Shown here: piece after piece, positions 1 through 64,000 of the stretch
Numbering within the stretch: position 1 is the first letter of the stretch
How the letters are laid out: the number at the start of each line of letters is the position of its first letter
Source: Bacteroidales bacterium
GTDB taxonomy: Bacteria; Bacteroidota; Bacteroidia; Bacteroidales; JAADJA01
DNA length: 64,000 nucleotides
Reading direction: 5' to 3'
NCBI GenBank assembly: GCA_020052415.1
Contig: JAGVPB010000076.1
Coordinates: forward strand, 1 to 64,000
Program-made: the position numbers and the translations under genes
The notes under the pieces: generated by a model
What the model saw: the letters and a program-made list of their open reading frames with translations, nothing else
What the model was told of the DNA's origin: nothing
Databases searched by the model: none

Positions 1-147
1 CTGCTGTAAATTTTCGTCTTTTTGCTTTCATTTTTCCACTGTTAAAATTACTCTTTTTTTATCCTTAACCAGTGGTCGGAATTTTGGGGAGTATTATATA
101 TAGCATTCATATCGCCAACATTTAGGCCACTTTCAATAATCTCCCCC

Positions 148-200
148 AACCGGCGCAAGTCTTGTGTGCCCGCCTTTTGCGCTGTCGACTTGTGCCTTGC
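148..200 (-). repeat. Dispersed intergenic repeat R1, copy A
   Basis: The core is an imperfect inverted repeat with arms GGCGCAAGTC (152-161) and GACTTGTGCC (187-196), one mismatch apart, separated by about 25 bases. Similar copies lie near 598, 733, 1720 and 5797, all in the same orientation. Read on the minus strand this copy is open from about 200 down through the rest of the segment, ending in a stop near 55, so it may be a coding remnant rather than a REP-like hairpin. Confidence 0.6.
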
Positions 201-222
201 TTAGGAACGACTGTTAGGGAAA

Positions 223-326
223 TCAAAGAGTCAAATTGTTTGTGTCCATTGAGTTATTCCAAAATCGTAATAATTCTATTAAATCTTTATCTTTTATCAG
301 GTAAAACAAGGTTATCTGTTTTGTAA
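223..326 (-). pseudogene. RelE/ParE-type toxin, C-terminal remnant
   Basis: Directly downstream of the small antitoxin-like gene, the minus strand holds an open segment of about 33 codons ending in TGA at 223-225. It contains the residues DLIELLRFWNN followed by a few more residues, which resembles the last strand of RelE/ParE/YoeB-type ribonuclease toxins (…RFWHNKQNP). No start codon or N-terminal two-thirds of such a toxin is present, so the gene is a deletion remnant. The family call rests on a short stretch and is tentative. Confidence 0.4.
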
Positions 327-527
327 TCACACATCTTCTGTAGTTTTATATTTCCCATATTTACTTGATTCAAGTGCTTCATCAATAGCATTGTTTTCTG
401 CCCTGGACAAAGAATATTTTGAGTGCTCCATTAATTCAAGCAATTTTCCATAGATGTTTTTTAGCTCTTTTTCTTTCAAATTATCAATCCTTCTAAAAAG
501 GTCGAGCTTAATTTCTGCAACATTCAT
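327..527 (-). CDS. Small antitoxin-like protein (orphan)
   Basis: A 66-residue protein starting at the ATG at 525-527; a longer frame begins at 578, but the residues before this ATG are hydrophobic and unlike the family. It has a helical, charged N-terminus (MNVAEIKLDLFRRIDNL) and the stretch LSRAENNAIDEALESS, typical of short addiction-module components that precede RelE-type toxins in Bacteroidota. The usual C-terminal extension after the EDV residues seems to be missing. The toxin downstream survives only as a tail, so the pair was probably inactivated by one deletion across the gene junction. Whether the protein is still expressed cannot be seen. Confidence 0.5.
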   Translation of the reverse strand: MNVAEIKLDLFRRIDNLKEKELKNIYGKLLELMEHSKYSLSRAENNAIDEALESSKYGKYKTTEDV

Positions 528-597
528 AATTACAATTTTTACTGTTAACAAAAGTACTAATTTCCTGTGCTTGCACATTTCTGTTCGTAAGCCAAAA

Positions 598-637
598 GCT
601 ATTGACTTGTGCCTTGTTTACTCAATCCATTCAATCC
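598..637 (-). repeat. Repeat R1, copy B (partial)
   Basis: It carries the GACTTGTGCC arm at 604-613 followed by TTGTTTACTCAATCCATTC, which matches the flank of copy D (1760-1790) almost base for base. The other arm is degraded. It lies just upstream of the antitoxin-like gene. Confidence 0.45.
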
Positions 638-672
638 ATCTTACTACCGAATAGGTTACAAAATAAATACCT

Positions 673-1634
673 TTAGGATTGTGAAATTTGTATTTTGAAC
701 TCATAAAACAAAAGTAGAAATAATTTAGTTAAACCGGCACAAGTCTGCAAGGCTAAAGCCAAATGCACGAGACTGGCACCAGTTGTAATAAGTGTTTTAT
801 CGTATATGGGTGGTTGCCCTGAAATTTCAATACTTACATCGACTTTTTTAGTATCACCAAATTCTTTAAGCTCTATATTTATGATCCTTTCATTATATGG
901 TGATGGAGCACCATTCCTTTTTATTATAACATTGTCTTCTGCATAATACTGACCAGGTGAAGTAATAATAAATCCTCCCAATTATAGACTGTTACAGTTT
1001 GTGATTTAGAATTTTTATTACTCAGGTTTGTAAATAAATTATAAATATTATGATGTCCTTTTCCTGGGGTTAATACATTATCATTAGTTTCAAAATTGCC
1101 TATAAAAACATCTAGAATTACTTCATAAATACATCTAATTTTATTTTCTTCAAAACTAAAATATAAATTTGATCTTATTCCGTTTATTTTAGACCATGTA
1201 ATTACTTCATATTTATATTTTATATTGAAAAAGCTTGTATCAACATTTTTTTTAAGTTCTATGGAATCATTGGGGTTTAACATAATTTTTAATAACATCA
1301 GGACTCTTTGTTCTTTTGTTAAATCATGTTTATCAAGATCATTGATTAGTAAATTAAAATCTTGAGGGATGGCATATATTTTATTTTCAAAAATACCAAT
1401 TCTTACTTTTTCAATTACAGGTCTTGTTCGGTAAATAAAATCATAATATAATACTTTTTTTTCAAAAAGATTCTTCTTTAAATCAATTAATTGATTATCT
1501 GGAAAGACTTCATTTGCATTAATTATCTGTTTCTCTATAAGATAATTTGAAACATCATCTTTTGAAACCTGCCCGACCCCTGTTAAAGTAAGAGTAAGGC
1601 AAATAGCCATATATATTGAAATTAAATTTTTCAT
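673..1634 (-). pseudogene. Secreted hypothetical protein, frameshifted
   Basis: Two minus-strand frames (924-1634 and 673-981) read as one broken gene. The first part begins at the ATG at 1632-1634 with a signal peptide (MKNLISIYMAICLTLTLTG) and continues as a charged secreted domain of about 210 residues. Near 979-985 the first frame loses sense and the other frame takes over with GGFIITSPGQYYAEDN. One extra base in the AATTGGGAGG tract would join them. The 3' end overlaps repeat R1 copy C and is probably not the original terminus. I do not recognise the family. A sequencing indel, a true frameshift or programmed shifting are all possible; the decayed surroundings favour a real lesion. Confidence 0.5.
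733..784 (-). repeat. Repeat R1, copy C, running into a reading frame
   Basis: The arm GGCACAAGTC is at 736-745 and a degenerate partner arm near 771-780 (GACTGGCACC). On the minus strand it aligns with copies A, D and E. The copy overlaps the 3' end of the frameshifted secreted-protein gene, so the last roughly 30 residues of that frame are repeat-derived. Confidence 0.45.
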
Positions 1635-1719
1635 AAATGTTTATTTTTAAAAGTACTGAATAAATTAAAAATAATAGCACTTATTTCCTTATTAGATTTA
1701 ATTGCTTTTCTAATTCTTC

Positions 1720-1792
1720 CAACCGGCGCAAGTCTTGTGCGTATGCTTTGTGCGCTGTTGACTTGTGCCTTGCTTTCTCAATCCATTCAATC
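1720..1792 (-). repeat. Repeat R1, copy D
   Basis: Arms GGCGCAAGTC (1725-1734) and GACTTGTGCC (1760-1769) are followed by TTGCTTTCTCAATCCATTC, which it shares with copy B. It sits upstream of the frameshifted gene that starts at 1634. On the minus strand it is open in the same frame as copy A and both encode HKSTA-x-K then QDLRRL, which is the main reason to consider a decayed coding origin. Confidence 0.6.
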
Positions 1793-1866
1793 TTAAAAAA
1801 CCGTTTTAAAATTACGAAATTTACAACTGGCCATCATAAGCCAAAAGTAATGATTTTCGACATTTA

Positions 1867-1912
1867 TTCGCGGGGTGACTATTTTGCCCGGCAAACAAGT
1901 CACCCCATGAAT
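1867..1912. repeat. Palindromic repeat R2, left copy
   Basis: Inverted repeat TTCGCGGGGTGACT (1867-1880) / AGTCACCCCATGAA (1899-1912) with two mismatches and an 18-base loop. A nearly identical element lies at 5740-5784. Both are followed by TGTTAAG in the same orientation. The rest of the gap between 1635 and the gene at 2112 holds R1 copy D and otherwise nothing I recognise. Confidence 0.6.
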
Positions 1913-2111
1913 GTTAAGAACAAGCTAAGACAATTTTTTCACTTCCTGATATTTAGCTGGTTGCCCGTGCAACTTTAACAAAGGATGGCGTGTCATAAAA
2001 AAGTATTTATATTTTGTTTAAAAATGTTCGGCAAAGGAGAAATCCTCAAACTAAAACTTATTTCAGATGTTATTGAGTTTTATTCATTTTATTAATTAAT
2101 CAGATATTCTT

Positions 2112-5100
2112 ATGAGAAAATTTAAACTTTTTATTGCCTGGATTTTTGTTAGTATTTTGTTTGCGGGCGCAGCCTTTGCCCAGAAACAGATATATCCTTC
2201 CAAACCCATTAACAACCAAAAAGAAATGGTTGATACAAGGATTGACAATATGGGATTCTGGAGAAAGATGGCGGAAATGGGTCTGGTGAATGTAGCTCCT
2301 GTAACCCAGATACCTGAGGCCGTTTATACCGGAAGCATCATTACAGCTAAAAGTGTTTTGAACGGCAAGGATGACTCACCCGATGTACCGGTTACAAACG
2401 CAACAAACGTAACCGAGTCAGAAAATTCTTCTTTTATTGATCCGACCGATAGCGATTATATACTCAATTCAAACAACTCTACAGCTTGGGTAGGAGGTTC
2501 GGGTGGAAATCTTTATGGTGCCAACCATTTCGAGTCGGAAGATGCCGGCCTTACATGGGGCGGTTCTGCACAGGGCACCGGTGGAACAAACTGGGGAGAT
2601 CCAACCACGGCAATCAACCTCGACGGCACAAGGATGTATGTGGGATTTATTAATACCGCCGGCGGGCAGAATGTTGCCTATTCAACAAATGGAGGTACCA
2701 ACTGGACTTCGGTCACGGTTCATACAGGCTACATTCTTGATAAGAATCATTTGACTATTGATGTCAGTCCGCTAAGTCCTTATGAAGGCTATTTATATGA
2801 TGCCTGGACCAACATGGCAGGAGGCGCAAATTATTACAATATTGAATTAAAGAGAAGCACAAATGAAGGATTAACATGGGGTTCGGTCCTTAATATCAGT
2901 TCCGGTGTTAATGCCGGCAGCCACGATCAGGGGGTAAATATTCAGACAGGCCCCAATGGCGAGGTGTATGCAATCTGGGCGGTTTATGACTCATGGCCAC
3001 AGGATGAAAAAGCAATTGGATTTGCCAAATCAACCAACGGAGGAACCTCCTTTGCAACTGCGGTTAGAATAATCAACAATATCAGAGGGATCAGGAACAC
3101 CGGGGTAGGCAAAAATATGAGGGTAAATTCTTTCCCGTCAATGGCTGTTGATATCAGCAGCGGCTCATACAGCGGTAATATCTATGCAGTATGGACCAAC
3201 ATCGGTGTCCCGGGTGTAAACACTGGTAACAGCGCCGATGTTTATGTGATCAGATCTACAGATGACGGCACTACATGGTCAGCGCCAATAAAAATTAACC
3301 AGGATGCTCCGGGTTTGGGTAAAAAACATTATTTCCCCTGGATCGCGTGTGACCCCGAAACCGGAATCCTGAGTGTGATCTTTTACGATGACCGCAATGT
3401 TAGCAGCAGCCAGTGTGAAGTCTGGTGTGCCAATTCAATGGATGGCGGCGATACGTGGGAAGATTTTAAAGTAAGTGATGTGGCCTTTACACCAACTCCA
3501 ATTCCCGGATTAGCCTCAAGTTATATGGGCGATTATCTTTCGATTTCTGCACGTGGAAGCCAGGTTTATCCGGTTTGGACAGATACAAGGAATGGTCTGT
3601 TTATGACCTATACTTCCCCTTATGTTACCAATAACCTTCCGAAACCCACCGATCTTACGGTTCAGTTGGATGAGATTACAGGAGCAACGACGCTTAACTG
3701 GTTGTTTGACGGTTCGAAGCCATTCTTATATTTCAATGTTTACAGAGATGGGGTTCTTTTAGGTACGACCACTGAACTGACTTATGCAGATATTCTTCCG
3801 GATTTTGGAATTTACACTTACGGAGTTACCGCCGTTCACGATGAGGGCGAATCGGTAGCTTCAAGTGCAACAATACAGTGGGGCAATCCGCATATTTATG
3901 TTACGCCGGTTGCCATCAATACAAACCTCGAAATCGGGGAATCGGAAACAGATACCATTGTTGTTGAGAATATAGGTCAACTGGATCTTATCTATACCGT
4001 TTCACCTCTGATTACAAGTAAAAAAGGCGGAAAAGATTATTGTTCGGCAAGCGGCGGTTGCGATGAATTCATCAGCAATGTCAGCTTTGGCGATATCAAC
4101 AATGCGACAAGCTGTTCCAATTATGCAGATTATACAAACCTTTCCACAACTGTAAGTGCAGGTATGAGTTATCCCATATCAATTACAAACGGAAATACCA
4201 GCTATCCTTCTGACCAGTGCGGTATCTGGATTGACTGGAACCAGGATCAGGATTTCAGCGATGCAGGTGAAAGCATAACTGTTTCAGGTACGCCGGGTAT
4301 TGGACCATATACTGCCAATATTATTCCGCCGGCAAGTGCAATACCCGGAACGACAACATTAAGGGTCAGAATCACTTATACCGGCGCTGTTGATCCATGC
4401 GGTACTACAACTTACGGCGAGGTTGAAGATTACTCGGTAAATGTCCTCGGATGGCTGATGATTGACAATTATGGCGATACACTTGCTTCCGGCGAATCAT
4501 CGGAAATTCATGTTACGCTTGATGCTGCAGATCTCGAAGCCGGTACTTATACCGCCGACATTAATATCGGCTCAAATGATCCTGATCTGGGAATGGTGAC
4601 CGTTCCTGTTACACTGATTGTTGGTGACCTCAGCTTGAATGCAACTGCTTATGCTGATCCTGCTGAAATTTGCGTAGGTGAAAGCTCACAGTTATTTGTT
4701 GATGCCCTTGGAGGTACCTGGAATTATACCTATTCATGGACATCCATTCCTCCGGGATTTACCTCAACTGAGCAGAATCCTTTTGTGACACCTGTGGATA
4801 CTACAATTTACATCGTCGAGGTTAATGACGGAGTTAATACTGTAACTGCCAATACTGAAGTTCAGGTGGGTACTGTACCCGGCACTTGTGGCTTGCCCGC
4901 GGGTGAAACCATGTTTTGTATTGACCCACCCAATTCAACTTACACAACAACAGGAGCGCAATATGCACTATCTTATGTCTGGAGTCTGACCCCTGCCGGA
5001 GCAGGTTCCGTTTCAGGTGGCGGTGTCAACGGTATAGTTAACTGGAATAGTAGTTTCACCGGACAGGCATTTATTAGTGTAAAAGGTGTAAATGAATGTG

Positions 5101-5666
5101 GCGATGGAACACCCTCCGGAAACCTGACAGTCAACATAAATGCCTTACCTGTGGTCACTTTTGTTCTTCCTTATGATACTGTTTATGACAATTCTGAAGC
5201 TTTTGAACTTAACACAGGCCAGCCGGCCGGTGGAGTTTATACCGGCGATGGAGTAACTGAGAACAGTGGGATTTATTATTTTGATCCGGCAATTGCAGGT
5301 TTGGGCGATCATGTACTTACTTACACCTACAGCGATAATAATGGCTGTGAGAATTTTAGCGAGGATGTGATATATGTCGAACTGCACACCGGTATTAACA
5401 GGCTTGCCGATGGTGTTTTGTTTCAGGTTTATCCCAATCCTAGCAATGGTAATTTTACCGTGAAGCTGAGTTCGGAAATAATTGAGAATTTAAACCTGAG
5501 GATATTAAATTGTCATGGGAAGATTGTTTTTGAAGAGAGCAATATTAGTGCAAAACAATATTTCACCCGTGATATCAACCTTTCGGCATATTCTGAAGGC
5601 TTGTATTTCATAAGCCTGTATTCAAACGATAATAACTACATTGATAAAATAATCATTAGTAAGTAA
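2112..5666 (+). CDS. T9SS-exported BNR/sialidase-like multidomain protein (copy 1)
   Basis: A 1184-residue exported protein. Residues 1-23 are a signal peptide. Residues of about 80-510 form a BNR-repeat beta-propeller with recurring Asp-box motifs such as STNGGTNWT, STNEGLTWG, STDDGTTWS and SMDGGDTWE. A fibronectin III-like module follows, then a GEVEDY-type domain (CGTTTYGEVEDYSV), Ig/PKD-like modules, and a T9SS type A sorting domain containing VYPNPSNGNF. BNR propellers occur in sialidases, but the catalytic Arg triad and Tyr were not confirmed, so a binding role is equally possible. A paralogue of almost the same length and domain order lies at 41893-45450. It is a monocistronic gene flanked on both sides by R1 and R2 repeats, with a strong terminator behind it. 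Confidence 0.85.
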   Translation: MRKFKLFIAWIFVSILFAGAAFAQKQIYPSKPINNQKEMVDTRIDNMGFWRKMAEMGLVNVAPVTQIPEAVYTGSIITAKSVLNGKDDSPDVPVTNATNVTESENSSFIDPTDSDYILNSNNSTAWVGGSGGNLYGANHFESEDAGLTWGGSAQGTGGTNWGDPTTAINLDGTRMYVGFINTAGGQNVAYSTNGGTNWTSVTVHTGYILDKNHLTIDVSPLSPYEGYLYDAWTNMAGGANYYNIELKRSTNEGLTWGSVLNISSGVNAGSHDQGVNIQTGPNGEVYAIWAVYDSWPQDEKAIGFAKSTNGGTSFATAVRIINNIRGIRNTGVGKNMRVNSFPSMAVDISSGSYSGNIYAVWTNIGVPGVNTGNSADVYVIRSTDDGTTWSAPIKINQDAPGLGKKHYFPWIACDPETGILSVIFYDDRNVSSSQCEVWCANSMDGGDTWEDFKVSDVAFTPTPIPGLASSYMGDYLSISARGSQVYPVWTDTRNGLFMTYTSPYVTNNLPKPTDLTVQLDEITGATTLNWLFDGSKPFLYFNVYRDGVLLGTTTELTYADILPDFGIYTYGVTAVHDEGESVASSATIQWGNPHIYVTPVAINTNLEIGESETDTIVVENIGQLDLIYTVSPLITSKKGGKDYCSASGGCDEFISNVSFGDINNATSCSNYADYTNLSTTVSAGMSYPISITNGNTSYPSDQCGIWIDWNQDQDFSDAGESITVSGTPGIGPYTANIIPPASAIPGTTTLRVRITYTGAVDPCGTTTYGEVEDYSVNVLGWLMIDNYGDTLASGESSEIHVTLDAADLEAGTYTADINIGSNDPDLGMVTVPVTLIVGDLSLNATAYADPAEICVGESSQLFVDALGGTWNYTYSWTSIPPGFTSTEQNPFVTPVDTTIYIVEVNDGVNTVTANTEVQVGTVPGTCGLPAGETMFCIDPPNSTYTTTGAQYALSYVWSLTPAGAGSVSGGGVNGIVNWNSSFTGQAFISVKGVNECGDGTPSGNLTVNINALPVVTFVLPYDTVYDNSEAFELNTGQPAGGVYTGDGVTENSGIYYFDPAIAGLGDHVLTYTYSDNNGCENFSEDVIYVELHTGINRLADGVLFQVYPNPSNGNFTVKLSSEIIENLNLRILNCHGKIVFEESNISAKQYFTRDINLSAYSEGLYFISLYSNDNNYIDKIIISK

Positions 5667-5687
5667 GGGATTTTACCTTAATAATTT

Positions 5688-5731
5688 GAAAATCAGGTTA
5701 ACCTTAATCAGCAGGTTGACCTGATTTTTTT
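5688..5731 (+). terminator. Rho-independent terminator after the BNR gene
   Basis: The stem AAAATCAGGT / ACCTGATTTT is followed by a T-run. The paralogue at 41893-45450 ends in a hairpin with the same AAAATCAGG / CCTGATTTT stem, so the terminator was conserved with the gene. Confidence 0.75.
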
Positions 5732-5739
5732 TATTTTTA

Positions 5740-5784
5740 TTCACGGGGTGACTTATATGCCGGAGAATATAGTCACCCCGTGAA
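5740..5784. repeat. Palindromic repeat R2, right copy
   Basis: A perfect 14-bp inverted repeat, TTCACGGGGTGACT (5740-5753) / AGTCACCCCGTGAA (5771-5784), directly after the terminator. It is the same element as at 1867-1912. Confidence 0.65.
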
Positions 5785-5796
5785 TGTTAAGCCATC

Positions 5797-5872
5797 CACC
5801 GGCTCAAGTCTTGTGTGCCTGCCTTTTTGAGCTGCTGACTTGTACCATACTTACCTCATCAATTCAACATCA
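5797..5872 (-). repeat. Repeat R1, copy E
   Basis: Arms GGCTCAAGTC (5801-5810) and GACTTGTACC (5837-5846), more diverged than copies A and D and containing a one-base length change. It lies between the convergent BNR and patatin genes. Confidence 0.5.
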
Positions 5873-5907
5873 ATAAGTGTTGTCTAAATTATGAAATTTG
5901 TATAATT

Positions 5908-7143
5908 CTAATACTCCACCGTCCTAATCACTTCCCGTCTTCTTTTGTATTCCTTCCAGTCGAACTTACGTAAAAATTCGCCGGCTGCAACCGCTCCTCT
6001 TCTGAAAAGGTCAATCTTGTCGTTGTCGGATAATCCGAAATTAAGCCAGTTGTGATCGCCAATCAAAATATGATGAACCAGCATTTCATAATCGGGATTT
6101 TTAAGGATGAAATCATAATCATGAAGATGCCTGAGCGAGTTGAACATGGCGCTGAAAAGGTTTATCGGGCTGTTGATTTTATTGAATTCATTTCTATCAA
6201 CACCTAACCTTACGCCAAAAGTGGGTAAACGGGGAATAGAATTTACCTTATGAAAGATGTCAATCGGGAAATTCGACATAATTCCTCCATCCACAAAATG
6301 AACTTCTGTGGGGAGTTTTCCCCTGAATTTAACCAGTGTATCCCAGTTCGTTATTGCTTCAGGTCCTTGAGGTATATCACTCACAACAAGGGGTGTGAAA
6401 AAGTAAGGCACCGACATTGAAGCCCTGACAAAAACTGCCGGATTTATTTCATCGGGTTTTGTCCAGTACAGTGAACGCATCCGTGGAAATTCCACTTTGG
6501 TTTCAGTTGTAAGATCAGCTGAAATTACTGCAAACCGAGGATTCAAGCCTGCAATATCGCGGTTGACTCCCGCCCTTATTTTCAGGCCGGCAGGAACTTT
6601 GCCGAAACGATCGTAAAGGTCGCGCGTTGTAAAAATATTATTGTCTTTTAATATTTTAGCTAACCAATTGGTAAAATTATCTCCCGGATTCAAACCAAGA
6701 TCCTGTGTAAGATTATCAATAACCTGCATACCTTTCCAGGCTAGTTTTACAATCTTGGCTTTTTCAACAAGGGCATTGATAAAATCCTTTACATCATTGT
6801 CGCCATCTACAAAATCATAAAGGTTTTTATTGGCAAGCGCATGGATAATCTGGTCTGATTTGGGTTTGGAAATATCACCATAAGCGGCCAACAAAAGTGA
6901 ATTGATTGATCCGGCTGAAGTTCCGGCAAGGCTGAAAAACCTGAGTCCCATCTGTTCCAGAACGTAAGTATAGCCGATTAGAGCAACACCCAGTACTCCG
7001 CCGCCTTCCTGGACAAATTCGACATACTGATTATTGTTCTCATCCAGGACATCAGAGAATGCTTTTTTGTCGATCTGGTCTTTCCGAAGCTTGGCAATAA
7101 TTTTCAGCACCTCTGGATTTTGAGTGAAATCGGTAGTTTTCAT
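5908..7143 (-). CDS. Patatin-like phospholipase
   Basis: A 411-residue cytoplasmic serine lipid acyl-hydrolase of the patatin (RssA-like) family. The glycine-rich oxyanion loop is EGGGVLGVALIG (about 46-57), the nucleophile elbow is GTSAGS with Ser76, and the catalytic Asp is in DGG at Asp285 (VHFVDGGIMSNFP). Together these give the Ser-Asp dyad. No signal peptide or membrane segment is seen. Such enzymes cleave acyl chains from phospholipids or related esters; the substrate cannot be told from sequence. It is transcribed alone, convergent with the BNR gene and about 300 bases downstream of the Crp-type regulator gene on the same strand. Confidence 0.9.
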   Translation of the reverse strand: MKTTDFTQNPEVLKIIAKLRKDQIDKKAFSDVLDENNNQYVEFVQEGGGVLGVALIGYTYVLEQMGLRFFSLAGTSAGSINSLLLAAYGDISKPKSDQIIHALANKNLYDFVDGDNDVKDFINALVEKAKIVKLAWKGMQVIDNLTQDLGLNPGDNFTNWLAKILKDNNIFTTRDLYDRFGKVPAGLKIRAGVNRDIAGLNPRFAVISADLTTETKVEFPRMRSLYWTKPDEINPAVFVRASMSVPYFFTPLVVSDIPQGPEAITNWDTLVKFRGKLPTEVHFVDGGIMSNFPIDIFHKVNSIPRLPTFGVRLGVDRNEFNKINSPINLFSAMFNSLRHLHDYDFILKNPDYEMLVHHILIGDHNWLNFGLSDNDKIDLFRRGAVAAGEFLRKFDWKEYKRRREVIRTVEY

Positions 7144-7324
7144 AGTTTTTGAAATTTTTTAGTTATTATTTATAGGGTCGTTATAAAGTTAAGTCCTGTA
7201 AAGATAAGAAAATAACCATTTCATCCTGGAAATGTTTTGGACTGCCTGAATTATTGTTGGAGAATGGAGTGAAAATATCCAAGAAAAAGGATTAAACAAA
7301 TTCCCGCAGACAGAAACTTGATTT

Positions 7325-8029
7325 TTATCCGAGCCTGCTGATCATTTGCAGCTTCGACTTATCGAGAATGGTCAGGTTTTTGCCATCGGTACGAATTACA
7401 TTGTCATCGTTGAGATGGCTGAAAGTATGTATGATATTTTCTTTGGAACATCCTGCAAATTCGGCTATTTCCTTACGGGTTAGCAAAAGGTGAAAGCTCT
7501 GGTTTTTATAAACATGCTCCGATAGATAAAGAAGAATATCAGCGATCCTCCCATTTACATTCTTGTTGGCAAGGCTTATATAGTTGAGGATCGAGGTTTC
7601 GAACATCTCCATTGCACGCTCAAAAAGCATAAGTGCATATTTGCCATTTTGCTTGAGAATTTCACCGAATTCATTCATGTCAATCATGCAGATGTCACAG
7701 TCGCCAATGGCCGTGATGGAAAAAAGATTGCGCTGACGGTAGAACATATTGGCACCGCCAAGAATTTTGGGTGCCGAAACAATGCTGAGAATGAGATTCC
7801 GTTCCTTATTTTCTTCGAAGTTGAATTTAACGATCCCGTGATTGAGTAAGGCTATGTGGCGGGATTTATCCCCCTGCTTGAAAATGGTTTCCCCGTGTTT
7901 GAATTTAAGCTGATAAATGTTCTTCTCAAGGTGGTGAATATCCTTTTCACTAAGGAATAAACTCGACTGCTTATAAAACAGGCACTGTGAACACAAAGTC
8001 AAATCCTTGATTTCTGATTGATCCTTCAT
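7325..8029 (-). CDS. Crp/Fnr-family transcriptional regulator
   Basis: A 234-residue regulator with an N-terminal cyclic-nucleotide-binding-type beta-barrel (about 25-140, with the turn KHGETIFKQGDKS) and a C-terminal winged helix of the Crp type (about 155-225, recognition region RKEIAEFAGCSKENIIHTFS). A CxxC pair sits at the N-terminus (Cys13, Cys16) and further cysteines follow near 107-110. This could fit redox or Fe-S sensing, but the exact FNR four-cysteine spacing is not present. It is divergent from the hdr-like operon at 8205, sharing a gap of about 175 bases, so control of that operon is the natural inference. Confidence 0.85.
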   Translation of the reverse strand: MKDQSEIKDLTLCSQCLFYKQSSLFLSEKDIHHLEKNIYQLKFKHGETIFKQGDKSRHIALLNHGIVKFNFEENKERNLILSIVSAPKILGGANMFYRQRNLFSITAIGDCDICMIDMNEFGEILKQNGKYALMLFERAMEMFETSILNYISLANKNVNGRIADILLYLSEHVYKNQSFHLLLTRKEIAEFAGCSKENIIHTFSHLNDDNVIRTDGKNLTILDKSKLQMISRLG

Positions 8030-8131
8030 GAACGATTATTTTTCAATCCCAAAAGTGAAATATTTCATCTTTATATGTTGAGAATTCCAACCCTGTCTCT
8101 TCTTAAAATGATGAATATGAAAGTATTTTCG

Positions 8132-8139
8132 CAAAAGTA
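8132..8139 (-). promoter_or_regulatory. -7 promoter element of the Crp/Fnr gene
   Basis: On the minus strand TACTTTTG matches the Bacteroidetes -7 consensus TAnnTTTG exactly. No convincing TTTG lies 19-21 bases upstream. It would give a leader of roughly 95 bases before the ATG at 8029. Confidence 0.45.
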
Positions 8140-8204
8140 AATAAATATAGCAAACAAAAGGATTTGACATTAAACAGGAAATCTATCATTGAGTAAAAAC
8201 TGTT

Positions 8205-8918
8205 ATGGGGGAATTGTACGAAAAACTACAAGGGGATGTGAGATTCAGGGAAGGACTGAAAGCCTGTATCAATTGCGGTACCTGTACAGCAATATGCCCT
8301 GCAGCCGAATTTTATAATTATGAACCACGCGCCATCATTGATATTATTCAGTTAAAGGATGATAACCGGATCATAGAACTGCTGAAAGGTGATGAAATCT
8401 GGTATTGCGCTGAATGCATGTCGTGCAAAACCCGCTGTCCGAGGGGAAATGCTCCCGGACTTGTTATCATTGCCCTGCGTTCGCTTTCACAGGAGACAGG
8501 CTATTTTATCGAATCCGAAAAAGGACGCCAGCAGCTCGCTTTAAAACGGATGATCGGTGAAACCATTCTCGAAAAAGGATATTGTGTTCATGCCTCTCAT
8601 ATTGACCTTGAGCGATTCCCTGAACAGGGTCCGGTTTGGCAATGGGTTCATGATAATTTACCTGAAGTAATGGAGAGGGTTGGGGGAAATTATGAAGGCA
8701 ACGGACCTGGAATCTTAAGAAAAATGAGTTACGAAGCTATGGAAGAACTGCACAGGATCTTTGAGGTTACAGGAGGAATGGAAAGATTCAAAAAAATAGA
8801 ACGCTATTCAAGAGTTAAAGCAAGGGAGGAAGGGGTTGAATTCACAGGAAAGGGTGTTGACGAAGGATATTATAAAAAGGTATATACTGAAAACAACCAA
8901 AAACACACAAAAGAATGA
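8205..8918 (+). CDS. HdrC-like iron-sulfur protein
   Basis: A 237-residue soluble ferredoxin-like subunit related to heterodisulfide reductase subunit C. It has two classical [4Fe-4S] motifs: Cys21-x2-Cys24-x2-Cys27-x3-Cys31 followed by Pro, and Cys68-x2-Cys71-x2-Cys74-x3-Cys78 followed by Pro. The role would be to relay electrons between the HdrA-like flavin and the HdrB-like subunit. It is the first gene of a tight operon, and its 3' end overlaps the next start by four bases (ATGA). The start is the ATG of MGELYEKLQG; no strong ribosome-binding site is seen. The C-terminal 100 residues are helical and have no further metal motif. Confidence 0.85.
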   Translation: MGELYEKLQGDVRFREGLKACINCGTCTAICPAAEFYNYEPRAIIDIIQLKDDNRIIELLKGDEIWYCAECMSCKTRCPRGNAPGLVIIALRSLSQETGYFIESEKGRQQLALKRMIGETILEKGYCVHASHIDLERFPEQGPVWQWVHDNLPEVMERVGGNYEGNGPGILRKMSYEAMEELHRIFEVTGGMERFKKIERYSRVKAREEGVEFTGKGVDEGYYKKVYTENNQKHTKE

Positions 8919-9988
8919 TCATTGAAGGGAAAAAGACAGTCTGGTCACAATATCAGAAAAATATCGCCGGCGATCATTATTTTTATATCCGGAGTTGTAT
9001 CCGGCAGAATCTTTTTCCGGGGTCGGAAACAGCTTTTATGAGGATCATGCAACAAGAACTGGGTAAAGATATTTTTGAAGATGCCAACCATACAACGTGC
9101 ACCGGAATTGGTTATCATACCGATATAGTTCCTATTGAAACCACCATGACGGTTGTAGCCCGTCTTTTTGCCCTGATGACGGAAAGGGGTTACGAAAACA
9201 TGATCACTTCCTGCATTACAAGTTTTGGAGTATTATCCGAAATCCTTGAAACCTGGAAAGAATTTCCCGAAACGGAAGCCCGAACACGCGATTTTCTGAA
9301 AAAAGCCACAGGCAGGGAGTTCAAAGTGCCGAAAGACATGGCTCATGCCAGCGACATTATTTACAAATTCAGAAAGGAGATCGGTGAAAAAGGCATAAGA
9401 AAACTGATCAATGCAAAGACCGGGGAAAAGCTTCGGGTGGTGGAACATATCGGTTGCCATTATTCGAAAATGTTTCCGCAAAAGGGAGTTGGCGGAGCAG
9501 AATTTCCTTACGTTCTTATCGGTATGATCGAGGACTGGGGCGGCGAGGTTGTGGATTACCCTGAGCGCAGGCATTGCTGCGGGTTCGGGTTCAGACAATA
9601 TTTTATAAAAGCAAACCGGGGATTTTCAATCGCCTGTTCCAAAAAGAAATTCGAGTCAATGAAGCCTTTCAAACCAGATTTCATTATTACGAATTGTCCG
9701 GGCTGCAACTATTTTTTAGATCGCTGGCAGTATGTAATAAGCGAAATGGAGGGCAAAACATACGGCGAAGATCAGAATGGAATTCCGGTTCTGACTTATG
9801 AGGAAGTAGCCGGTTTGGTTCTTGGGTATGATCCATGGGATCTGGGAATGCAGATGCACCAGGTTGGTGTTGAGCCGCTACTTGACAAAATGGGTGTGGA
9901 ATTTGACCCTGCTAAAAAATTTCTTGGCAAGAATGGAAATTCACTGGGAGTTCCCGAAAAACCAAATGTATTGAACTTCTGTTGCTGA
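8915..9988 (+). CDS. HdrB-like CCG-domain protein
   Basis: A 357-residue subunit related to heterodisulfide reductase subunit B, which in methanogens carries two non-cubane [4Fe-4S] clusters in two CCG domains. The C-terminal domain is complete: Cys181, the pair Cys221-Cys222-Gly, and Cys261-x2-Cys264. The N-terminal domain keeps only single cysteines (Cys28, Cys62 in TTCTGIG, Cys100), so one cluster site is degenerate. This suggests a changed or lost second active-site cluster and a substrate other than CoM-S-S-CoB. It overlaps the HdrC gene by four bases and is followed three bases later by the HdrA-like gene, so the three are probably translated together. Confidence 0.85.
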   Translation: MIIEGKKTVWSQYQKNIAGDHYFYIRSCIRQNLFPGSETAFMRIMQQELGKDIFEDANHTTCTGIGYHTDIVPIETTMTVVARLFALMTERGYENMITSCITSFGVLSEILETWKEFPETEARTRDFLKKATGREFKVPKDMAHASDIIYKFRKEIGEKGIRKLINAKTGEKLRVVEHIGCHYSKMFPQKGVGGAEFPYVLIGMIEDWGGEVVDYPERRHCCGFGFRQYFIKANRGFSIACSKKKFESMKPFKPDFIITNCPGCNYFLDRWQYVISEMEGKTYGEDQNGIPVLTYEEVAGLVLGYDPWDLGMQMHQVGVEPLLDKMGVEFDPAKKFLGKNGNSLGVPEKPNVLNFCC

Positions 9989-9991
9989 CAA

Positions 9992-11020
9992 ATGAAAAAA
10001 CATGTTTTTATTATCGGAGGCGGAGTCGCCGGGGCAGAGGCCGCTTCACAGCTTGTGAAAATGGGATTTGATGTAACCCTTGCAGAAAAAGAAACTCAGA
10101 TCGGAGGTAAACTGAATCAATGGGACAGATTGTTCCCATCAAAACGAAAAGCTGCAGAAGTTCTGGATTTCATTAACAAAAACCTCGTTGATTCAAAGGC
10201 AAGGGTTCTATTCAATACAGAAATCTCCAAAATCAGCAAGCAAAATGGTGGTTATAAAATATATGCTGGTATAGAAGAATGTACTGCCGATGCCATTCTC
10301 ATTTCAACCGGCTATGATGTTTTCAACGCCAGGATCAAAGAGGAATACGGGTATGGCATTTATGAAAATGTGATCACTTCCGTTGATCTCGAAGAAATGT
10401 TCAGAAATGGCAACAAAATCTTTAATTCGAATAAGGAAGAACCCAAAAGGATTGGATTCGTGCATTGTGTCGGATCGCGTGATGAAAAAGTCGGAAACCA
10501 CTATTGCTCGCAGGTTTGTTGTGTAACTGCCGTAAAACAGGCAATGGAAGTAAAGGAAATTTTACCCCGCGCTGAAGTTTATTGCTTTTACATGGACCTG
10601 CGTATGTTCGGTTTGCAGTTCGAAGACCTGTACAGGGAGTCGCAGGAAAAGTGGGGAGTAAATTTTATACGTGGAAGGGTTTCGGAAGCGGCAGAGAATA
10701 TTGACGGAACCATTCTCATTAAAGTGGAAGATACCCTTGCAGGACGGCCGCTTAAAATGAAAGTAGATTTGCTTGTTCTCATGGTCGGATTCGTACCCTC
10801 GGCCGGAACAACAGAAATCGGTAAAATGCTGAACCTGGATCTTACTCCCGAAAACTTCCTGAAACCGGCCGATGAACATCTTGACACATCTTCAACAAAT
10901 CTGAAAGGGGTTTTTATTGCCGGCACCTGCAAGTCGCCGAAAACCATTGCTGATACCTTTGCCGATGCACGGGCTGCAACGCTTAAAATTAAAGAATTTC
11001 TGGAAGGTTCTGAAAAGTAA
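9992..11020 (+). CDS. HdrA-like FAD oxidoreductase (short form)
   Basis: A 342-residue flavoprotein. The N-terminal dinucleotide-binding motif is IIGGGVAGAEAA (about residues 6-17), followed by an Asp/Glu-ended second strand. In the middle lies the HdrA hallmark CVGSRDEKVGNHYCSQVCC, which in HdrA ligates a [4Fe-4S] cluster beside FAD. A C-terminal FAD motif (GVFIAGTCKSPKTIADTFADA) closes the fold. Methanogen HdrA is about twice as long because it has extra ferredoxin domains, which this protein lacks. In size it is closer to QmoA. It may therefore relay electrons linearly rather than bifurcate them. It is third in the operon, three bases after the HdrB-like gene. Confidence 0.85.
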   Translation: MKKHVFIIGGGVAGAEAASQLVKMGFDVTLAEKETQIGGKLNQWDRLFPSKRKAAEVLDFINKNLVDSKARVLFNTEISKISKQNGGYKIYAGIEECTADAILISTGYDVFNARIKEEYGYGIYENVITSVDLEEMFRNGNKIFNSNKEEPKRIGFVHCVGSRDEKVGNHYCSQVCCVTAVKQAMEVKEILPRAEVYCFYMDLRMFGLQFEDLYRESQEKWGVNFIRGRVSEAAENIDGTILIKVEDTLAGRPLKMKVDLLVLMVGFVPSAGTTEIGKMLNLDLTPENFLKPADEHLDTSSTNLKGVFIAGTCKSPKTIADTFADARAATLKIKEFLEGSEK

Positions 11021-11031
11021 AAAAGTCACCT

Positions 11032-11385
11032 ATGAACCAGGATTGGGGATACGGCATCAATAAAGACCGGCAGATTGATTTCGACCGCAATGACCGAAGG
11101 CTTGCTGAGTATATCAGAAAATATGTGCCTTCGTACAAGCTCTGCATTTCGTGCGGAGCCTGTACAGCTACCTGCAGTACAGCTAACCTTACCGATTTTT
11201 ATAACATCCGCAGGCTGAATATCTTTTTGATGAGAGGCGAAATTGATGAAATTGCAAAACACATTGACAAATGCATGTTTTGCGGCAAGTGCGAACTGGT
11301 TTGCCCGAGAGGCGTCAATACACGGCAGGTGATTTTGATCATGAAGGAGGGTATTAAAAAAATAAAGCAAAATGAACAGCTTTGA
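11032..11385 (+). CDS. Second HdrC-like ferredoxin subunit
   Basis: A 117-residue protein with two [4Fe-4S] motifs: CISCGACTATCS near residues 38-48 and CMFCGKCELVCP near residues 83-94. The second ends in the usual Pro, while the first has Ser in that place. It is a minimal HdrC, shorter than the one at 8205, and overlaps the following membrane-protein gene by 14 bases. Placement directly before the membrane subunit suggests that it links the soluble Hdr module to the membrane module. The start ATG follows a short AAAGTCACCT leader. Confidence 0.8.
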   Translation: MNQDWGYGINKDRQIDFDRNDRRLAEYIRKYVPSYKLCISCGACTATCSTANLTDFYNIRRLNIFLMRGEIDEIAKHIDKCMFCGKCELVCPRGVNTRQVILIMKEGIKKIKQNEQL

Positions 11386-13186
11386 TATTTTCGTGCTTCC
11401 ATTTGCAATCGGGCTTTACACGCTGTTAATTGTCTTTTTTGCGAAAGTTTTCGACTGGATCAAGCATTTACCGGTCGGGGATCGCAGGAAGATCGGCAGG
11501 GGAATCCGAAGCAGGAAATTATTTGGTGTTGTTAAGGAAATCTTTCTCGAAAGCCTTATCCATAGAAGGATTTTTAAAGTCAACCCGCTTCTCGGCTATA
11601 TGCACATGAGCCTTGCTTTCGGCTGGTTCCTGCTGATTGTTTTGGGCGCTGCTGAATCCAAAATCTATGGACGTGACCTCTTGAATACTCCCTGGGACCC
11701 GATATTTTTCAAATATTTCAAGCACGACACCAATGAATTCCATTCGGCTTTTTTCAATTTTACCATGGACTTTCTGCTGTTATTTGTCCTTTCAGGGGTA
11801 TTTTTAGCTTACCTGAAGCGGATCTATGCCAGATTATTCGGACTTAAAAAAACCACCAAACATATTTTCTTCGACAGGCTCGCAATAATTTCGCTCTGGC
11901 TGATTTTCCCGCTAAGGCTACTTGCCGAGAGCCTCACTTCGGGTATTTATCATAACGGCGGATTTCTCACCGACGGACTGGGAAGTTTTTTAGCCGGATT
12001 CATGCCGGTGGGTCATCTTGAATACACCGCTTGGTGGCTGTACTCATTGTCGGTGGGAGCCTTTTTTGTCGCTTTGCCCTATTCGCGCTATATGCATATT
12101 CCCACCGAAATTCTTCTGATCGCTATGCGCAGGTTCGGGATAAAAACCACAACAACTTTTACGAATTTTTCGCAGATCGAAGTTTACTCTTGTCCGAGGT
12201 GCGGTATCTGCATTGATAAATGCCAGATGACCAGCGCCCTGGGTAATGAAAAACCCGCTTCTGTTTATTTTCTGAACACCATCCGTGCGCAAAAAGTGAA
12301 GCCAGGTCTTTCATTTGATTGCATGATTTGCGGCAGGTGCGAGCAATACTGCCCGGTCGGGATCAGTTTGATGAATCATCGGCTGGTTCAGCGAAACAAA
12401 CTCATCAGCAACGGATATAATTTTCAGTTCCTTAAAAACGGAATTCCTGAAAAAGCCAGGATTGCTTATTATGCAGGCTGTATGACACATCTTACTCCCT
12501 CAATTGAAAAAGCAATGATTAAAATCTTAGAAAAGGCAGGAACCGACTTTGTATTTATTGACAAAGACGGTGGTGCATGTTGCGGGAGGCCTATGATGTT
12601 ATCCGGAAATTTTGAGGGGGCTGAAAAGTTGATCGAATTCAACAGAAATAACATCCTGAAATCATGTGCGGATATTCTGGTTACCTCCTGTGCCATCTGC
12701 TACAAGGTGTTTAAGAGCAATTATGATTTACCGCTCAAAGTGCTGCATCATTCCGAATTCATTCTTGAATTGGTAAAATCAGGCAAGATCAATATCAATA
12801 AATCTGGCCTGCGGGCTGTTTATCACGATCCGTGCGAGTTGGGCAGAGGCAGTAAAGTATATGAAGAGCCTCGTGAATTGCTCAGCCATGCTTTGGAACT
12901 TGTTAGCACGGGCTATGACCGGGAGAATGCCCTTTGTTGTGGCGGAAGCCTCGGTAACATTATGCTGGGCTATGAAGAAAAAAATAAAATCAATGCTGCT
13001 GTGTGGAAAGAAATGATGGTAAATGATCCGGAAATGCTTGTAACAGCTTGCCCGTTATGCAAAAAGACCTTCAATAAAAATGCTCCTGTTCCTGTCAGGG
13101 ATATTGCTGAAATCATTGCTGATGCTGTTCAGATATCTCCTGTAAAGCCAAATCACCAGCTGGCTCCGGAGCAGATCGCCGGATAA
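11372..13186 (+). CDS. Membrane HdrDE/EMO-like iron-sulfur oxidoreductase
   Basis: A 604-residue fusion. Residues 1-250 have about five or six membrane helices with histidines, as in NarI-like b-type cytochrome subunits. Two [4Fe-4S] motifs follow (Cys274-277-280-284 and Cys317-320-323-327). Two complete CCG domains come next: Cys370, Cys403-404-Gly, Cys440/443, and Cys488, Cys522-523-Gly, Cys560/563. This is the domain order of the DUF224-type ETF:menaquinone oxidoreductases (EMO) of syntrophic fatty-acid degraders and of fused HdrE-HdrD. The expected role is electron transfer between a soluble donor and menaquinone in the inner membrane. It ends the operon. No ETF genes are in the window, so the donor may be the HdrABC-like proteins or an ETF coded elsewhere. 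Confidence 0.85.
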   Translation: MNSFDIFVLPFAIGLYTLLIVFFAKVFDWIKHLPVGDRRKIGRGIRSRKLFGVVKEIFLESLIHRRIFKVNPLLGYMHMSLAFGWFLLIVLGAAESKIYGRDLLNTPWDPIFFKYFKHDTNEFHSAFFNFTMDFLLLFVLSGVFLAYLKRIYARLFGLKKTTKHIFFDRLAIISLWLIFPLRLLAESLTSGIYHNGGFLTDGLGSFLAGFMPVGHLEYTAWWLYSLSVGAFFVALPYSRYMHIPTEILLIAMRRFGIKTTTTFTNFSQIEVYSCPRCGICIDKCQMTSALGNEKPASVYFLNTIRAQKVKPGLSFDCMICGRCEQYCPVGISLMNHRLVQRNKLISNGYNFQFLKNGIPEKARIAYYAGCMTHLTPSIEKAMIKILEKAGTDFVFIDKDGGACCGRPMMLSGNFEGAEKLIEFNRNNILKSCADILVTSCAICYKVFKSNYDLPLKVLHHSEFILELVKSGKININKSGLRAVYHDPCELGRGSKVYEEPRELLSHALELVSTGYDRENALCCGGSLGNIMLGYEEKNKINAAVWKEMMVNDPEMLVTACPLCKKTFNKNAPVPVRDIAEIIADAVQISPVKPNHQLAPEQIAG

Positions 13187-13246
13187 TTTTAGTCAAACTC
13201 ATCTTCCTTAAACTCAATTTAAATTATCGGATTTCCGGTCAATTTA

Positions 13247-13277
13247 TTTGTTCCTTTTCCTAATTTATTTAGTTTTG
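13247..13277 (+). promoter_or_regulatory. Promoter of the CoA-transferase operon
   Basis: TTTG at 13247-13250, 19 bases, then TAGTTTTG at 13270-13277: a full match to the Bacteroidetes primary-sigma consensus TTTG-N19-TAnnTTTG. The predicted start is near 13284, leaving a leader of about 30 bases before the ATG. It separates the CoA-transferase genes from the Hdr-like operon transcriptionally. Confidence 0.75.
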
Positions 13278-13315
13278 ACATTGGAAATAATTGAAAAAAT
13301 TAAATCAGCATTTTT

Positions 13316-14290
13316 ATGAGTCAAAACAAGAGTATCCCCATTTTTGAAGAAGGCGAAGCGTCGCTGATCCAGCCCATTGACCTGGACGGCTTTCGCGAGC
13401 ACAACAGGAAGAAAACCAAAAAGCTCATTGACAAAACGATAACCGAAAAAGAAGCCATTGACAAATATGTTAAAAATGGTGATTACGTCGGCTTTGAACT
13501 TTACGGAACAGTTCGTTGCCCGATGAGCCTGACCCGAGAGCTTGTACGTTCCGGGAAAACTGATTTCCGTATCGTGGGACAGGGAGTCCATGAGCTCGAC
13601 CTGATGTTTGCCGCGAACATGGTGAGGGAAATTGATTTTACCTATATCAGTCTTGAGGTTTATGGAATCTCCGACAATATGCGCCGCCGTGTTGAATCAG
13701 GAGATGTAACGAAGATAGTAGAGTGGTCGAACGCTGCCATTACCTGGCGGTTCAAGGCGGCCAGCATGGGGATTCCTTTCATTCCCACCCGCAGCATGCT
13801 CGGAACCGATACATTGAAAAAATCATCAGCCAAAGTCATTGAATGTCCCTTTACACACCAGAAAATCGCCCTTCTTCCTGCATTGTTTGTTGATGTCGGG
13901 TTTATTCATGTGAACCGGGCCGACATTCACGGCAATTGCCAGATTGATGGCATCAGCGGTTTTGCGTTCGAAATGTCAAGAGCCTGCAAAAATCTGATTA
14001 TAAGTACTGAAAAGATTGTTCCTACCGATGAGATCAGGGAGCATCCCGACAGGACGATCATTCCCTATTACCTCGTTGATGCTGTTATTCATGCACCTTA
14101 TGGCTCCTGGCCGGGTGAAATGGCAGGAATGTATGAAAGGGACGAGCCCCATTACAAGATGTTCGTCGAAAAGCAAAAGACAAAGGAAGGCATGGACGAA
14201 TACATGAAAGAGTGGATTTATGACCTTTCCGATCACCAGTCTTTGATTGACAAGGTAGGGAAAAAACGATTACAGGAATTAACACTTTAG
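13316..14290 (+). CDS. Family I CoA-transferase, alpha subunit (GctA-like)
   Basis: A 324-residue subunit resembling glutaconate CoA-transferase subunit A. Features include an early glycine-poor CoA-binding region (NGDYVGFELYGTVRCPMSLT), the stretch GVHELDLMFA, and the family-typical LFVDVGFIHVNRADIHGNCQIDG. It pairs with the downstream beta subunit, which carries the catalytic Glu. Family I enzymes move CoA between an acyl-CoA and a free carboxylic acid; the substrate is not readable from sequence. Given the leucine/isovalerate genes nearby, a branched-chain or dicarboxylic acid is plausible, but this is inference. The start is the ATG of MSQNKSIPIF, about 39 bases after the promoter -7 box. 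Confidence 0.85.
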   Translation: MSQNKSIPIFEEGEASLIQPIDLDGFREHNRKKTKKLIDKTITEKEAIDKYVKNGDYVGFELYGTVRCPMSLTRELVRSGKTDFRIVGQGVHELDLMFAANMVREIDFTYISLEVYGISDNMRRRVESGDVTKIVEWSNAAITWRFKAASMGIPFIPTRSMLGTDTLKKSSAKVIECPFTHQKIALLPALFVDVGFIHVNRADIHGNCQIDGISGFAFEMSRACKNLIISTEKIVPTDEIREHPDRTIIPYYLVDAVIHAPYGSWPGEMAGMYERDEPHYKMFVEKQKTKEGMDEYMKEWIYDLSDHQSLIDKVGKKRLQELTL

Positions 14291-14301
14291 GAGGATCAAT
14301 T

Positions 14302-15066
14302 ATGACACAGCAATATTCACCTTCGGAATTATTGATTTGCCTTGCTTCCCGCGTGATGGAAGACGGCACTACGGCTTTTATCGGAACCGGAATTCCGATG
14401 CTGGCAGCCAGTCTGGCACAAGCCATGCATGCACCCAACCTGGTTCCCATCTTTGAGTTTGGCGGAACCGGAGCTATCCTGGAAAAGCTTCCTCTTGCTG
14501 TTGGAGACATGAGGACTTACAATAAAGCCCTTGCTGCTTCAGGAATTTGCGATGTGATGGAAACCGCCCAGCGCGGATTTGTCGAATTTGGTTTCCTCGG
14601 TGGAGCGCAGATTGACAAGTACGGTAACCTGAATTCAACGGTTATCGGCAACCATGCGCATCCGAAAGTCAGGTTGCCCGGAAGCGGTGGCGCCAATGAT
14701 GTGGGTTCAGCCTGCTGGCGTACAATTGCCATTATGATCCACGACAAGAGAAGATTCATGGAGAAGATAGACTTTATCACCACACCCGGATTTCTGTCGG
14801 GACCCGGAGCACGGGAAGAAGCCGGATTGCCAAGAGGCACTGGACCTTACAGGGTAGTCACTAACCTATGCGTAATGGGCTATGATGATATAACCAAATG
14901 CATGAAATTACTCAGCCTGAACCCCGGCGTAACCATCGAAAAAGTAATTGAAAGTTCGGGGTTTGAATTGCTCTTTGCCGAAAACATAACTCATAACGAG
15001 CCTCCGACTGATGGAGAATTAAGGATACTAAGGGAGAAGGTGGACCCGGATGGGCTGTACAGGTAA
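14302..15066 (+). CDS. Family I CoA-transferase, beta subunit (GctB-like)
   Basis: A 254-residue partner of the preceding subunit. The conserved start of the family is seen (EDGTTAFIGTGIPMLAASLAQ). Glu52 in PIFEFGGTG is the likely catalytic residue that forms the glutamyl-CoA thioester. A glycine-rich oxyanion stretch (GFLGGAQIDKYGNLN) and GSGGANDVGS follow. The gene starts 11 bases after the alpha subunit and has a clear Shine-Dalgarno sequence, TAGGAGG, about seven bases before the ATG. This is unusual in Bacteroidota and suggests strong translation to keep the subunits balanced. A short heptanucleotide repeat begins five bases after the stop. Confidence 0.85.
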   Translation: MTQQYSPSELLICLASRVMEDGTTAFIGTGIPMLAASLAQAMHAPNLVPIFEFGGTGAILEKLPLAVGDMRTYNKALAASGICDVMETAQRGFVEFGFLGGAQIDKYGNLNSTVIGNHAHPKVRLPGSGGANDVGSACWRTIAIMIHDKRRFMEKIDFITTPGFLSGPGAREEAGLPRGTGPYRVVTNLCVMGYDDITKCMKLLSLNPGVTIEKVIESSGFELLFAENITHNEPPTDGELRILREKVDPDGLYR

Positions 15067-15070
15067 TGCT

Positions 15071-15102
15071 GGTTCGAGGTTCCAGGTTCAAAGTTCAAAG
15101 TT
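15071..15102. repeat. Degenerate heptanucleotide repeat (AAAGTTC-type)
   Basis: Imperfect repetition of GGTTC(C/G)A and AAAGTTC directly behind the CoA-transferase operon. It belongs to the same sequence family, in reverse complement, as the GAACTTC array at 28714-28760. Confidence 0.5.
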
Positions 15103-15295
15103 GTGTTCACAGCTTTCACATGGCCGTGGAGGAAGAATTGGAAATCACAAATTGTGACTGCCAAACATGATAAGATAATACTGAATAGGGATAAAATACA
15201 AAAAATAAAAGTAGAATTATTTGCGAATCAATCTATAATATATTTTACTAACGAACTGTTTGAGTAATAAATAACACCCAAATTCCCATAACCTA

Positions 15296-17752
15296 ATGAA
15301 AACAATTTTACAGCTTTTTCTTGTCGTTATTTTATCAACTGTAGTTTCATTAAAGGCATTCAGCCAAAAAGAAACCAACATCTGGTATTTCTGTAATTCA
15401 GGATTGGATTTCAATTTCAATCCACCGCAAGTACTGACCAATGTACCATGGATGGCGGATGAGGTTAGACCCACAAGTATGTGTACACCGGAAGGTGAAT
15501 TGTTGTTTTTTACTGACTCCCGAACCGTATGGAACAGCGAACTGGATACCATGGAAAACGGTACAGGTTTAATTTACTCGTCATATACACAATCATTGAT
15601 TTTTCGAAAACCAGGAACTGATTATTTATACTACCTTTTCAATATAATTACATCAGGAGACCCACCCACAATAAACGGATTAAGGTATGCTATCATTGAT
15701 ATGAGCGCTAATAACGGATTAGGCACTGTAGTGAGTAAAAATGACTCCATACCTTATCCGTTAATGCCAATGCTTGCCAGTGTGACACATAAAAATAAAA
15801 CCGACAAGTGGGTTGTGGTTCATGGACTAAATACCACCGCCTATTATTCCTTTTTATTAAGTGCAGAAGGAATTTCGCAAACTCCGATAATTAGTCAGAT
15901 AGGAGATTATTATCATTGGTACGATAAAGAGCCTATGATGCTGAAAGCATCACATGACGGAAGATTATTTGCCGCAAAGAATGCAGATAATAATTATTTT
16001 TCAATTTTCTCTTTTGATAATTTAACCGGACATGTATTAGAAAAACTTGTAACAATTCAGTTGCCTGAGGATGAGATTGCTGATGATTTCGAGTTTAGTG
16101 CTGACAATTCAAAATTATATGTGGGTTTTTCTAGTAAAATCTGGCAAATCGATTTATTAAATAACTTCCAAATATCGGTAGTTGGAGATTATTACTCCGC
16201 TAATTTGAGACATCTTCAGTTAAGTTCGGATGGTAAAATATATTTTAATTATTGGGGCATTGATCCAATTCATCTGGGAATAATTAATTTTCCTAACTTA
16301 CCCGGAACAAATTGTGAAACTGATTTGAATGGACTTTTTTTAAATGGCGGTTATACACTTAACATACCCTATTTTGACCCGGCACTTCTCAATTTTTCTT
16401 TTACATGTAATAATCCATGTTTTGATGAACAAACAGAGTTTATTCCTAAAAATTATCAACCTTGCGATTCAGTATTTTGGAATTTCGGAGATTCGTTTTC
16501 AGGTGAGAACAATTTCAGCACTCAGATACAACCTGCACACATTTTTTCAGGATTGGGAAGTTATTATGTTACATTGACAACTTATTTAAATGGCTTTACC
16601 TCGACAACCTCCGATTCGGTAAGTATTTACGAAAATCCGGATGTAAGCCTTGGTAACGATACAACTATTTGTGAGGGGGCATCCTTATTGTTAGAGTTGG
16701 ACGGATACTCATCCTGTCTGTGGCAGGATGGCTCAACCAATTCTTATTTCAATATTCAAGAGGAAGGTTGGTATTGGGTAGAAGTAAGTAATGGTTATTG
16801 CACAACTATTGATAGCTTATTTGTGAATATACATCCACTACCAGTTGTAAACCTGGGTAATGATACAATTTTATGTGAGGGGAAAAATCTGTTACTGGAA
16901 TTACAAGGAGATTACTCCTATCTGTGGCAGGATGGATCCACCGATTCAAGTTATAATGTGAACATGGAAGGCTGGTATTGGGTAGAGGTTAGTGATGGAT
17001 TTTGTTCAGCAATTGATAGTCTATGGATTGGGTATCAATCTTATCCGATTGTTAATCTTGGTAATGATAGCACTTTATGTGAAGGAGATTTTTTGTTATT
17101 GGACCCCGGTGAATTTTCCTCTTATCATTGGCAGGATGGTTCATCAACACCATATTATGTTGCAGAAACATCAGGCTGGTATTGGGTTGAGGTAGGTAAT
17201 GGTTATTGTACAGCCATTGATAGCATACTTCTGCAGTTCCAGCCTTTACCGAGTGTTAATCTTGGCAATGACACAACAATTACAGTCAATAGCAATATTG
17301 TTTTGGATGCCGGTTCCGGTTTTGTAAGTTATTATTGGAACGATGAATGGGGTAGTCAATATTATAATGTAGAAGGCAATTTGTTTGAGCCTGGATTATA
17401 TAACTTTAGCATTCAAGTTACTGATAGTGTCGGTTGTGTAAATTCTGACACCATTATTGTACAAATTATTGATGATTTTGGGATTCACGAATCTGCAACT
17501 ATAAATGTTGCTGTAGCACCAAATCCAAATAATGGAACATTTAAAGTATCCCTTAAAACTAATTTAGACGGCGAAATAACCGCTAAGATTTACAGTCTGA
17601 ATGATGATCTACTATTCAGCAATACCTTTACTCCTCAATTGTTTAAAGAAACCCTGATAATATTTGATATCAGAGGAATTAATAAAGGAGTTTATCTTTT
17701 AAAATTAACAAACAAACAACACTGCACAATTAAGAAGTTTATTGTCATATAG
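15296..17752 (+). CDS. T9SS-exported PKD/Ig-repeat protein with N-terminal propeller
   Basis: An 818-residue exported protein. It has a signal peptide (1-22, ending at AFSQ). An N-terminal propeller-like region opens with NIWYF and contains TPEGELLFFTDSRTVWN, the signature of a large Bacteroidota family of putative surface adhesins. A PKD-like module follows at about 380-445. Four tandem Ig-like modules then start at about residues 450, 518, 586 and 654, each opening with (S/N)LGND and most containing WQDGS and GWYWVEV. The module spacing is about 204 bases. The sorting domain contains VAPNPNNGTF. The role is probably adhesion or matrix binding; no catalytic motif is visible. It stands alone between the CoA-transferase operon and an MNT/HEPN pair. 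Confidence 0.85.
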   Translation: MKTILQLFLVVILSTVVSLKAFSQKETNIWYFCNSGLDFNFNPPQVLTNVPWMADEVRPTSMCTPEGELLFFTDSRTVWNSELDTMENGTGLIYSSYTQSLIFRKPGTDYLYYLFNIITSGDPPTINGLRYAIIDMSANNGLGTVVSKNDSIPYPLMPMLASVTHKNKTDKWVVVHGLNTTAYYSFLLSAEGISQTPIISQIGDYYHWYDKEPMMLKASHDGRLFAAKNADNNYFSIFSFDNLTGHVLEKLVTIQLPEDEIADDFEFSADNSKLYVGFSSKIWQIDLLNNFQISVVGDYYSANLRHLQLSSDGKIYFNYWGIDPIHLGIINFPNLPGTNCETDLNGLFLNGGYTLNIPYFDPALLNFSFTCNNPCFDEQTEFIPKNYQPCDSVFWNFGDSFSGENNFSTQIQPAHIFSGLGSYYVTLTTYLNGFTSTTSDSVSIYENPDVSLGNDTTICEGASLLLELDGYSSCLWQDGSTNSYFNIQEEGWYWVEVSNGYCTTIDSLFVNIHPLPVVNLGNDTILCEGKNLLLELQGDYSYLWQDGSTDSSYNVNMEGWYWVEVSDGFCSAIDSLWIGYQSYPIVNLGNDSTLCEGDFLLLDPGEFSSYHWQDGSSTPYYVAETSGWYWVEVGNGYCTAIDSILLQFQPLPSVNLGNDTTITVNSNIVLDAGSGFVSYYWNDEWGSQYYNVEGNLFEPGLYNFSIQVTDSVGCVNSDTIIVQIIDDFGIHESATINVAVAPNPNNGTFKVSLKTNLDGEITAKIYSLNDDLLFSNTFTPQLFKETLIIFDIRGINKGVYLLKLTNKQHCTIKKFIVI

Positions 17753-17999
17753 TTCAATATCGCAGTTCGGCTTAGGCTCTGCCTTAGTCGAATGTATCAT
17801 TTAAGCCAAAAGCCTTAAAAAAACCCGTTGCTTTTGCGAGTTTGTAGCTCTTGCCTCTTTACCTCATTGCTCATGATTTCGCTGCATATAGCACAGCTAT
17901 TGCCTATGCTGGTGAAAAAGGAATATTGGATGATGTTATTGTTATTAACTAAATCCAAAGGATACAATCCTGCGGCAGCAAGTGGTCGGAATGAAATAA

Positions 18000-18368
18000 T
18001 TGCTTTCAGAAAATTATTATATATTCGCATCATTATTGCATAACATAACAGATCAGGAGAAAATAGCATTAATTATTGAACGGATTGTAAGTGGTTATGA
18101 TCCGGAAAAAATTATTCTATTTGGTTCGTATGCTTTCGATAATCAAAATCCTGACAGCGATGTGGATCTGTTTGTTGTGAAAGAATCCGAGATGCCACGC
18201 CCTCAAAGAGCCGTATTACTCAGGAAAATGCTTTTAGGGACGGGTGTTCCTCTTGACCTGGTAGTTTATACACCACAGGAGGTTGAGAAATCACAAAACA
18301 TTGCCTATAGCTTTGTTAATGAAGTATTAAAAACGGGGAAAGTTGTGTATGAGCGATCGAAAGCATGA
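18000..18368 (+). CDS. MNT-type nucleotidyltransferase (antitoxin-like)
   Basis: A 122-residue minimal nucleotidyltransferase. The catalytic signature GS-x10-DxD is present as Gly42-Ser43 and Asp54-x-Asp56 (LFGSYAF … DSDVDLFVV). MNT proteins pair with HEPN toxins and can block them by adding AMP. The frame has no ATG; TTG at 18000 or TTG at 18036 are the possible starts, and a lost ATG is also possible. The HEPN gene overlaps its end but is broken by an amber codon, so the antitoxin may now be without a working partner. Confidence 0.75.
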   Translation: MLSENYYIFASLLHNITDQEKIALIIERIVSGYDPEKIILFGSYAFDNQNPDSDVDLFVVKESEMPRPQRAVLLRKMLLGTGVPLDLVVYTPQEVEKSQNIAYSFVNEVLKTGKVVYERSKA

Positions 18369-18771
18369 ACCGGAACTTTGGATAATCAAGGGAGATCATG
18401 ATTTGGGAACTGCCCGCATCACGTATAAACACATCCCTGAATTTCTCGATACGGTGACCTTTCATTGTCAGCAGGCCGCCGAAAAATATCTGAAAGCTTA
18501 TTTGATTTACTTGTCAGTTCCTTTTCGTTTTACTCATGATCTGATTTATCTTCTTGATATTATCTGTGAATCTGATCCTGACGTTATGAAGTATTAGGAT
18601 GCACTTTCAGAACTTCAGAGTTATGCAGTCGAAATCAGATATCCCAACGAAACAATATATCTGATCCCGGAAAAAGTTGAAAAAGCCTTGCTGACTTCAG
18701 CTGAAATCAGACAAATGGTTTTAACTAAAATAGGGTTGAATATTGCAGGGCATCCCATCATTGAAGAATAA
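18349..18771 (+). pseudogene. HEPN-domain protein with in-frame amber codon
   Basis: It starts at the ATG at 18349, overlapping the end of the MNT gene. The first 82 residues contain the HEPN helices with FHCQQAAEKYLKAYL and the active-site region RFTHDLIYLL. A TAG at 18595-18597 interrupts the gene. The same frame then continues openly for 57 codons (from DALSELQSYAVEIRYPNE to a TAA at 18769-18771) with normal HEPN C-terminal sequence. The full length of about 140 residues fits the family, so this is one gene with a single nonsense change. A sequencing error or a rare readthrough are alternatives. Confidence 0.75.
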
Positions 18772-18881
18772 AAACAACACGGGGATTATTGTTATATCAT
18801 TCAACAGAAGTAAAAATTATAAAGTTTGAATCCAGACTCCCTTATTACTTTGCCGTTTGATTATTTGGTATTTTTACTTTC

Positions 18882-19886
18882 TCACCCCTTCATGTGCTTC
18901 GGTATCCTCCCATTCCTGATGGCTTCTGAGCGGAGCCCGCGTCCAACGATGCGCTCTACCATTTTCCCTATTTCGAGAACTTTATCCACATCCAGGCCGG
19001 TATCAATACCCATTTCATCCATCATCACCACCATGTCCTCGGTATTTACAAGCCCGACAGTCATTGGATCTTTGTAGTAATACTCTCCGGTTCCGCTAAC
19101 CGGAACTCCATCCACAAAATTAGCCGGCTGGCCTCCGATGCCGCCCATGGTGGATTCGAAATTCGTCATGCCTGCTTGTAATGCAGCCAGTACATTGGCA
19201 ATACCCCAGCCACGGGTGGTATGAAAATGAGCAATTTGTTTATGGGGATTGTCAACACTTTCGAGGAGCATAGTGAAGTATTTGTAAACCCTGTCGGGAG
19301 ATGCTGAACCATCATGATCGGCATGCTCTACATCGGTAGCGCCGATATCGAACCAGCGTTTTGTAAATTCAATGGCCTTCTTCATATCCGTAGGCCCTTC
19401 GATCGGACAACCCCAGATGGTGCTGACGGTTCCGTTCACGTTTAATCCTGCATCACGGGCTTTCTTAACCCATTCTTCACTCATCTTCCAGTAATCCGCA
19501 AGCGATAAACCTGAGTTTGTTTTATGATGGGATTCGCTGGTTGAAACCATAAGTAAAATCCTGTCCGGACCCCAGCCTTCCTGTTTGGCCTGAATCGCAC
19601 GTTCAATGGCTTTTTCGCGGATGGTGACCGCTGTCAACCTGACATCTTTCATCAGGTGACTTATCTTTTTACTGTCTCTGATCAGTTTAAAAAGGGTAAC
19701 GGCATCTTTGAACTGAGGCATGCCTTTCGGGTTACCAAAATTAGTCACTTCGATATGTCTGAAACCAGCCAGGATCAATTGTTCTGCAACCCAAAGCTTG
19801 GCTTCGGTAGGTATAAATTTTTCTTCATGCTGAAATCCATCCCTGACAGTGATGTCGCCGATAGTTACTTTTTTTGGGTAATTCAT
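18882..19886 (-). CDS. HMG-CoA lyase-like enzyme (DRE-TIM barrel)
   Basis: A 334-residue TIM-barrel lyase. The N-terminal ITVRDGFQHEE holds Arg15-Asp16, matching the catalytic Arg and metal-binding Asp of the family. HFHTTRG (His220, His222) is the second metal site. The expected reaction is HMG-CoA to acetyl-CoA plus acetoacetate, the last step of leucine breakdown. The loop that carries the catalytic cysteine in vertebrate and many bacterial HMG-CoA lyases reads GGIGGQPA here, with Gln253 in the cysteine position. This may be a subfamily that works without it or with a related substrate. It is the last gene of the minus-strand cluster, starting three bases after the HepT stop codon. Confidence 0.75.
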   Translation of the reverse strand: MNYPKKVTIGDITVRDGFQHEEKFIPTEAKLWVAEQLILAGFRHIEVTNFGNPKGMPQFKDAVTLFKLIRDSKKISHLMKDVRLTAVTIREKAIERAIQAKQEGWGPDRILLMVSTSESHHKTNSGLSLADYWKMSEEWVKKARDAGLNVNGTVSTIWGCPIEGPTDMKKAIEFTKRWFDIGATDVEHADHDGSASPDRVYKYFTMLLESVDNPHKQIAHFHTTRGWGIANVLAALQAGMTNFESTMGGIGGQPANFVDGVPVSGTGEYYYKDPMTVGLVNTEDMVVMMDEMGIDTGLDVDKVLEIGKMVERIVGRGLRSEAIRNGRIPKHMKG

Positions 19887-19889
19887 ACT

Positions 19890-20249
19890 TTATTTCAATT
19901 GTTTCTTTTCGACACTAATAATTTCATTGATTTTAATAAGATTATCGGGAAGATACTCAGTTACAATTCTCCAAATGATTTTATAGTCAACTCCAAAATA
20001 CTCATGAGTGACCCTGTTTCTAAGCCTGTACATTTCTGACCATGGTGTTTGAGGGTACTTAGCTTTGAATTCGGTTGGCAATTTTTTTGTAGCTTCTCCA
20101 ATGATTACGAAATTTCTGATCACTGCATCAATCGTCTTGAAATCTTTTCTGAAAACATCAAAAGTCATATCCCCGATATATTCCTGAATACGGGACATTG
20201 ATTCCTGGATATCTTCCAGAAACAATATATAGTTTCTTACCTTAGTCAA
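19890..20249 (-). CDS. hepT: HepT-like HEPN toxin (DUF86)
   Basis: A 119-residue HEPN ribonuclease of the HepT/DUF86 group. The active-site motif R-x4-H-x-Y is intact as Arg77-NRVT-His82-E-Tyr84. Related toxins cut tRNA or other RNA and are silenced by the partner MntA through AMP transfer to the tyrosine. The start overlaps the end of the nucleotidyltransferase gene by eight bases. Its stop lies three bases before the HMG-CoA lyase start, so the metabolic gene may depend on readthrough from this toxin gene. Confidence 0.85.
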   Translation of the reverse strand: MTKVRNYILFLEDIQESMSRIQEYIGDMTFDVFRKDFKTIDAVIRNFVIIGEATKKLPTEFKAKYPQTPWSEMYRLRNRVTHEYFGVDYKIIWRIVTEYLPDNLIKINEIISVEKKQLK

Positions 20250-20535
20250 TATATATTACCTGGTTTAAAATAGCATCACGCATCTGATCCCTAATCGCTG
20301 ATTTAGTGACTAAATCAATTTTTCTGTTAAAGATAGCTTCAAGATACTCTTCGAGAGTAAAAAAATCCCATCCCGGAGTTTTTGAAAATTCTACCAGGAT
20401 ATCAATATCACTGTTTGTCTTTTGGCTATTTTCTGCAAATGATCCGAAATATCCGATTTGACTTATTTGAAACCTATCTTTCAAATAAGGTTTTATTTCC
20501 TTAAGTTTTTTTTCGACTGTTTCAGATGTCAACAT
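20242..20535 (-). CDS. mntA: MntA-like nucleotidyltransferase antitoxin
   Basis: A 97-residue minimal nucleotidyltransferase with the catalytic pattern Gly31-Ser32-x10-Asp43-x-Asp45 (YFGSFAENSQKTNSDIDILVEF without its last two residues is the core). It is the first gene of the MntA-HepT pair and overlaps it by eight bases. It begins about 30 bases downstream of the acetoacetyl-CoA synthetase stop, inside the leucine cluster. The expected role is to AMPylate and silence HepT. Confidence 0.85.
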   Translation of the reverse strand: MLTSETVEKKLKEIKPYLKDRFQISQIGYFGSFAENSQKTNSDIDILVEFSKTPGWDFFTLEEYLEAIFNRKIDLVTKSAIRDQMRDAILNQVIYID

Positions 20536-20565
20536 AAAAAAATTATAATTACAAGCGCTTCAAAG

Positions 20566-22503
20566 TTATGAATAATCTTTAAAGTATTCCAAACATTCCG
20601 GGTTAGCCAGTGCGTCCCTGTTTTTGACATCCTGCCCGTTAATGATTTTCTTCACGGCAATTTCTACTTTCTTGCCATTGATGGTATAAGGTATATCAGG
20701 AACCGCTCTGATTATGGCGGGTACATGGCGGGGCGTGCATTCGGAACGGATAACAGAATTGATTTTCTTAATCAGGGACTCCTCTAACCTGAATCCATCC
20801 TTCAGTTTGACAAACAATACTACAATTTCATCTCCGTCTTTCTTTTTACCCACAACCACTGAATCTGCAATTTCCTCAAGCTTTTCAACCACACTGTAAA
20901 TCTCGGCAGTTCCGATTCTGACTCCCTGCGGATTAAGGCTGGCATCGGATCGTCCGAAAATTGTGATTCCACCATGTCTGCTGATCTCGATAAAATCACC
21001 ATGGCGCCAGATTCCGGGATAAACATCGAAATAAGCGCTTCTGAATTTTTCTCCGTTCGGATCATTCCAGAAATAAACCGGCATGGAAGGAAACACCGAC
21101 TTACAAACCAATTCTCCCTGTTCCTCAATAAGTGATTCACCATTATCTCCAAAACAATCCACATCCATTCCAAGGCCTTTGCATTGTATTTCACCGGTAT
21201 AAACAGGCAATGTCGGGCTTCCAAGCATAAAGCATGAAATGATATCGGTTCCTCCTGCAATGGATGAAAGCTGGACATCTTTTTTCCAGTCTCTGTAAAC
21301 ATATCGGAAACTCGCATCCGTTAAAGGTGAACCCGTAGAGGCAATAATTTTCAGGTTGGGGAAGTCCGAAATTTCATTCGGCTTTACACCAGCTTCTTCA
21401 AGGGAGGCAATATATTTTGCACTCGTACCAAATACAGTGACTTTCAACTTGTCGGCCATTTTTAAAAGGACTTCCGGTTCAGGATAGAAAGGACTTCCGT
21501 CATATAAAACAAGTGTGGCTCCTGTAGCCAGGCTGCTTACGAACCAGTTCCACATCATCCAGCCGCAGGTAGTATAGTAAAAAATCACCTGGTCGCTTTG
21601 CAGGTTCGTATGCAATATGAGCTCTTTTAAATGCTGCATAAGTGTTCCCCCGGCAGAATGGACAATGCTTTTCGGCAACCCGGTTGTCCCGGATGAGAAC
21701 ATTATGTAAAGCGGATGATCAAATGGCAGTTGCTCAAAAGTCAGAGGATGTTCAGTAGCCTGTCCGAGATTTTCCCAGTTAATGGCATTGGGAATGTCCC
21801 TGATTTCAAGGGTTCCGGTATAACTGACCATAATGACATATTCGACTGAAGGAAGGTCGTGTAAAATTCCTTTAAGTTTTTCCTGTGAATTAAAAATTTC
21901 ACCTTTATAAAAATAGCCATCAGTGGCAAGGATTATTTTCGGTTCGATCTGTGAAAACCTGTCGAGAACTCCTTTAATTCCGAAATCAGGGGAGGTTGAA
22001 GACCAGATTGCTCCTAAAGAGGCGGCAGCCAGCATAGCAATGATTGTCTCCGGCATATTAGGCATAAAAGCAGCGATGCGATCTCCTTTCTTTAACCCAA
22101 GCCTTCGGAATCCTTCGGCAACTTTGGTGACCTGATCATACAATTCAGAATAGGTCATTTCGCTTCTCACTGTATCTTCACCCCAAAAAATCAGGGCTTT
22201 ATGATCATCCCTTCGCCGCAACAGGTTTTCGGCAAAATTCAGCCGTGCTCCTGTGAACCATTTAGCTCCGGGCATCTTTCCGGGATCATCAACCACCTGA
22301 TCGAAATTCTTTGAAAATTTGATTCCGCAATAATCCCAGATTTCAGACCAGAATTCGGGAATGTGCCTGATACTCCATTCATGGATCGTGTAATATTCCT
22401 TGTCAGGTAAATTATATTTTTGAAAGATTAGTGACAGGAACTCTGCCATCTTCGAATGGTTCTTGTAATCATCATTCGGTGTCCAAAGGATTTCATGCAT
22501 CAT
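20566..22503 (-). CDS. Acetoacetyl-CoA synthetase
   Basis: A 645-residue AMP-forming acyl-CoA synthetase. The N-terminal region (ILWTPNDDYKNHSKMAEF) and ARLNFAENLL are typical of acetoacetate-CoA ligases. The ATP-binding loop is IMFSSGTTGLPKSIVHS, and the C-terminal adenylation motifs include HGDFIEISRHGG and FGRSDASLNPQGVRIG. The catalytic lysine lies near the end in TINGKKVEIAVKK. It activates acetoacetate, the product of HMG-CoA lyase, to acetoacetyl-CoA for thiolysis. A thiolase is not in the window. The gene lies between the acyl-CoA dehydrogenase and the MntA-HepT pair. Confidence 0.9.
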   Translation of the reverse strand: MMHEILWTPNDDYKNHSKMAEFLSLIFQKYNLPDKEYYTIHEWSIRHIPEFWSEIWDYCGIKFSKNFDQVVDDPGKMPGAKWFTGARLNFAENLLRRRDDHKALIFWGEDTVRSEMTYSELYDQVTKVAEGFRRLGLKKGDRIAAFMPNMPETIIAMLAAASLGAIWSSTSPDFGIKGVLDRFSQIEPKIILATDGYFYKGEIFNSQEKLKGILHDLPSVEYVIMVSYTGTLEIRDIPNAINWENLGQATEHPLTFEQLPFDHPLYIMFSSGTTGLPKSIVHSAGGTLMQHLKELILHTNLQSDQVIFYYTTCGWMMWNWFVSSLATGATLVLYDGSPFYPEPEVLLKMADKLKVTVFGTSAKYIASLEEAGVKPNEISDFPNLKIIASTGSPLTDASFRYVYRDWKKDVQLSSIAGGTDIISCFMLGSPTLPVYTGEIQCKGLGMDVDCFGDNGESLIEEQGELVCKSVFPSMPVYFWNDPNGEKFRSAYFDVYPGIWRHGDFIEISRHGGITIFGRSDASLNPQGVRIGTAEIYSVVEKLEEIADSVVVGKKKDGDEIVVLFVKLKDGFRLEESLIKKINSVIRSECTPRHVPAIIRAVPDIPYTINGKKVEIAVKKIINGQDVKNRDALANPECLEYFKDYS

Positions 22504-22725
22504 ATTCGATAAACCGGCTTCTGGAAATTAATATTTAATTCTTAATGGATTTCTCATCTCATTGTCAGTAACATCAGGTATAACATTCAAAGACTCCGGA
22601 TGGTTCATTTAACCTTAACCAATAAGGCACCTTAAAAAACGAAAGAAATGAAACTGAAAAATCCGGTGTACAGTCACTACAGGTACGGTTGAACCGGTAA
22701 ATACTAAAACCGGAAGCTAAATCAT

Positions 22726-23877
22726 TTATAATCCGAGTTGTTTTGAAATAACCAGTCTTTGGATTTCGGAAGTCCCTTCTCCTATTTGTAATAAACGCTG
22801 GTCGCGGTAAAAACGTTCAATATCATAATCTTTCATAAGGCCGTAACCTCCGAAAAGCTGAACCGCCTCATCCGTCACTTCTTTTGCAATTTCAGAACAA
22901 TAAAGTTTGGCCATTGCGGCTTCTTTTGTGAATGGTTTTCCGCTGTCCTTGAGCCAGCAGGCTTTATAGAGCAGGTTACGGGCCAGTTCAACTTTCAATG
23001 CCATATCGGCCAATTTAAAGGCGTTTACCTGGAACTTACTGATGGGCTGGCCAAACTGTTTTCTTTCCTGTGCGTATTGCAACGCCATCTCAAATGCACC
23101 CTGCGCTGCACCCAAACCCATAGCCCCAATCGAAAGACGACCTGCATCGAGCGTACTGAGCATTATTTTTGACCCTTGCCCTATTTCACCCAAAAGGTTT
23201 TCTTTTGGAACACGGCAATCGTCAAAATACAATTCAGCCGTATCAGAAGCCCGCCACATCATCTTGCCGTGCATGGAAACCTGTCTGAATCCCGGAGTTC
23301 CCCTTTCGACTATAATGGTAGAGAATTCCTTACAACCATCCACCTGCTTTGAAACTGCCTGAACTGTTGAACCCATAGAAATGTCGCATGAACCGTTTGT
23401 GATAAAAATTTTGGATCCATTGATAACCCATTTATTGGTTTTTTCATCAATTTCAGCTTTGGTTTTCGAACCCCTCGAATCTGATCCTGCGTCCGGCTCG
23501 GTGAGGCCGAAACCCCATAATGCATTTCCGGTACAAAGCTGTGGCAAATATTTCATCTTCTGTTCTTCGGTTCCAAAATTGAAAAGAGGGGTAATTCCAA
23601 GAGAATTATGTGCGGCCAATGTCGCAGCCTGCGAACCATCCACCCGGGCTACTTCTTCAACTGCAATTACATAAGATAAGGTATCAAGATTCTGACCGCC
23701 ATATTTTTCCGGAAGGGTCATTCCAAATAACCCAAGTTCACCCATTTTCCTAGTAAGGTCGTAGGAAAATTCTGCTTTTTCATCCAGTTCCTTTGCCACA
23801 GGTTTAATTTCCCTTTCGGCGAAATCCCTCACCGTTTCCCGGATAAGCTTTTGTTCTTCTGATAAATCGAAATTCAT
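22726..23877 (-). CDS. Acyl-CoA dehydrogenase (probably isovaleryl/short-chain)
   Basis: A 383-residue flavoenzyme. The family signatures GFGLTEPDAGSDS, GSKIFITNGS and ERFYRDQRLLQIGEGTSEIQR are present. Glu367 in QIGEGTSEI sits where short-chain acyl-CoA dehydrogenases keep their catalytic base. Human isovaleryl-CoA dehydrogenase has its base elsewhere, so this is an SCAD-type active site. The neighbours (methylcrotonyl-CoA carboxylase, methylglutaconyl-CoA hydratase, HMG-CoA lyase) point to isovaleryl-CoA as the substrate, giving 3-methylcrotonyl-CoA. Electrons would go to ETF, which is not coded here, and then to the quinone pool. Confidence 0.85.
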   Translation of the reverse strand: MNFDLSEEQKLIRETVRDFAEREIKPVAKELDEKAEFSYDLTRKMGELGLFGMTLPEKYGGQNLDTLSYVIAVEEVARVDGSQAATLAAHNSLGITPLFNFGTEEQKMKYLPQLCTGNALWGFGLTEPDAGSDSRGSKTKAEIDEKTNKWVINGSKIFITNGSCDISMGSTVQAVSKQVDGCKEFSTIIVERGTPGFRQVSMHGKMMWRASDTAELYFDDCRVPKENLLGEIGQGSKIMLSTLDAGRLSIGAMGLGAAQGAFEMALQYAQERKQFGQPISKFQVNAFKLADMALKVELARNLLYKACWLKDSGKPFTKEAAMAKLYCSEIAKEVTDEAVQLFGGYGLMKDYDIERFYRDQRLLQIGEGTSEIQRLVISKQLGL

Positions 23878-23973
23878 AAAAAATAATTGCTTTAATAAAT
23901 TGATAACTTCCGATAAAAAACTCCCCGAAATTATAAAAAAGCGCGGAATATAACTTTAAAGTTTTTAATCCTG

Positions 23974-25971
23974 TTAAGACAAAATCACCAGTTCCAGGCT
24001 TCCGTTAACCATTTCTCCGGCTTTCACATTTATCTTTTCAATGGTTCCTTCTTTTGGAGAAATGATGTTGTTTTCCATTTTCATAGCCTCAACCACCAAA
24101 AGCAAGTCTCCCTTTTTCACTGACTGGCCTTCTGTAACGTTTATTTTAACGACTTTTCCAGGCATAGGTGAAACGATTTCGCCATGTGATTTTCCACCAT
24201 GGTCGTGTGTTCCAAAAACGTCTTCTTCGACAAGGCAATCATTTCTGACAAGTGTAAAAATATGTCCATCAATACTTATAAATCCATTTCCTTTTGAATC
24301 ACCCGAAATAATGTATCCGGAGGAAGAATCATCAACGGCAAGCTCGATCATATTCGATTCCAGTGTTTTGATATAGGATTTGTGCGGCTGTCCATTTATA
24401 TTAAAATGAAATATGCCCTGCTGATTTTGTTGAATTCTCACCTGTAAATCTTCTCCGTCAACCTTAATTTTAATTTCCATCAGGTCGCGCCAGAAACCGA
24501 TTTCTTTCCAAACATTATATCCCGGATCATCCTGTTCTAATAAATCTTTGTGAAAATCATACATGAGGTATGCAATAACAGGAAGGTAAACAGGTATTTC
24601 CTTTTTTTCGTTTTCGGTCTGAACAAGAATATCTGCTGTATGCTCATCGCAATATTTTGTTGAAATTTTGTTTTCTGTGAAAGCTTCATGTTTCAGAACC
24701 TGTAATAAATATGAAATATTTGTTTTGATGCCGTGAATGGAATAATTTTTTAACGCACGAGTCATTTTTTCCATTGAAACATCGCGATCATCGCCCCAGG
24801 CGATTAATTTACTGATCATGGGATCATAAAAACTATGAATGGTTGTTGCTTCCTGAATTCCGGAGTCAACCCTTATGCCCATACCTTCGGGTTCGAGGTA
24901 TAATGACATTTCACCGGGTGAGGGCAGGAAATTATTAGCCGGGTCTTCAGCGTAAATCCTGCACTCGATGGCATGGCCCGTTTGTTTTATTGAGCTTTGT
25001 TCGAAACTCAGTGGAAATCCTGCTGCGATCCGGATTTGTTCCCTGACAATGTCAATCCCTGTCACCATTTCCGTCACAGGATGTTCCACCTGTACTCGGG
25101 TATTCATCTCGAGGAAATAAAAATTAAGATTTTTATCTACCAGGAATTCAACGGTACCGGCATTGTTATATCCTATTTTTTTTGCAATCCTAACGGCTGC
25201 ATTACCCATTTTTTCCCTGGTTTCAAGAGTTAGCGTAGGAGAGGGGGATTCTTCGATTATCTTTTGATATCTGCGCTGAATGGAACATTCTCTTTCGAAG
25301 AGGTGAACAACATTTCCGTGATTATCTCCGATGACCTGTATTTCGATATGACGTGGTTCTTCAATATATTTTTCAATAAAAATGGTTCCGTCGCCAAAAT
25401 AAGATTTCGCTTCACGACTGGTGCTTTCGAGTATTTCAGGCAGTTCTTTCAAATCACGAACGATCCTCATTCCCTTCCCTCCTCCTCCGGCGGCGGCTTT
25501 CACAAGTATCGGCAATGGAATTTCCTTTGCCATTTTCAATAGCGTTTTATGATCACCTGTAACTCCGGCAGTCATGGGTATCCCAAGTTTTTTTACAAAT
25601 TCCCGCGACTCAATCTTATTACCCATCAGCTTCATCGCTTTTGAATTGGGTCCGATAAAGATAATTCTAGCCTTTTCGCATGCAGCAACAAATTTCGGAT
25701 TCTCGGACAAAAATCCATATCCTGGATGGATGGCTTCGCTTCCCGATTTCTTCGCAATTGCAATAATCTTTTCAATGTTCAGATAGGTATCGCTCAGCTC
25801 TAGACTTTCTCCAAGGCTGTAAGCTTCATCAGCCATTTCAACATGGAGTGCATCTTCATCGGCAGAAGAATAAATGGCTACTGTCTGAATTCCCAGTTTC
25901 TGAGCCGAACGAATGACGCGTACGGCAATTTCACCTCTGTTTGCGATTAAAATTTTTTTGAATAGGTACAT
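23974..25971 (-). CDS. Methylcrotonyl-CoA carboxylase, biotin-carrying alpha subunit
   Basis: A 665-residue subunit. Residues 1-450 are the biotin carboxylase (opening with ILIANRGEIAVRVIRSA, ATP loop AAAGGGGKGMRIV, and FLEMNTRVQVEHPVTE). A linker domain follows. The C-terminal biotin carrier holds the attachment site VEAMKMENN with the biotinylated lysine at about 631. With the carboxyltransferase at 28769-30376 it would convert 3-methylcrotonyl-CoA to 3-methylglutaconyl-CoA using ATP and bicarbonate. The subunit genes are separated by the hydratase and by a T9SS gene. Propionyl- or acetyl-CoA carboxylase is an alternative reading of the family; the cluster favours leucine breakdown. Confidence 0.85.
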   Translation of the reverse strand: MYLFKKILIANRGEIAVRVIRSAQKLGIQTVAIYSSADEDALHVEMADEAYSLGESLELSDTYLNIEKIIAIAKKSGSEAIHPGYGFLSENPKFVAACEKARIIFIGPNSKAMKLMGNKIESREFVKKLGIPMTAGVTGDHKTLLKMAKEIPLPILVKAAAGGGGKGMRIVRDLKELPEILESTSREAKSYFGDGTIFIEKYIEEPRHIEIQVIGDNHGNVVHLFERECSIQRRYQKIIEESPSPTLTLETREKMGNAAVRIAKKIGYNNAGTVEFLVDKNLNFYFLEMNTRVQVEHPVTEMVTGIDIVREQIRIAAGFPLSFEQSSIKQTGHAIECRIYAEDPANNFLPSPGEMSLYLEPEGMGIRVDSGIQEATTIHSFYDPMISKLIAWGDDRDVSMEKMTRALKNYSIHGIKTNISYLLQVLKHEAFTENKISTKYCDEHTADILVQTENEKKEIPVYLPVIAYLMYDFHKDLLEQDDPGYNVWKEIGFWRDLMEIKIKVDGEDLQVRIQQNQQGIFHFNINGQPHKSYIKTLESNMIELAVDDSSSGYIISGDSKGNGFISIDGHIFTLVRNDCLVEEDVFGTHDHGGKSHGEIVSPMPGKVVKINVTEGQSVKKGDLLLVVEAMKMENNIISPKEGTIEKINVKAGEMVNGSLELVILS

Positions 25972-26002
25972 TAAATTTTCTTAAATTGTATTTTTCGAAT
26001 GA

Positions 26003-26010
26003 CAAAAGTA
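26003..26010 (-). promoter_or_regulatory. -7 promoter element before the biotin-subunit gene
   Basis: On the minus strand TACTTTTG fits TAnnTTTG exactly, about 30 bases before the ATG at 25971. A clear -33 box is missing. It would let the carboxylase alpha subunit be transcribed despite the T9SS gene inserted upstream. Confidence 0.45.
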
Positions 26011-26058
26011 TTAAAGTAAAATGCAGTTAAATAATTATTGATGCATAATAAAACGGTA

Positions 26059-27714
26059 TCATCGCTGTATAATAAATTTTTGAGTAACATTAAACTCATC
26101 ACCACTTATTTCCATGAAATATAAACCTTCCCTTATTCCAATAACATCCAATGTGCACCTTTTCTCAATATGATGTAATAATAATTTAGCTATTTGTTTT
26201 CCCTGACTGTTAAAAATCAAAAGCTTCATCTCCTTCCCAATAATCATATCATTAACTAAAATAGTTAATTTGTTGGAAACCGGATTTGGATAAATCGAAA
26301 ATAACGTAGTATTCATCATTGAACTTGAATTATTCTCAATTGAAAATTGATATTCAGGAGGTTCATCATTCATAAAATAATTGTATTTTTTCGATACTCT
26401 GATTTTAATTATTACATCGTTATTTAACCACTCATGATTGTCCGTTTTTAATGGAATTCCGACCCAATATGTTGAAGCGAAAATGTAATCTTTGTAAATT
26501 TTTTGGTTCTCCTCAAGTAATCCGCAGATGTAAGAACATCCATCATACCTTGGAAAACGAAAAGTGTCAACAGAAAGGGCTCCCATTATATATACATAAT
26601 GTTGACCACCAAATAAAGGGTAATAGGTCGGATATGAAAATATTTCGCTGGTTGGATTCCATAACATATCTCTTCCGTTTTCACTCGCTAACCAAGAGTC
26701 TTCTCCAAAAATTATATTCAGCCTTTCTCCTGTTTCCACATTAATCGCATATCCCGGAAACCATCCCATGCCTATAGGACTTATATAATTTGAGCAATAA
26801 TATGGATTTGTGCTGGTCGTACTTGTATCTCCCTTAACATTTACAGAAGGATGGTTTCGATACGAAAAATGTAATGCTTGTCCCTGTGAAAGAAGAGTAT
26901 CATTACACATTTCAACTACACAGCTTCGACTCCAGTTGGAGGTATCAGTTGTAATAATTATATCTATTCCCGACAATTGCTGAAAATTGTTCAGAAACTT
27001 GGATTCAGTAGAATAAGCCGGACCACTGTTGTCCTGTGAATATACCGCAGTTAGTAAATATGGACTCCACGATCCGCCTATTACATTTTCATATTTTTCA
27101 TAATAATCAAAAGCATGAGTTGGCAAATCCCAGTCATTGTATTCAGGATACGACAAATCTATATAGTTTCCTGACCTGATCCAGTTTAATGGTGAATAGG
27201 AATCATGATCGTGAACAAAATTTAACCACATTATACTGCTATCCTGATAAAACATTTCTGAATATAAAAATCCATTATTCACGCTATTTATTATTTCGCC
27301 CGGATTTTCTGTGGATTTTGTTTGAATTTGCATTCCCCATTGGGCTATTTCCTGTAAATATTCGGAATAAATTGTTGAATCCCCTGTAATTGTTGAATCA
27401 AGCGAATGTGAATACAACCGCCATCTTGAAGTATCATTTATCCCGGTAAGTGAAATGGAAAACAAACCTTTAGGGCAAAGCTCCGCATTAATAATCTTAA
27501 TGTCAAACGGGCCAAAATTATTTTGATATACAGGTTGGTAATAAAATGATTCCGGAGAATTAATTATACTGTCGTACATTCCTGGTTTTAATTCAAGAAT
27601 ATTCCCGCCATTTCCCTGTCCTTTAATTCTTCTTAATTCAATTTCAGGCTGTTGACAATAGATATTTATATGAGTTAAAAAGATAAGATTTAAAATTAAC
27701 AGCAGATTTTTCAT
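26059..27714 (-). CDS. T9SS-exported protein of unknown function
   Basis: A 551-residue protein from the ATG at 27712-27714; a frame upstream adds 13 residues that would spoil the signal peptide. It has a signal peptide (MKNLLLILNLIFLTHIN) and no domain I recognise in the middle. The region is rich in Trp, Tyr and Asn with YCSNYISPIGMGWFPGYAINVETGE-like strands (quoted here only in part). A T9SS sorting domain with FSIYPNPVSNKL and a terminal KFIIQR completes it. It lies inside the leucine-degradation cluster on the same strand, between the hydratase and the carboxylase alpha gene, with no functional link visible. Its AT-rich codon use looks different from the enzymes around it, which suggests later insertion. 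Confidence 0.75.
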   Translation of the reverse strand: MKNLLLILNLIFLTHINIYCQQPEIELRRIKGQGNGGNILELKPGMYDSIINSPESFYYQPVYQNNFGPFDIKIINAELCPKGLFSISLTGINDTSRWRLYSHSLDSTITGDSTIYSEYLQEIAQWGMQIQTKSTENPGEIINSVNNGFLYSEMFYQDSSIMWLNFVHDHDSYSPLNWIRSGNYIDLSYPEYNDWDLPTHAFDYYEKYENVIGGSWSPYLLTAVYSQDNSGPAYSTESKFLNNFQQLSGIDIIITTDTSNWSRSCVVEMCNDTLLSQGQALHFSYRNHPSVNVKGDTSTTSTNPYYCSNYISPIGMGWFPGYAINVETGERLNIIFGEDSWLASENGRDMLWNPTSEIFSYPTYYPLFGGQHYVYIMGALSVDTFRFPRYDGCSYICGLLEENQKIYKDYIFASTYWVGIPLKTDNHEWLNNDVIIKIRVSKKYNYFMNDEPPEYQFSIENNSSSMMNTTLFSIYPNPVSNKLTILVNDMIIGKEMKLLIFNSQGKQIAKLLLHHIEKRCTLDVIGIREGLYFMEISGDEFNVTQKFIIQR

Positions 27715-27800
27715 AATCAATGTCTTTTTGAAAAAGAATAAAATACAGAACATGTTTATCCTTTATTAATCCTTTTCGCCCAAAGATTTTTTCAAAAAAT

Positions 27801-28592
27801 TTAATTCTTCACCCATTTCGGTTTCCGTTTTTCCAAAAATGCCGCCATTCCCTCCTGTCCTTCATCACTGGCACGGATTTCCGCAATCATCTTTGCGGTT
27901 GATTCGAGTGCCTGTTCAAGTGTTTCTTTGTTCGAAATATTGAAGATAAGATTCTTGCATTGTGTCATGGCAACCGGACCACTTGTCCTCAATAAATCTA
28001 TGATACCGTTTATATAAGCTTCAAGTTCTTCAGCCGGCAATGATTTATTTACGAGCCTGTGGTGTTCAGCTTCTTTTCCTTTGAACCTTTTTCCGGTAAT
28101 CATCAGCTCCTTCGAACCATATTCACCCACTCTTTTTGTTACATAGGGCGAAATACAGGCAGGCACTATACCGATTTTTACCTCGCTGAGCGAAAAGGTC
28201 GTATTCTCATCGGCATAAGCAAAATCACAGGAGGCAAGCAGTCCATTTGCCCCGCCGATAGCTGCGCCATGAACAACAGCAATCGTCGGCTTTTTACAAG
28301 TGTAAATTGTGAAAAAGCATTTCGACAGATTCAGGCTTTCCCTGAAATTTTGTTCATAGCTGTATTTTGCAACATCGCGCATCCAGTTGAGATCAGCGCC
28401 GGCGCAAAATGACTTCCCCCGTCCCCTCAAAATGACAACTCTGATCTCACTGCTTCTGTTTATTTCCTCAAAACAGGCGATCAATTCCGAGATCATGGTT
28501 TCATTAAAAGCGTTATGAATCTCCGGTCGGTTCAGCCAGACAATACCTAAGTCATCTTTTTGCTCAAATTCAATTGTATGGAAACTATTCAT
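27801..28592 (-). CDS. Methylglutaconyl-CoA hydratase (enoyl-CoA hydratase family)
   Basis: A 263-residue crotonase-fold enzyme. The oxyanion-hole segments SFCAGADLNWM and AVHGAAIGGANGL are intact, and the motif SEVKIGIVPACISPYV is typical of the LiuC/methylglutaconyl-CoA hydratase branch. The expected reaction is 3-methylglutaconyl-CoA to HMG-CoA. Two close ATGs exist (28598 and 28592); the second is used here. It is downstream of the carboxyltransferase gene in the same direction, with a gap of about 170 bases that contains a heptanucleotide repeat. Confidence 0.85.
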   Translation of the reverse strand: MNSFHTIEFEQKDDLGIVWLNRPEIHNAFNETMISELIACFEEINRSSEIRVVILRGRGKSFCAGADLNWMRDVAKYSYEQNFRESLNLSKCFFTIYTCKKPTIAVVHGAAIGGANGLLASCDFAYADENTTFSLSEVKIGIVPACISPYVTKRVGEYGSKELMITGKRFKGKEAEHHRLVNKSLPAEELEAYINGIIDLLRTSGPVAMTQCKNLIFNISNKETLEQALESTAKMIAEIRASDEGQEGMAAFLEKRKPKWVKN

Positions 28593-28713
28593 ATACATTT
28601 TTCTATCTCAAATTATATTTAATCAACTATCCTTTACAGCTTTATGCCAATTTTGTAAATCATGGTTTAAAATAATCAAAACAAAAAGAAATAATGTAAA
28701 AAACCATGATCAC

Positions 28714-28760
28714 GGAACTCCGAACCCGGAACTTCGAACTTCGAACTTCGAACTTCGAAC
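28714..28760. repeat. Tandem heptanucleotide repeat GAACTTC
   Basis: Four perfect GAACTTC units at 28729-28756 plus a partial fifth and two degenerate units before them. It lies nine bases beyond the carboxyltransferase stop. A related array sits at 15071-15102 behind another operon. Copy number of such arrays usually varies by slippage. Confidence 0.8.
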
Positions 28761-28768
28761 TATCCTCG

Positions 28769-30376
28769 CTACATCCTGAAAACCCCGTTCTTCATATCCG
28801 GGAATTTTTGATTGAGCGACATGGCAATTCCCATAGCAATGATCTTACGTGTATCAACAGGATCAATAATGCCATCGTCCCATAATCGTGAAGTGCTGAA
28901 ATAAGGTGAACCCTCCTCTTCATATTTTTTCAGAATTTCGGCTCTTAATTTTTCCCTTTCTTCAGGATTCATTGTTTTACCGGATGCTGCTAATTGCTCT
29001 TCCTTCACCTGAATTAAAACACCAGAGGCCTGTTCACCACCCATGACTGAGATACGGGAATTGGGCCACATGAACAACAATCGTGGATCGTAAGCTCTGC
29101 CTGCCATGGCATAGTTACCAGCGCCGAATGACCCGCCGAAAACTACAGTAAACTTTGGAACATCTGCATTAGCTACAGCATGAACAAATTTAGCACCGTC
29201 CTTCGCTATACCGCCATGTTCATATTGTTTTCCAACAATAAAACCGGTGATGTTTTGCATGAATAGAATGGGAATTTTCCGGGACTGGCAAAGCTCCACA
29301 AAATGCGCACCTTTCAATGAAGATTCGGAAAACAAGACACCATTATTCGCAAGTATGCCAACTGGATACCCCATGATATTCGCAAAACCGGTGATCAAAG
29401 TCGGGGCGTAGCGGGCTTTAAATTCATGAAAACGGCTGCCGTCAACCATACGTGCTATTATTTCTTTCGAATCAACGGGTTTCCTGAAATCAATAGGTGC
29501 GAGTCCGTAAATTTCTTCCGGATCATAAAAAGGATCTTCAACCGGGCTGATTTCAAGCCTTTGCTTTTCCTTTGATTCCAGTGTTTGAAAAATATTCCTG
29601 CAAATCTGGATGGCATGCTGGTCGTTTTCTGCCAGATGGTCGGCAACACCTGAGATAGACGTATGAACATCTGCGCCTCCCAAATCCTCAGGGCTGACCA
29701 CTTCACCGGTTGCAGCTTTGACCAATGGAGGACCGCCTATAAAGATAGTCCCTTGTTTTTTAACGATTATTGTTTCATCGCTCATCGCCGGAACATAAGC
29801 ACCTCCTGCTGTACACGAACCCATCACAATGGCGATCTGAGGAACACCCATGGCGGATAGCCGTGCCTGGTTGTAAAAGAACCTCCCGAAATTAAACCGG
29901 TCGGCAAAGACTTTTGATTGCTCAGGTAAAAAAATCCCACCCGAATCAACCATATAAACACAGGGAAGACAATTTTCGATGGCGATTTGCTGTGCCCTTA
30001 CATGCTTTTTTATGGTTTCCTTGATATAAGTTCCACCTTTTACTGTGGCATCATTAGCAATTATCAGGGTTTCTTTTCCATGAATAACTCCAATACCGGT
30101 AATGATACCTGCCGATGGAAACTGGTTGCCGTATTCGCCAAAAGCTGCCATAGGAGAAAGTTCCAAAAATGGTGTATTCGGATCTATTAACAGATCAATA
30201 CGCTCGCGGGCGAGTAGTTTACCTCTTTCCTTATGCCGGCTGACTGCCTTTTCCGGTGCTCCGTGGCGAACCTTTTCGAGGTTGGATTTAAATTCATTGA
30301 GTATCTTCAAAAACTCTTCCCTGTTCTTTTTAAATGCGGAAGACTGAACATCAATTTTAGATTCTATTCTGTACAA
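28769..30376 (-). CDS. Methylcrotonyl-CoA carboxylase, carboxyltransferase beta subunit
   Basis: A 535-residue carboxyltransferase with the two crotonase-like halves of the family. Conserved stretches include RERIDLLIDPNTPFLELS, GSCTAGGAYVPAMSDE, the methylcrotonyl-type FIGGPPLVKAATGEVVS, and FGGSFGAGNYAMAGRAY in the second half. LWDDGIIDPVDTR is near the C-terminus. The segment GGPPLVKAATGE and the neighbouring hydratase and HMG-CoA lyase favour methylcrotonyl-CoA over propionyl-CoA. It is the first gene of the catabolic cluster behind a -7 box at 30461. Confidence 0.9.
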   Translation of the reverse strand: MYRIESKIDVQSSAFKKNREEFLKILNEFKSNLEKVRHGAPEKAVSRHKERGKLLARERIDLLIDPNTPFLELSPMAAFGEYGNQFPSAGIITGIGVIHGKETLIIANDATVKGGTYIKETIKKHVRAQQIAIENCLPCVYMVDSGGIFLPEQSKVFADRFNFGRFFYNQARLSAMGVPQIAIVMGSCTAGGAYVPAMSDETIIVKKQGTIFIGGPPLVKAATGEVVSPEDLGGADVHTSISGVADHLAENDQHAIQICRNIFQTLESKEKQRLEISPVEDPFYDPEEIYGLAPIDFRKPVDSKEIIARMVDGSRFHEFKARYAPTLITGFANIMGYPVGILANNGVLFSESSLKGAHFVELCQSRKIPILFMQNITGFIVGKQYEHGGIAKDGAKFVHAVANADVPKFTVVFGGSFGAGNYAMAGRAYDPRLLFMWPNSRISVMGGEQASGVLIQVKEEQLAASGKTMNPEEREKLRAEILKKYEEEGSPYFSTSRLWDDGIIDPVDTRKIIAMGIAMSLNQKFPDMKNGVFRM

Positions 30377-30460
30377 AATATATGGTTTTTTAATGAACTA
30401 TTATTTGTTTTCAACTGCTGAATTTAAGGGCAGGTAAATTTAGAAAAATTTTATATTCAG

Positions 30461-30468
30461 CAAATATA
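30461..30468 (-). promoter_or_regulatory. -7 promoter element of the leucine cluster
   Basis: On the minus strand TATATTTG matches TAnnTTTG exactly, about 85 bases before the ATG at 30376. No TTTG was found at the right distance upstream. The rest of the 260-base gap to the next gene shows nothing else I can name. Confidence 0.45.
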
Positions 30469-30636
30469 TGAATGTGTAAAATTCTTCTGTTGTTGGTCAG
30501 TCTCTTTTTCAACTAACCTGATAATAGTTTTTTAACGATTTACCATTCCTGATTTTATGTGGAATATTCTAAATCATTTGACTGGATTTCAGGCTGTATT
30601 TGTTGATTTTGGAATTCTTTGCCGGAAAACACGCCA

Positions 30637-31476
30637 CTAAACAGCTTCTGGCAAATTAAATACCGCTTTCACTCTCGGTCCTTTTTCTGTTTGCATAAGT
30701 GTGCAGCATTCATTGTACAGGTCATGTTCGAAAAACAGGATATATTCTTTTTCAATGGCTTCATTGAAGAATTTTTCTTTTTCCTGAAGGGTCACAAGCG
30801 GGCGGGTATCATAAGCCATAACATAAGGCAACGGTACATGGGCTGCCGAAGGAAGAAGGTCGGCCATAAAAACAATGGTTTTATCTTTAAATTGAACAAA
30901 AGGAATCATTTGTCCATCGGTGTGGCCGTTAAAAAACCTGACCCTGAAGCCGGGGAATAATTCACCTTCTTTTTCAACCAGGTTCAATTTTCCTGAATCC
31001 TGTATTGGAATAATATTTTCCTTAAGAAAGGATGCCTTTTCGCGACGGTTCGGATTTACAGCCCAGTCCCATTGAGCCTTGCTGATCCAGTATTTGGCAT
31101 TCTTAAAGGCAGGTTCATACTGGCCTTCCCCGATCTTTTTTATGCTGCCACCGCAATGATCGAAATGGAGATGAGTGAGAACCATATCGGTAATATCATC
31201 AGGTGTTAAGCCAAGCGCTGATAAAGATTTTTGGAGTGATGAATCTCCGTTAAGATGATAATGTTTCAGGAATTTCTCGTCCTGTTTATCGCCAATGCCG
31301 TTATCAATGAGAATTTTACGGTCGCCATCAACTACAAGCAGGCAGCGCATAGCCCAGTTGCAGAGATTGTTTTCATCAGCGGGATATACATCGTTCCAAA
31401 TGCTCTTGGGGACAACACCAAACATTGCTCCCCCGTCGAGCTTAAGATTTCCTGTATAAATTGTGTGAAGTTGCAT
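30637..31476 (-). CDS. MBL-fold metallohydrolase
   Basis: A 279-residue metallo-beta-lactamase-fold hydrolase. The metal site HxHxDH is complete (His102, His104, Asp106, His107 in THLHFDHCGG), and the further ligands FNGHTDGQ and FMADLLPS are in place for a dinuclear centre. This group includes lactonases and thioester or phosphoester hydrolases; the substrate cannot be chosen. It is upstream of the leucine genes on the same strand but separated by 260 bases with a promoter, so it is probably transcribed on its own. Confidence 0.85.
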   Translation of the reverse strand: MQLHTIYTGNLKLDGGAMFGVVPKSIWNDVYPADENNLCNWAMRCLLVVDGDRKILIDNGIGDKQDEKFLKHYHLNGDSSLQKSLSALGLTPDDITDMVLTHLHFDHCGGSIKKIGEGQYEPAFKNAKYWISKAQWDWAVNPNRREKASFLKENIIPIQDSGKLNLVEKEGELFPGFRVRFFNGHTDGQMIPFVQFKDKTIVFMADLLPSAAHVPLPYVMAYDTRPLVTLQEKEKFFNEAIEKEYILFFEHDLYNECCTLMQTEKGPRVKAVFNLPEAV

Positions 31477-31537
31477 AAATCTGTTTCAAAACTTTAAAAA
31501 CAACAAATAAACAAAGGATTGGTTTGTTTAACAAAAT

Positions 31538-31571
31538 AAAAGCCGCCCCAAAATACTACGGAAACGGCTTT
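31538..31571 (-). terminator. Terminator of the C25 peptidase gene
   Basis: On the minus strand the stem AAAGCCG / CGGCTTT is followed by TTATTTTG, directly after the stop of the peptidase gene at 31594. Confidence 0.7.
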
Positions 31572-31593
31572 GTTATTTTCAGAATGATGTTTT

Positions 31594-34500
31594 TTAACGG
31601 ATGATAATCTTTTTAACAATATCTAAGCTTTCACCTGAAATGAGTATGTAATAAAGACCTTTGGCATAATTGCTCAAATCAATATCAAGCTTCTGATTCG
31701 GGGATGAGATTTGTATATCGGTATTTAATACCCGTTCGGACAAGGAATTATAGATTTGAATGCTGACCTGGATTTCTTCTATCTGCTTCATTTCTATCAT
31801 AAATTTCCCGTTATTCGGGTTCGGAAATACAGAGATCGGATCATCAAAAATATTTGTTTCAACTCCTGTGTACTCTTCAAATGAAATGACAATTTCGTCA
31901 GAACTCATGCAATCACCGTCGTTAGTAACTTCCACCCAGAATGTAATATTGCCTGTCATTCCACCTGAGCCGGCTTCGATCGTTTGCGTGGTTGCCCCTG
32001 TTGACCAAAGATAGGATGCTCCGGGATTACCCGCATCGAGAAGGACGGTTGCAAAATTAGAAACTGTAACATCCGGGCCGAGATCAACAACCGGTGAAGG
32101 ATAAATGGTCAGCGTCATATCATCTTCAACAGTTCCATCGGGACCGGTAACCGTGATGGTAAGCACCACCGAACCTGTAAGAATATCATTGCTGCCGGGT
32201 GTATAATTCGGATCCGGAATAGTAGGATTGCTGAAGAATCCGTCACCTGACGTTGACCATACAATTTGAGTGTAGCTGGTCGCGATTCCCTCACAGGTAA
32301 AGTTGCTTCCGGTACACATTTCGTTGTCCATTCCGGCACTGGCATTTGTGGTTGATGGAGCAGGAAGTTCGATGTAATCTATCCATGCACAATCCGAACC
32401 GCTGCTGGTACCTCCATCCTTGTGATAGAACCATTTAAAATTGAGTGTTCCCGTCGAAAGCGGATAGCTTACCCTTTGCCAGGCTAATGTGCCGGACCAG
32501 CTCCCGACAACCTGACTATTGATGTAGAAATCAAGTAAATCATCGTCATTTTCCGATGAAATTTTCACCCAAAAAGAAATACTATCGTCCTGCATTACAT
32601 CATAGGTAAGTTTCAGAATAGAAAACTGATTATTCGCGATATCGCCTGATTGAGCACAATACGTTCCTTCATAAGGATTACCTGTTGTTATCAGCCAATC
32701 GGCATTACCGCTGAATTGCCAGTCGAACTGGTTAAATCCGCCGCTTTCCCAGTCTTCAACTATTCTTCCGATTTTTGCGGTATATTCCGATTCTGTTTCG
32801 TACTCGCCGGAACTCAGTTTAACAAGAAAATGAGCCATTGTTCCAACAGGCGCCAGCGGATCAATACTAATATTGAAAACGGCTTCATCGGTTTCACCTG
32901 TCAGCAGTGTTTCAAGCCCGACAGAGGGATTATTAATTGTAACATAGTTACACGAGGTGAGCAATTCAGCAATAACATCAGGTGCATTGCTGTGTCCCGA
33001 ATTCAATGCTTCAAAAGTAACAGATACGTTTTCTCCCGGATCAAGCCGGCCGTTATTGTTTCCCGAAGGATCCGAAATTAAATAATTACCCAGTTCCAGA
33101 AAGGGGGCGCTTGCTGTAATACTGAAAGTGCTGTTCCACACACTGCCTCCTGATGCTGCCACGTTAAAAGGAACGTCAAATTCGTCAGGAACATCGGGGG
33201 CAACGATAAAAGTAAAAGCGTTGTTGATGAAAATCGTTTGCCCGGGATTCAGATTTCCAAATATTTCTGTGTTATCTGTGATCAGTACATATCCGCTGAT
33301 GGAAGATAAAGTGACCGTAACGCTGCTTGCCGGTAGCTGACCCACATTTTTCACACCCAGCCCCAGGTTTATTTGTTCCCCGAAATCTGCTATTCCATTA
33401 CCATTTCCTGAAGGATCATTTATCTGATATGAATCAAATAAAACACAAGCCTGGTTGGTCATTACTGAAATTGTCCCCTGGTGCCGGTTCCTGTTATGAG
33501 CAACAACAGACACTTCAATAGATTCGGCTCCAATTACTGGCGAAACGAACTGAACAACGGCATCTCCGTTTGAGCCTGCTATTGCCCTTCCTATAAGCTC
33601 TCCATCCTGAACCAGGCCTATCCTGCAAAAAGGAGCATCGGTTGAAACAGTAACGCTTGCCGATCCGATTGGAATCTGCGATGGATAATTTGCTGTAATA
33701 TTGGTCGGTGTGGCTGTCCAGATATCCATTGAAGGATCGCCGAAAAGATTGGTTTCATAAACAGCCCATTTCATATATCCGTCATTGGTAAAAAAAGATG
33801 CATTGTCTTCTTTTGAGTCGCTGTTTGTATAACCGATGACCGTAATATCTTCACCAAAGATCGCATCAAAAAACTGCCGGTCAACATACTGTGATGTGCT
33901 GTTCGTGTTTCCGGGCGAATACCAGCCGTAGCGTGAATTGGCAACAGCCGCAACTTCAGCAGTCGAAATGGTTGTGATTTTTTCAGCAAAACAATCGGTT
34001 GTTCCGTAATTGCCTCCGTCGTCGCGGTTATCAAACGATCCGTTGTAACATCCCTGTGAGTAACCAATAACAAAACTTCTTGTTATACCATTGTTGGTAA
34101 AATTAGAGGTGGTTAGATCATAGGTGTCCATCCTCATATTGTAGGTAACATTTGAATGTCCGAGATGATTGAGAAGATTGACCCCCGTGGTATTGAATTT
34201 CTGGAAAACATCGTATTTGTCCCAGCCACCCTGTGTATCATACAATCTTGATACCTGTATGTTTGCGGGAAGGCCAACGGTTGTAAAACCATGATTTGAA
34301 GTTCCTGTGACAATTTCTTCCTTGTAGGTATCCCCGTAAGTCGGGGGATTGTTGTTGAGTTCCTCTCCAACCATGAGTACCTTATAAATATCTGCGATAA
34401 CAGGAGCGTTCTGGTATAATTTCAACTTATTTGTAAAGTTCGTGATCTCGGTGGTATTGTCAATACTTAGCCTGCCGATGGCAACTTCAGCATAAAGATC

Positions 34501-35523
34501 GGTTTCACCCTGCTCACCCCAGTCATTATCACCATCATTGTTCCAGTTACCATCAAGGCAACCGTAATACATGTCCGAAGGAATATCATCATCTTCCAGT
34601 GCTGAAAAACCACGGTGAGGAATGATCCTGTCGGATGAACTATTGGGATCCGCGTCACCGCCAAGGATCACATATTCAAGGTTGAAACCGGTGTAATATT
34701 GAATGATGCAGTTCCTGATCTTTTCCATGTTATCCTGCCCCTGGTATTGGGAAAAGATATCCTCAGTAGTAACAGCCGTAACAAAAAAACCTGTTGATTC
34801 TTTAAAAGTAATGTAGTCATCAAAGGAAGGCAAAAGTGAATTTTTCGTGATCAGGAGCAGGTCCGTTTCCGTACTTTTTGAGGGCGGATAGGAGTATTTT
34901 TTCAGCTCATCTGCATTTTCAACAATGTTGTTGATCCTTTGCAAAACTCCCGGAGTTTTTTTCAGAAATGTCAATGCCTGGCTTGCTTTTTCAGTTGAAG
35001 AATATTCAATGAGGAGTGTAACATCTTTTACAATTCTGATCTTCCCGGGAAGCGGGTAATAAATAACAGGGCAAATGGAAAAAGACCCGATGGAATGTCC
35101 AGCCATAAAACCCGTGCTGATGTTATCAACTATAGTCGCCGGATAAGGATTTGCAGATGAATAGATTTTCTGGTTGGGTTCAGGCTTATAGTCTTCATCC
35201 ATACCTTTTGAGATTGGGAATTGTTTTGAAGCCAGCTTAACTTTTATTCCGACGATTTCATCATAATAAGAAACAGAAATAACCGAAATATCGGAAATCT
35301 CCTGTCCCGGAGGCAAAAGTATATCAGCAGCATATAGCGGTAGCAATGGATTTCCTTCAACGCCCGAATTGCGGCAATTTGTAAAATCAAATTCCGAAAA
35401 TCCGTCTGAATCCGTTAATATCTCAGGATTACTGAATTTATAAGTAAGTTCAATGCTCTGTGATTGTAATATGCCTGAGTTTATTAACAGGAGAACAAAA
35501 AGAAAGGGTAAAAATCTATTCAT
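31594..35523 (-). CDS. Gingipain-like C25 cysteine peptidase, T9SS-exported
   Basis: A 1309-residue exported peptidase. A signal peptide (1-21) is followed by a propeptide-like N-terminal domain and the C25 caspase-fold domain at about 215-620. The catalytic pair is likely His456 in LLNHLGHSN and Cys492 in GYSQGCYNGSF. After it come an Ig-like domain, two CARDB-like modules (SGNGNGIADFGEQINL and SGNNNGRLDPGENVSV), a MAM-like jelly-roll with an EDWESG start, an Ig-like module, and the sorting domain with VFPNPNNGKF. Gingipain relatives cleave after Arg or Lys; specificity is not readable here. It shares the jelly-roll with both genes upstream, so the three form a paralogous block. Confidence 0.9.
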   Translation of the reverse strand: MNRFLPFLFVLLLINSGILQSQSIELTYKFSNPEILTDSDGFSEFDFTNCRNSGVEGNPLLPLYAADILLPPGQEISDISVISVSYYDEIVGIKVKLASKQFPISKGMDEDYKPEPNQKIYSSANPYPATIVDNISTGFMAGHSIGSFSICPVIYYPLPGKIRIVKDVTLLIEYSSTEKASQALTFLKKTPGVLQRINNIVENADELKKYSYPPSKSTETDLLLITKNSLLPSFDDYITFKESTGFFVTAVTTEDIFSQYQGQDNMEKIRNCIIQYYTGFNLEYVILGGDADPNSSSDRIIPHRGFSALEDDDIPSDMYYGCLDGNWNNDGDNDWGEQGETDLYAEVAIGRLSIDNTTEITNFTNKLKLYQNAPVIADIYKVLMVGEELNNNPPTYGDTYKEEIVTGTSNHGFTTVGLPANIQVSRLYDTQGGWDKYDVFQKFNTTGVNLLNHLGHSNVTYNMRMDTYDLTTSNFTNNGITRSFVIGYSQGCYNGSFDNRDDGGNYGTTDCFAEKITTISTAEVAAVANSRYGWYSPGNTNSTSQYVDRQFFDAIFGEDITVIGYTNSDSKEDNASFFTNDGYMKWAVYETNLFGDPSMDIWTATPTNITANYPSQIPIGSASVTVSTDAPFCRIGLVQDGELIGRAIAGSNGDAVVQFVSPVIGAESIEVSVVAHNRNRHQGTISVMTNQACVLFDSYQINDPSGNGNGIADFGEQINLGLGVKNVGQLPASSVTVTLSSISGYVLITDNTEIFGNLNPGQTIFINNAFTFIVAPDVPDEFDVPFNVAASGGSVWNSTFSITASAPFLELGNYLISDPSGNNNGRLDPGENVSVTFEALNSGHSNAPDVIAELLTSCNYVTINNPSVGLETLLTGETDEAVFNISIDPLAPVGTMAHFLVKLSSGEYETESEYTAKIGRIVEDWESGGFNQFDWQFSGNADWLITTGNPYEGTYCAQSGDIANNQFSILKLTYDVMQDDSISFWVKISSENDDDLLDFYINSQVVGSWSGTLAWQRVSYPLSTGTLNFKWFYHKDGGTSSGSDCAWIDYIELPAPSTTNASAGMDNEMCTGSNFTCEGIATSYTQIVWSTSGDGFFSNPTIPDPNYTPGSNDILTGSVVLTITVTGPDGTVEDDMTLTIYPSPVVDLGPDVTVSNFATVLLDAGNPGASYLWSTGATTQTIEAGSGGMTGNITFWVEVTNDGDCMSSDEIVISFEEYTGVETNIFDDPISVFPNPNNGKFMIEMKQIEEIQVSIQIYNSLSERVLNTDIQISSPNQKLDIDLSNYAKGLYYILISGESLDIVKKIIIR

Positions 35524-35623
35524 GATTTGCTTATTATATGATTAAAAACGAATTATAGACACGCCGGTATCTATATTTGTTGCATTTTCCTGAGATAAGG
35601 TTACTGCTGGGATTTTATACGAT

Positions 35624-35651
35624 AAAAAAACCCGCACGTTCAATGCGGGTT
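35624..35651 (-). terminator. Terminator behind the short PKD paralogue
   Basis: On the minus strand the perfect stem AACCCGCA / TGCGGGTT is followed by a T-run, 18 bases after the stop at 35669. It is a textbook intrinsic terminator. Confidence 0.85.
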
Positions 35652-35668
35652 CAAATTAAAATTTAATT

Positions 35669-37243
35669 TTATTTTTCAAGTATAATTTTCTTTACCCAAT
35701 TATTTTCTTTTCCTGTAAGATGTAAGTAATACACACCTCCGGCTAAAGTGCTCAGATCAATATTTCTCTTATACTTTTTATCTGACCCGGAGATTTTATC
35801 TTCAAAAACAGTTTGATTCATTGCATTGACGATTTTAAGCGACAATGATTCACTATTTTGAAAGTTCACAGAGATTACAAAAGAGCCAGTAGTTGGATTA
35901 GGATAAATATTTATTACAGAATTATCCGTAATGTCAGAAAGCCCGGTTGTTAAGGTAACTGTAATTGTATTTTCAGCCGAATTGGTGCAAAGATTGAGAT
36001 CGGTATAAGTGTAAGTAATTGTATGGGTTCCAAGTCCGGCTGCGGCAGGGTCGAAAATTCCGTTACTTACACCCGGCCCTGAATATGTACCACCTGAAGG
36101 TGCTCCCCCTGTCAAAGCAAATGGAGGTGTGGTGATACTGACATTATTAAATGGTTGTAAGGTTACATTTGGTAAATACCGGGTAATGGTGACAGGGTTT
36201 GAAAAAACTCCTGTTCCGCAATAATTAATCCCGGCGACTTTCAGCGTAGCCACACCAAGAAAGGCTTCATCCCATATCACGGTTATATTGGTTCCTGTTC
36301 CCGAAACGGTCCCGGCGCCAGCCGGTTCAAGCAGCCATTCATAAGTAGTAATTCCACTTAAGCCATTTGTGCTGTATGATGTATTTCCCCAGCTTGCACA
36401 TAAATAAGTGATTCCGGTTGGTGTAGGGGCTATGCCTGGGACTTCACCCACAGTTATATAATTAGCCATATATAATTCAGCAGTTTCAATACCGTCTGAC
36501 ACCTCAAGGTAAACATCGTAGCTGCCCGAAGTTCCGTAACCTACCACCGGATTTTGCTCGGTAGAAGTTGACGGTGTGGCGCCTTCAAAGACCCAATTCC
36601 ATATTGTTATTGGACCTACCGATTCATCATAAAAATGAACAGCATCTCCTTCACAAACAACGGTAGTATCAGTGCTGAACAAAGCCTGCAACTCCATTGG
36701 CGGGAAAACAATATAGTCTATAAAGGCCGCATCATCACCTGTTGAAACACTAACATCTTTATCGTATTGCCACTTAAAAGTATGTGTCCCTACAGTCACC
36801 GGGTAGGAAACCTGCTGCCATGGAACAATTCCTGCCCAGCTATCCTGTTGAACCCCATCAATATAAAACCGTAAATAATCATAACTTGCTTCGGAGGAAA
36901 CCTTTAGCCAAAACGAAATATCCTGAGCAGCATAAACATCATAGATGAGCGAAATCCATGAATTCTGGTTGTCATTGATATCGCCTGACCTGGCACAATA
37001 ACTTCCTTCATATGGCAAATAATCGGTAACGTACCAATTGGCATTACCTCCGGTTTGCCAATCAAACTGAGAAAAGCTACCTGTTTCCCAATCTTCTATA
37101 CTTTCTGTTTTTGATAGTGGCGCGGATTTCACACCTGTATCGGGGTTCTGTGCGAACACATTGCATGTTACAATGGCAAGAGCAAATAGTAATAACAGTA
37201 ACCTGCTTTTAATTGTAGTAACTGATTGTAAAAACTTTTTCAT
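35669..37243 (-). CDS. T9SS-exported jelly-roll/PKD protein, peptidase-less paralogue
   Basis: A 524-residue exported protein. It has a signal peptide (1-31). The MAM-like jelly-roll (about 48-185) starts with IEDWETGSFSQFDW and includes YEGSYCARSGDINDNQ. A PKD domain (about 190-270) carries WNWVFEGATPSTSTEQNP. Two Ig-like modules and a sorting domain with IYPNPTTGSF follow. The whole protein matches the C-terminal half of the peptidase at 37341-41645 in order and sequence, but lacks the peptidase part. It probably arose from a tandem duplication that left out the enzyme and now works as a binding or adhesin protein. It has its own terminator and signal peptide, so it appears to be a functional gene and not a fragment. 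Confidence 0.85.
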   Translation of the reverse strand: MKKFLQSVTTIKSRLLLLLFALAIVTCNVFAQNPDTGVKSAPLSKTESIEDWETGSFSQFDWQTGGNANWYVTDYLPYEGSYCARSGDINDNQNSWISLIYDVYAAQDISFWLKVSSEASYDYLRFYIDGVQQDSWAGIVPWQQVSYPVTVGTHTFKWQYDKDVSVSTGDDAAFIDYIVFPPMELQALFSTDTTVVCEGDAVHFYDESVGPITIWNWVFEGATPSTSTEQNPVVGYGTSGSYDVYLEVSDGIETAELYMANYITVGEVPGIAPTPTGITYLCASWGNTSYSTNGLSGITTYEWLLEPAGAGTVSGTGTNITVIWDEAFLGVATLKVAGINYCGTGVFSNPVTITRYLPNVTLQPFNNVSITTPPFALTGGAPSGGTYSGPGVSNGIFDPAAAGLGTHTITYTYTDLNLCTNSAENTITVTLTTGLSDITDNSVINIYPNPTTGSFVISVNFQNSESLSLKIVNAMNQTVFEDKISGSDKKYKRNIDLSTLAGGVYYLHLTGKENNWVKKIILEK

Positions 37244-37266
37244 TGTAGTAAAATTTTGAAATAAAC

Positions 37267-37309
37267 AAATTGCGTAATCCTAATAAAAAGTATTAAAATT
37301 ACGCAATTT
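37267..37309 (-). terminator. Terminator behind the larger C25 peptidase
   Basis: A perfect 12-bp inverted repeat, AAATTGCGTAAT / ATTACGCAATTT, with a 19-base loop and T-rich tail on the minus strand, 32 bases after the stop at 37341. It is AT-rich for a terminator and could also be a protein-binding palindrome for the downstream gene. Confidence 0.5.
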
Positions 37310-37340
37310 TAGTAAAAGTTCCTGAATATACCCGAATAAA

Positions 37341-40300
37341 TTATTTTTTGACGATAATTTTTTTCAACACATTGGTATTATCCCCCTTTATTTGCAAGTA
37401 ATAGATGCCATCAGGATAATTTTCCAAATTTATATTAATTGAGTATTCTCCGACTGCTAATCCATCCTTGTTTTCCCAAACAATTTCATTCATAGTATTG
37501 TAAATCCTGAGACTGATTTTTTCCATAGTTTCAGGATTAACTTTAAGTATAAAACTCCCGGAATTCGGGTTCGGGAAGATAATTATATCAGTATGACTGA
37601 AATTTTCACCAATTCCTGTACAGGGATCTACAAGTATCGTTTCCGAAGCTGAATTTTCGCATCCGTTGCCGTCTTCGTAAGTGTAGGTAATGGTGTGAGT
37701 TCCCAAACCGGCAACAGCAGGATCAAACCATCCATTGGTTATTCCTGTTCCTGAATAAACACCGCCCTCCGGGATTCCGCCTGTAAGCTCAAAAGCAGGC
37801 CATGTTAAACATACCATTTCAAAAGGTTCCAATGTAACTACGGGCAGGTATCTCGTAATACTTAAAGTATTGGAATAATTTCCGGTTCCGCATTCATTTA
37901 CTCCGGCAACTTTTAAAGTGACATCACTCAGAAATCCGCTGGCCCAAACAATGGTTGCACTTGCAGTTGTACTGCTAATTGAACCTGCGGATGAAGGTTC
38001 AAGAACCCAATCGTAAACAGTAATACCCGTAAGCCCTGCTGTGGTGTATGTTGTGTTACCCCAGCCGGCGCAAACCAGCGTTAATCCTGTAGGGTCAGGA
38101 GGTGTACCCGGTAATGCATATACCGTGATATAATCCGGCAATGTAATGGTACTTGTTTCAACGCCATCGGTAACAGTCAGCGATACATCATAAACACCAG
38201 CAGTGGAATAAAGAATAACAGGATTTTGAATGGACGATGTTGCAGGAGTCCCTCCTTCAAAAGTCCAGTCCCACGAAATTGCACTTCCTGACGACTGATC
38301 ATAAAAATTAACGGATTCACCTTCGCAAATATCGGTATCGCTTGCCATGAAAGCAGCATTAAATATTGCGGGCGGCAGAACAATAAAGTCAATCCAGGCG
38401 CAATCGCTTCCACCTGATACGCTATAATCTTTATCAAACTCCCATTTGAATGTGTGCGAGCCGGCTCCAATTGCAAATGCAATACGTGCCCATCCTGCTT
38501 CACCCGACCAGGATGATTGCTCGTTATTGTCAATATAAAATCTAAGGTAGTCGTAATTGTTTTCTGAAGATACTTTATACCAGAATGAAATACTGTCATT
38601 GCTGAACACTTCATAAGTGAGCGACAGCCAGGTACTTTGATTATCACTGATATCTCCCGACTTTATGCAATATGTCCCTTCATACGAATTTTGGTTCGAA
38701 ACCGCCCAGTTGGCATTGCCGCCGGTCAGCCATTCATACTGGCTCATATTTCCTGTTTCCCAGTCTTCAACGATCAAACCGAGTGAAGTGGCAAAAGACT
38801 GCTGAAGGCTGTATCCTCCGGAAATCACATCATAGTCAAAAACGACGGCTGTTCCGACAGGAGCTCCTGCAGCGACCGTTACATTGAATATGGCTTCTTC
38901 CATAGTACCCGCTTCAATATCAATAAAATCAAAAGAAGAATTATTAATAGTAAGGAATCCGCTTGTACTGCTTAAATAACCCGAAGCCGCATTTGCAGCA
39001 AATGAACCATTATTATAGGTTTGGATGTGGATATCTGCCGTTTCTCCGGGATCAAGGCGTCCGTTGTCGTTACCCCCGGAATCATCAATTGTCATTATCC
39101 CGGCTTCAAGTAATGGCCCATGCCCCTGAACTGTAAAATAAGTCGTCCATGTTTCAATGCCGTCTGTGGCAATCATCTCAAAAGATACAACGTGCATATC
39201 CGGAATGTCATTGGCAACTTGCCATGCAAAACCATCAGTTACTGTTGAGGTTTCGCCAGCTGCAATGTTGCCATAAGATTCATTGTTGTCGGTAATTGTA
39301 ATAAATTCATCTGTTGAGCTTATTGTTATTATAACATTGCTGGCCGTTTCAACTCCGACATTTTCAACAGTGATCGAAGCCAGGATTATTTCGGAGGTTT
39401 CCATAATTCCGTTATTGTTCCCGGTTCCGTCATTAATTGTGACATTGCTTTGAACAATGTAAGCGCCACCGGGCGGGATTACATCAATAAGACTCTGATA
39501 ACGGTAATAATTTTGTTTGGTAACGGTAATAAGAACCTGATCGGGCGGAACCTGTCCCGGAATATTGATTGTAACCGGAGTGCCTGTTGCCGTAGCAGTT
39601 CCGATGATTTCACCGTTTACAGTGAGTGCTATAAAAGCGCCATCATTTGCTGTAACATCAAAACTGGTAACACCAGCGTAAAGTACAGGATTGTGAACAA
39701 CCGCCAGATTTTGCGGCACCTCGGAAAATACCGTTGTGAAAGCATCGCCATGATGATGGAAAAGATTGTAGGTTACTTCTTTATTACTGGTATTGTATGG
39801 CCATGAAGACGCCTGTAAAAAATATTTACCGGCTGCGCTTGCAAAAGCAGGCAAAACGCCTCTTGGCACAGGAGTGGAACCATAAGCAGGCATAAAATCA
39901 GTCCACATATTATCATAAGCTCCCCAAACATATACATCGTTCACAAAGGAATAAGAGACTTCAGAAGCAGCATTGATTGCAAGAGCTCCTGAATTTTGTC
40001 CGTTGTAGGTATAGCGGTGAAATTTTTCAGAAAAAACTTCACTGCTGTAATTATATTTGCCTGTAAGGCAATTTACCGACCAGACAAAAGTGAGGTCGGT
40101 ATTGGTGAGGCTGCTGATACTTGAGCTTGAATATGCCGGTTCGCCCCAGCCCTGTTCATAACCATGATCACGATGCTGAAGCATAAAGGCTCCATTATTA
40201 ATTGCAGCATTAACCATCGCTGCTGTTCCTCCGCTCCAGCCACCAAGTGTTGCTGGTGAAGCAGGAATATAACCAAGGCCGTTTGGGCCAAAGTAATTGA

Positions 40301-41645
40301 TTACAGTAGAAGTGTTTGTTGCTGTTGACCAGGTTGAGCCAGGAGTGCCGCTATAAATAGCATTTACCCGGATAGGGTCCTTGTCCTGAACTTCCCTCCA
40401 GAATCCTCCGATGACCTCGGTGCATATCTGGAACCAGCGCTCTGTTTGCCAGCCGAGTGCTGTAATCGGGTGTTCATAGAAATATTCACTTAATGGAGGG
40501 GTCCTTTCATAGTTCAAAAATTTTGTAACCATTACCTGCAGCTGGGCTGCATTTTGAGCCGTCATCCTTGCAAACACAATGTCGGGCATATCGTTGTTAT
40601 TGATATCGGCATAAATATTATCCGAAGCGCAATAACTATCCCAGATTGGTGCTACAATAGTATTCCCTGTTGTGCCATAATCCCCTAACAGCAGGCATGC
40701 CGCCGGAACGATATCCCAGTTGTTATATGCGTTATTGATGTAGTTTTCAATTGTCGTTACATTATTCCCGCCAATTTCCGATATGGTTTTTATATCGGTT
40801 AAAATCCCCTGCTGCATCCTGAATTTTTTGATCGAATCGGCCCATTGAATGAATTCGGCTCCATTGGGAGTGATGATCAGATATTCGCAACCTGTGTCAT
40901 CAGTTGCCTGAAACGACTTATTGTAATTTATTTTAGGAAGAGACTCGTAGTTAAGCAACATATCCGATAGCATTGGATCCCACCAGCGGCTTCTTAAACG
41001 GTCATCTCCAAAATAGCCGTTGCCTCCTGTAAAACTGATCTCGATTTTAAGATCCCGGTAAATGATCAGTTGTTGTGTGACGGGGTTGTAATGAAATGGA
41101 GTAATTCCGAGCATCACTACATCAATGCCACGAATATTGTCTGTTTCTGAAAGCTTTACCGGTTCTTCGGGATAGAATTTATTTGCGGAATATAAGACCG
41201 GATCTTTTGTATATTCAAGCGGACCCGTTTCTGTTTCCCAGGGTATTCGCGGCGCGGGTGCAAGATTAATGTTGTACAGTATTTCTGTACGGTACGAAAG
41301 TATGTTTACCGTTGCTGTTGCCCCCTGAGGGATCGTAATATATCTGCCCGAACCCGGAAGATTAGGCGCTCCTTCATCATTTGGAAGGAAATGACCCGGT
41401 AGTTCAAGGATTTTCATTGACTCCCCTTTTACATCCATTTCAGAAAGTGAAAAATCGGTTAGGGAATAATTCACGATCACTTTATTTACATTTTGATCTT
41501 CAAGGGTAAATCCTGATTGGCTCCAGCTATCTGAATAAGAGTAAGACTGGGCAAAGGAAACCTGGAAATTAATGAAAATCAACCCGGCTAAAAACAGCAA
41601 AGGCCTGAGATTCTTTTTGATTTGAGAATGCGCAAATTTTTTCAT
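37341..41645 (-). CDS. Gingipain-like C25 cysteine peptidase with PKD tail, T9SS-exported
   Basis: A 1434-residue exported peptidase. It has a signal peptide (1-32) and an N-terminal propeptide domain to about 240. The C25 domain at about 250-670 has the likely catalytic pair His494 (QHRDHGYEQGW) and Cys526 (WSVNCLTGKYN). Two CARDB-like modules with SGGNDNGRLDPGETADI-type calcium loops follow. The jelly-roll (VEDWETGNMSQYEW), a PKD domain, Ig-like modules and a sorting domain with IFPNPNSGSF complete it. Compared with the other C25 protein in the window, the residues around the catalytic Cys differ, so the cleavage preference may differ too. Confidence 0.9.
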   Translation of the reverse strand: MKKFAHSQIKKNLRPLLFLAGLIFINFQVSFAQSYSYSDSWSQSGFTLEDQNVNKVIVNYSLTDFSLSEMDVKGESMKILELPGHFLPNDEGAPNLPGSGRYITIPQGATATVNILSYRTEILYNINLAPAPRIPWETETGPLEYTKDPVLYSANKFYPEEPVKLSETDNIRGIDVVMLGITPFHYNPVTQQLIIYRDLKIEISFTGGNGYFGDDRLRSRWWDPMLSDMLLNYESLPKINYNKSFQATDDTGCEYLIITPNGAEFIQWADSIKKFRMQQGILTDIKTISEIGGNNVTTIENYINNAYNNWDIVPAACLLLGDYGTTGNTIVAPIWDSYCASDNIYADINNNDMPDIVFARMTAQNAAQLQVMVTKFLNYERTPPLSEYFYEHPITALGWQTERWFQICTEVIGGFWREVQDKDPIRVNAIYSGTPGSTWSTATNTSTVINYFGPNGLGYIPASPATLGGWSGGTAAMVNAAINNGAFMLQHRDHGYEQGWGEPAYSSSSISSLTNTDLTFVWSVNCLTGKYNYSSEVFSEKFHRYTYNGQNSGALAINAASEVSYSFVNDVYVWGAYDNMWTDFMPAYGSTPVPRGVLPAFASAAGKYFLQASSWPYNTSNKEVTYNLFHHHGDAFTTVFSEVPQNLAVVHNPVLYAGVTSFDVTANDGAFIALTVNGEIIGTATATGTPVTINIPGQVPPDQVLITVTKQNYYRYQSLIDVIPPGGAYIVQSNVTINDGTGNNNGIMETSEIILASITVENVGVETASNVIITISSTDEFITITDNNESYGNIAAGETSTVTDGFAWQVANDIPDMHVVSFEMIATDGIETWTTYFTVQGHGPLLEAGIMTIDDSGGNDNGRLDPGETADIHIQTYNNGSFAANAASGYLSSTSGFLTINNSSFDFIDIEAGTMEEAIFNVTVAAGAPVGTAVVFDYDVISGGYSLQQSFATSLGLIVEDWETGNMSQYEWLTGGNANWAVSNQNSYEGTYCIKSGDISDNQSTWLSLTYEVFSNDSISFWYKVSSENNYDYLRFYIDNNEQSSWSGEAGWARIAFAIGAGSHTFKWEFDKDYSVSGGSDCAWIDFIVLPPAIFNAAFMASDTDICEGESVNFYDQSSGSAISWDWTFEGGTPATSSIQNPVILYSTAGVYDVSLTVTDGVETSTITLPDYITVYALPGTPPDPTGLTLVCAGWGNTTYTTAGLTGITVYDWVLEPSSAGSISSTTASATIVWASGFLSDVTLKVAGVNECGTGNYSNTLSITRYLPVVTLEPFEMVCLTWPAFELTGGIPEGGVYSGTGITNGWFDPAVAGLGTHTITYTYEDGNGCENSASETILVDPCTGIGENFSHTDIIIFPNPNSGSFILKVNPETMEKISLRIYNTMNEIVWENKDGLAVGEYSININLENYPDGIYYLQIKGDNTNVLKKIIVKK

Positions 41646-41692
41646 TTGTATTTGATTAATTGAACCTGAATTTTATGTTACATATCACGCGG

Positions 41693-41700
41693 CAAATATA
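41693..41700 (-). promoter_or_regulatory. -7 promoter element of the larger C25 gene
   Basis: On the minus strand TATATTTG matches TAnnTTTG and is followed by CCGCG, as in the -7 region of the gene at 45450 (TAACTTTGCCGCG). The shared downstream bases suggest related promoters for these exported proteins. Confidence 0.5.
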
Positions 41701-41812
41701 TTAAAACTTGCATTCGGCAAGGAAATATTAAATACGCTTTTAATATTAAAAAGATTCGTTTTATGTGTGATAAAATCTGCCGGTGAATAAATATCCATAT
41801 TAATGTAATAAT

Positions 41813-41856
41813 GAAAATCAGGCTGCACTTTTTTGCAGTGCCGACCTGATTTTCAT
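41813..41856 (-). terminator. Terminator of the BNR paralogue
   Basis: The stem GAAAATCAGG / CCTGATTTTC with an inner GCTGCACT-rich loop, downstream of the stop at 41893. It has the same outer stem as the terminator of the paralogue at 5688-5731. Confidence 0.7.
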
Positions 41857-41892
41857 TGTTCTTCATTCTCTGTCGCGAATGAAATATTTCAC

Positions 41893-44800
41893 CTATTTCC
41901 TGATAATAATTTTTTCGATATAGCTTGTTTTGTCGGAAAAGAGATTGATCAGATACAATCCTTCAGGATTACCCGAAAGATCAATTATGCCGGTAAAGGA
42001 ATTCACCGTTGAAATGTTTTCTTTCTCAAATACTACTTTTCCCAGATTGTTTAAAATCTTCAGGTCTAAAGTTTCTGCATTATCCGACCGCAGTTTAAGG
42101 GTAAATGTGCCATTACTCGGATTCGGATAGATTTCCAACTGGAGTCCGTTAACGATCTTATTTATACCCAGCCACTGTTTAACATAAATTGCGTCTGTTG
42201 CAGAGTTTTCACAACCATTGCCGTCAATGTAAGTGTAAGTGATTGTTTGTTCTCCGATACCTGCTGTTGAAGGATTGAAATAATAATTTCCGCCTGTTTC
42301 GGTTACTCCATTACCGGAATAGATTCCACCTTCGGGCTGTCCGGCAGTAAGTTCAAATTCAGGTGTGTTTGTATAAACCGTATCGATTGACGACACAAAT
42401 GTTACTTCAGGCAAAGCATAGATAGTAACGGTAAGAGTTTCTGAAATCGCACCGTCACCGCAGTCGTTTATACCCATAACGCTGATAAAAGCCTGACCGG
42501 TAAATTCTGCATTCCAGTCAACAATTCCAACGCTACCTCCTCCGGAAATCATACCGGCGGCTTCGGGTGTCAGAGTCCAGATGTATGATAATGCGAACTC
42601 TGCTCCGTCACTTGTATAAGTAGTATTATCCGGGTTCAGGCAAAATGCCGTTTCTCCTGCAGGGGTCGCGGCGGTTCCAGGCAAAGGAGCTATAATGACT
42701 TCCGCGCTGTCGCTTACAGTAAAGATTCCATCATTTACCTCAACAATATATAAGGTATTTTCATCAGGAGTTACAAAAGGCTCTTGCTCTGTGGAAGTAA
42801 ATCCGGCCGGAACAGAAGTCCATGAATAGGTAAAAATTCCCGAACCTCCTGTGGCATCTGCAAAAAGCTGGGTTGATTCACCTGCACAAAGCTCGGCAGG
42901 ATCAGCCCAGGCTGTTACAACCGGTATATCCTCACCAACTGCAAGGGTAACCGGAACAGTAACCATAGCCACATCAGGATCATTTGAACCGATATTGATA
43001 TCGGCGGTATATATTCCTGCCACAAGGTCACCAGCATCCAGTGTTACATTGATTTCAGCAGAATCTCCTGCAGCAATGGTTCCACCAAAGTTATCTATAT
43101 TCAGCCAGCCAAGCACATAAACCGAATAATCTTCTACCTCACCATAAGTTGTTGTTCCGCAAGGATCACCGCAATCTTCACCTTCCCATTTAATCCTGAC
43201 CCTCAAGCGGGTTTCTCCGGGTACTGCTGAAGCGGGTACGGTAAAACTATAAGTTCCCTGTCCACTGTTGCTTACTTCGCAAACCACGTTTTCGTCAGCA
43301 TCTTCAAAATCCTCGTCCTGATTCCAGTCAACCCATACTCCAAGGTCATCGGCAGTATAAACTACACCGTTGGTTACGGTAATGGAATAAGTTTCTCCGG
43401 GATTAACGATCGTTGAAAGATCAGTATAATCAGCATATCCGTCACAACTTGAGGGATTGTTAATATCACCGAAAGTGACATTACTAATATATTCGTCGCA
43501 ACCACCACTTGCTGCGCAATAATTTTTACTGCCTTTTTTACTTGTGATCAAAGGAGTAACAGTATATTCCAGGTCGAGTTCTCCAATATTTTTTACCATG
43601 ATGGTTTTAATAGTTGACTCTCCTATTAAAAGGTTAGCCTGTATTTCGGAAGGAGATACAAAAATATGAGGATTACCCCACTGGATTAAACTTGTTGCCG
43701 GAACCGATTCGCCTTCATCGTGAACGGCAGTTACACCATAAGAGTAAATTCCGTAATCCGGCAGGTTATCCGAATAAGTCAGTTCTGTCGTTGTCCCGAG
43801 AAGATTCCCATCACGGTAAACATTGAAATATAAAAATGGTTTGGACCCGGCAAATAACCAGTTTAGTGTTGTTGCCCCTGTTCCTTCATCCAGCAGAATG
43901 GATAAATCCGTAGGTTTTGGAAGGTTATTGGTAACATAGGGAGAAGTATAGGTCATAAAGAGGCCATTCCTTGTATCTGTCCAAACCGGATAAACCTGGC
44001 TTCCACGTGCTGTGATCGAAAGATAGTCGCCCATATAGCTGTCGGCTAATCCGGGAATGGGCGATGGTGTAAAAGCTACATCGCTTACTTTAAAGTCTTC
44101 CCAGGTATCGCCGGCGTCCATTGAATTGGCACACCAAACTTCGCACTGGGAACCGCCAACATTACGGTCATCGTAAAAAATCACACTCAGGATTCCGGTT
44201 TCAGGGTCGCATGCGATCCAGGGGAAATAATGTTTTTTACCCGCACCCGGAGCGTCCTGGTTTACCTTTATTGGCGCTGACCATGTTGCGCCTTCATCGG
44301 TTGACCTGATCATATAAACATCCGCACTTGAACCACTGTTTACACCGGGAACACCAATATTGGTCCATATCACATAAATGTTCCCGCTAAAGGAACCGCT
44401 GCTGATATCCACAGCCATTGAAGGGAATGAGTTTACCCTCATATTTTTACCAACGCCACTGTTTCTGATCCCTCTTGTATTGTTGATGATTTTTGTTGCA
44501 GGTGCAAAGTTGCTTCCTCCATTCACTGACTTAGCAAAGCCAATAGCCTTTTCGTCCTGGGGCCAGCTATCATAAACTGACCAGATTGCATAAACTTCCC
44601 CATTGGGACCGGTTTGTAAATTCACACCCTGGTTGTGGCTCCCTGCATTTACTGCTGAACTTAGGTTAATCAATGTTCCCCATGTAGTTCCTCCATTTGA
44701 AGAAACTTTCAAAACGATCTCGCTGTCATTTGAACCCCCAAAGTCCGTCCACGCATCATAAAGATTACCTTCATAAGGGCTTGCGGGACTGTTATCAATC

Positions 44801-45450
44801 CAAAGGTGGTTTTTATCTGCAACACTGCCGGGATTCGGAGCGACGGTTACATTTGTCCAATTGGTTCCGTTGTCAGAATAGGCAACTCCCTGTCCGTAAC
44901 TGTTGCTGATATATCCAACATACTGCCTGCCCGTCAGACTGATGGCTGTTGTCGGATCGCCTGAATTGGTGCCGCCGGCGCCCTGAGCCGAACCGCCCCA
45001 TGTAAGCCCTGCATCATCCGATTGAAAGTAATTTGCTCCGTACAAAGTTCCTATCGAGCCTCCGTTCCACGAAGTAGAATTGTTGGAGTTAAGTATATAA
45101 TCTTTGTCATTCGGATTGATAAATGAAGAGTTTTCCGACTCTGTAACATTGGTAGCAGAAGTCAAAGGCACATCGGGAGAGTCTTCTTTCCCGCCATTAA
45201 CGCTTTTGGCAATGATTGTACTTCCGGTATAAATCGCTTCAGGGATCGGGATCGTGGGAGTTACCGGAACGAGACCCTGTTCGGCCAATTTTTTCCAGTA
45301 ACCCATGTTGTCAATCCTCGTATCCACCAAATCATTCTGGTTATCCAATGGCTTGGATGGAAAGATCTGTTTCTGGGCATAAGTCAGGCCTGAAAACAGG
45401 GAAAAGATTAAGACTAAGACAAATAGAAAGTTTACTTTTTTCATGATCAT
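41893..45450 (-). CDS. T9SS-exported BNR/sialidase-like multidomain protein (copy 2)
   Basis: An 1185-residue paralogue of the protein at 2112-5666 with the same domain order: signal peptide, BNR propeller with Asp-boxes (SSNGGTTWG, SVNGGSNF, STDEGATWS, SMDAGDTWE), fibronectin-like module, GEVEDY domain, Ig/PKD modules and T9SS sorting domain with IYPNPSNGTF. Long stretches are identical between the two (for example the GKNMRVNSFPSMAVDISSGS region). Differences cluster in the first propeller blades and in the GEVEDY domain. This copy has no R1 or R2 repeats beside it. It starts at MIMKK; the second Met gives an equally good signal peptide. Confidence 0.85.
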   Translation of the reverse strand: MIMKKVNFLFVLVLIFSLFSGLTYAQKQIFPSKPLDNQNDLVDTRIDNMGYWKKLAEQGLVPVTPTIPIPEAIYTGSTIIAKSVNGGKEDSPDVPLTSATNVTESENSSFINPNDKDYILNSNNSTSWNGGSIGTLYGANYFQSDDAGLTWGGSAQGAGGTNSGDPTTAISLTGRQYVGYISNSYGQGVAYSDNGTNWTNVTVAPNPGSVADKNHLWIDNSPASPYEGNLYDAWTDFGGSNDSEIVLKVSSNGGTTWGTLINLSSAVNAGSHNQGVNLQTGPNGEVYAIWSVYDSWPQDEKAIGFAKSVNGGSNFAPATKIINNTRGIRNSGVGKNMRVNSFPSMAVDISSGSFSGNIYVIWTNIGVPGVNSGSSADVYMIRSTDEGATWSAPIKVNQDAPGAGKKHYFPWIACDPETGILSVIFYDDRNVGGSQCEVWCANSMDAGDTWEDFKVSDVAFTPSPIPGLADSYMGDYLSITARGSQVYPVWTDTRNGLFMTYTSPYVTNNLPKPTDLSILLDEGTGATTLNWLFAGSKPFLYFNVYRDGNLLGTTTELTYSDNLPDYGIYSYGVTAVHDEGESVPATSLIQWGNPHIFVSPSEIQANLLIGESTIKTIMVKNIGELDLEYTVTPLITSKKGSKNYCAASGGCDEYISNVTFGDINNPSSCDGYADYTDLSTIVNPGETYSITVTNGVVYTADDLGVWVDWNQDEDFEDADENVVCEVSNSGQGTYSFTVPASAVPGETRLRVRIKWEGEDCGDPCGTTTYGEVEDYSVYVLGWLNIDNFGGTIAAGDSAEINVTLDAGDLVAGIYTADINIGSNDPDVAMVTVPVTLAVGEDIPVVTAWADPAELCAGESTQLFADATGGSGIFTYSWTSVPAGFTSTEQEPFVTPDENTLYIVEVNDGIFTVSDSAEVIIAPLPGTAATPAGETAFCLNPDNTTYTSDGAEFALSYIWTLTPEAAGMISGGGSVGIVDWNAEFTGQAFISVMGINDCGDGAISETLTVTIYALPEVTFVSSIDTVYTNTPEFELTAGQPEGGIYSGNGVTETGGNYYFNPSTAGIGEQTITYTYIDGNGCENSATDAIYVKQWLGINKIVNGLQLEIYPNPSNGTFTLKLRSDNAETLDLKILNNLGKVVFEKENISTVNSFTGIIDLSGNPEGLYLINLFSDKTSYIEKIIIRK

Positions 45451-46037
45451 TTTTTTATGTTATACTTTGAAGAATAAAAATTAGCTCTTAAATAGTTCTA
45501 CCTGATTATTTCTTAGCAATACCGGAATAAAATAATGTAGCTTAATATTTACCCTAATGACACCCGAAAATATTTTAAAGTTGCACCATTAGAGTACTAA
45601 AAATCAGGAGCGCGGCAAAGTTATATTAAATGTTTCTAAATAACCCCTTGTGGTCAATCTTTTTTTGGCAGAAGGAAGATTAGTGGGATTTTTGCATGTA
45701 AGAACCTTTTGATAACCACATATTCTAAATTAAATAATAAGGTGAGTGTCTTGCATGTTCAATCTTGTACTGAGGTTTGAATTAATAAAAATATTCCAGT
45801 TGATTTTATCCCAAAGGTAATGTTGAAATTGAGTATTGAAAAAGCTTGTCCATTTTGAAATATTAAGTTTACAAAATTTATTAATTAATGTTAATTGGAG
45901 TTTGCAATAACAAATCCTTTAATACGAATATTATAAAGGTAATTATTTTCAATATTTTTGTCCAACTTCACGAAGATCAAAATGAATCTGGTTTCATTTG
46001 ATTTTTCAATAAATAAAGCATATCGAAGGAATATATT
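45451..46037. other. Intergenic region between divergent genes
   Basis: A 587-base AT-rich gap between the BNR paralogue (minus) and the glycosyltransferase cluster (plus). Apart from the -7 box at 45616 no gene, repeat, hairpin or RNA was recognised. Confidence 0.5.
45616..45623 (-). promoter_or_regulatory. -7 promoter element of BNR copy 2
   Basis: On the minus strand TAACTTTG fits TAnnTTTG, followed by CCGCGC. It implies an untranslated leader of about 160 bases. The -33 box is weak. Confidence 0.4.
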
Positions 46038-47234
46038 TTGGAAAACACGGGTTCAACCATATTTAATGATCGGAAGGTATGCATCATCATACCTACCTTC
46101 AATAATGGCGGCACTTTGGAGAAATTAATTCTGGATGTGCTTAAATTTACCAATCAAATCATTGTCGTTAATGACGGCTCCACGGATGGTACCTCCGGTA
46201 TTCTTTTAAATTTCCCACAACTTCAAATCATTTCTTATAAAAAGAACAGGGGTAAAGGATATGCACTGAAAAGAGGATTTGTGCTTGCAAAGGAGATTGG
46301 ATATGAATATGTCATCACCATTGATTCCGACGGGCAACATTCAGCGGATGACCTCCCGGCTTTTGCTGAGAAACTGAAAACAGAACCCGAAGCCATCATC
46401 ATCGGCAGACGGAACATGGAAAAAGAGGGAGTTCCAGGTAAAAGCAGCTTCGGAATGAAGTTTTCGAATTTCTGGTTTTGGGTTGAAACGGGTATTCGTC
46501 ACCCCGATACGCAATCCGGTTTCAGACTGTATCCTTTGAAGTTTATCAATCCTGAAAAATTCCTGACAAGAAGATTTGAGTTTGAAATTGAGATCATCGT
46601 AAAATTGGCCTGGAAAGGAGTTAAGATCACATCCGTACCGGTGGATGTTCATTATCAAAAAAAGGAAGAACGGATTTCTCATTTCAGGCCCTTTGTTGAT
46701 TTTACCAGGATCAGCATTTTGAATACCTGCCTGGTCTTTTGGGCATTTCTCTGGATCAAGCCCCGCGATATGACCAGGAAGATATTAAGCAAACCACTGA
46801 AACAGCATTTCCGGGAGCAGATTTCCAATCCAAAATTCTCGAATATGAATCTTGCGTTGTCAATAGCATTTGGGATTTTTATGGGGATCGTTCCGATTTG
46901 GGGTTACCAACTTGTGACAGCTATCTTTTTAGCTTATGTGCTTAAACTAAACAAAGTGCTCGTGGCTATAAGCGCTAATATCAGCATTCCTCCGATGATT
47001 CCGGTGATTTTATTCCTGTCGCTAAAATCCGGTGAATTCATTACCCAAAGCGATCTCAACCTGAGTTACAGCACACACATTTCATTTAGCCTCATAAAAT
47101 CACTCCTTTATGTTTATCTTATTGGAAGTGTGATATTCGCAGCATTTTCTTTTTTCATTTCCGGTATGATCGCATATTTTATTCTGGCTCTTACAAGGAA
47201 AGAAATAACACCTGAAAAATTACAAAATAAATAA
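46038..47234 (+). CDS. Glycosyltransferase family 2 with C-terminal DUF2062
   Basis: A 398-residue membrane-linked glycosyltransferase. The GT-A domain (about 12-230) begins with VCIIIPTFNNGGTLEKLI and has the metal-binding DSDG motif (ITIDSDGQHS). A DUF2062 domain with two or three membrane helices follows at about 280-385 (FGIFMGIVPIWGYQ). This architecture is common in Bacteroidota lipid and aryl-polyene clusters, where it may glycosylate a lipid carrier or product. The only in-frame start that includes the first strand is TTG at 46038, preceded by GAAGGAATAT; the next ATG falls after the catalytic region. It is the first gene of the cluster, six bases before the next. Confidence 0.85.
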   Translation: MENTGSTIFNDRKVCIIIPTFNNGGTLEKLILDVLKFTNQIIVVNDGSTDGTSGILLNFPQLQIISYKKNRGKGYALKRGFVLAKEIGYEYVITIDSDGQHSADDLPAFAEKLKTEPEAIIIGRRNMEKEGVPGKSSFGMKFSNFWFWVETGIRHPDTQSGFRLYPLKFINPEKFLTRRFEFEIEIIVKLAWKGVKITSVPVDVHYQKKEERISHFRPFVDFTRISILNTCLVFWAFLWIKPRDMTRKILSKPLKQHFREQISNPKFSNMNLALSIAFGIFMGIVPIWGYQLVTAIFLAYVLKLNKVLVAISANISIPPMIPVILFLSLKSGEFITQSDLNLSYSTHISFSLIKSLLYVYLIGSVIFAAFSFFISGMIAYFILALTRKEITPEKLQNK

Positions 47235-47240
47235 GCAGGG

Positions 47241-50200
47241 ATGGGACAGTTTTTTTACAGCTTTTATAAATTACTGACCCGAAGAAAATTATTTTTGGTC
47301 TTCTTTATCCTTTTATTTATTGGACTGGTTTCGATATCGGTTTCCCGCCTGAAAATAAACGAAGATTATACCTCCATTTTTCCGAAGGATCAGGATTCGG
47401 AAAAATTCAATTTCCTTTTAAAAAACTCATCTGCCTCCAATAAGATCATCGTCTATTTTTCGACAACCGACAGTACAAATCCCGCGAAGACAGACAGTCT
47501 GATAAAATATGCAGACGCTTTTTCTGATTCCATCCGGTTCGCATTTGAGGATCAGATACGTGATATGAAATATGTGTTGGAAACCGAAGATATGAAATCG
47601 GTTTATGATTTCTTATTTGAGAATCTTCCATTATTTCTTGATGAACAGGATTATAAAATAATTGCAGACAAATTATCCGATTCGGCCGTTAGTATAACCC
47701 TCCGGAATAATTATCTGTCTCTTGTTTCGCCAATGGGAATTGTGCTGAAACAATTCCTTATGAATGACCCATTGCATCTGACGGCATCTGCTTATGAAAA
47801 ACTGAACCGGATACAAACCGGTGAGCAATTTGCTTTTGAAAAGAACCGGATTTTCTCGACAGATAAAAATGACCTCTTTCTTTTTATTACCGTAAAAAAT
47901 TCCAGTGATACCCGCTCCATGAAAGAAATGGTGTCAGGTTTTGAGAAAGCCATCCAAACGATTGGTAATCCTGATATTGAGGTAAACTATTTTGGCACAC
48001 CTGTTATTTCTGAAGCCAATGCGGAGCGGATCAAGAAAGATTTATTGCTTACACTGAGCCTGAGCATAGTCATTCTGCTTCTGCTGTTAGGATATTATTT
48101 CAGGAATATTTTAGCCCCGGTGGTTTTGCTTATTCCGGTTATTGCGGGTGGAGTGCTGGCTCTGGCTTTACTGTATCTGATAAAAGGTGAAATTTCGGCT
48201 ATTTCTCTGGGTATGGGCTCGGTGTTGCTTGGTATCGGGATTGACTTTTCGTTGCATTTTTTTACGCATTTTAAACAAACCGGATCGGTAAAAGAACTAT
48301 TCAGTGACTTGTCAAAGCCTATTGTTGTTGGCGCCATTACAACAGCATCGGCTTTTATGTGCCTCTTTCTGATCCGGTCACCGGGTTTGCAGGATTTCGG
48401 ATTATTTGCTGCACTTAGTGTCCTTTCAACCGCCCTGGCAACCCTGATTTTCCTTCCCCTAATTATGATTCCGGTTTTTAAAAATAGCCCTGGGAAAAAG
48501 CCCCTTTCTTTTGCCAGTTCCATCACCTCCTATGATTACCATAAAAACAAATACCTGGTTTTGACGATCCTCATTCTCACTATCGTTTTTTTCTTTACCG
48601 GCCGCAAGGTTACCTTCAACGGAAACCTGATGGATATGAACTATATGACTGAAAAACTAAAAAAGGCAGAAGCAAAAATCAGTCAGAAAACTACTTTCAC
48701 CTCATCCTCAGTTTTCATGGTTACAACAGGTAAGAGCATGAATGAGGCATTGACCCATAATGAAAAGATTACTGACACCCTTTTTCAATTAAAGCAGGCA
48801 GGCATGATCAAGGAGTACTTTAATGTGAACGAACTGATGCCATCGCAGGATCAGCAAAGGGAGAAAATTAAATTGTGGAATGAATTCTGGGAAACCCGCA
48901 AAGAAAATCTGACCCAGACTTTGATACGCGAAGGTCAGGCCATTGGATTTAAACCTGAATCATTCGGCGGTTTTTTTAAAATGGTAAATAAGGAATATAT
49001 GCCACTTCCGGCGGAAAATTTTAAAGAAATCAGCAGGTTGTTCCTTCAGGATTATCTGATTGAAAACGAAGATCAGTCGGCAGTTATCACTTTGGTCAAA
49101 ACGGAAAAAGAGAACAAAACGCTGGTCAGGGAAAGTGTTCTGGGATTAGACCAGACATATTATTTCGACAGGCAGGAATTTTCGGAACGAATGTTCGGAC
49201 TTATCAAATCCCAATTCAATCAACTGCTCTGGTACTCCTCCATCCTTGTTTTTATGCTTTTACTGATCTCTTTCGGAAGGATCGAACTTGCTCTTGTAAC
49301 ATTCATTCCTTTGATTCTTAGCTGGGTTTGGACGATAGGCATCATGGGAATTTTTGATATCCGGTTCAACTTTTTTAATCTGATGATTTCCACTTTCATT
49401 TTTGGCCTCGGCGATGATTACAGCATTTTTATGACAGAGGGCCATCTTCATAAACTGCAATACAAACGTGACAATATCCAAATTTTCAGGCGGTCGGTCA
49501 TCCTTTCGGCTCTGACCACGGTAATCGGGATAGGAGTATTATTATTTGCAGGCCATCCGGCGCTTAAATCTATTGCACTGGTTACAGTGATTGGGATAAC
49601 ATCAGCCGTTATAGTTACATTCACACTCCAACCGGTACTCATAAATTTTTTGACTCACTATCAGGGAAGAAAAAGAATACTACCTGTTACGCTATTGAAC
49701 CACTTCTTTTCAATCATATCCCTGATCTACTTTTTTATAGCCGCACTCACCGGGGCGGTTTTGATCCTGGTTTTAAAAATATTGCCAATTCCTTTGCTAT
49801 CCCGCAGATATGTGCTGCATTGCGTCATCTGGTTCTTTGCAAAAACCGTCACTTACCTGAATTTTCATGTCCCGAAAATTCTGATCAACAAGCCTGCGGA
49901 TCTGTTTAAAAAGCCGATGATCATTATTTCGAACCATCAGTCATCTCTTGACCTGGTTCTGTTGCTGATGCTGCATCCCAAGCTGGTGATCCTTGCAAAT
50001 ACCCGTTCATGGAACAATCCTTTCTACGGAAGGATCATTCGTTTTGCCGGTTTTATCAGGAGCGACACAGGGCTTGAAGAAGCCGTTGATTCGATCAGGC
50101 AAAGAATAAAGGAAGGCTATTCCATCATCATATTCCCGGAGGGCACAAGGTCTGTTGACTGCAGGATCAAACGGTTCCATAAAGGAGCTTTCTATCTTGC

Positions 50201-51071
50201 CGATCACCTAAGTCTTGAGATTCAGCCGATTGTAATTCATGGCGCCTGCCAGGCACTGAACAAAAATGAGTTTTTCCTCCGGAGAGGAAAGATTACACTT
50301 AAATTTCTCGACAGGATAAACCTGAAGGAGGGCCGATTCGGCAATGAATACCTGGAACAGGCAAAGGGAGTGGTAAACTATATGCGCACTGAATTTGAAG
50401 AAGTGAAACAAGGTGTCGAAGTCCCCAAAAGGATGAAGATGGACCTCATCAACAGATATTTATTCCGCGGACCGGTACTGGAATGGTACCTTCGGATTAA
50501 ACTCAGGCTGGAAAGGAATTACATCCTGATCAATGAGATTGTTCCCCGCCAGGGAATAATTACGGACATTGGTTGTGGTTATGGATTTATGTCGGTAATG
50601 CTTGCGCTTGTTTCGGACAAAAGAATAATCACTGGTTTTGATTATGATGAGGATAAAATTATTACCGCTCAAAATTGTACAGAAGATTTAGGTAATTTGA
50701 GGTTCATTCATGAAGACATTTCAGTCCAACAATTAGCCAAGAGTGATGTTTTTCTCCTCATGGATGTACTACATTATATGGCTGAAGAAAAACAAACAGA
50801 GTTACTAAAAAAATGTTTTGATTCGTTAAATGCAAACGGGATGATCCTTGTCAGAGATGCGGATACGGATTTGAAGAATCGTACCACAGGTACAAAGATT
50901 ACGGAGTTTTTTTCTACCCGCGTTGGTTTTAATAAAACCAAAGAAAAACTTAGTTTTGTTTCAGGTCGGATGATCAGGGATCTGGCAAAGAAAAATGGAT
51001 TTAATATAAAGGTGATTGACATCACAAAGTTTACATCTAATTTGATTTATATTTTAAGTAAAAATAGTTAA
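47241..51071 (+). CDS. MMPL transporter - PlsC acyltransferase - methyltransferase triple fusion
   Basis: A 1276-residue three-part protein. Residues 1-850 are an MMPL/RND-type exporter with two sets of membrane helices around large periplasmic loops, including the GIGIDFSLHFFTHF and FGLGDDYSIFMTEG helices typical of MMPL proteins. Residues of about 870-1060 are a PlsC-type acyltransferase with NHQSSLD (His899-x4-Asp904) and FPEGTRS (965-971). Residues of about 1090-1276 are a class I SAM methyltransferase with DIGCGYG (from Asp1109). The protein may acylate, methylate and export one lipid-like product across the inner membrane. It follows the GT2 gene by six bases. Fusion of all three is unusual. 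Confidence 0.9.
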   Translation: MGQFFYSFYKLLTRRKLFLVFFILLFIGLVSISVSRLKINEDYTSIFPKDQDSEKFNFLLKNSSASNKIIVYFSTTDSTNPAKTDSLIKYADAFSDSIRFAFEDQIRDMKYVLETEDMKSVYDFLFENLPLFLDEQDYKIIADKLSDSAVSITLRNNYLSLVSPMGIVLKQFLMNDPLHLTASAYEKLNRIQTGEQFAFEKNRIFSTDKNDLFLFITVKNSSDTRSMKEMVSGFEKAIQTIGNPDIEVNYFGTPVISEANAERIKKDLLLTLSLSIVILLLLLGYYFRNILAPVVLLIPVIAGGVLALALLYLIKGEISAISLGMGSVLLGIGIDFSLHFFTHFKQTGSVKELFSDLSKPIVVGAITTASAFMCLFLIRSPGLQDFGLFAALSVLSTALATLIFLPLIMIPVFKNSPGKKPLSFASSITSYDYHKNKYLVLTILILTIVFFFTGRKVTFNGNLMDMNYMTEKLKKAEAKISQKTTFTSSSVFMVTTGKSMNEALTHNEKITDTLFQLKQAGMIKEYFNVNELMPSQDQQREKIKLWNEFWETRKENLTQTLIREGQAIGFKPESFGGFFKMVNKEYMPLPAENFKEISRLFLQDYLIENEDQSAVITLVKTEKENKTLVRESVLGLDQTYYFDRQEFSERMFGLIKSQFNQLLWYSSILVFMLLLISFGRIELALVTFIPLILSWVWTIGIMGIFDIRFNFFNLMISTFIFGLGDDYSIFMTEGHLHKLQYKRDNIQIFRRSVILSALTTVIGIGVLLFAGHPALKSIALVTVIGITSAVIVTFTLQPVLINFLTHYQGRKRILPVTLLNHFFSIISLIYFFIAALTGAVLILVLKILPIPLLSRRYVLHCVIWFFAKTVTYLNFHVPKILINKPADLFKKPMIIISNHQSSLDLVLLLMLHPKLVILANTRSWNNPFYGRIIRFAGFIRSDTGLEEAVDSIRQRIKEGYSIIIFPEGTRSVDCRIKRFHKGAFYLADHLSLEIQPIVIHGACQALNKNEFFLRRGKITLKFLDRINLKEGRFGNEYLEQAKGVVNYMRTEFEEVKQGVEVPKRMKMDLINRYLFRGPVLEWYLRIKLRLERNYILINEIVPRQGIITDIGCGYGFMSVMLALVSDKRIITGFDYDEDKIITAQNCTEDLGNLRFIHEDISVQQLAKSDVFLLMDVLHYMAEEKQTELLKKCFDSLNANGMILVRDADTDLKNRTTGTKITEFFSTRVGFNKTKEKLSFVSGRMIRDLAKKNGFNIKVIDITKFTSNLIYILSKNS

Positions 51072-51126
51072 TTAAAAGAAGAATTTGTTCATTTTAAATA
51101 GCCAAAACTAATTCAAACTGAATTAT

Positions 51127-51134
51127 TAATTTTG
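51127..51134 (+). promoter_or_regulatory. -7 promoter element of the RecQ-PRTase/DprA module
   Basis: TAATTTTG matches TAnnTTTG, about 50 bases before the helicase start. No -33 TTTG lies at the right distance. It suggests that the inserted pair has its own promoter. Confidence 0.4.
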
Positions 51135-51185
51135 AATTTCAGTGTTATTCAAAAAAGGAAACTCCCTGAATAAAATCCTTGAATT

Positions 51186-53201
51186 ATGACGAGACAGGAA
51201 GCAGAAGCAATACTTCAAAAAATATTTAAGCTCACTCGCTTTTATGATGAACAGTGGACAACCATTGAAAAAATTTTGAAGGGAGAAAGGGTGCTGCTTA
51301 TTGAAAAAACAGGTTTTGGAAAATCGTTATGTTTTCAGTTTCCTGCAGTAATCCATAATGGAATAACAGTAATCTTTTCACCACTTATTGCATTAATGCG
51401 CGATCAGGTTAAAAAACTGAATAGCCTTGACATTTCTGCAAAATGCGTCAACAGTGAACAAACACAAGAAGAAAACACTCAAATTATTACCGACGCTAAA
51501 GCAGGAAAAATAAAAATTCTTTATATCGCCCCGGAAAGGCAAGAAAATTCAGAATGGATTGAAGCTACCCGTTATATGAATCTGTCAATGGTGGTTGTGG
51601 ATGAAGCACATTGCATTTCAGTTTGGGGACACGATTTCAGACCAGCGTTTAAAAGAATTATTAATCTGGTTAATTTATTACCGAAAGGTTTACCAGTCCT
51701 GGCTACAACAGCAACGGCAACAAAAAAAGTTGAAGCCGACATAGCAAAGCAAATGGGTGGTAACCTGACTGTTATCCGGGGAAACCTGATGCGGGACAAT
51801 TTTAAACTATTTGTTATTAAGGTTTCCGCTGAAGATGAAAAAATGATTTGGCTTGGGAAAAACCTGGATAAATTGCCCGGCTCCGGTGTCCTATATACAG
51901 GGACTCGTGTGAATACGGAAATATATTCTAAATGGTTTGAACAATTGAAAATACCTTCCGTAGGTTATAATGCAGGTCTTGACACTGAATCCAGGATCGC
52001 AATTGAAAATGGACTGATGAACAATCAATGGAAATGTGTGATTTCAACAAATGCGCTCGGGATGGGAATAGATAAACCCGATATCCGATTTATTATTCAT
52101 ACTCAGATACCACAATCACCGATTCATTATTACCAGGAAATAGGAAGAGCCGGAAGAGATGGACAACCTTCCTATATTATTCTTTTTTATAATCCTGAAG
52201 ATCGAAAATTGCCTGAAGCATTTATTGAGGGAGGCAGGCCTGCAATAACAAAATATGAAAAAGTGATAAATGCAATTAAAAATGAAATGCTTGGTGAAAG
52301 GGATTTAATGAGAAGGACTAACCTGAAACAAACTCAAATCAGAGTAATAAAAGCTGATCTAATTGAACAAAAGATTATTCGGGAAGTTACAATTGGCAAA
52401 AGCAGAAAATTCGAGTACATCACTCATGCGCCGCAGCTTACTACAAGAACATTTGAAGAATTGCGTGCAGCCAAAACAGATGATCTGGAAAGCATGATTG
52501 GGTATATTGAAACGACTCATTCGCGAATGAATTATTTATGTAATTATCTTGGAGACCAGGTCTACGGTTCCAATAATAACTGTGACAACACAGGTTTAAA
52601 GAAGATTAAGGTAATTGTCACCCCTGAATGGACTCAAAAGTTACAGGATTTCCGGGATGAATATTTCCCTGAACTTGAAGTTGAAACAATAGGTACAAAT
52701 TTAGTAAATGGAGTAGCTGCTTCATTTTATGGATTTTCTAACGTTGGCGCAGCCCTGCACAGGAGTAAATATGAAAATGGTGGGGACTTCCCGGACTTTT
52801 TACTCAAACTTATATTGAAAGCATACCGAAACAAGTTCGGACAGGAAAAATTTGATTTGATTCTGTATGTACCTCCAACAAAGTCTGGCGATCTTGTCCG
52901 AAATTTTGCCGTAAAAGTTTCCCAGGTTTTAAAATTCCCAATCTCCCATAATCTATCCAAACACAGGATAACCAGCGAGCAGAAGGTATTTGAAAACGCT
53001 TATCTGAAAGCTGATAATGTAAGGGATGCTTTTATTTACAAAATCCCTGCTGAAATACAAGGGAAAAGCATTTTACTTATTGATGATATTTTTGATAGCA
53101 GCGCAACGATTAAGGAAATTGGGAAATATTTGACTAATTTAGGAGCTTTAAAAATCGCACCTTTGGTTATTGCAAAAACTGTTGGAGGAGATTTGGCATG
53201 A
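51186..53201 (+). CDS. RecQ-type helicase fused to a ComF-like phosphoribosyltransferase
   Basis: A 671-residue two-domain protein. Residues 1-460 are a RecQ-family DNA helicase: Walker A EKTGFGKS (40-47), DEAH box at 139-142 (VVVDEAHC), ATTATAT motif III, and motif VI QEIGRAGRDGQ. The zinc-binding part is degenerate, with only Cys452 and Cys466 left of the usual four. Residues of about 500-671 are a phosphoribosyltransferase domain with VPPTKSGD and the PRPP loop LLIDDIFDSSATI (Asp632-Asp633), as in ComF and in the ShosT toxin. The stop overlaps the start of the DprA-like gene. It is not a housekeeping RecQ. The likely role is in DNA processing or phage defence, with a PRTase activity that could be toxic. 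Confidence 0.85.
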   Translation: MTRQEAEAILQKIFKLTRFYDEQWTTIEKILKGERVLLIEKTGFGKSLCFQFPAVIHNGITVIFSPLIALMRDQVKKLNSLDISAKCVNSEQTQEENTQIITDAKAGKIKILYIAPERQENSEWIEATRYMNLSMVVVDEAHCISVWGHDFRPAFKRIINLVNLLPKGLPVLATTATATKKVEADIAKQMGGNLTVIRGNLMRDNFKLFVIKVSAEDEKMIWLGKNLDKLPGSGVLYTGTRVNTEIYSKWFEQLKIPSVGYNAGLDTESRIAIENGLMNNQWKCVISTNALGMGIDKPDIRFIIHTQIPQSPIHYYQEIGRAGRDGQPSYIILFYNPEDRKLPEAFIEGGRPAITKYEKVINAIKNEMLGERDLMRRTNLKQTQIRVIKADLIEQKIIREVTIGKSRKFEYITHAPQLTTRTFEELRAAKTDDLESMIGYIETTHSRMNYLCNYLGDQVYGSNNNCDNTGLKKIKVIVTPEWTQKLQDFRDEYFPELEVETIGTNLVNGVAASFYGFSNVGAALHRSKYENGGDFPDFLLKLILKAYRNKFGQEKFDLILYVPPTKSGDLVRNFAVKVSQVLKFPISHNLSKHRITSEQKVFENAYLKADNVRDAFIYKIPAEIQGKSILLIDDIFDSSATIKEIGKYLTNLGALKIAPLVIAKTVGGDLA

Positions 53202-54337
53202 ACAATGAAGCAGCGTATTGGATAGCTTTAGCACATTTGCCCAGATGGGGTTATTTGAAAATAAATAACCTCATCATTAAATTTTACCACGAGAATAAAC
53301 TTACACCGGAAGATTTTTTTCAATTGTCAGAAAGCGAATGGAGCAATCAGTATGGACTCGGATACAAGGAAATTGAAGATTTGAAAATTGCCAAATCAGA
53401 ATTAGCAAACAACGCTTTCTTAGCCGAATCTTTATTTAATGAAGGTTATGAATTGATCCCTATAACTTCACCGGAATATTCAAAAACCCTAAAAAATAAC
53501 TTAAAAACAGCACATACCCCTGCTTTACTTTATATGAAAGGGAATAAGCAAATCATGACAGAAAAATCCATTGCCATTGTCGGTTCCAGAAGTGCTTCTG
53601 ATTTATCCCTTGGATTTACAGACAATATTGCAAAACTTGCCAGTAAAGAATATAAGGTTGTGGTAAGTGGTTTTGCCAAAGGCGTTGATAAACGGGCATT
53701 GGACTCAGCAATCAAATATAAAGGCCAGAGTATAATTGTTTTACCACAGGGAATCATGACTTTCGGTTCGGGATATAAAACTTATTATAAGCAGATTGTT
53801 GATGGAGATGTATTGGTTTTAAGCGTGTTTTTTCCAAAAGCGCCATGGAAAGCAGAACTGGCAATGGCACGCAACCCGATTATTTATGGACTCGCTTCTG
53901 AAATATACGTTGCTGAATCTTCAGATAAAGGAGGTACCTGGTCAGGTGTCACTGATGGATTAAGAAAAAACAGATTAATTTATGTAAGGAACCCGGAACC
54001 AAATGAAAACAATGCAAACCTCCTTTTAATTCAAAAGGGTGCTGTAGCAGTTGATTTTAATGGAATGCCCATTAAGGAATTGGTACCGGATGAAAAACAA
54101 ATGATAATTTCTTTAGTGCAGGAACCCGAAATCAATTATGAATATAATATAATTGAACTTCTTAAAACCGGCGAATATGGTGTAAAGGATATTTTGCGAA
54201 AGATTCAAATGAACTGGACAGAGGAACAACTCAGAGATTTTCTTAGAACTCATAAAGAAGTTAAATCTATTAATAAAAAACCATTACGCTTTACTATTAA
54301 AAACCTGGTTAGTAAACAAAAATCGCTCTTTGATTAA
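53198..54337 (+). CDS. DprA/Smf-like Rossmann-fold protein
   Basis: A 379-residue protein of the SMF/DprA-LOG family. The N-terminal 100 residues look like a helix-hairpin/SAM-type module (LGYKEIEDLK). The Rossmann core has IAIVGSRSAS (125-134), VVSGFAKGVDKRAL (155-168), VLPQGI, and ARNPIIYGLA, equivalent to the RN-IIAGLS stretch of DprA. The usual SGSLITA loop reads SDKGGTWSGV. A winged-helix-like end follows (VKDILRKIQMNWTEEQL). Canonical DprA binds ssDNA and loads RecA. Here tight coupling (four-base overlap) to a RecQ-PRTase fusion suggests a specialised partner, like ShosA for ShosT. Confidence 0.85.
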   Translation: MNNEAAYWIALAHLPRWGYLKINNLIIKFYHENKLTPEDFFQLSESEWSNQYGLGYKEIEDLKIAKSELANNAFLAESLFNEGYELIPITSPEYSKTLKNNLKTAHTPALLYMKGNKQIMTEKSIAIVGSRSASDLSLGFTDNIAKLASKEYKVVVSGFAKGVDKRALDSAIKYKGQSIIVLPQGIMTFGSGYKTYYKQIVDGDVLVLSVFFPKAPWKAELAMARNPIIYGLASEIYVAESSDKGGTWSGVTDGLRKNRLIYVRNPEPNENNANLLLIQKGAVAVDFNGMPIKELVPDEKQMIISLVQEPEINYEYNIIELLKTGEYGVKDILRKIQMNWTEEQLRDFLRTHKEVKSINKKPLRFTIKNLVSKQKSLFD

Positions 54338-54349
54338 TATTATTAAACA

Positions 54350-55888
54350 TTGCAATTGACATCACATCGTTATACAAAGGGACCTCTGAAGGAATTTGAC
54401 ATAGTCGTCGTCGGAAGCGGGCTGGGCGGCCTTTTGTGCGGAGCCATTCTCAGCAAGGAAGGTTACAGCGTATGCATAGTTGAAAAAAACAAGGCCATCG
54501 GCGGTAACCTGCAATCGTTTGAGCGGGATGGTGTCATTTTCAATACCGGCTTGCATTATTTCGGCAGCGGCGATAAGGGTCAGTTTATTTATAAGCTATA
54601 TCAATATCTTGGAATTTATGACAAACTTCGGTTGAGACGGCTGGATATAGACCGGTTCGATATCATCAATTTTAAAAACAAAGAATATCCGCTCGCTCAG
54701 GGATTAGAAAACTTTTCGGAAAAGCTTGTTAAAAAATTCCCGCAGGAGGGCAGGGCTATTGATAATTTTATTTCAAAAATCAAACAGGTAGGGTTATCCG
54801 GTCATTATTTTAATCTGCAGACCTTTGATCCTGATGAAAACCCTGTAATTTTTAACCCGCTACGAGCAATTAATGCTTACCGGTTTATCAATTCCATCAC
54901 ATCAAATTACGATCTCAGGAATGTCATGGCGGGTTTGAATGATTTACTGGGCGGGCCAAAGGAAAAAATCAACATGTACATTCTTGGTATGATCTATTAT
55001 ACCTTTATCCAAAGCGCCTGGAGATTTGTTGACGGATCATCGCAACTTGCCGAAAACCTTGCAGGAATAATCACTTCGAACGGAGGCGAGGTTCTGACCA
55101 AAAATAAAGTAGTGGAATTTTTACTGAACGGGAACAAAGTAATCACTTCGTTGAAAACTAATCAGGACCTTGAGATTTTTGGTAAACGGTTTATATCCGA
55201 CATTCATCCGTTTTCGACCATTGAATTGCTTCCACGCGATACACTGCGAAAAGCTTATGTTGACCGGCTGAAAGGCCTTGAAAACAGCGATGGAATGTTT
55301 ACCCTTTATATTATTTTGAAACCGGATTCTTTTCCCTATCTGAACTATAACTACACCTGCGGGCTTACCGACGATATTTGGATCAGCAGGAAATCTGATG
55401 ATATTTGGCCACACAGTTATTGGTTCGAAACACCAGCGACAAGCCATTCCGGTGATTTTGCCAGGGCTGTTACCATTTTATCGCCAATTGGATTTGACAG
55501 GTTTCGAAAGTGGTCTGATACAGATACGGATAAACGTGGAAAGGAATATGAAGATTTGAAAACCTCTCTTGCCGAAAAATTATTATCCAGGGTTTATGAG
55601 CAATTTCCAGCACTAAAGTCATCTATAGAAAAATATTATTGCTCAACACCTCTCACACAGATTGACTACACCGGCTCTCCCGAAGGTTCAGCCTATGGAT
55701 TAATAAAAGACAGCGAAGAACCGATAAAATCGCACGTTTTACCAAAGACCCGGATTTCGAATCTGTTCCTGACCGGTCAAAATACCAATGCCCACGGCAT
55801 GTTAGGTGTTTCCACCGGAGCGCTGATTACCATTGCGCACATCACCGACATAAATAATATCATAAAAAAAATCAGAGATGCAGGTTGA
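54350..55888 (+). CDS. CrtI-like FAD-dependent oxidoreductase (retinol/phytoene desaturase family)
   Basis: A 512-residue flavoprotein. The N-terminal FAD motif is DIVVVGSGLGGLLCGAILS and the strand after it ends in EKN. The middle has NTGLHYFGSGDKGQ, typical of the all-trans-retinol 13,14-reductase and phytoene desaturase family, and the end has LTGQNTNAHGMLGVSTGAL, the second FAD-contact segment. It may saturate or desaturate a polyene or fatty chain. No ATG precedes the FAD motif; starts are TTG at 54350 or TTG at 54356. Insertion of the RecQ/DprA pair 12 bases upstream may have removed the native start. It overlaps the next gene by 11 bases. Confidence 0.85.
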   Translation: MQLTSHRYTKGPLKEFDIVVVGSGLGGLLCGAILSKEGYSVCIVEKNKAIGGNLQSFERDGVIFNTGLHYFGSGDKGQFIYKLYQYLGIYDKLRLRRLDIDRFDIINFKNKEYPLAQGLENFSEKLVKKFPQEGRAIDNFISKIKQVGLSGHYFNLQTFDPDENPVIFNPLRAINAYRFINSITSNYDLRNVMAGLNDLLGGPKEKINMYILGMIYYTFIQSAWRFVDGSSQLAENLAGIITSNGGEVLTKNKVVEFLLNGNKVITSLKTNQDLEIFGKRFISDIHPFSTIELLPRDTLRKAYVDRLKGLENSDGMFTLYIILKPDSFPYLNYNYTCGLTDDIWISRKSDDIWPHSYWFETPATSHSGDFARAVTILSPIGFDRFRKWSDTDTDKRGKEYEDLKTSLAEKLLSRVYEQFPALKSSIEKYYCSTPLTQIDYTGSPEGSAYGLIKDSEEPIKSHVLPKTRISNLFLTGQNTNAHGMLGVSTGALITIAHITDINNIIKKIRDAG

Positions 55889-57581
55889 CAGAAAAGGGAA
55901 ATTTATCAGACAAACGCTTTATACCCTTGCCGGGATTCTGTTTTTGATCCTCATTTTCACTATTTATTTTAAGGTACGGGTGAAAATTGATCCTCCCCAG
56001 GTTCAGGATATTAATGTCGAAAAGTTAGCAAGAATCAGAGTAGATACCAATGTATATAAAATTGGCGATAACTGGGTCAGAAAAAGCAAATCAGGTTTAT
56101 GGGAAATGTATCTTTCCGGGAATTCTTATGAACTTGGGCTTAAAAACGGAATCATGAACAAAGAGCTGATCTCTTACCAGGAAAAGGCTTTTGTTAACCG
56201 GATTAAGGAACTTATACCTTCTGAATCCTACCTGAAATTTTTGAAATATGCAATTGCATGGTTCAATAAAGATCTCGACAAATATGTCCCGCTCGAATAT
56301 CAGCAGGAAATTTATGGAATTTCACAAAGCGCCGATCCGCAGTTTAGCTTCATCGGGAATAATTATGACCGGATTTTAAATTATCACGCTGCACATGATA
56401 TCGGTCATGCCATGCAAAACCTGAATCTTGTAGCCTGCACTTCATTTGGAGTTTGGGATGAATATTCTGCTGACAGTGCTCTTCTTATCGGAAGAAATTT
56501 CGATTTTTATGTGGGAGATGAATTTGCTGAAAACAAAATCGTGGCTTTTTATCATCCTGAAACCGGATTCGACTTTGCCATGATCACCTGGGGAGGTATG
56601 ACAGGAGTGGTTTCAGGGATGAACATGGAAGGATTGACCATTACACTCAACGCAGCCAAATCGGATATTCCTTTTGGAGCGCGGATACCGGTTTCAATCG
56701 TTGCAAGAACAATTCTGCAATATGCTTCCACCATTGATGAAGCTTATAAAATTGCCGCGGGCACGGAAACTTTCGTCTGCGAAACTTTTCTGACTGGTTC
56801 CGCTAACGATGGTTTTGCAGCTATCATTGAAAAAACACCCGATACCACTGTTCTTTACAAATCTGAATTTCATTTTATCATTGCTACGAATCATTTACAG
56901 CACGAGGCATTTAGCGATCAGCCTGAAAACAGAGAAAACATGGAGAATAAAACCTCTGTTTACCGGTTTAACAGGGTAAATGAACTGATTAAGGAAACCA
57001 AAAAGTTCGATTATCAAGGCATTGCTGCTGTTTTGCGCGACCAGAAGGGCCTTACGGGAAAAAATATCGGAACGGGAAATGAGAAAGCAATCAATCAACT
57101 TATCGCTCATCATTCGGTTGTCTTTAAACCTGAAGAGAAGCTGATGTGGATTTCTACTTCGTCTTACCAGCTTGGCCAATATGTTTGTTATGATCTCAAA
57201 AAAATATTCGGTGATTCAACAAATGTCGATATCCTAAATGAGATTATTACAGATTCCCTGACCATTGAGGCGGATTCATTTCTTTATTCAACCGAATATA
57301 ACAATTATAAAACCTTTAAAGATTTTGTTCAAAATTTGAAAAAAAATCCAGAGTATATTTCTCCAGAGGAAGTCGAACATTTTGTTTTGCTGAATCCCGA
57401 ATATTATAACACATACGAATTGGCAGGAGACTATTTTGCCGGTATCGGGGATAAAGCCAAATCAGCAGATTTTTATAATTTTGCGCTTTCAAAAGAGGTT
57501 TCCTCGGCTACGGAGCGCACGAATATTATAAATAAATTAAGCAAGCTGAATAGTGATACCAGACATCGAAATAAGAAGTAA
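55878..57581 (+). CDS. C45-family autoproteolytic acyltransferase/hydrolase
   Basis: A 567-residue Ntn-hydrolase-fold protein of the C45 (acyl-CoA:6-APA acyltransferase-like) group. One membrane segment lies at about 12-32, so the rest probably faces the periplasm. The candidate nucleophile is Cys187 in LVACTSFGVWD, which would become N-terminal after self-cleavage. Downstream are the family stretches IGRNFDFYVGDEF, WGGMTGVVSGMNMEGLTIT and a C-terminal TPR-like tail. In similar Bacteroidota clusters this type accompanies CrtI-like and PaaK-like genes, and it may hydrolyse or transfer an acyl group of the final lipid. It overlaps both neighbours, indicating translational coupling. Confidence 0.85.
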   Translation: MQVDRKGKFIRQTLYTLAGILFLILIFTIYFKVRVKIDPPQVQDINVEKLARIRVDTNVYKIGDNWVRKSKSGLWEMYLSGNSYELGLKNGIMNKELISYQEKAFVNRIKELIPSESYLKFLKYAIAWFNKDLDKYVPLEYQQEIYGISQSADPQFSFIGNNYDRILNYHAAHDIGHAMQNLNLVACTSFGVWDEYSADSALLIGRNFDFYVGDEFAENKIVAFYHPETGFDFAMITWGGMTGVVSGMNMEGLTITLNAAKSDIPFGARIPVSIVARTILQYASTIDEAYKIAAGTETFVCETFLTGSANDGFAAIIEKTPDTTVLYKSEFHFIIATNHLQHEAFSDQPENRENMENKTSVYRFNRVNELIKETKKFDYQGIAAVLRDQKGLTGKNIGTGNEKAINQLIAHHSVVFKPEEKLMWISTSSYQLGQYVCYDLKKIFGDSTNVDILNEIITDSLTIEADSFLYSTEYNNYKTFKDFVQNLKKNPEYISPEEVEHFVLLNPEYYNTYELAGDYFAGIGDKAKSADFYNFALSKEVSSATERTNIINKLSKLNSDTRHRNKK

Positions 57582-58842
57582 AGCAGAAATAAAGACATAT
57601 CAGGAAACAAGACTTCCGGGACTCCTAACCTACTTATCAAAAAATTCAAAGTTTTACGCTGAGAAATTTCGGGGAAATAATATTGATATTTCTGAAATTA
57701 AGACCCTGGAAGACCTGGCTAAGATTCCGGTTACAACCAAAGAAGATTTACAAAAAAGAACCGGTGATTTTATTTGTGTTGATCCGGGTAAAATCATTGA
57801 TTACAATACAACATCAGGAACGCTTGGCGAGCCGGTAACTTTTGTCCTCACCGAAAATGACCTTGAGCGGCTGGCTTATAATGAGTACCTGTCGTTGAGT
57901 TGCAGCGACGGTCATCCGGAAGATATTTACCAGATGATGGTTACGATTGACAGGCGTTTCATGGCTGGAATTGCCTATTTTTTAGGGCTTCGTAAATTGG
58001 GGGCCGGCGTTGTCAGGGTAGGCCCCGGAAATACCGAGCTGCAGTTCGATACATTTAAGAGGATACAACCGACAGCTTTAATCACCGTTCCGTCCTATCT
58101 CGTTAAAATGATTGATTTTGCAGAAGCGAATGGTATTGATATCAATAAAACTTCCGTAAAAAAAGCAGTCTGCATTGGCGAACCCATCCGGGGGAATGAT
58201 TTTACTTTGAACACACTGGGTAAAAGAATTACCGGAAAGTGGGATATTAAACTATACTCAACTTATGCTTCCACCGAAATGGGCGCAGCTTTCAACGACT
58301 GTATTCATGGGCAGGGCGGGCATCATCATCCTGAGCTCATCATCGTTGAATTTCTTGATGAAAACGACCGGCCGGTACCGGAAAATGAACCGGGCGAGGT
58401 CGTGATCACCACACTGGGTGTGGAAGCATTGCCATTGTTAAGATTCAAGACCGGGGATATTTGTTACCATCATACCGAACCCTGTGCCTGCGGCAGGAAT
58501 ACAATGCGGATCGGGCCGGTTATCGGACGAAAAAAGCAAATGCTGAAATACAAAGGCACGACACTTTTCCCTCCCGCCATTTACGACATTCTGAATGAAA
58601 TCACTTTTGTGGAAAATTACCTGATCGAGGTTTATACCGGTGAGCTTGGAACCGACGAAATTTTGGTTAAAGCAGGATGCCGGAAGCAGGACGAGCAATA
58701 TGAAAAGATCATCAAGGATCATTTCAGGGCAAAGCTGAGGGTAGCGCCCCATGTTAAAATCATGACCCCGGAAGAGATTAATGCTTTGACTTCACAGGAA
58801 ATGAGCCGGAAACCGGTGACGTTTATTGATGCGAGGAAGTAA
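57553..58842 (+). CDS. Phenylacetate-CoA ligase-like adenylate-forming enzyme
   Basis: A 429-residue PaaK/coenzyme F390 synthetase-like enzyme. The ATP-binding loop is YNTTSGTLGEPVTF, the second adenylation motif is LYSTYASTEMG, and GEVVITTLGVEALPLLRFKTGD is the next conserved strand-loop. A cysteine/histidine pair (CYHHTEPCACG) may bind zinc as in some PaaK relatives. It would activate an aryl or other carboxylic acid as a CoA thioester. The start is GTG at 57553, inside the C45 gene, which it overlaps by 29 bases. It is the last gene of the cluster; no beta-ketoacyl synthase, acyl carrier protein or ammonia-lyase gene is in the window. Confidence 0.85.
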   Translation: MIPDIEIRSKAEIKTYQETRLPGLLTYLSKNSKFYAEKFRGNNIDISEIKTLEDLAKIPVTTKEDLQKRTGDFICVDPGKIIDYNTTSGTLGEPVTFVLTENDLERLAYNEYLSLSCSDGHPEDIYQMMVTIDRRFMAGIAYFLGLRKLGAGVVRVGPGNTELQFDTFKRIQPTALITVPSYLVKMIDFAEANGIDINKTSVKKAVCIGEPIRGNDFTLNTLGKRITGKWDIKLYSTYASTEMGAAFNDCIHGQGGHHHPELIIVEFLDENDRPVPENEPGEVVITTLGVEALPLLRFKTGDICYHHTEPCACGRNTMRIGPVIGRKKQMLKYKGTTLFPPAIYDILNEITFVENYLIEVYTGELGTDEILVKAGCRKQDEQYEKIIKDHFRAKLRVAPHVKIMTPEEINALTSQEMSRKPVTFIDARK

Positions 58843-59032
58843 GATTAAACCAGACTTTTCAATCATGCATCATTGATTTTATTAACACCGCGGTAATATT
58901 CTTCCCATTAAAAACTAACAGCGTAAACGAAACTCTATGAAGTAGGGAGCATGGAGTAAAGCAACTTAAAAGCAGACTTCGATACGGTGAGCTAAGGGTG
59001 TACGAGAAGAATTTCCAGCTAGGTAAATATTT

Positions 59033-59064
59033 TTTGAATTATCGATTTTTTTTGTATAAATTTG
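59033..59064 (+). promoter_or_regulatory. Promoter of the T9SS gene at 59139
   Basis: TTTG at 59033-59036, 20 bases, then TAAATTTG at 59057-59064: a full match to the Bacteroidetes consensus. It gives a leader of about 70 bases. The remaining gap from 58843 shows no other signal. Confidence 0.7.
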
Positions 59065-59138
59065 CTATTTAAAATTCTTGGTTTTTGCATCCTGTGTTCT
59101 TTGGGTTTTGAAGCGATAGATTTTTTTAAGTTGATATT

Positions 59139-60599
59139 ATGTCTTTTGTTAAGTTAATAGGGTTGTTTGCCCTTCCTTTTATTCTGCATTTTTATTGCGG
59201 AATTGTTTATGCACAGGTATGGTCCGAACCGATGAATATTACAAACGATAGTTATCATGATAGCTCACCTGATATTTGCATTGACAATAATGGTGAATTA
59301 CATTGTGTTTGGGTAAAAAGATTTAATTCATCTTATCGTAGCATTTACTATAATAAATCAATTGATCAGGGTTTGTCATGGACTTCACCAATAAAAATAT
59401 CTCCACATTTAAATGGAGTCGCATACGGACCAACAATAAACGTAGATTTGTTTAATAATTTGCATGTTATTTACAAGTATGATATCAGTCAACCTTATTT
59501 AGAAAATTATTATTTTATTATGTTTAATGGACAAAACTGGTCGACACCAATTACAATTTGTGACGAATATCCCGGAGCATTTATGGACGAAGTTGTCATG
59601 GATCATCAAGACCGTTTATATGTTTTCTGGCATGGTTTCGAGCATCATCCATTCTATAAGTACTATGAAAACGGAATCTGGAGTGAAGTAATCAACATCT
59701 ACACAAATTTTATCCCGAGTTTATATTTGGAAGCTGCCGTTTCCGATACAACAAATAATCTTCATTGTATTGGTTATTTTAATCAGCAACCTGTTTATTT
59801 GTTTTACAATTTTGCAAACAATGAATGGAATCAGCCCTACGTTGTGGGAATTCAATCACATTACAATCCGTTTGAAGATATTGTTATTGACGAACAAGGC
59901 AGTCCTTATCTCACATGGCGAGAACAAAATTTTTCTGCATCAGGTGATAATGCAACAGTTCTCCGAAAAAAAACAGGTGACTCATGGGGTGAACTGGAAT
60001 TGGTTATAGAAAGTTTTAATGGTTTAGCTTTACAAAACATTGATGTTATATTTGAAAATATTTTAATTGTTCAAATGGAAGAAAATATAGAATCTTATGA
60101 CATGATGATTTATAGGAAAAATCCTTTAAATCTCTGGAATAGTGATTTAATTTATAATTATTACAGGATTGAACCTTGGAAAGTATTGCATGATAATGAC
60201 TATTTATATGTTTTGATGCTAAGACAACTCGATTTCGAGGAACTTCTCGATGTTTTTATTACAAAAGCTCCACTTGACAGCTTAACAACATTTATTAAGG
60301 AAGAAACTTCATCAAATGAAGTTGTCTTAAAGATGGATCAGAATTTTCCAAATCCTTTTATTCATGAAACAAACATATACTTTGAGTTGAATTTATCAGG
60401 AAACGTTACATTTAAAATTATGGATTTTTCTGGAAGGGAATTTCTTAACAAAGATTTAGGTTTTAAAAATCCTGGTAAATATTCAATCCATTGGGATGGA
60501 TATGATGATCAAAAAAAAGATTTATCACCAGGACTGTATTTTTACACAATCATAGTAAACGGAGATAAATTAACGAGATCATTGATAATAGGAAACTGA
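59139..60599 (+). CDS. T9SS-exported propeller protein (BNR-like)
   Basis: A 486-residue exported protein. It has a signal peptide (1-25). A beta-propeller region at about 30-390 shows weak BNR-type turns such as SIDQGLSWTSP and repeated HDSSPDICIDNNGELHCVWV-like strands (shown in part). A FlgD/T9SS-type sorting domain has QNFPNPFIHET and ends KLTRSLIIGN. The blades look more like those of surface-sensing or adhesin propellers than of true sialidases. It is followed 30 bases later by the next exported protein in the same direction, so the two are probably co-transcribed. Confidence 0.8.
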   Translation: MSFVKLIGLFALPFILHFYCGIVYAQVWSEPMNITNDSYHDSSPDICIDNNGELHCVWVKRFNSSYRSIYYNKSIDQGLSWTSPIKISPHLNGVAYGPTINVDLFNNLHVIYKYDISQPYLENYYFIMFNGQNWSTPITICDEYPGAFMDEVVMDHQDRLYVFWHGFEHHPFYKYYENGIWSEVINIYTNFIPSLYLEAAVSDTTNNLHCIGYFNQQPVYLFYNFANNEWNQPYVVGIQSHYNPFEDIVIDEQGSPYLTWREQNFSASGDNATVLRKKTGDSWGELELVIESFNGLALQNIDVIFENILIVQMEENIESYDMMIYRKNPLNLWNSDLIYNYYRIEPWKVLHDNDYLYVLMLRQLDFEELLDVFITKAPLDSLTTFIKEETSSNEVVLKMDQNFPNPFIHETNIYFELNLSGNVTFKIMDFSGREFLNKDLGFKNPGKYSIHWDGYDDQKKDLSPGLYFYTIIVNGDKLTRSLIIGN

Positions 60600-60628
60600 A
60601 AAATAAAATCCTTTAACATTAAAAAATA

Positions 60629-63622
60629 ATGAATATGAAAGCTATTAAAATCATTTTAGTAACACTTTTTTTAATCGAATTTTCGATTTTAATTAATGCA
60701 CAAGAGAGATATGCATTATTAATTTGTGGCGAAACTCCAAATACCGTTATTCCGCCAAATAGCTGGCATTTAGCTAACCCAAATCCACCTGAAGAGCCTT
60801 ATGATGAATTTTGGAATGATATTTATCTTTTTTGGGAAATGTTAATTGAAAAGGGGTATGAAAATGATAATATCTATGTATTATTTGGAAACGGAAATGA
60901 CGTCAAAGACTGGCCAGAGTGGCCTGATACTGATGTTGCTGATAGATACAACCCTAGAGTCTGGCATGATGATATTATTGGCCCAGAAGACCACATTACA
61001 GATTTTTTTGCTAATTTAGATGACTTAATTACGATATTTAATGGATTTATTAATGGCAACCCATTTTTAGGAATACCTCAGCTTTCACCAGATGATTTCC
61101 TTTTTATATGGGCCTTCGGTCATGGAAATAATCAATTTCCTGGAGGACATACAGCATTACTATTAAAAAATGGCTTGATTATGGACAATGATTTTGCAGA
61201 TTATGTGAATGCTATTAATTGTAATAAAAAGGTATTACTTTTTCAACAATGCTTTTCAGGAAGTTTTATCCCATATTATACAAATGAAATAAATGTCTAT
61301 GCGCTATCCGCTGCAAATTCAACCATGTCTGCATATTCACTCGATGATAAGTATTATGACGGAATTGACTTTCCAAATGACCCCCAACCCGGCAATATGT
61401 TTCCTGCTTATGAATTGGATGTTTGGATAACTCCAGGAGAAGCAGAATGGCTCCATGATCACGGTGAATTTAATTTGCATATGTTAAATGCATTAAGGGG
61501 AATTGCTCCATCAGAAAATCCATATTATTCTGTCACAGGATTACAGAATTTTGAATTAAATAGTGCAGATCTTAATAATGACAATATTGTTGATATGACT
61601 GAAGCCTATCAATGGAATTGGGATTTTAATAGTCAATTTATTCATTCACCTAATGGTTACGATGATCCTCAAGAATATGATCCCGAGATTGGTTATAAGA
61701 CATCATTAAAATATCCAAATCTGATCAATGTTGATAGTGATGCTTCAGGAACTCAGAATGGTATTATAGGGATAACCGAGCAAGTTCATGTTTTATCTGG
61801 GAATACTTTATCCTTTAATAATGCAATAGTAAATCTTGATTTTAATGGTGAATTGATCGTTGATGCTGGCGGTAGTCTAATAATTGGAGATAATGTAAAA
61901 ATAAAATCAATTATTGGTACAAAACGAATTATTGTTAATGGAAACTTAACTGTTGGCGCTAATGTAATTTTTCTTGCAGATGAAGGAGCAGATATAAGGC
62001 TTGAGATAAATAATACAAGCTTAGTTTCGACCATTAATTCCGGGATTTTCGAAAGGGCAGTTTTACAAAGCAATCAAAGTTCGCTTACACTAAACAACTG
62101 CAATTTCAGTATTTCAGGAGGCGTTGATTTTTCTTCCGGTAATCTTTCGGTAAATGCCTGTACTTTCAATCAAGCATATCTTTATGCAGCAAATGCTATA
62201 GGTAGTAAACAGGTTAATATTTTAAATGAATCTTCATTTACTGGCGCAAGTGATTATGCAATTCAAATCACAAATTATCCCTTATTCTCTATCCAGCATA
62301 ATACAATTGCCGGTAACCACAACGGTATCGGATTATTCCATGCAGGTTATGGTAGGACACATGTTATAGTTGACAACCTTATCGAAAATAACAGTACCGG
62401 CATTATGATTTTTCAGTCAACCGCCGACCTAACAAGTAACGGTATAATCAATAATGGAAATATCATTCGTAATAATGTTACAGGTATTCAATGTTTAGAC
62501 AGGAGCCTTGTAAGTATTGTCGGGTATTCTTTAGCTCAGATTTGGAATGAAACTCAACAGATCATGGATAATTCCGGCCGTGAAGTTTATGCAACCGAAG
62601 GAAGTTTTCCTTGTCCGTTTACAGCAAATTCGATAATAGATAACAATAATGCCGGTAATCCATCGGATCCGTTGATCCTTTACACTACAAGCCTTATGGA
62701 ACTCCTTGATGTCCGCAGGAATTACTGGGGCACAAACTTCAATTACACCGAGGATTTGAATCCCTATCAGTATTATATCTGGGATCCGGTATGGGAATTG
62801 AATGGCTATGGCGGAGGCGATGGCGCTGCAGAATTATTTGAAACAGCCGAGAGCAAAATAGAACAGGAAGATTATACAGGTGCAAAGAGTGATTTGCAAC
62901 AATTGGTTTCAACTTATCCAGAATCCATATATGCAGAAGCGTCTTTGAAAGAACTTTATCCCCTCGAAGAACTAACCGGCAATAATTACAACGGGCTTAA
63001 GGAATGGTACAACACACATTCTGCAATACAAGGCGATGCTGAATTGACCAAACTTGCCGATTTCTTAGCCAACTTCTGCGAAATCAAGCTCGAAAACTGG
63101 CCTACTGCCATTGCATGGTTCGAAGATGTGATCCAGAATCCCGAATCAATGGAAGATTCCATTTTCGGAATCATTGATTTGGGATACACTTATTTCCTCA
63201 TGGAAAACGGAGGACTGAAATCATCCTACACCGGCAACCTAATAGAGCATAAACCGGTTTCGGTGGAGCAATTCGAAATTAAAAGGGACTACTTACTTTC
63301 ACTGCTACCGGGTGACCAGTTAAGCGAAACCATGAAGCAAAGCATAAGCATCCTCAAATCGGGTGAACTACTGCAAAACGTGCCTAATCCCTTCAACGGC
63401 ACAACCCAAATCTGGTACAAGCTGGATGAAGAAGCACAGGTTGCCATCCACGTTTTCGGGTATACCGGAAAAAGAGTGAGTACGATCAGTTCCGGAAAGC
63501 AGGATAAGGGTTCGCACTTTGTTGAATTTTCATCAGAAAGTTTGCCAGCAGGCATATACTTCTATACCCTCGAATTAAATAGTAAGGTAAGTGATGGAAA
63601 GAAGATGACGGTGGTGAAATAA
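60629..63622 (+). CDS. T9SS-exported caspase-fold (C13-like) protein with beta-helix
   Basis: A 997-residue exported protein. A signal peptide (1-24) precedes a caspase-haemoglobinase-fold domain at about 25-290 with the likely pair His165 (WAFGHGNNQ) and Cys208 (LFQQCFSGSF), as in C13 legumain-type peptidases. An EF-hand-like loop DLNNDNIVDMTE follows near 315. A right-handed beta-helix spans about 400-690 (repeated N-N-x-I and G-I turns, GNHNGIGLFHAG). Two TPR-like helices (ESKIEQEDYTGAKSDLQQL) and a sorting domain with NVPNPFNGTT complete it. It is a putative surface peptidase whose beta-helix may bind polysaccharide. Confidence 0.8.
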   Translation: MNMKAIKIILVTLFLIEFSILINAQERYALLICGETPNTVIPPNSWHLANPNPPEEPYDEFWNDIYLFWEMLIEKGYENDNIYVLFGNGNDVKDWPEWPDTDVADRYNPRVWHDDIIGPEDHITDFFANLDDLITIFNGFINGNPFLGIPQLSPDDFLFIWAFGHGNNQFPGGHTALLLKNGLIMDNDFADYVNAINCNKKVLLFQQCFSGSFIPYYTNEINVYALSAANSTMSAYSLDDKYYDGIDFPNDPQPGNMFPAYELDVWITPGEAEWLHDHGEFNLHMLNALRGIAPSENPYYSVTGLQNFELNSADLNNDNIVDMTEAYQWNWDFNSQFIHSPNGYDDPQEYDPEIGYKTSLKYPNLINVDSDASGTQNGIIGITEQVHVLSGNTLSFNNAIVNLDFNGELIVDAGGSLIIGDNVKIKSIIGTKRIIVNGNLTVGANVIFLADEGADIRLEINNTSLVSTINSGIFERAVLQSNQSSLTLNNCNFSISGGVDFSSGNLSVNACTFNQAYLYAANAIGSKQVNILNESSFTGASDYAIQITNYPLFSIQHNTIAGNHNGIGLFHAGYGRTHVIVDNLIENNSTGIMIFQSTADLTSNGIINNGNIIRNNVTGIQCLDRSLVSIVGYSLAQIWNETQQIMDNSGREVYATEGSFPCPFTANSIIDNNNAGNPSDPLILYTTSLMELLDVRRNYWGTNFNYTEDLNPYQYYIWDPVWELNGYGGGDGAAELFETAESKIEQEDYTGAKSDLQQLVSTYPESIYAEASLKELYPLEELTGNNYNGLKEWYNTHSAIQGDAELTKLADFLANFCEIKLENWPTAIAWFEDVIQNPESMEDSIFGIIDLGYTYFLMENGGLKSSYTGNLIEHKPVSVEQFEIKRDYLLSLLPGDQLSETMKQSISILKSGELLQNVPNPFNGTTQIWYKLDEEAQVAIHVFGYTGKRVSTISSGKQDKGSHFVEFSSESLPAGIYFYTLELNSKVSDGKKMTVVK

Positions 63623-63645
63623 CTACGATATCCTTAAGTGTAAAG

Positions 63646-63676
63646 AAATCCTCCCGATCGCGGAGGATTTTTTTTA
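63646..63676 (+). terminator. Terminator behind the caspase-fold gene
   Basis: The stem AAATCCTCC / GGAGGATTT with the loop CGATCGC and a run of eight T. It starts 24 bases after the stop at 63622. Beyond it, up to 63885, nothing recognisable is present. Confidence 0.85.
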
Positions 63677-63885
63677 TACCTGTATCAAATATATTTTGTC
63701 TTTGACCAAAATATATTTCAGCCTGGGGATTTTACCGGCCATTTGCTAAATATTTTAAATACGGACCTTTCCGGGTTGTTTTATCTTCATTTAACCATTG
63801 TACTTACTTTACCGTCGGGAAATTCAGTCCCTGCGTTGCTATGGAATAAATTTAATATTTTTACTTCATCAAAATTAAACAAACG

Positions 63886-64000
63886 ATGCCCTTAAAGTTT
63901 AAAATATACCAATCTTTTTTATTCTTTAATTTCGTTATCTGTTATCCATCAGGCACTTACCCCCCTCCGCAAGTTCCATATTATTACCCGATAACCTGCT
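63886..64000 (+). CDS. Start of a possible secreted protein, cut by the window end
   Basis: An ATG at 63886 opens a frame that stays open to the window edge (38 codons). It begins MPLKFKIYQSFLFFNFVIC, which has a basic start and a hydrophobic stretch ending in Cys, like a lipoprotein or exported-protein signal, followed by Pro- and Tyr-rich sequence. Too little is visible to name it, and the frame may be chance. Confidence 0.35.
   Translation, partial: MPLKFKIYQSFLFFNFVICYPSGTYPPPQVPYYYPITC

Follow-up and report, generated by a model that had tools for sequence, protein, structure and literature searches.

The stretch of DNA analysed (the window, 64,000 nucleotides) was found to carry a cassette of five genes which encodes four soluble Hdr-like subunits and one membrane protein, here called DE, and which recurs as a unit in the Bacteroidales. 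The cassette probably represents a menaquinone-linked, membrane-anchored variant of the sHdr-type complexes that is independent of acyl-CoA oxidation. An earlier note on this DNA had recognized soluble and membrane-bound Hdr-like genes in a single operon, which stands, and had overlooked the link to sHdr-type complexes; its suggestion that the electrons could come from acyl-CoA oxidation was not supported.

Layout and distribution of the cassette

The open reading frames (ORFs) of all five genes lie at 8205-13186, as described earlier, with their domains confirmed by Pfam and NCBIfam, and a divergent regulatory gene is located upstream:

7325..8029, minus strand: Crp/Fnr-family regulator, divergent, upstream of the cassette (Pfam/NCBIfam)
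8205..8918, plus strand: HdrC1-like subunit, 237 aa (Pfam and NCBIfam)
8915..9988, plus strand: HdrB1-like subunit, 357 aa (Pfam and NCBIfam)
9992..11020, plus strand: HdrA-like flavoprotein, short form, 342 aa (Pfam and NCBIfam)
11032..11385, plus strand: HdrC2-like ferredoxin subunit, 117 aa (Pfam and NCBIfam)
11372..13186, plus strand: membrane subunit DE, 604 aa (Pfam and NCBIfam)

The ORFs of HdrC1 and HdrB1 overlap by 4 nt and those of HdrC2 and DE by 14 nt. The Crp/Fnr gene is a possible, unproven regulator of the operon, with a homologue at the corresponding position in just 3 of the 110 loci compared. A promoter scan returned no more matches than were obtained with shuffled sequences, and terminator-like matches were about 1.2 standard deviations above shuffles. 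Downstream of the cassette are the genes of a two-subunit CoA-transferase and, beginning 5.7 kb farther downstream, a leucine-degradation cluster which includes an acyl-CoA dehydrogenase. Both were rejected as functional partners, as neither recurs beside the cassette in the 110 loci, among which no constant neighbour gene of any kind was identified. It was also confirmed that no hydrogenase or MvhD gene adjoins the cassette.

All five genes were found on one strand in 83 of 86 non-redundant Bacteroidales loci (each with at least 4.2 kb of upstream sequence), with an alternative gene order, C1-C2-DE-B-A, also being observed. The metal-binding cysteines and histidines are invariant across 100-120 orthologues per subunit. 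The five genes are a conserved unit and not a chance arrangement. An orthologue of DE is present in 108 of 344 Bacteroidales genomes; about a third of those sampled carry what would be a five-subunit redox complex, unnamed in the literature found. A literature search (subscription papers being outside its scope) returned no description or function of the cassette. The carriers are mostly Bacteroidales from anoxic or gut habitats, including gut genera such as Odoribacter, and wide samples of the phylum yielded no further members.

As four congeners had no DE match at E<=1e-40, contamination of the contig was considered. This was rejected on the basis of 4-mer composition, in which the cassette fits the other contigs of the genome (0.914 vs 0.79-0.93). 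The contig appears to be native, and either patchy loss or horizontal gain of the cassette is probable.

Subunits and metal-binding sites

HdrC1 is a dicluster ferredoxin with two [4Fe-4S] sites and an additional Cys127, the eight cluster cysteines and C127 being invariant in 102 orthologues. In HdrB1 the N-terminal CCG site is degenerate, with C28, C62, and C100 kept, the equivalents of C42 and C81 replaced and S103 invariant, and the C-terminal site is complete (C181, C221, C222, C261, and C264). This site pattern is invariant in 101 orthologues, and B1 of Picosynechococcus and a plasmid protein of A. ferrooxidans show it as well. HdrA has an FAD domain and one [4Fe-4S] site (C159, C172, C176, and C177, invariant in 114 orthologues); the additional ferredoxin domains present in methanogen HdrA are absent. 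HdrC2 has two [4Fe-4S] sites with eight cysteines invariant in 108 orthologues, and its start, GI(N/K)KDRQ(I/V)DxDR, is common to the Picosynechococcus C2 subunit.

The membrane subunit DE comprises a cytochrome-b-type N-terminus, a Fer4 dicluster module (two [4Fe-4S] sites) and two complete CCG domains; all five cysteines of both CCG sites are kept in 120 of 120 sequences. H64, H78, and H242 are invariant in the alignment of orthologues, and H78 and H242 align with histidine positions conserved in EMO (compared with PMC13083937). In an AlphaFold2 model of DE (mean pLDDT 83.8), long helices form an N-terminal bundle that is matched by VIA-align to NarI with a Z of about 9, and the best structural match of the whole model is EtfD (Z 26.0, rmsd 4.7, 550 residues). 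The arrangement of an HdrCBA-like soluble arm with a membrane protein in EMO/HdrDE domain order, as put forward earlier, is supported.

By gene order and sequence together, the cassette has its closest relative on a plasmid of Picosynechococcus sp. PCC 7003, where an sHdr-type operon with the order C1-B1-A-C2-B2 lies at 185219-190959 of NZ_CP016476.1. The first four subunits are homologous and in the same order, with identities of 46% (C1), 42% (B1), 44% (A), and 37% (C2), and the operons share the degenerate N-terminal CCG site of B1 and the short HdrA. However, where the Bacteroidales have the 604-aa membrane fusion of cytochrome-b, ferredoxin and CCG domains, the cyanobacterial operon has a soluble HdrB2 of 290 aa, and an SQR-III-like flavoprotein is encoded after it. 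The comparison set for sHdr consisted of this operon and 6tjr (349 aa), which we take to be the sHdrA of Hyphomicrobium and with which HdrA (342 aa) aligns end to end. Any special kinship with sHdr is based on the architecture and on a single cyanobacterial operon, not on a broad tree, as the match of HdrA to 6tjr (193 bits) is no stronger than its match to methanogen HdrA (236 bits).

Proposed electron path and candidate substrates

The analysis establishes the gene content, the gene order and the conserved ligands, whereas from homology to EtfD and Hdr we infer assembly into one complex, the heme, the quinone and the direction of electron flow. The soluble arm C1-B1-A, the relay C2 and the terminal two-CCG subunit would form one oxidoreductase in which the usual soluble HdrB2 is replaced by DE, where cytochrome b and a diferredoxin module are fused to two CCG domains. 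A cytoplasmic donor would supply electrons either to the HdrA flavin or to a thiol/sulfur site, the candidates for the latter being the complete CCG site of B1 and the CCG pair of DE. The [4Fe-4S] clusters in C1, C2, and DE would then relay them to heme b and on to menaquinone, or the flow would take the opposite direction. Menaquinone as the membrane partner, also suggested in the earlier note, is plausible from the domain order and the conserved cytochrome-b-type histidines. If it is the partner, the cassette would give anaerobes of sediments, digesters, the rumen and the gut an overlooked entry to or exit from their respiratory chain. A menaquinone pathway marker was found in 38 of 40 genomes with the cassette and in 36 of 40 without it, and two cassette genomes are without both markers; being equally common without the cassette, the markers do not discriminate. 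Of the 40 genomes with the cassette, 35 have Rnf, as do 33 of the 40 without it, and cytochrome bd is absent from 14 of 40 cassette genomes. Co-occurrence gave no discriminating pattern by which the cassette would replace Rnf or cytochrome bd or depend on menaquinone biosynthesis, and these ideas were rejected.

Thiol/disulfide or sulfane-sulfur chemistry is ranked first as the substrate, at a little under an even chance, ferredoxin is a possible second choice and ETF is placed last. The cassette could function in the manner of HdrDE, as a dithiol:menaquinone oxidoreductase or a menaquinol:disulfide reductase in which the CCG pair of DE acts on a thiol, either of a protein or of low molecular weight, a reading held tentatively. 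The CCG sites of DE are complete as in Hdr, unlike those of EtfD, in which the clusters are non-catalytic, with His583 at the D2 site and the CCG1 cysteines lost (PMC13083937). Among the NCBIfam models, TfrB, a CoM/CoB thiol:fumarate reductase subunit, gives the CCG module its highest score, although at 112.7 bits this is far below the cut-off of 385. To our knowledge, the CoM/CoB pathway is not expected in Bacteroidales, and thiol-metabolism genes do not recur near the cassette in the 110 loci. Nor do complete CCG sites prove thiol chemistry, because they also occur in GlpC-type proteins; GlpC has two CCG motifs and yet is not a disulfide reductase. The cassette offers a defined test case, in which the complete CCG pairs of a quinone-linked anchor would either carry out thiol chemistry or serve as a mere wire.

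A ferredoxin:menaquinone oxidoreductase is possible to a similar, limited degree; ferredoxin reduced by 2-oxoacid oxidoreductases would deliver electrons through HdrA/C1 and DE to menaquinone, as an alternative to Rnf. A unit without a dedicated dehydrogenase or hydrogenase suits a general soluble carrier, some of the anaerobic carriers of the cassette have no cytochrome bd, and 2-oxoacid:ferredoxin oxidoreductase genes lie a few genes away in three loci (L055, L057, and L070). However, three loci from about two families constitute a weak linkage, the distribution of Rnf follows no replacement pattern, and HdrA does not have the additional ferredoxin domains of bifurcating HdrA.

It is unlikely that the cassette is a true sulfur-oxidizing sHdr, converting sulfane sulfur to sulfite with transfer of the electrons to menaquinone. 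The order C1-B1-A-C2-(two-CCG protein) is that of type I sHdr (PMC6067878, PMC11582611) and of Picosynechococcus, whose operon precedes the SQR-III-like gene. However, LbpA genes are reported to accompany every sHdr cluster (PMC6067878), whereas neither these nor lipoate ligase and maturation genes are in the cassette or recurrent among its neighbours (110 loci). Also missing are the H gene and a soluble B2, and the anoxic or gut habitats of most carriers also argue against this function.

That DE is an EMO with an extra HdrCBA arm, passing electrons from acyl-CoA dehydrogenases (of leucine degradation, for example) to menaquinone, is very improbable. DE has the domain order of EMO/EtfD, with EtfD as its best structural match, and the leucine-degradation cluster is nearby; in genome G687 the cassette is flanked on one side by an EMO gene (open in two pieces) and on the other by an etfBA/acyl-CoA-dehydrogenase cluster, and ETF without a recognized EMO was found in 24 of 40 cassette genomes. 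However, a search for etfAB, one of the checks named in the earlier note, located etfBA in the same genome beside a separate EMO, and in a phylogeny, another of these checks, DE and EMO each formed a single group (100/100), with EMO joining plasmid EtfD-like proteins (98/92, 99/99). At the diagnostic position DE has Ile (26/26) and EMO/EtfD-like proteins His (10/10), and CCG1 is complete in every DE and degraded in EMO. Three near-complete cassette genomes are without any ETF. EMO occurs in 13 of 40 genomes with the cassette (leaving 27 without) vs 20 of 40 genomes lacking it, which is no association (p=0.17), and neither etf nor leucine genes recur beside the cassette in the 110 loci. By co-occurrence, tree and residue diagnostics, a linkage to ETF and acyl-CoA oxidation was rejected.

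To return to the membrane-anchored variant of sHdr, the cassette may, more speculatively, be a third type of sHdr-like complex that is confined to anaerobic Bacteroidales, among them Odoribacter and further gut lineages. Its paired noncubane iron-sulfur clusters would mediate the exchange of electrons between menaquinone and thiols, disulfides or carriers of sulfane sulfur. Were this so, it would be a respiratory thiol/sulfur enzyme where none is known.

Comparison with known Hdr-type systems

EtfD of M. smegmatis (PDB 9ojn, PMC13083937) resembles DE in its fold over the whole length, the positions of the heme-ligand histidines, the two [4Fe-4S] sites and the two CCG-type domains. DE differs from EtfD and EMO in having Ile for the invariant His, a complete CCG1, a separate place in the tree, four soluble partner genes and no dependence on ETF. 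Placement in the DsrMK or GlpC/LutA families, also raised earlier, did not occur, and no NCBIfam cut-off was reached by DE with DsrK (70.6 bits, cut-off 400), TmcB (45.5, 735), HmcF (34.9, 750), GlpC (76.3, 278), GlcF (44, 333), LdhH (88.5, 800) or TfrB. QmoABC similarly couples HdrA- and HdrC-type parts to menaquinone and to a cytochrome b in the membrane; however, QmoC has no CCG domains where DE has two, and the QmoC model (cut-off 300) matched only the ferredoxin subunits, at 46.5 bits or less, with DE not listed. Methanogen HdrABC-MvhD has a long HdrA (643-671 aa), of which the cassette HdrA covers only the central part, and the cassette is without MvhD. HdrDE of cytochrome-containing methanogens combines a b-type cytochrome with a two-CCG protein in which both motifs are complete, as in DE, whereas DE is a single polypeptide and is accompanied by the HdrC1-B1-A arm and C2.

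Among sHdr systems, type I has the order C1B1A-H-C2B2 (PMC6067878, PMC11582611) and type II has C1B1A-H-B3 with EtfAB (PMC11582611). The cassette is without the H gene (between A and C2), a soluble B2 or B3, and EtfAB. It has in common with both types a modular C1-B1-A core with a short HdrA, followed by C2 and a two-CCG module, and the exchange of HdrB2 for a cytochrome-b fusion would join two Hdr lineages, namely sHdr and HdrDE/EMO.

Gene content and surroundings of the cassette

Five adjacent Hdr-type genes were confirmed on the window sequence, at the positions that the earlier note had given. The cassette and the features around it are as follows:

7325-8029, - strand, Crp/Fnr-family regulator, upstream of and divergent from the cassette, with one CxxC motif at about residues 13-16 and another at about 110-113
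8205-13186, + strand, the cassette, comprising:
HdrC1, 237 aa, first gene
HdrB, 357 aa
HdrA, 342 aa, short form
HdrC2, 117 aa
DE, 604 aa, membrane protein
13316-15066, + strand, two-subunit CoA-transferase-family protein (PF01144 twice), starting 129 nt past the cassette
18882-30376, - strand, likely leucine/isovalerate degradation cluster

The cassette genes overlap or are separated by gaps of at most 11 nt, and the domain content of their products was confirmed by Pfam and NCBIfam. Among the matches listed, none of the five proteins reached a curated NCBIfam cut-off, which places all of them outside the named families. The Crp/Fnr regulator is possibly of redox- or FeS-sensing type. The CoA-transferase-family protein, which the NCBIfam 3-oxoacid CoA-transferases match weakly, could be a transferase, or a decarboxylase or hydrolase with the same fold. 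The minus-strand cluster contains HMG-CoA lyase-like, acetoacetate-CoA ligase, acyl-CoA dehydrogenase, biotin carboxylase, enoyl-CoA hydratase and carboxyltransferase genes, with one gene for a T9SS-tailed protein interspersed.

Distribution and conservation

A DE orthologue (40-53% identical) was found in 108 of the 344 Bacteroidales genomes sampled (71 of 194 genera) and in none of the 394 remaining genomes of the phylum-wide sample at a stricter limit of 1e-60; an HdrB search of that sample (limit 1e-40) likewise gave none outside the order. Carriers include Odoribacter sp. Z80, O. lunatus, a Butyricimonas MAG, Marinilabilia salmonicolor, Plebeiobacterium sediminum and MAGs of Prolixibacteraceae, Salinivirgaceae and Lentimicrobium. 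Of the non-redundant loci, 86 had 4.2 kb or more of upstream sequence, and in 83 of these all five genes lie on one strand; an alternative order, C1-C2-DE-B-A, was also found. No constant neighbour outside the cassette was observed in 110 loci; accordingly, the cassette is self-contained and the adjoining leucine genes are incidental. The commonest neighbours were clade-specific housekeeping genes and a NarL-type two-component pair (10/110 loci: L042, L049, L051, L065, L088, L112, L131, L139, L153 and L158), closest to NCBIfam MctS/MctR, below cut-off, and a possible regulator. In the Bacteroidales genome G418 (locus L070, 1-4134), the cassette is immediately preceded by HdrA-like, HdrA2-like (657 aa) and QmoC-like genes, which make up a Qmo-like trio.

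In the genus of the window genome the cassette has a patchy distribution, as DE was not found at E<=1e-40 in four sampled congeners (G460, G563, G655 and G721), the first three of which possess EMO. With regard to these DE-less congeners, contamination was considered as the source of the window cassette; composition gives no sign of it. A description of the cassette was not found in the openly accessible literature, most subscription journals lying outside that search.

The cluster ligands of all five proteins are invariant across 100-120 orthologues, with eight cluster Cys in each of HdrC1 and HdrC2, four in HdrA and eight ferredoxin Cys in DE. Both CCG sets of DE are complete (C370/C403/C404/C440/C443 and C488/C522/C523/C560/C563), and H64, H78 and H242 are invariant in its membrane part. 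The C-terminal CCG set of HdrB is complete; the N-terminal set is reduced to C28, C62 and C100, and where methanogen HdrB has its bridging Cys81 there is an invariant Ser (S103). Being invariant across orthologues, this altered site is a conserved design. Composition, gene order, conservation and fold similarity are what the analysis shows for the cassette.

Proposed function

The best-supported reading of the cassette is a membrane-anchored, menaquinone-linked Hdr-type oxidoreductase, for which we infer assembly, quinone use, direction and substrate. Flavin and [4Fe-4S] would be located in HdrA, C1 and C2 would form a relay, and DE would serve as an electron wire to heme b and on to menaquinone. 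In an AlphaFold2 model of DE (pLDDT 83.8), 550 residues could be matched to EtfD (Z 26.0, rmsd 4.7); LutA and HdrB were matched by the CCG region, and NarI by the membrane region. Every EMO/EtfD-like protein has His at the positions aligned with H78 and H242, which are therefore the likely heme ligands. Menaquinone-pathway markers, scored by HMM searches of draft genomes, were found in 38/40 carriers vs. 36/40 non-carriers; being nearly as common in the latter, they are compatible with a menaquinone link rather than an argument for it. Comparison of genomes gave no association of the cassette with Rnf or cytochrome bd.

Thiol or disulfide chemistry at the DE CCG sites would suit the completeness of both sets, but complete pairs also occur in GlpC and so do not prove it. 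Ferredoxin as an electron partner is hinted at by 2-oxoacid:ferredoxin oxidoreductase genes near the cassette in three loci.

Comparison with EMO and sHdr

The earlier note had suggested acyl-CoA oxidation or a disulfide as the possible electron source; the former, an EMO role, was rejected as residues, tree and independence of ETF all speak against it. EMO/EtfD proteins have in common a His beside CCG1 (EtfD His583) and have lost cysteines of CCG1 (alignment; PMC13083937); DE has Ile at this position and a complete CCG1. In the tree, DE and EMO form separate groups (each at 100/100), with plasmid-borne EtfD-like proteins joining EMO. EMO was not found in 27 of 40 cassette-bearing genomes (present in 13/40 genomes with vs. 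20/40 without the cassette, p=0.17), nor ETF, by HMM searches of draft genomes, in three near-complete carriers among the 40. The window genome has its own ETF-menaquinone branch, on contig C8:

Locus L080, 6122-12326, FabK/NMO-like gene, acyl-CoA dehydrogenase, etfB and etfA, with a 695-aa EMO gene convergent to them

An exception among 110 loci is G687, where the cassette is flanked by etfBA on one side and, on the other, by an EMO gene that is open in two pieces. Many Bacteroidales EMO matches consist of two fragments, of about 440 and 270 aa, with the break between the ferredoxin and CCG regions; the fragments sometimes lie on separate open frames, and the breaks are natural gene splits or frameshifts. 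Contig C46 of the window genome (L082, 6674-9880) carries an HmcE/HmcF-like pair of DsrMK-like type that scores below all cut-offs; the gene after it resembles a cysteine desulfurase or selenocysteine lyase.

HdrA aligns end to end with 6tjr, which we take to be Hyphomicrobium sHdrA. The main comparison for the soluble arm is a plasmid operon of Picosynechococcus sp. PCC 7003:

NZ_CP016476.1, 185219-190959 (8242-13982 of the 19-kb locus L181), complete C1-B1-A-C2-B2 operon and SQR-III-like flavoprotein

Its subunits are 46% (C1), 42% (B1), 44% (A) and 37% (C2) identical to those of the cassette, and the CCG site that is degenerate in the Bacteroidales HdrB is degenerate in the same way in the plasmid B1. 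No annotated lipoate-binding protein gene was found within the 19-kb stretch. The operon has the type I sHdr order minus the H gene (PMC6067878; PMC11582611), and where it has a soluble two-CCG HdrB2, the Bacteroidales cassette has the membrane fusion DE. The H gene, soluble B2 and linked LbpA (judged as a recurrent neighbour only) that define sHdr are missing from the cassette, which thus stands apart from both EMO and sHdr by their defining features, yet has an architecture common to both.
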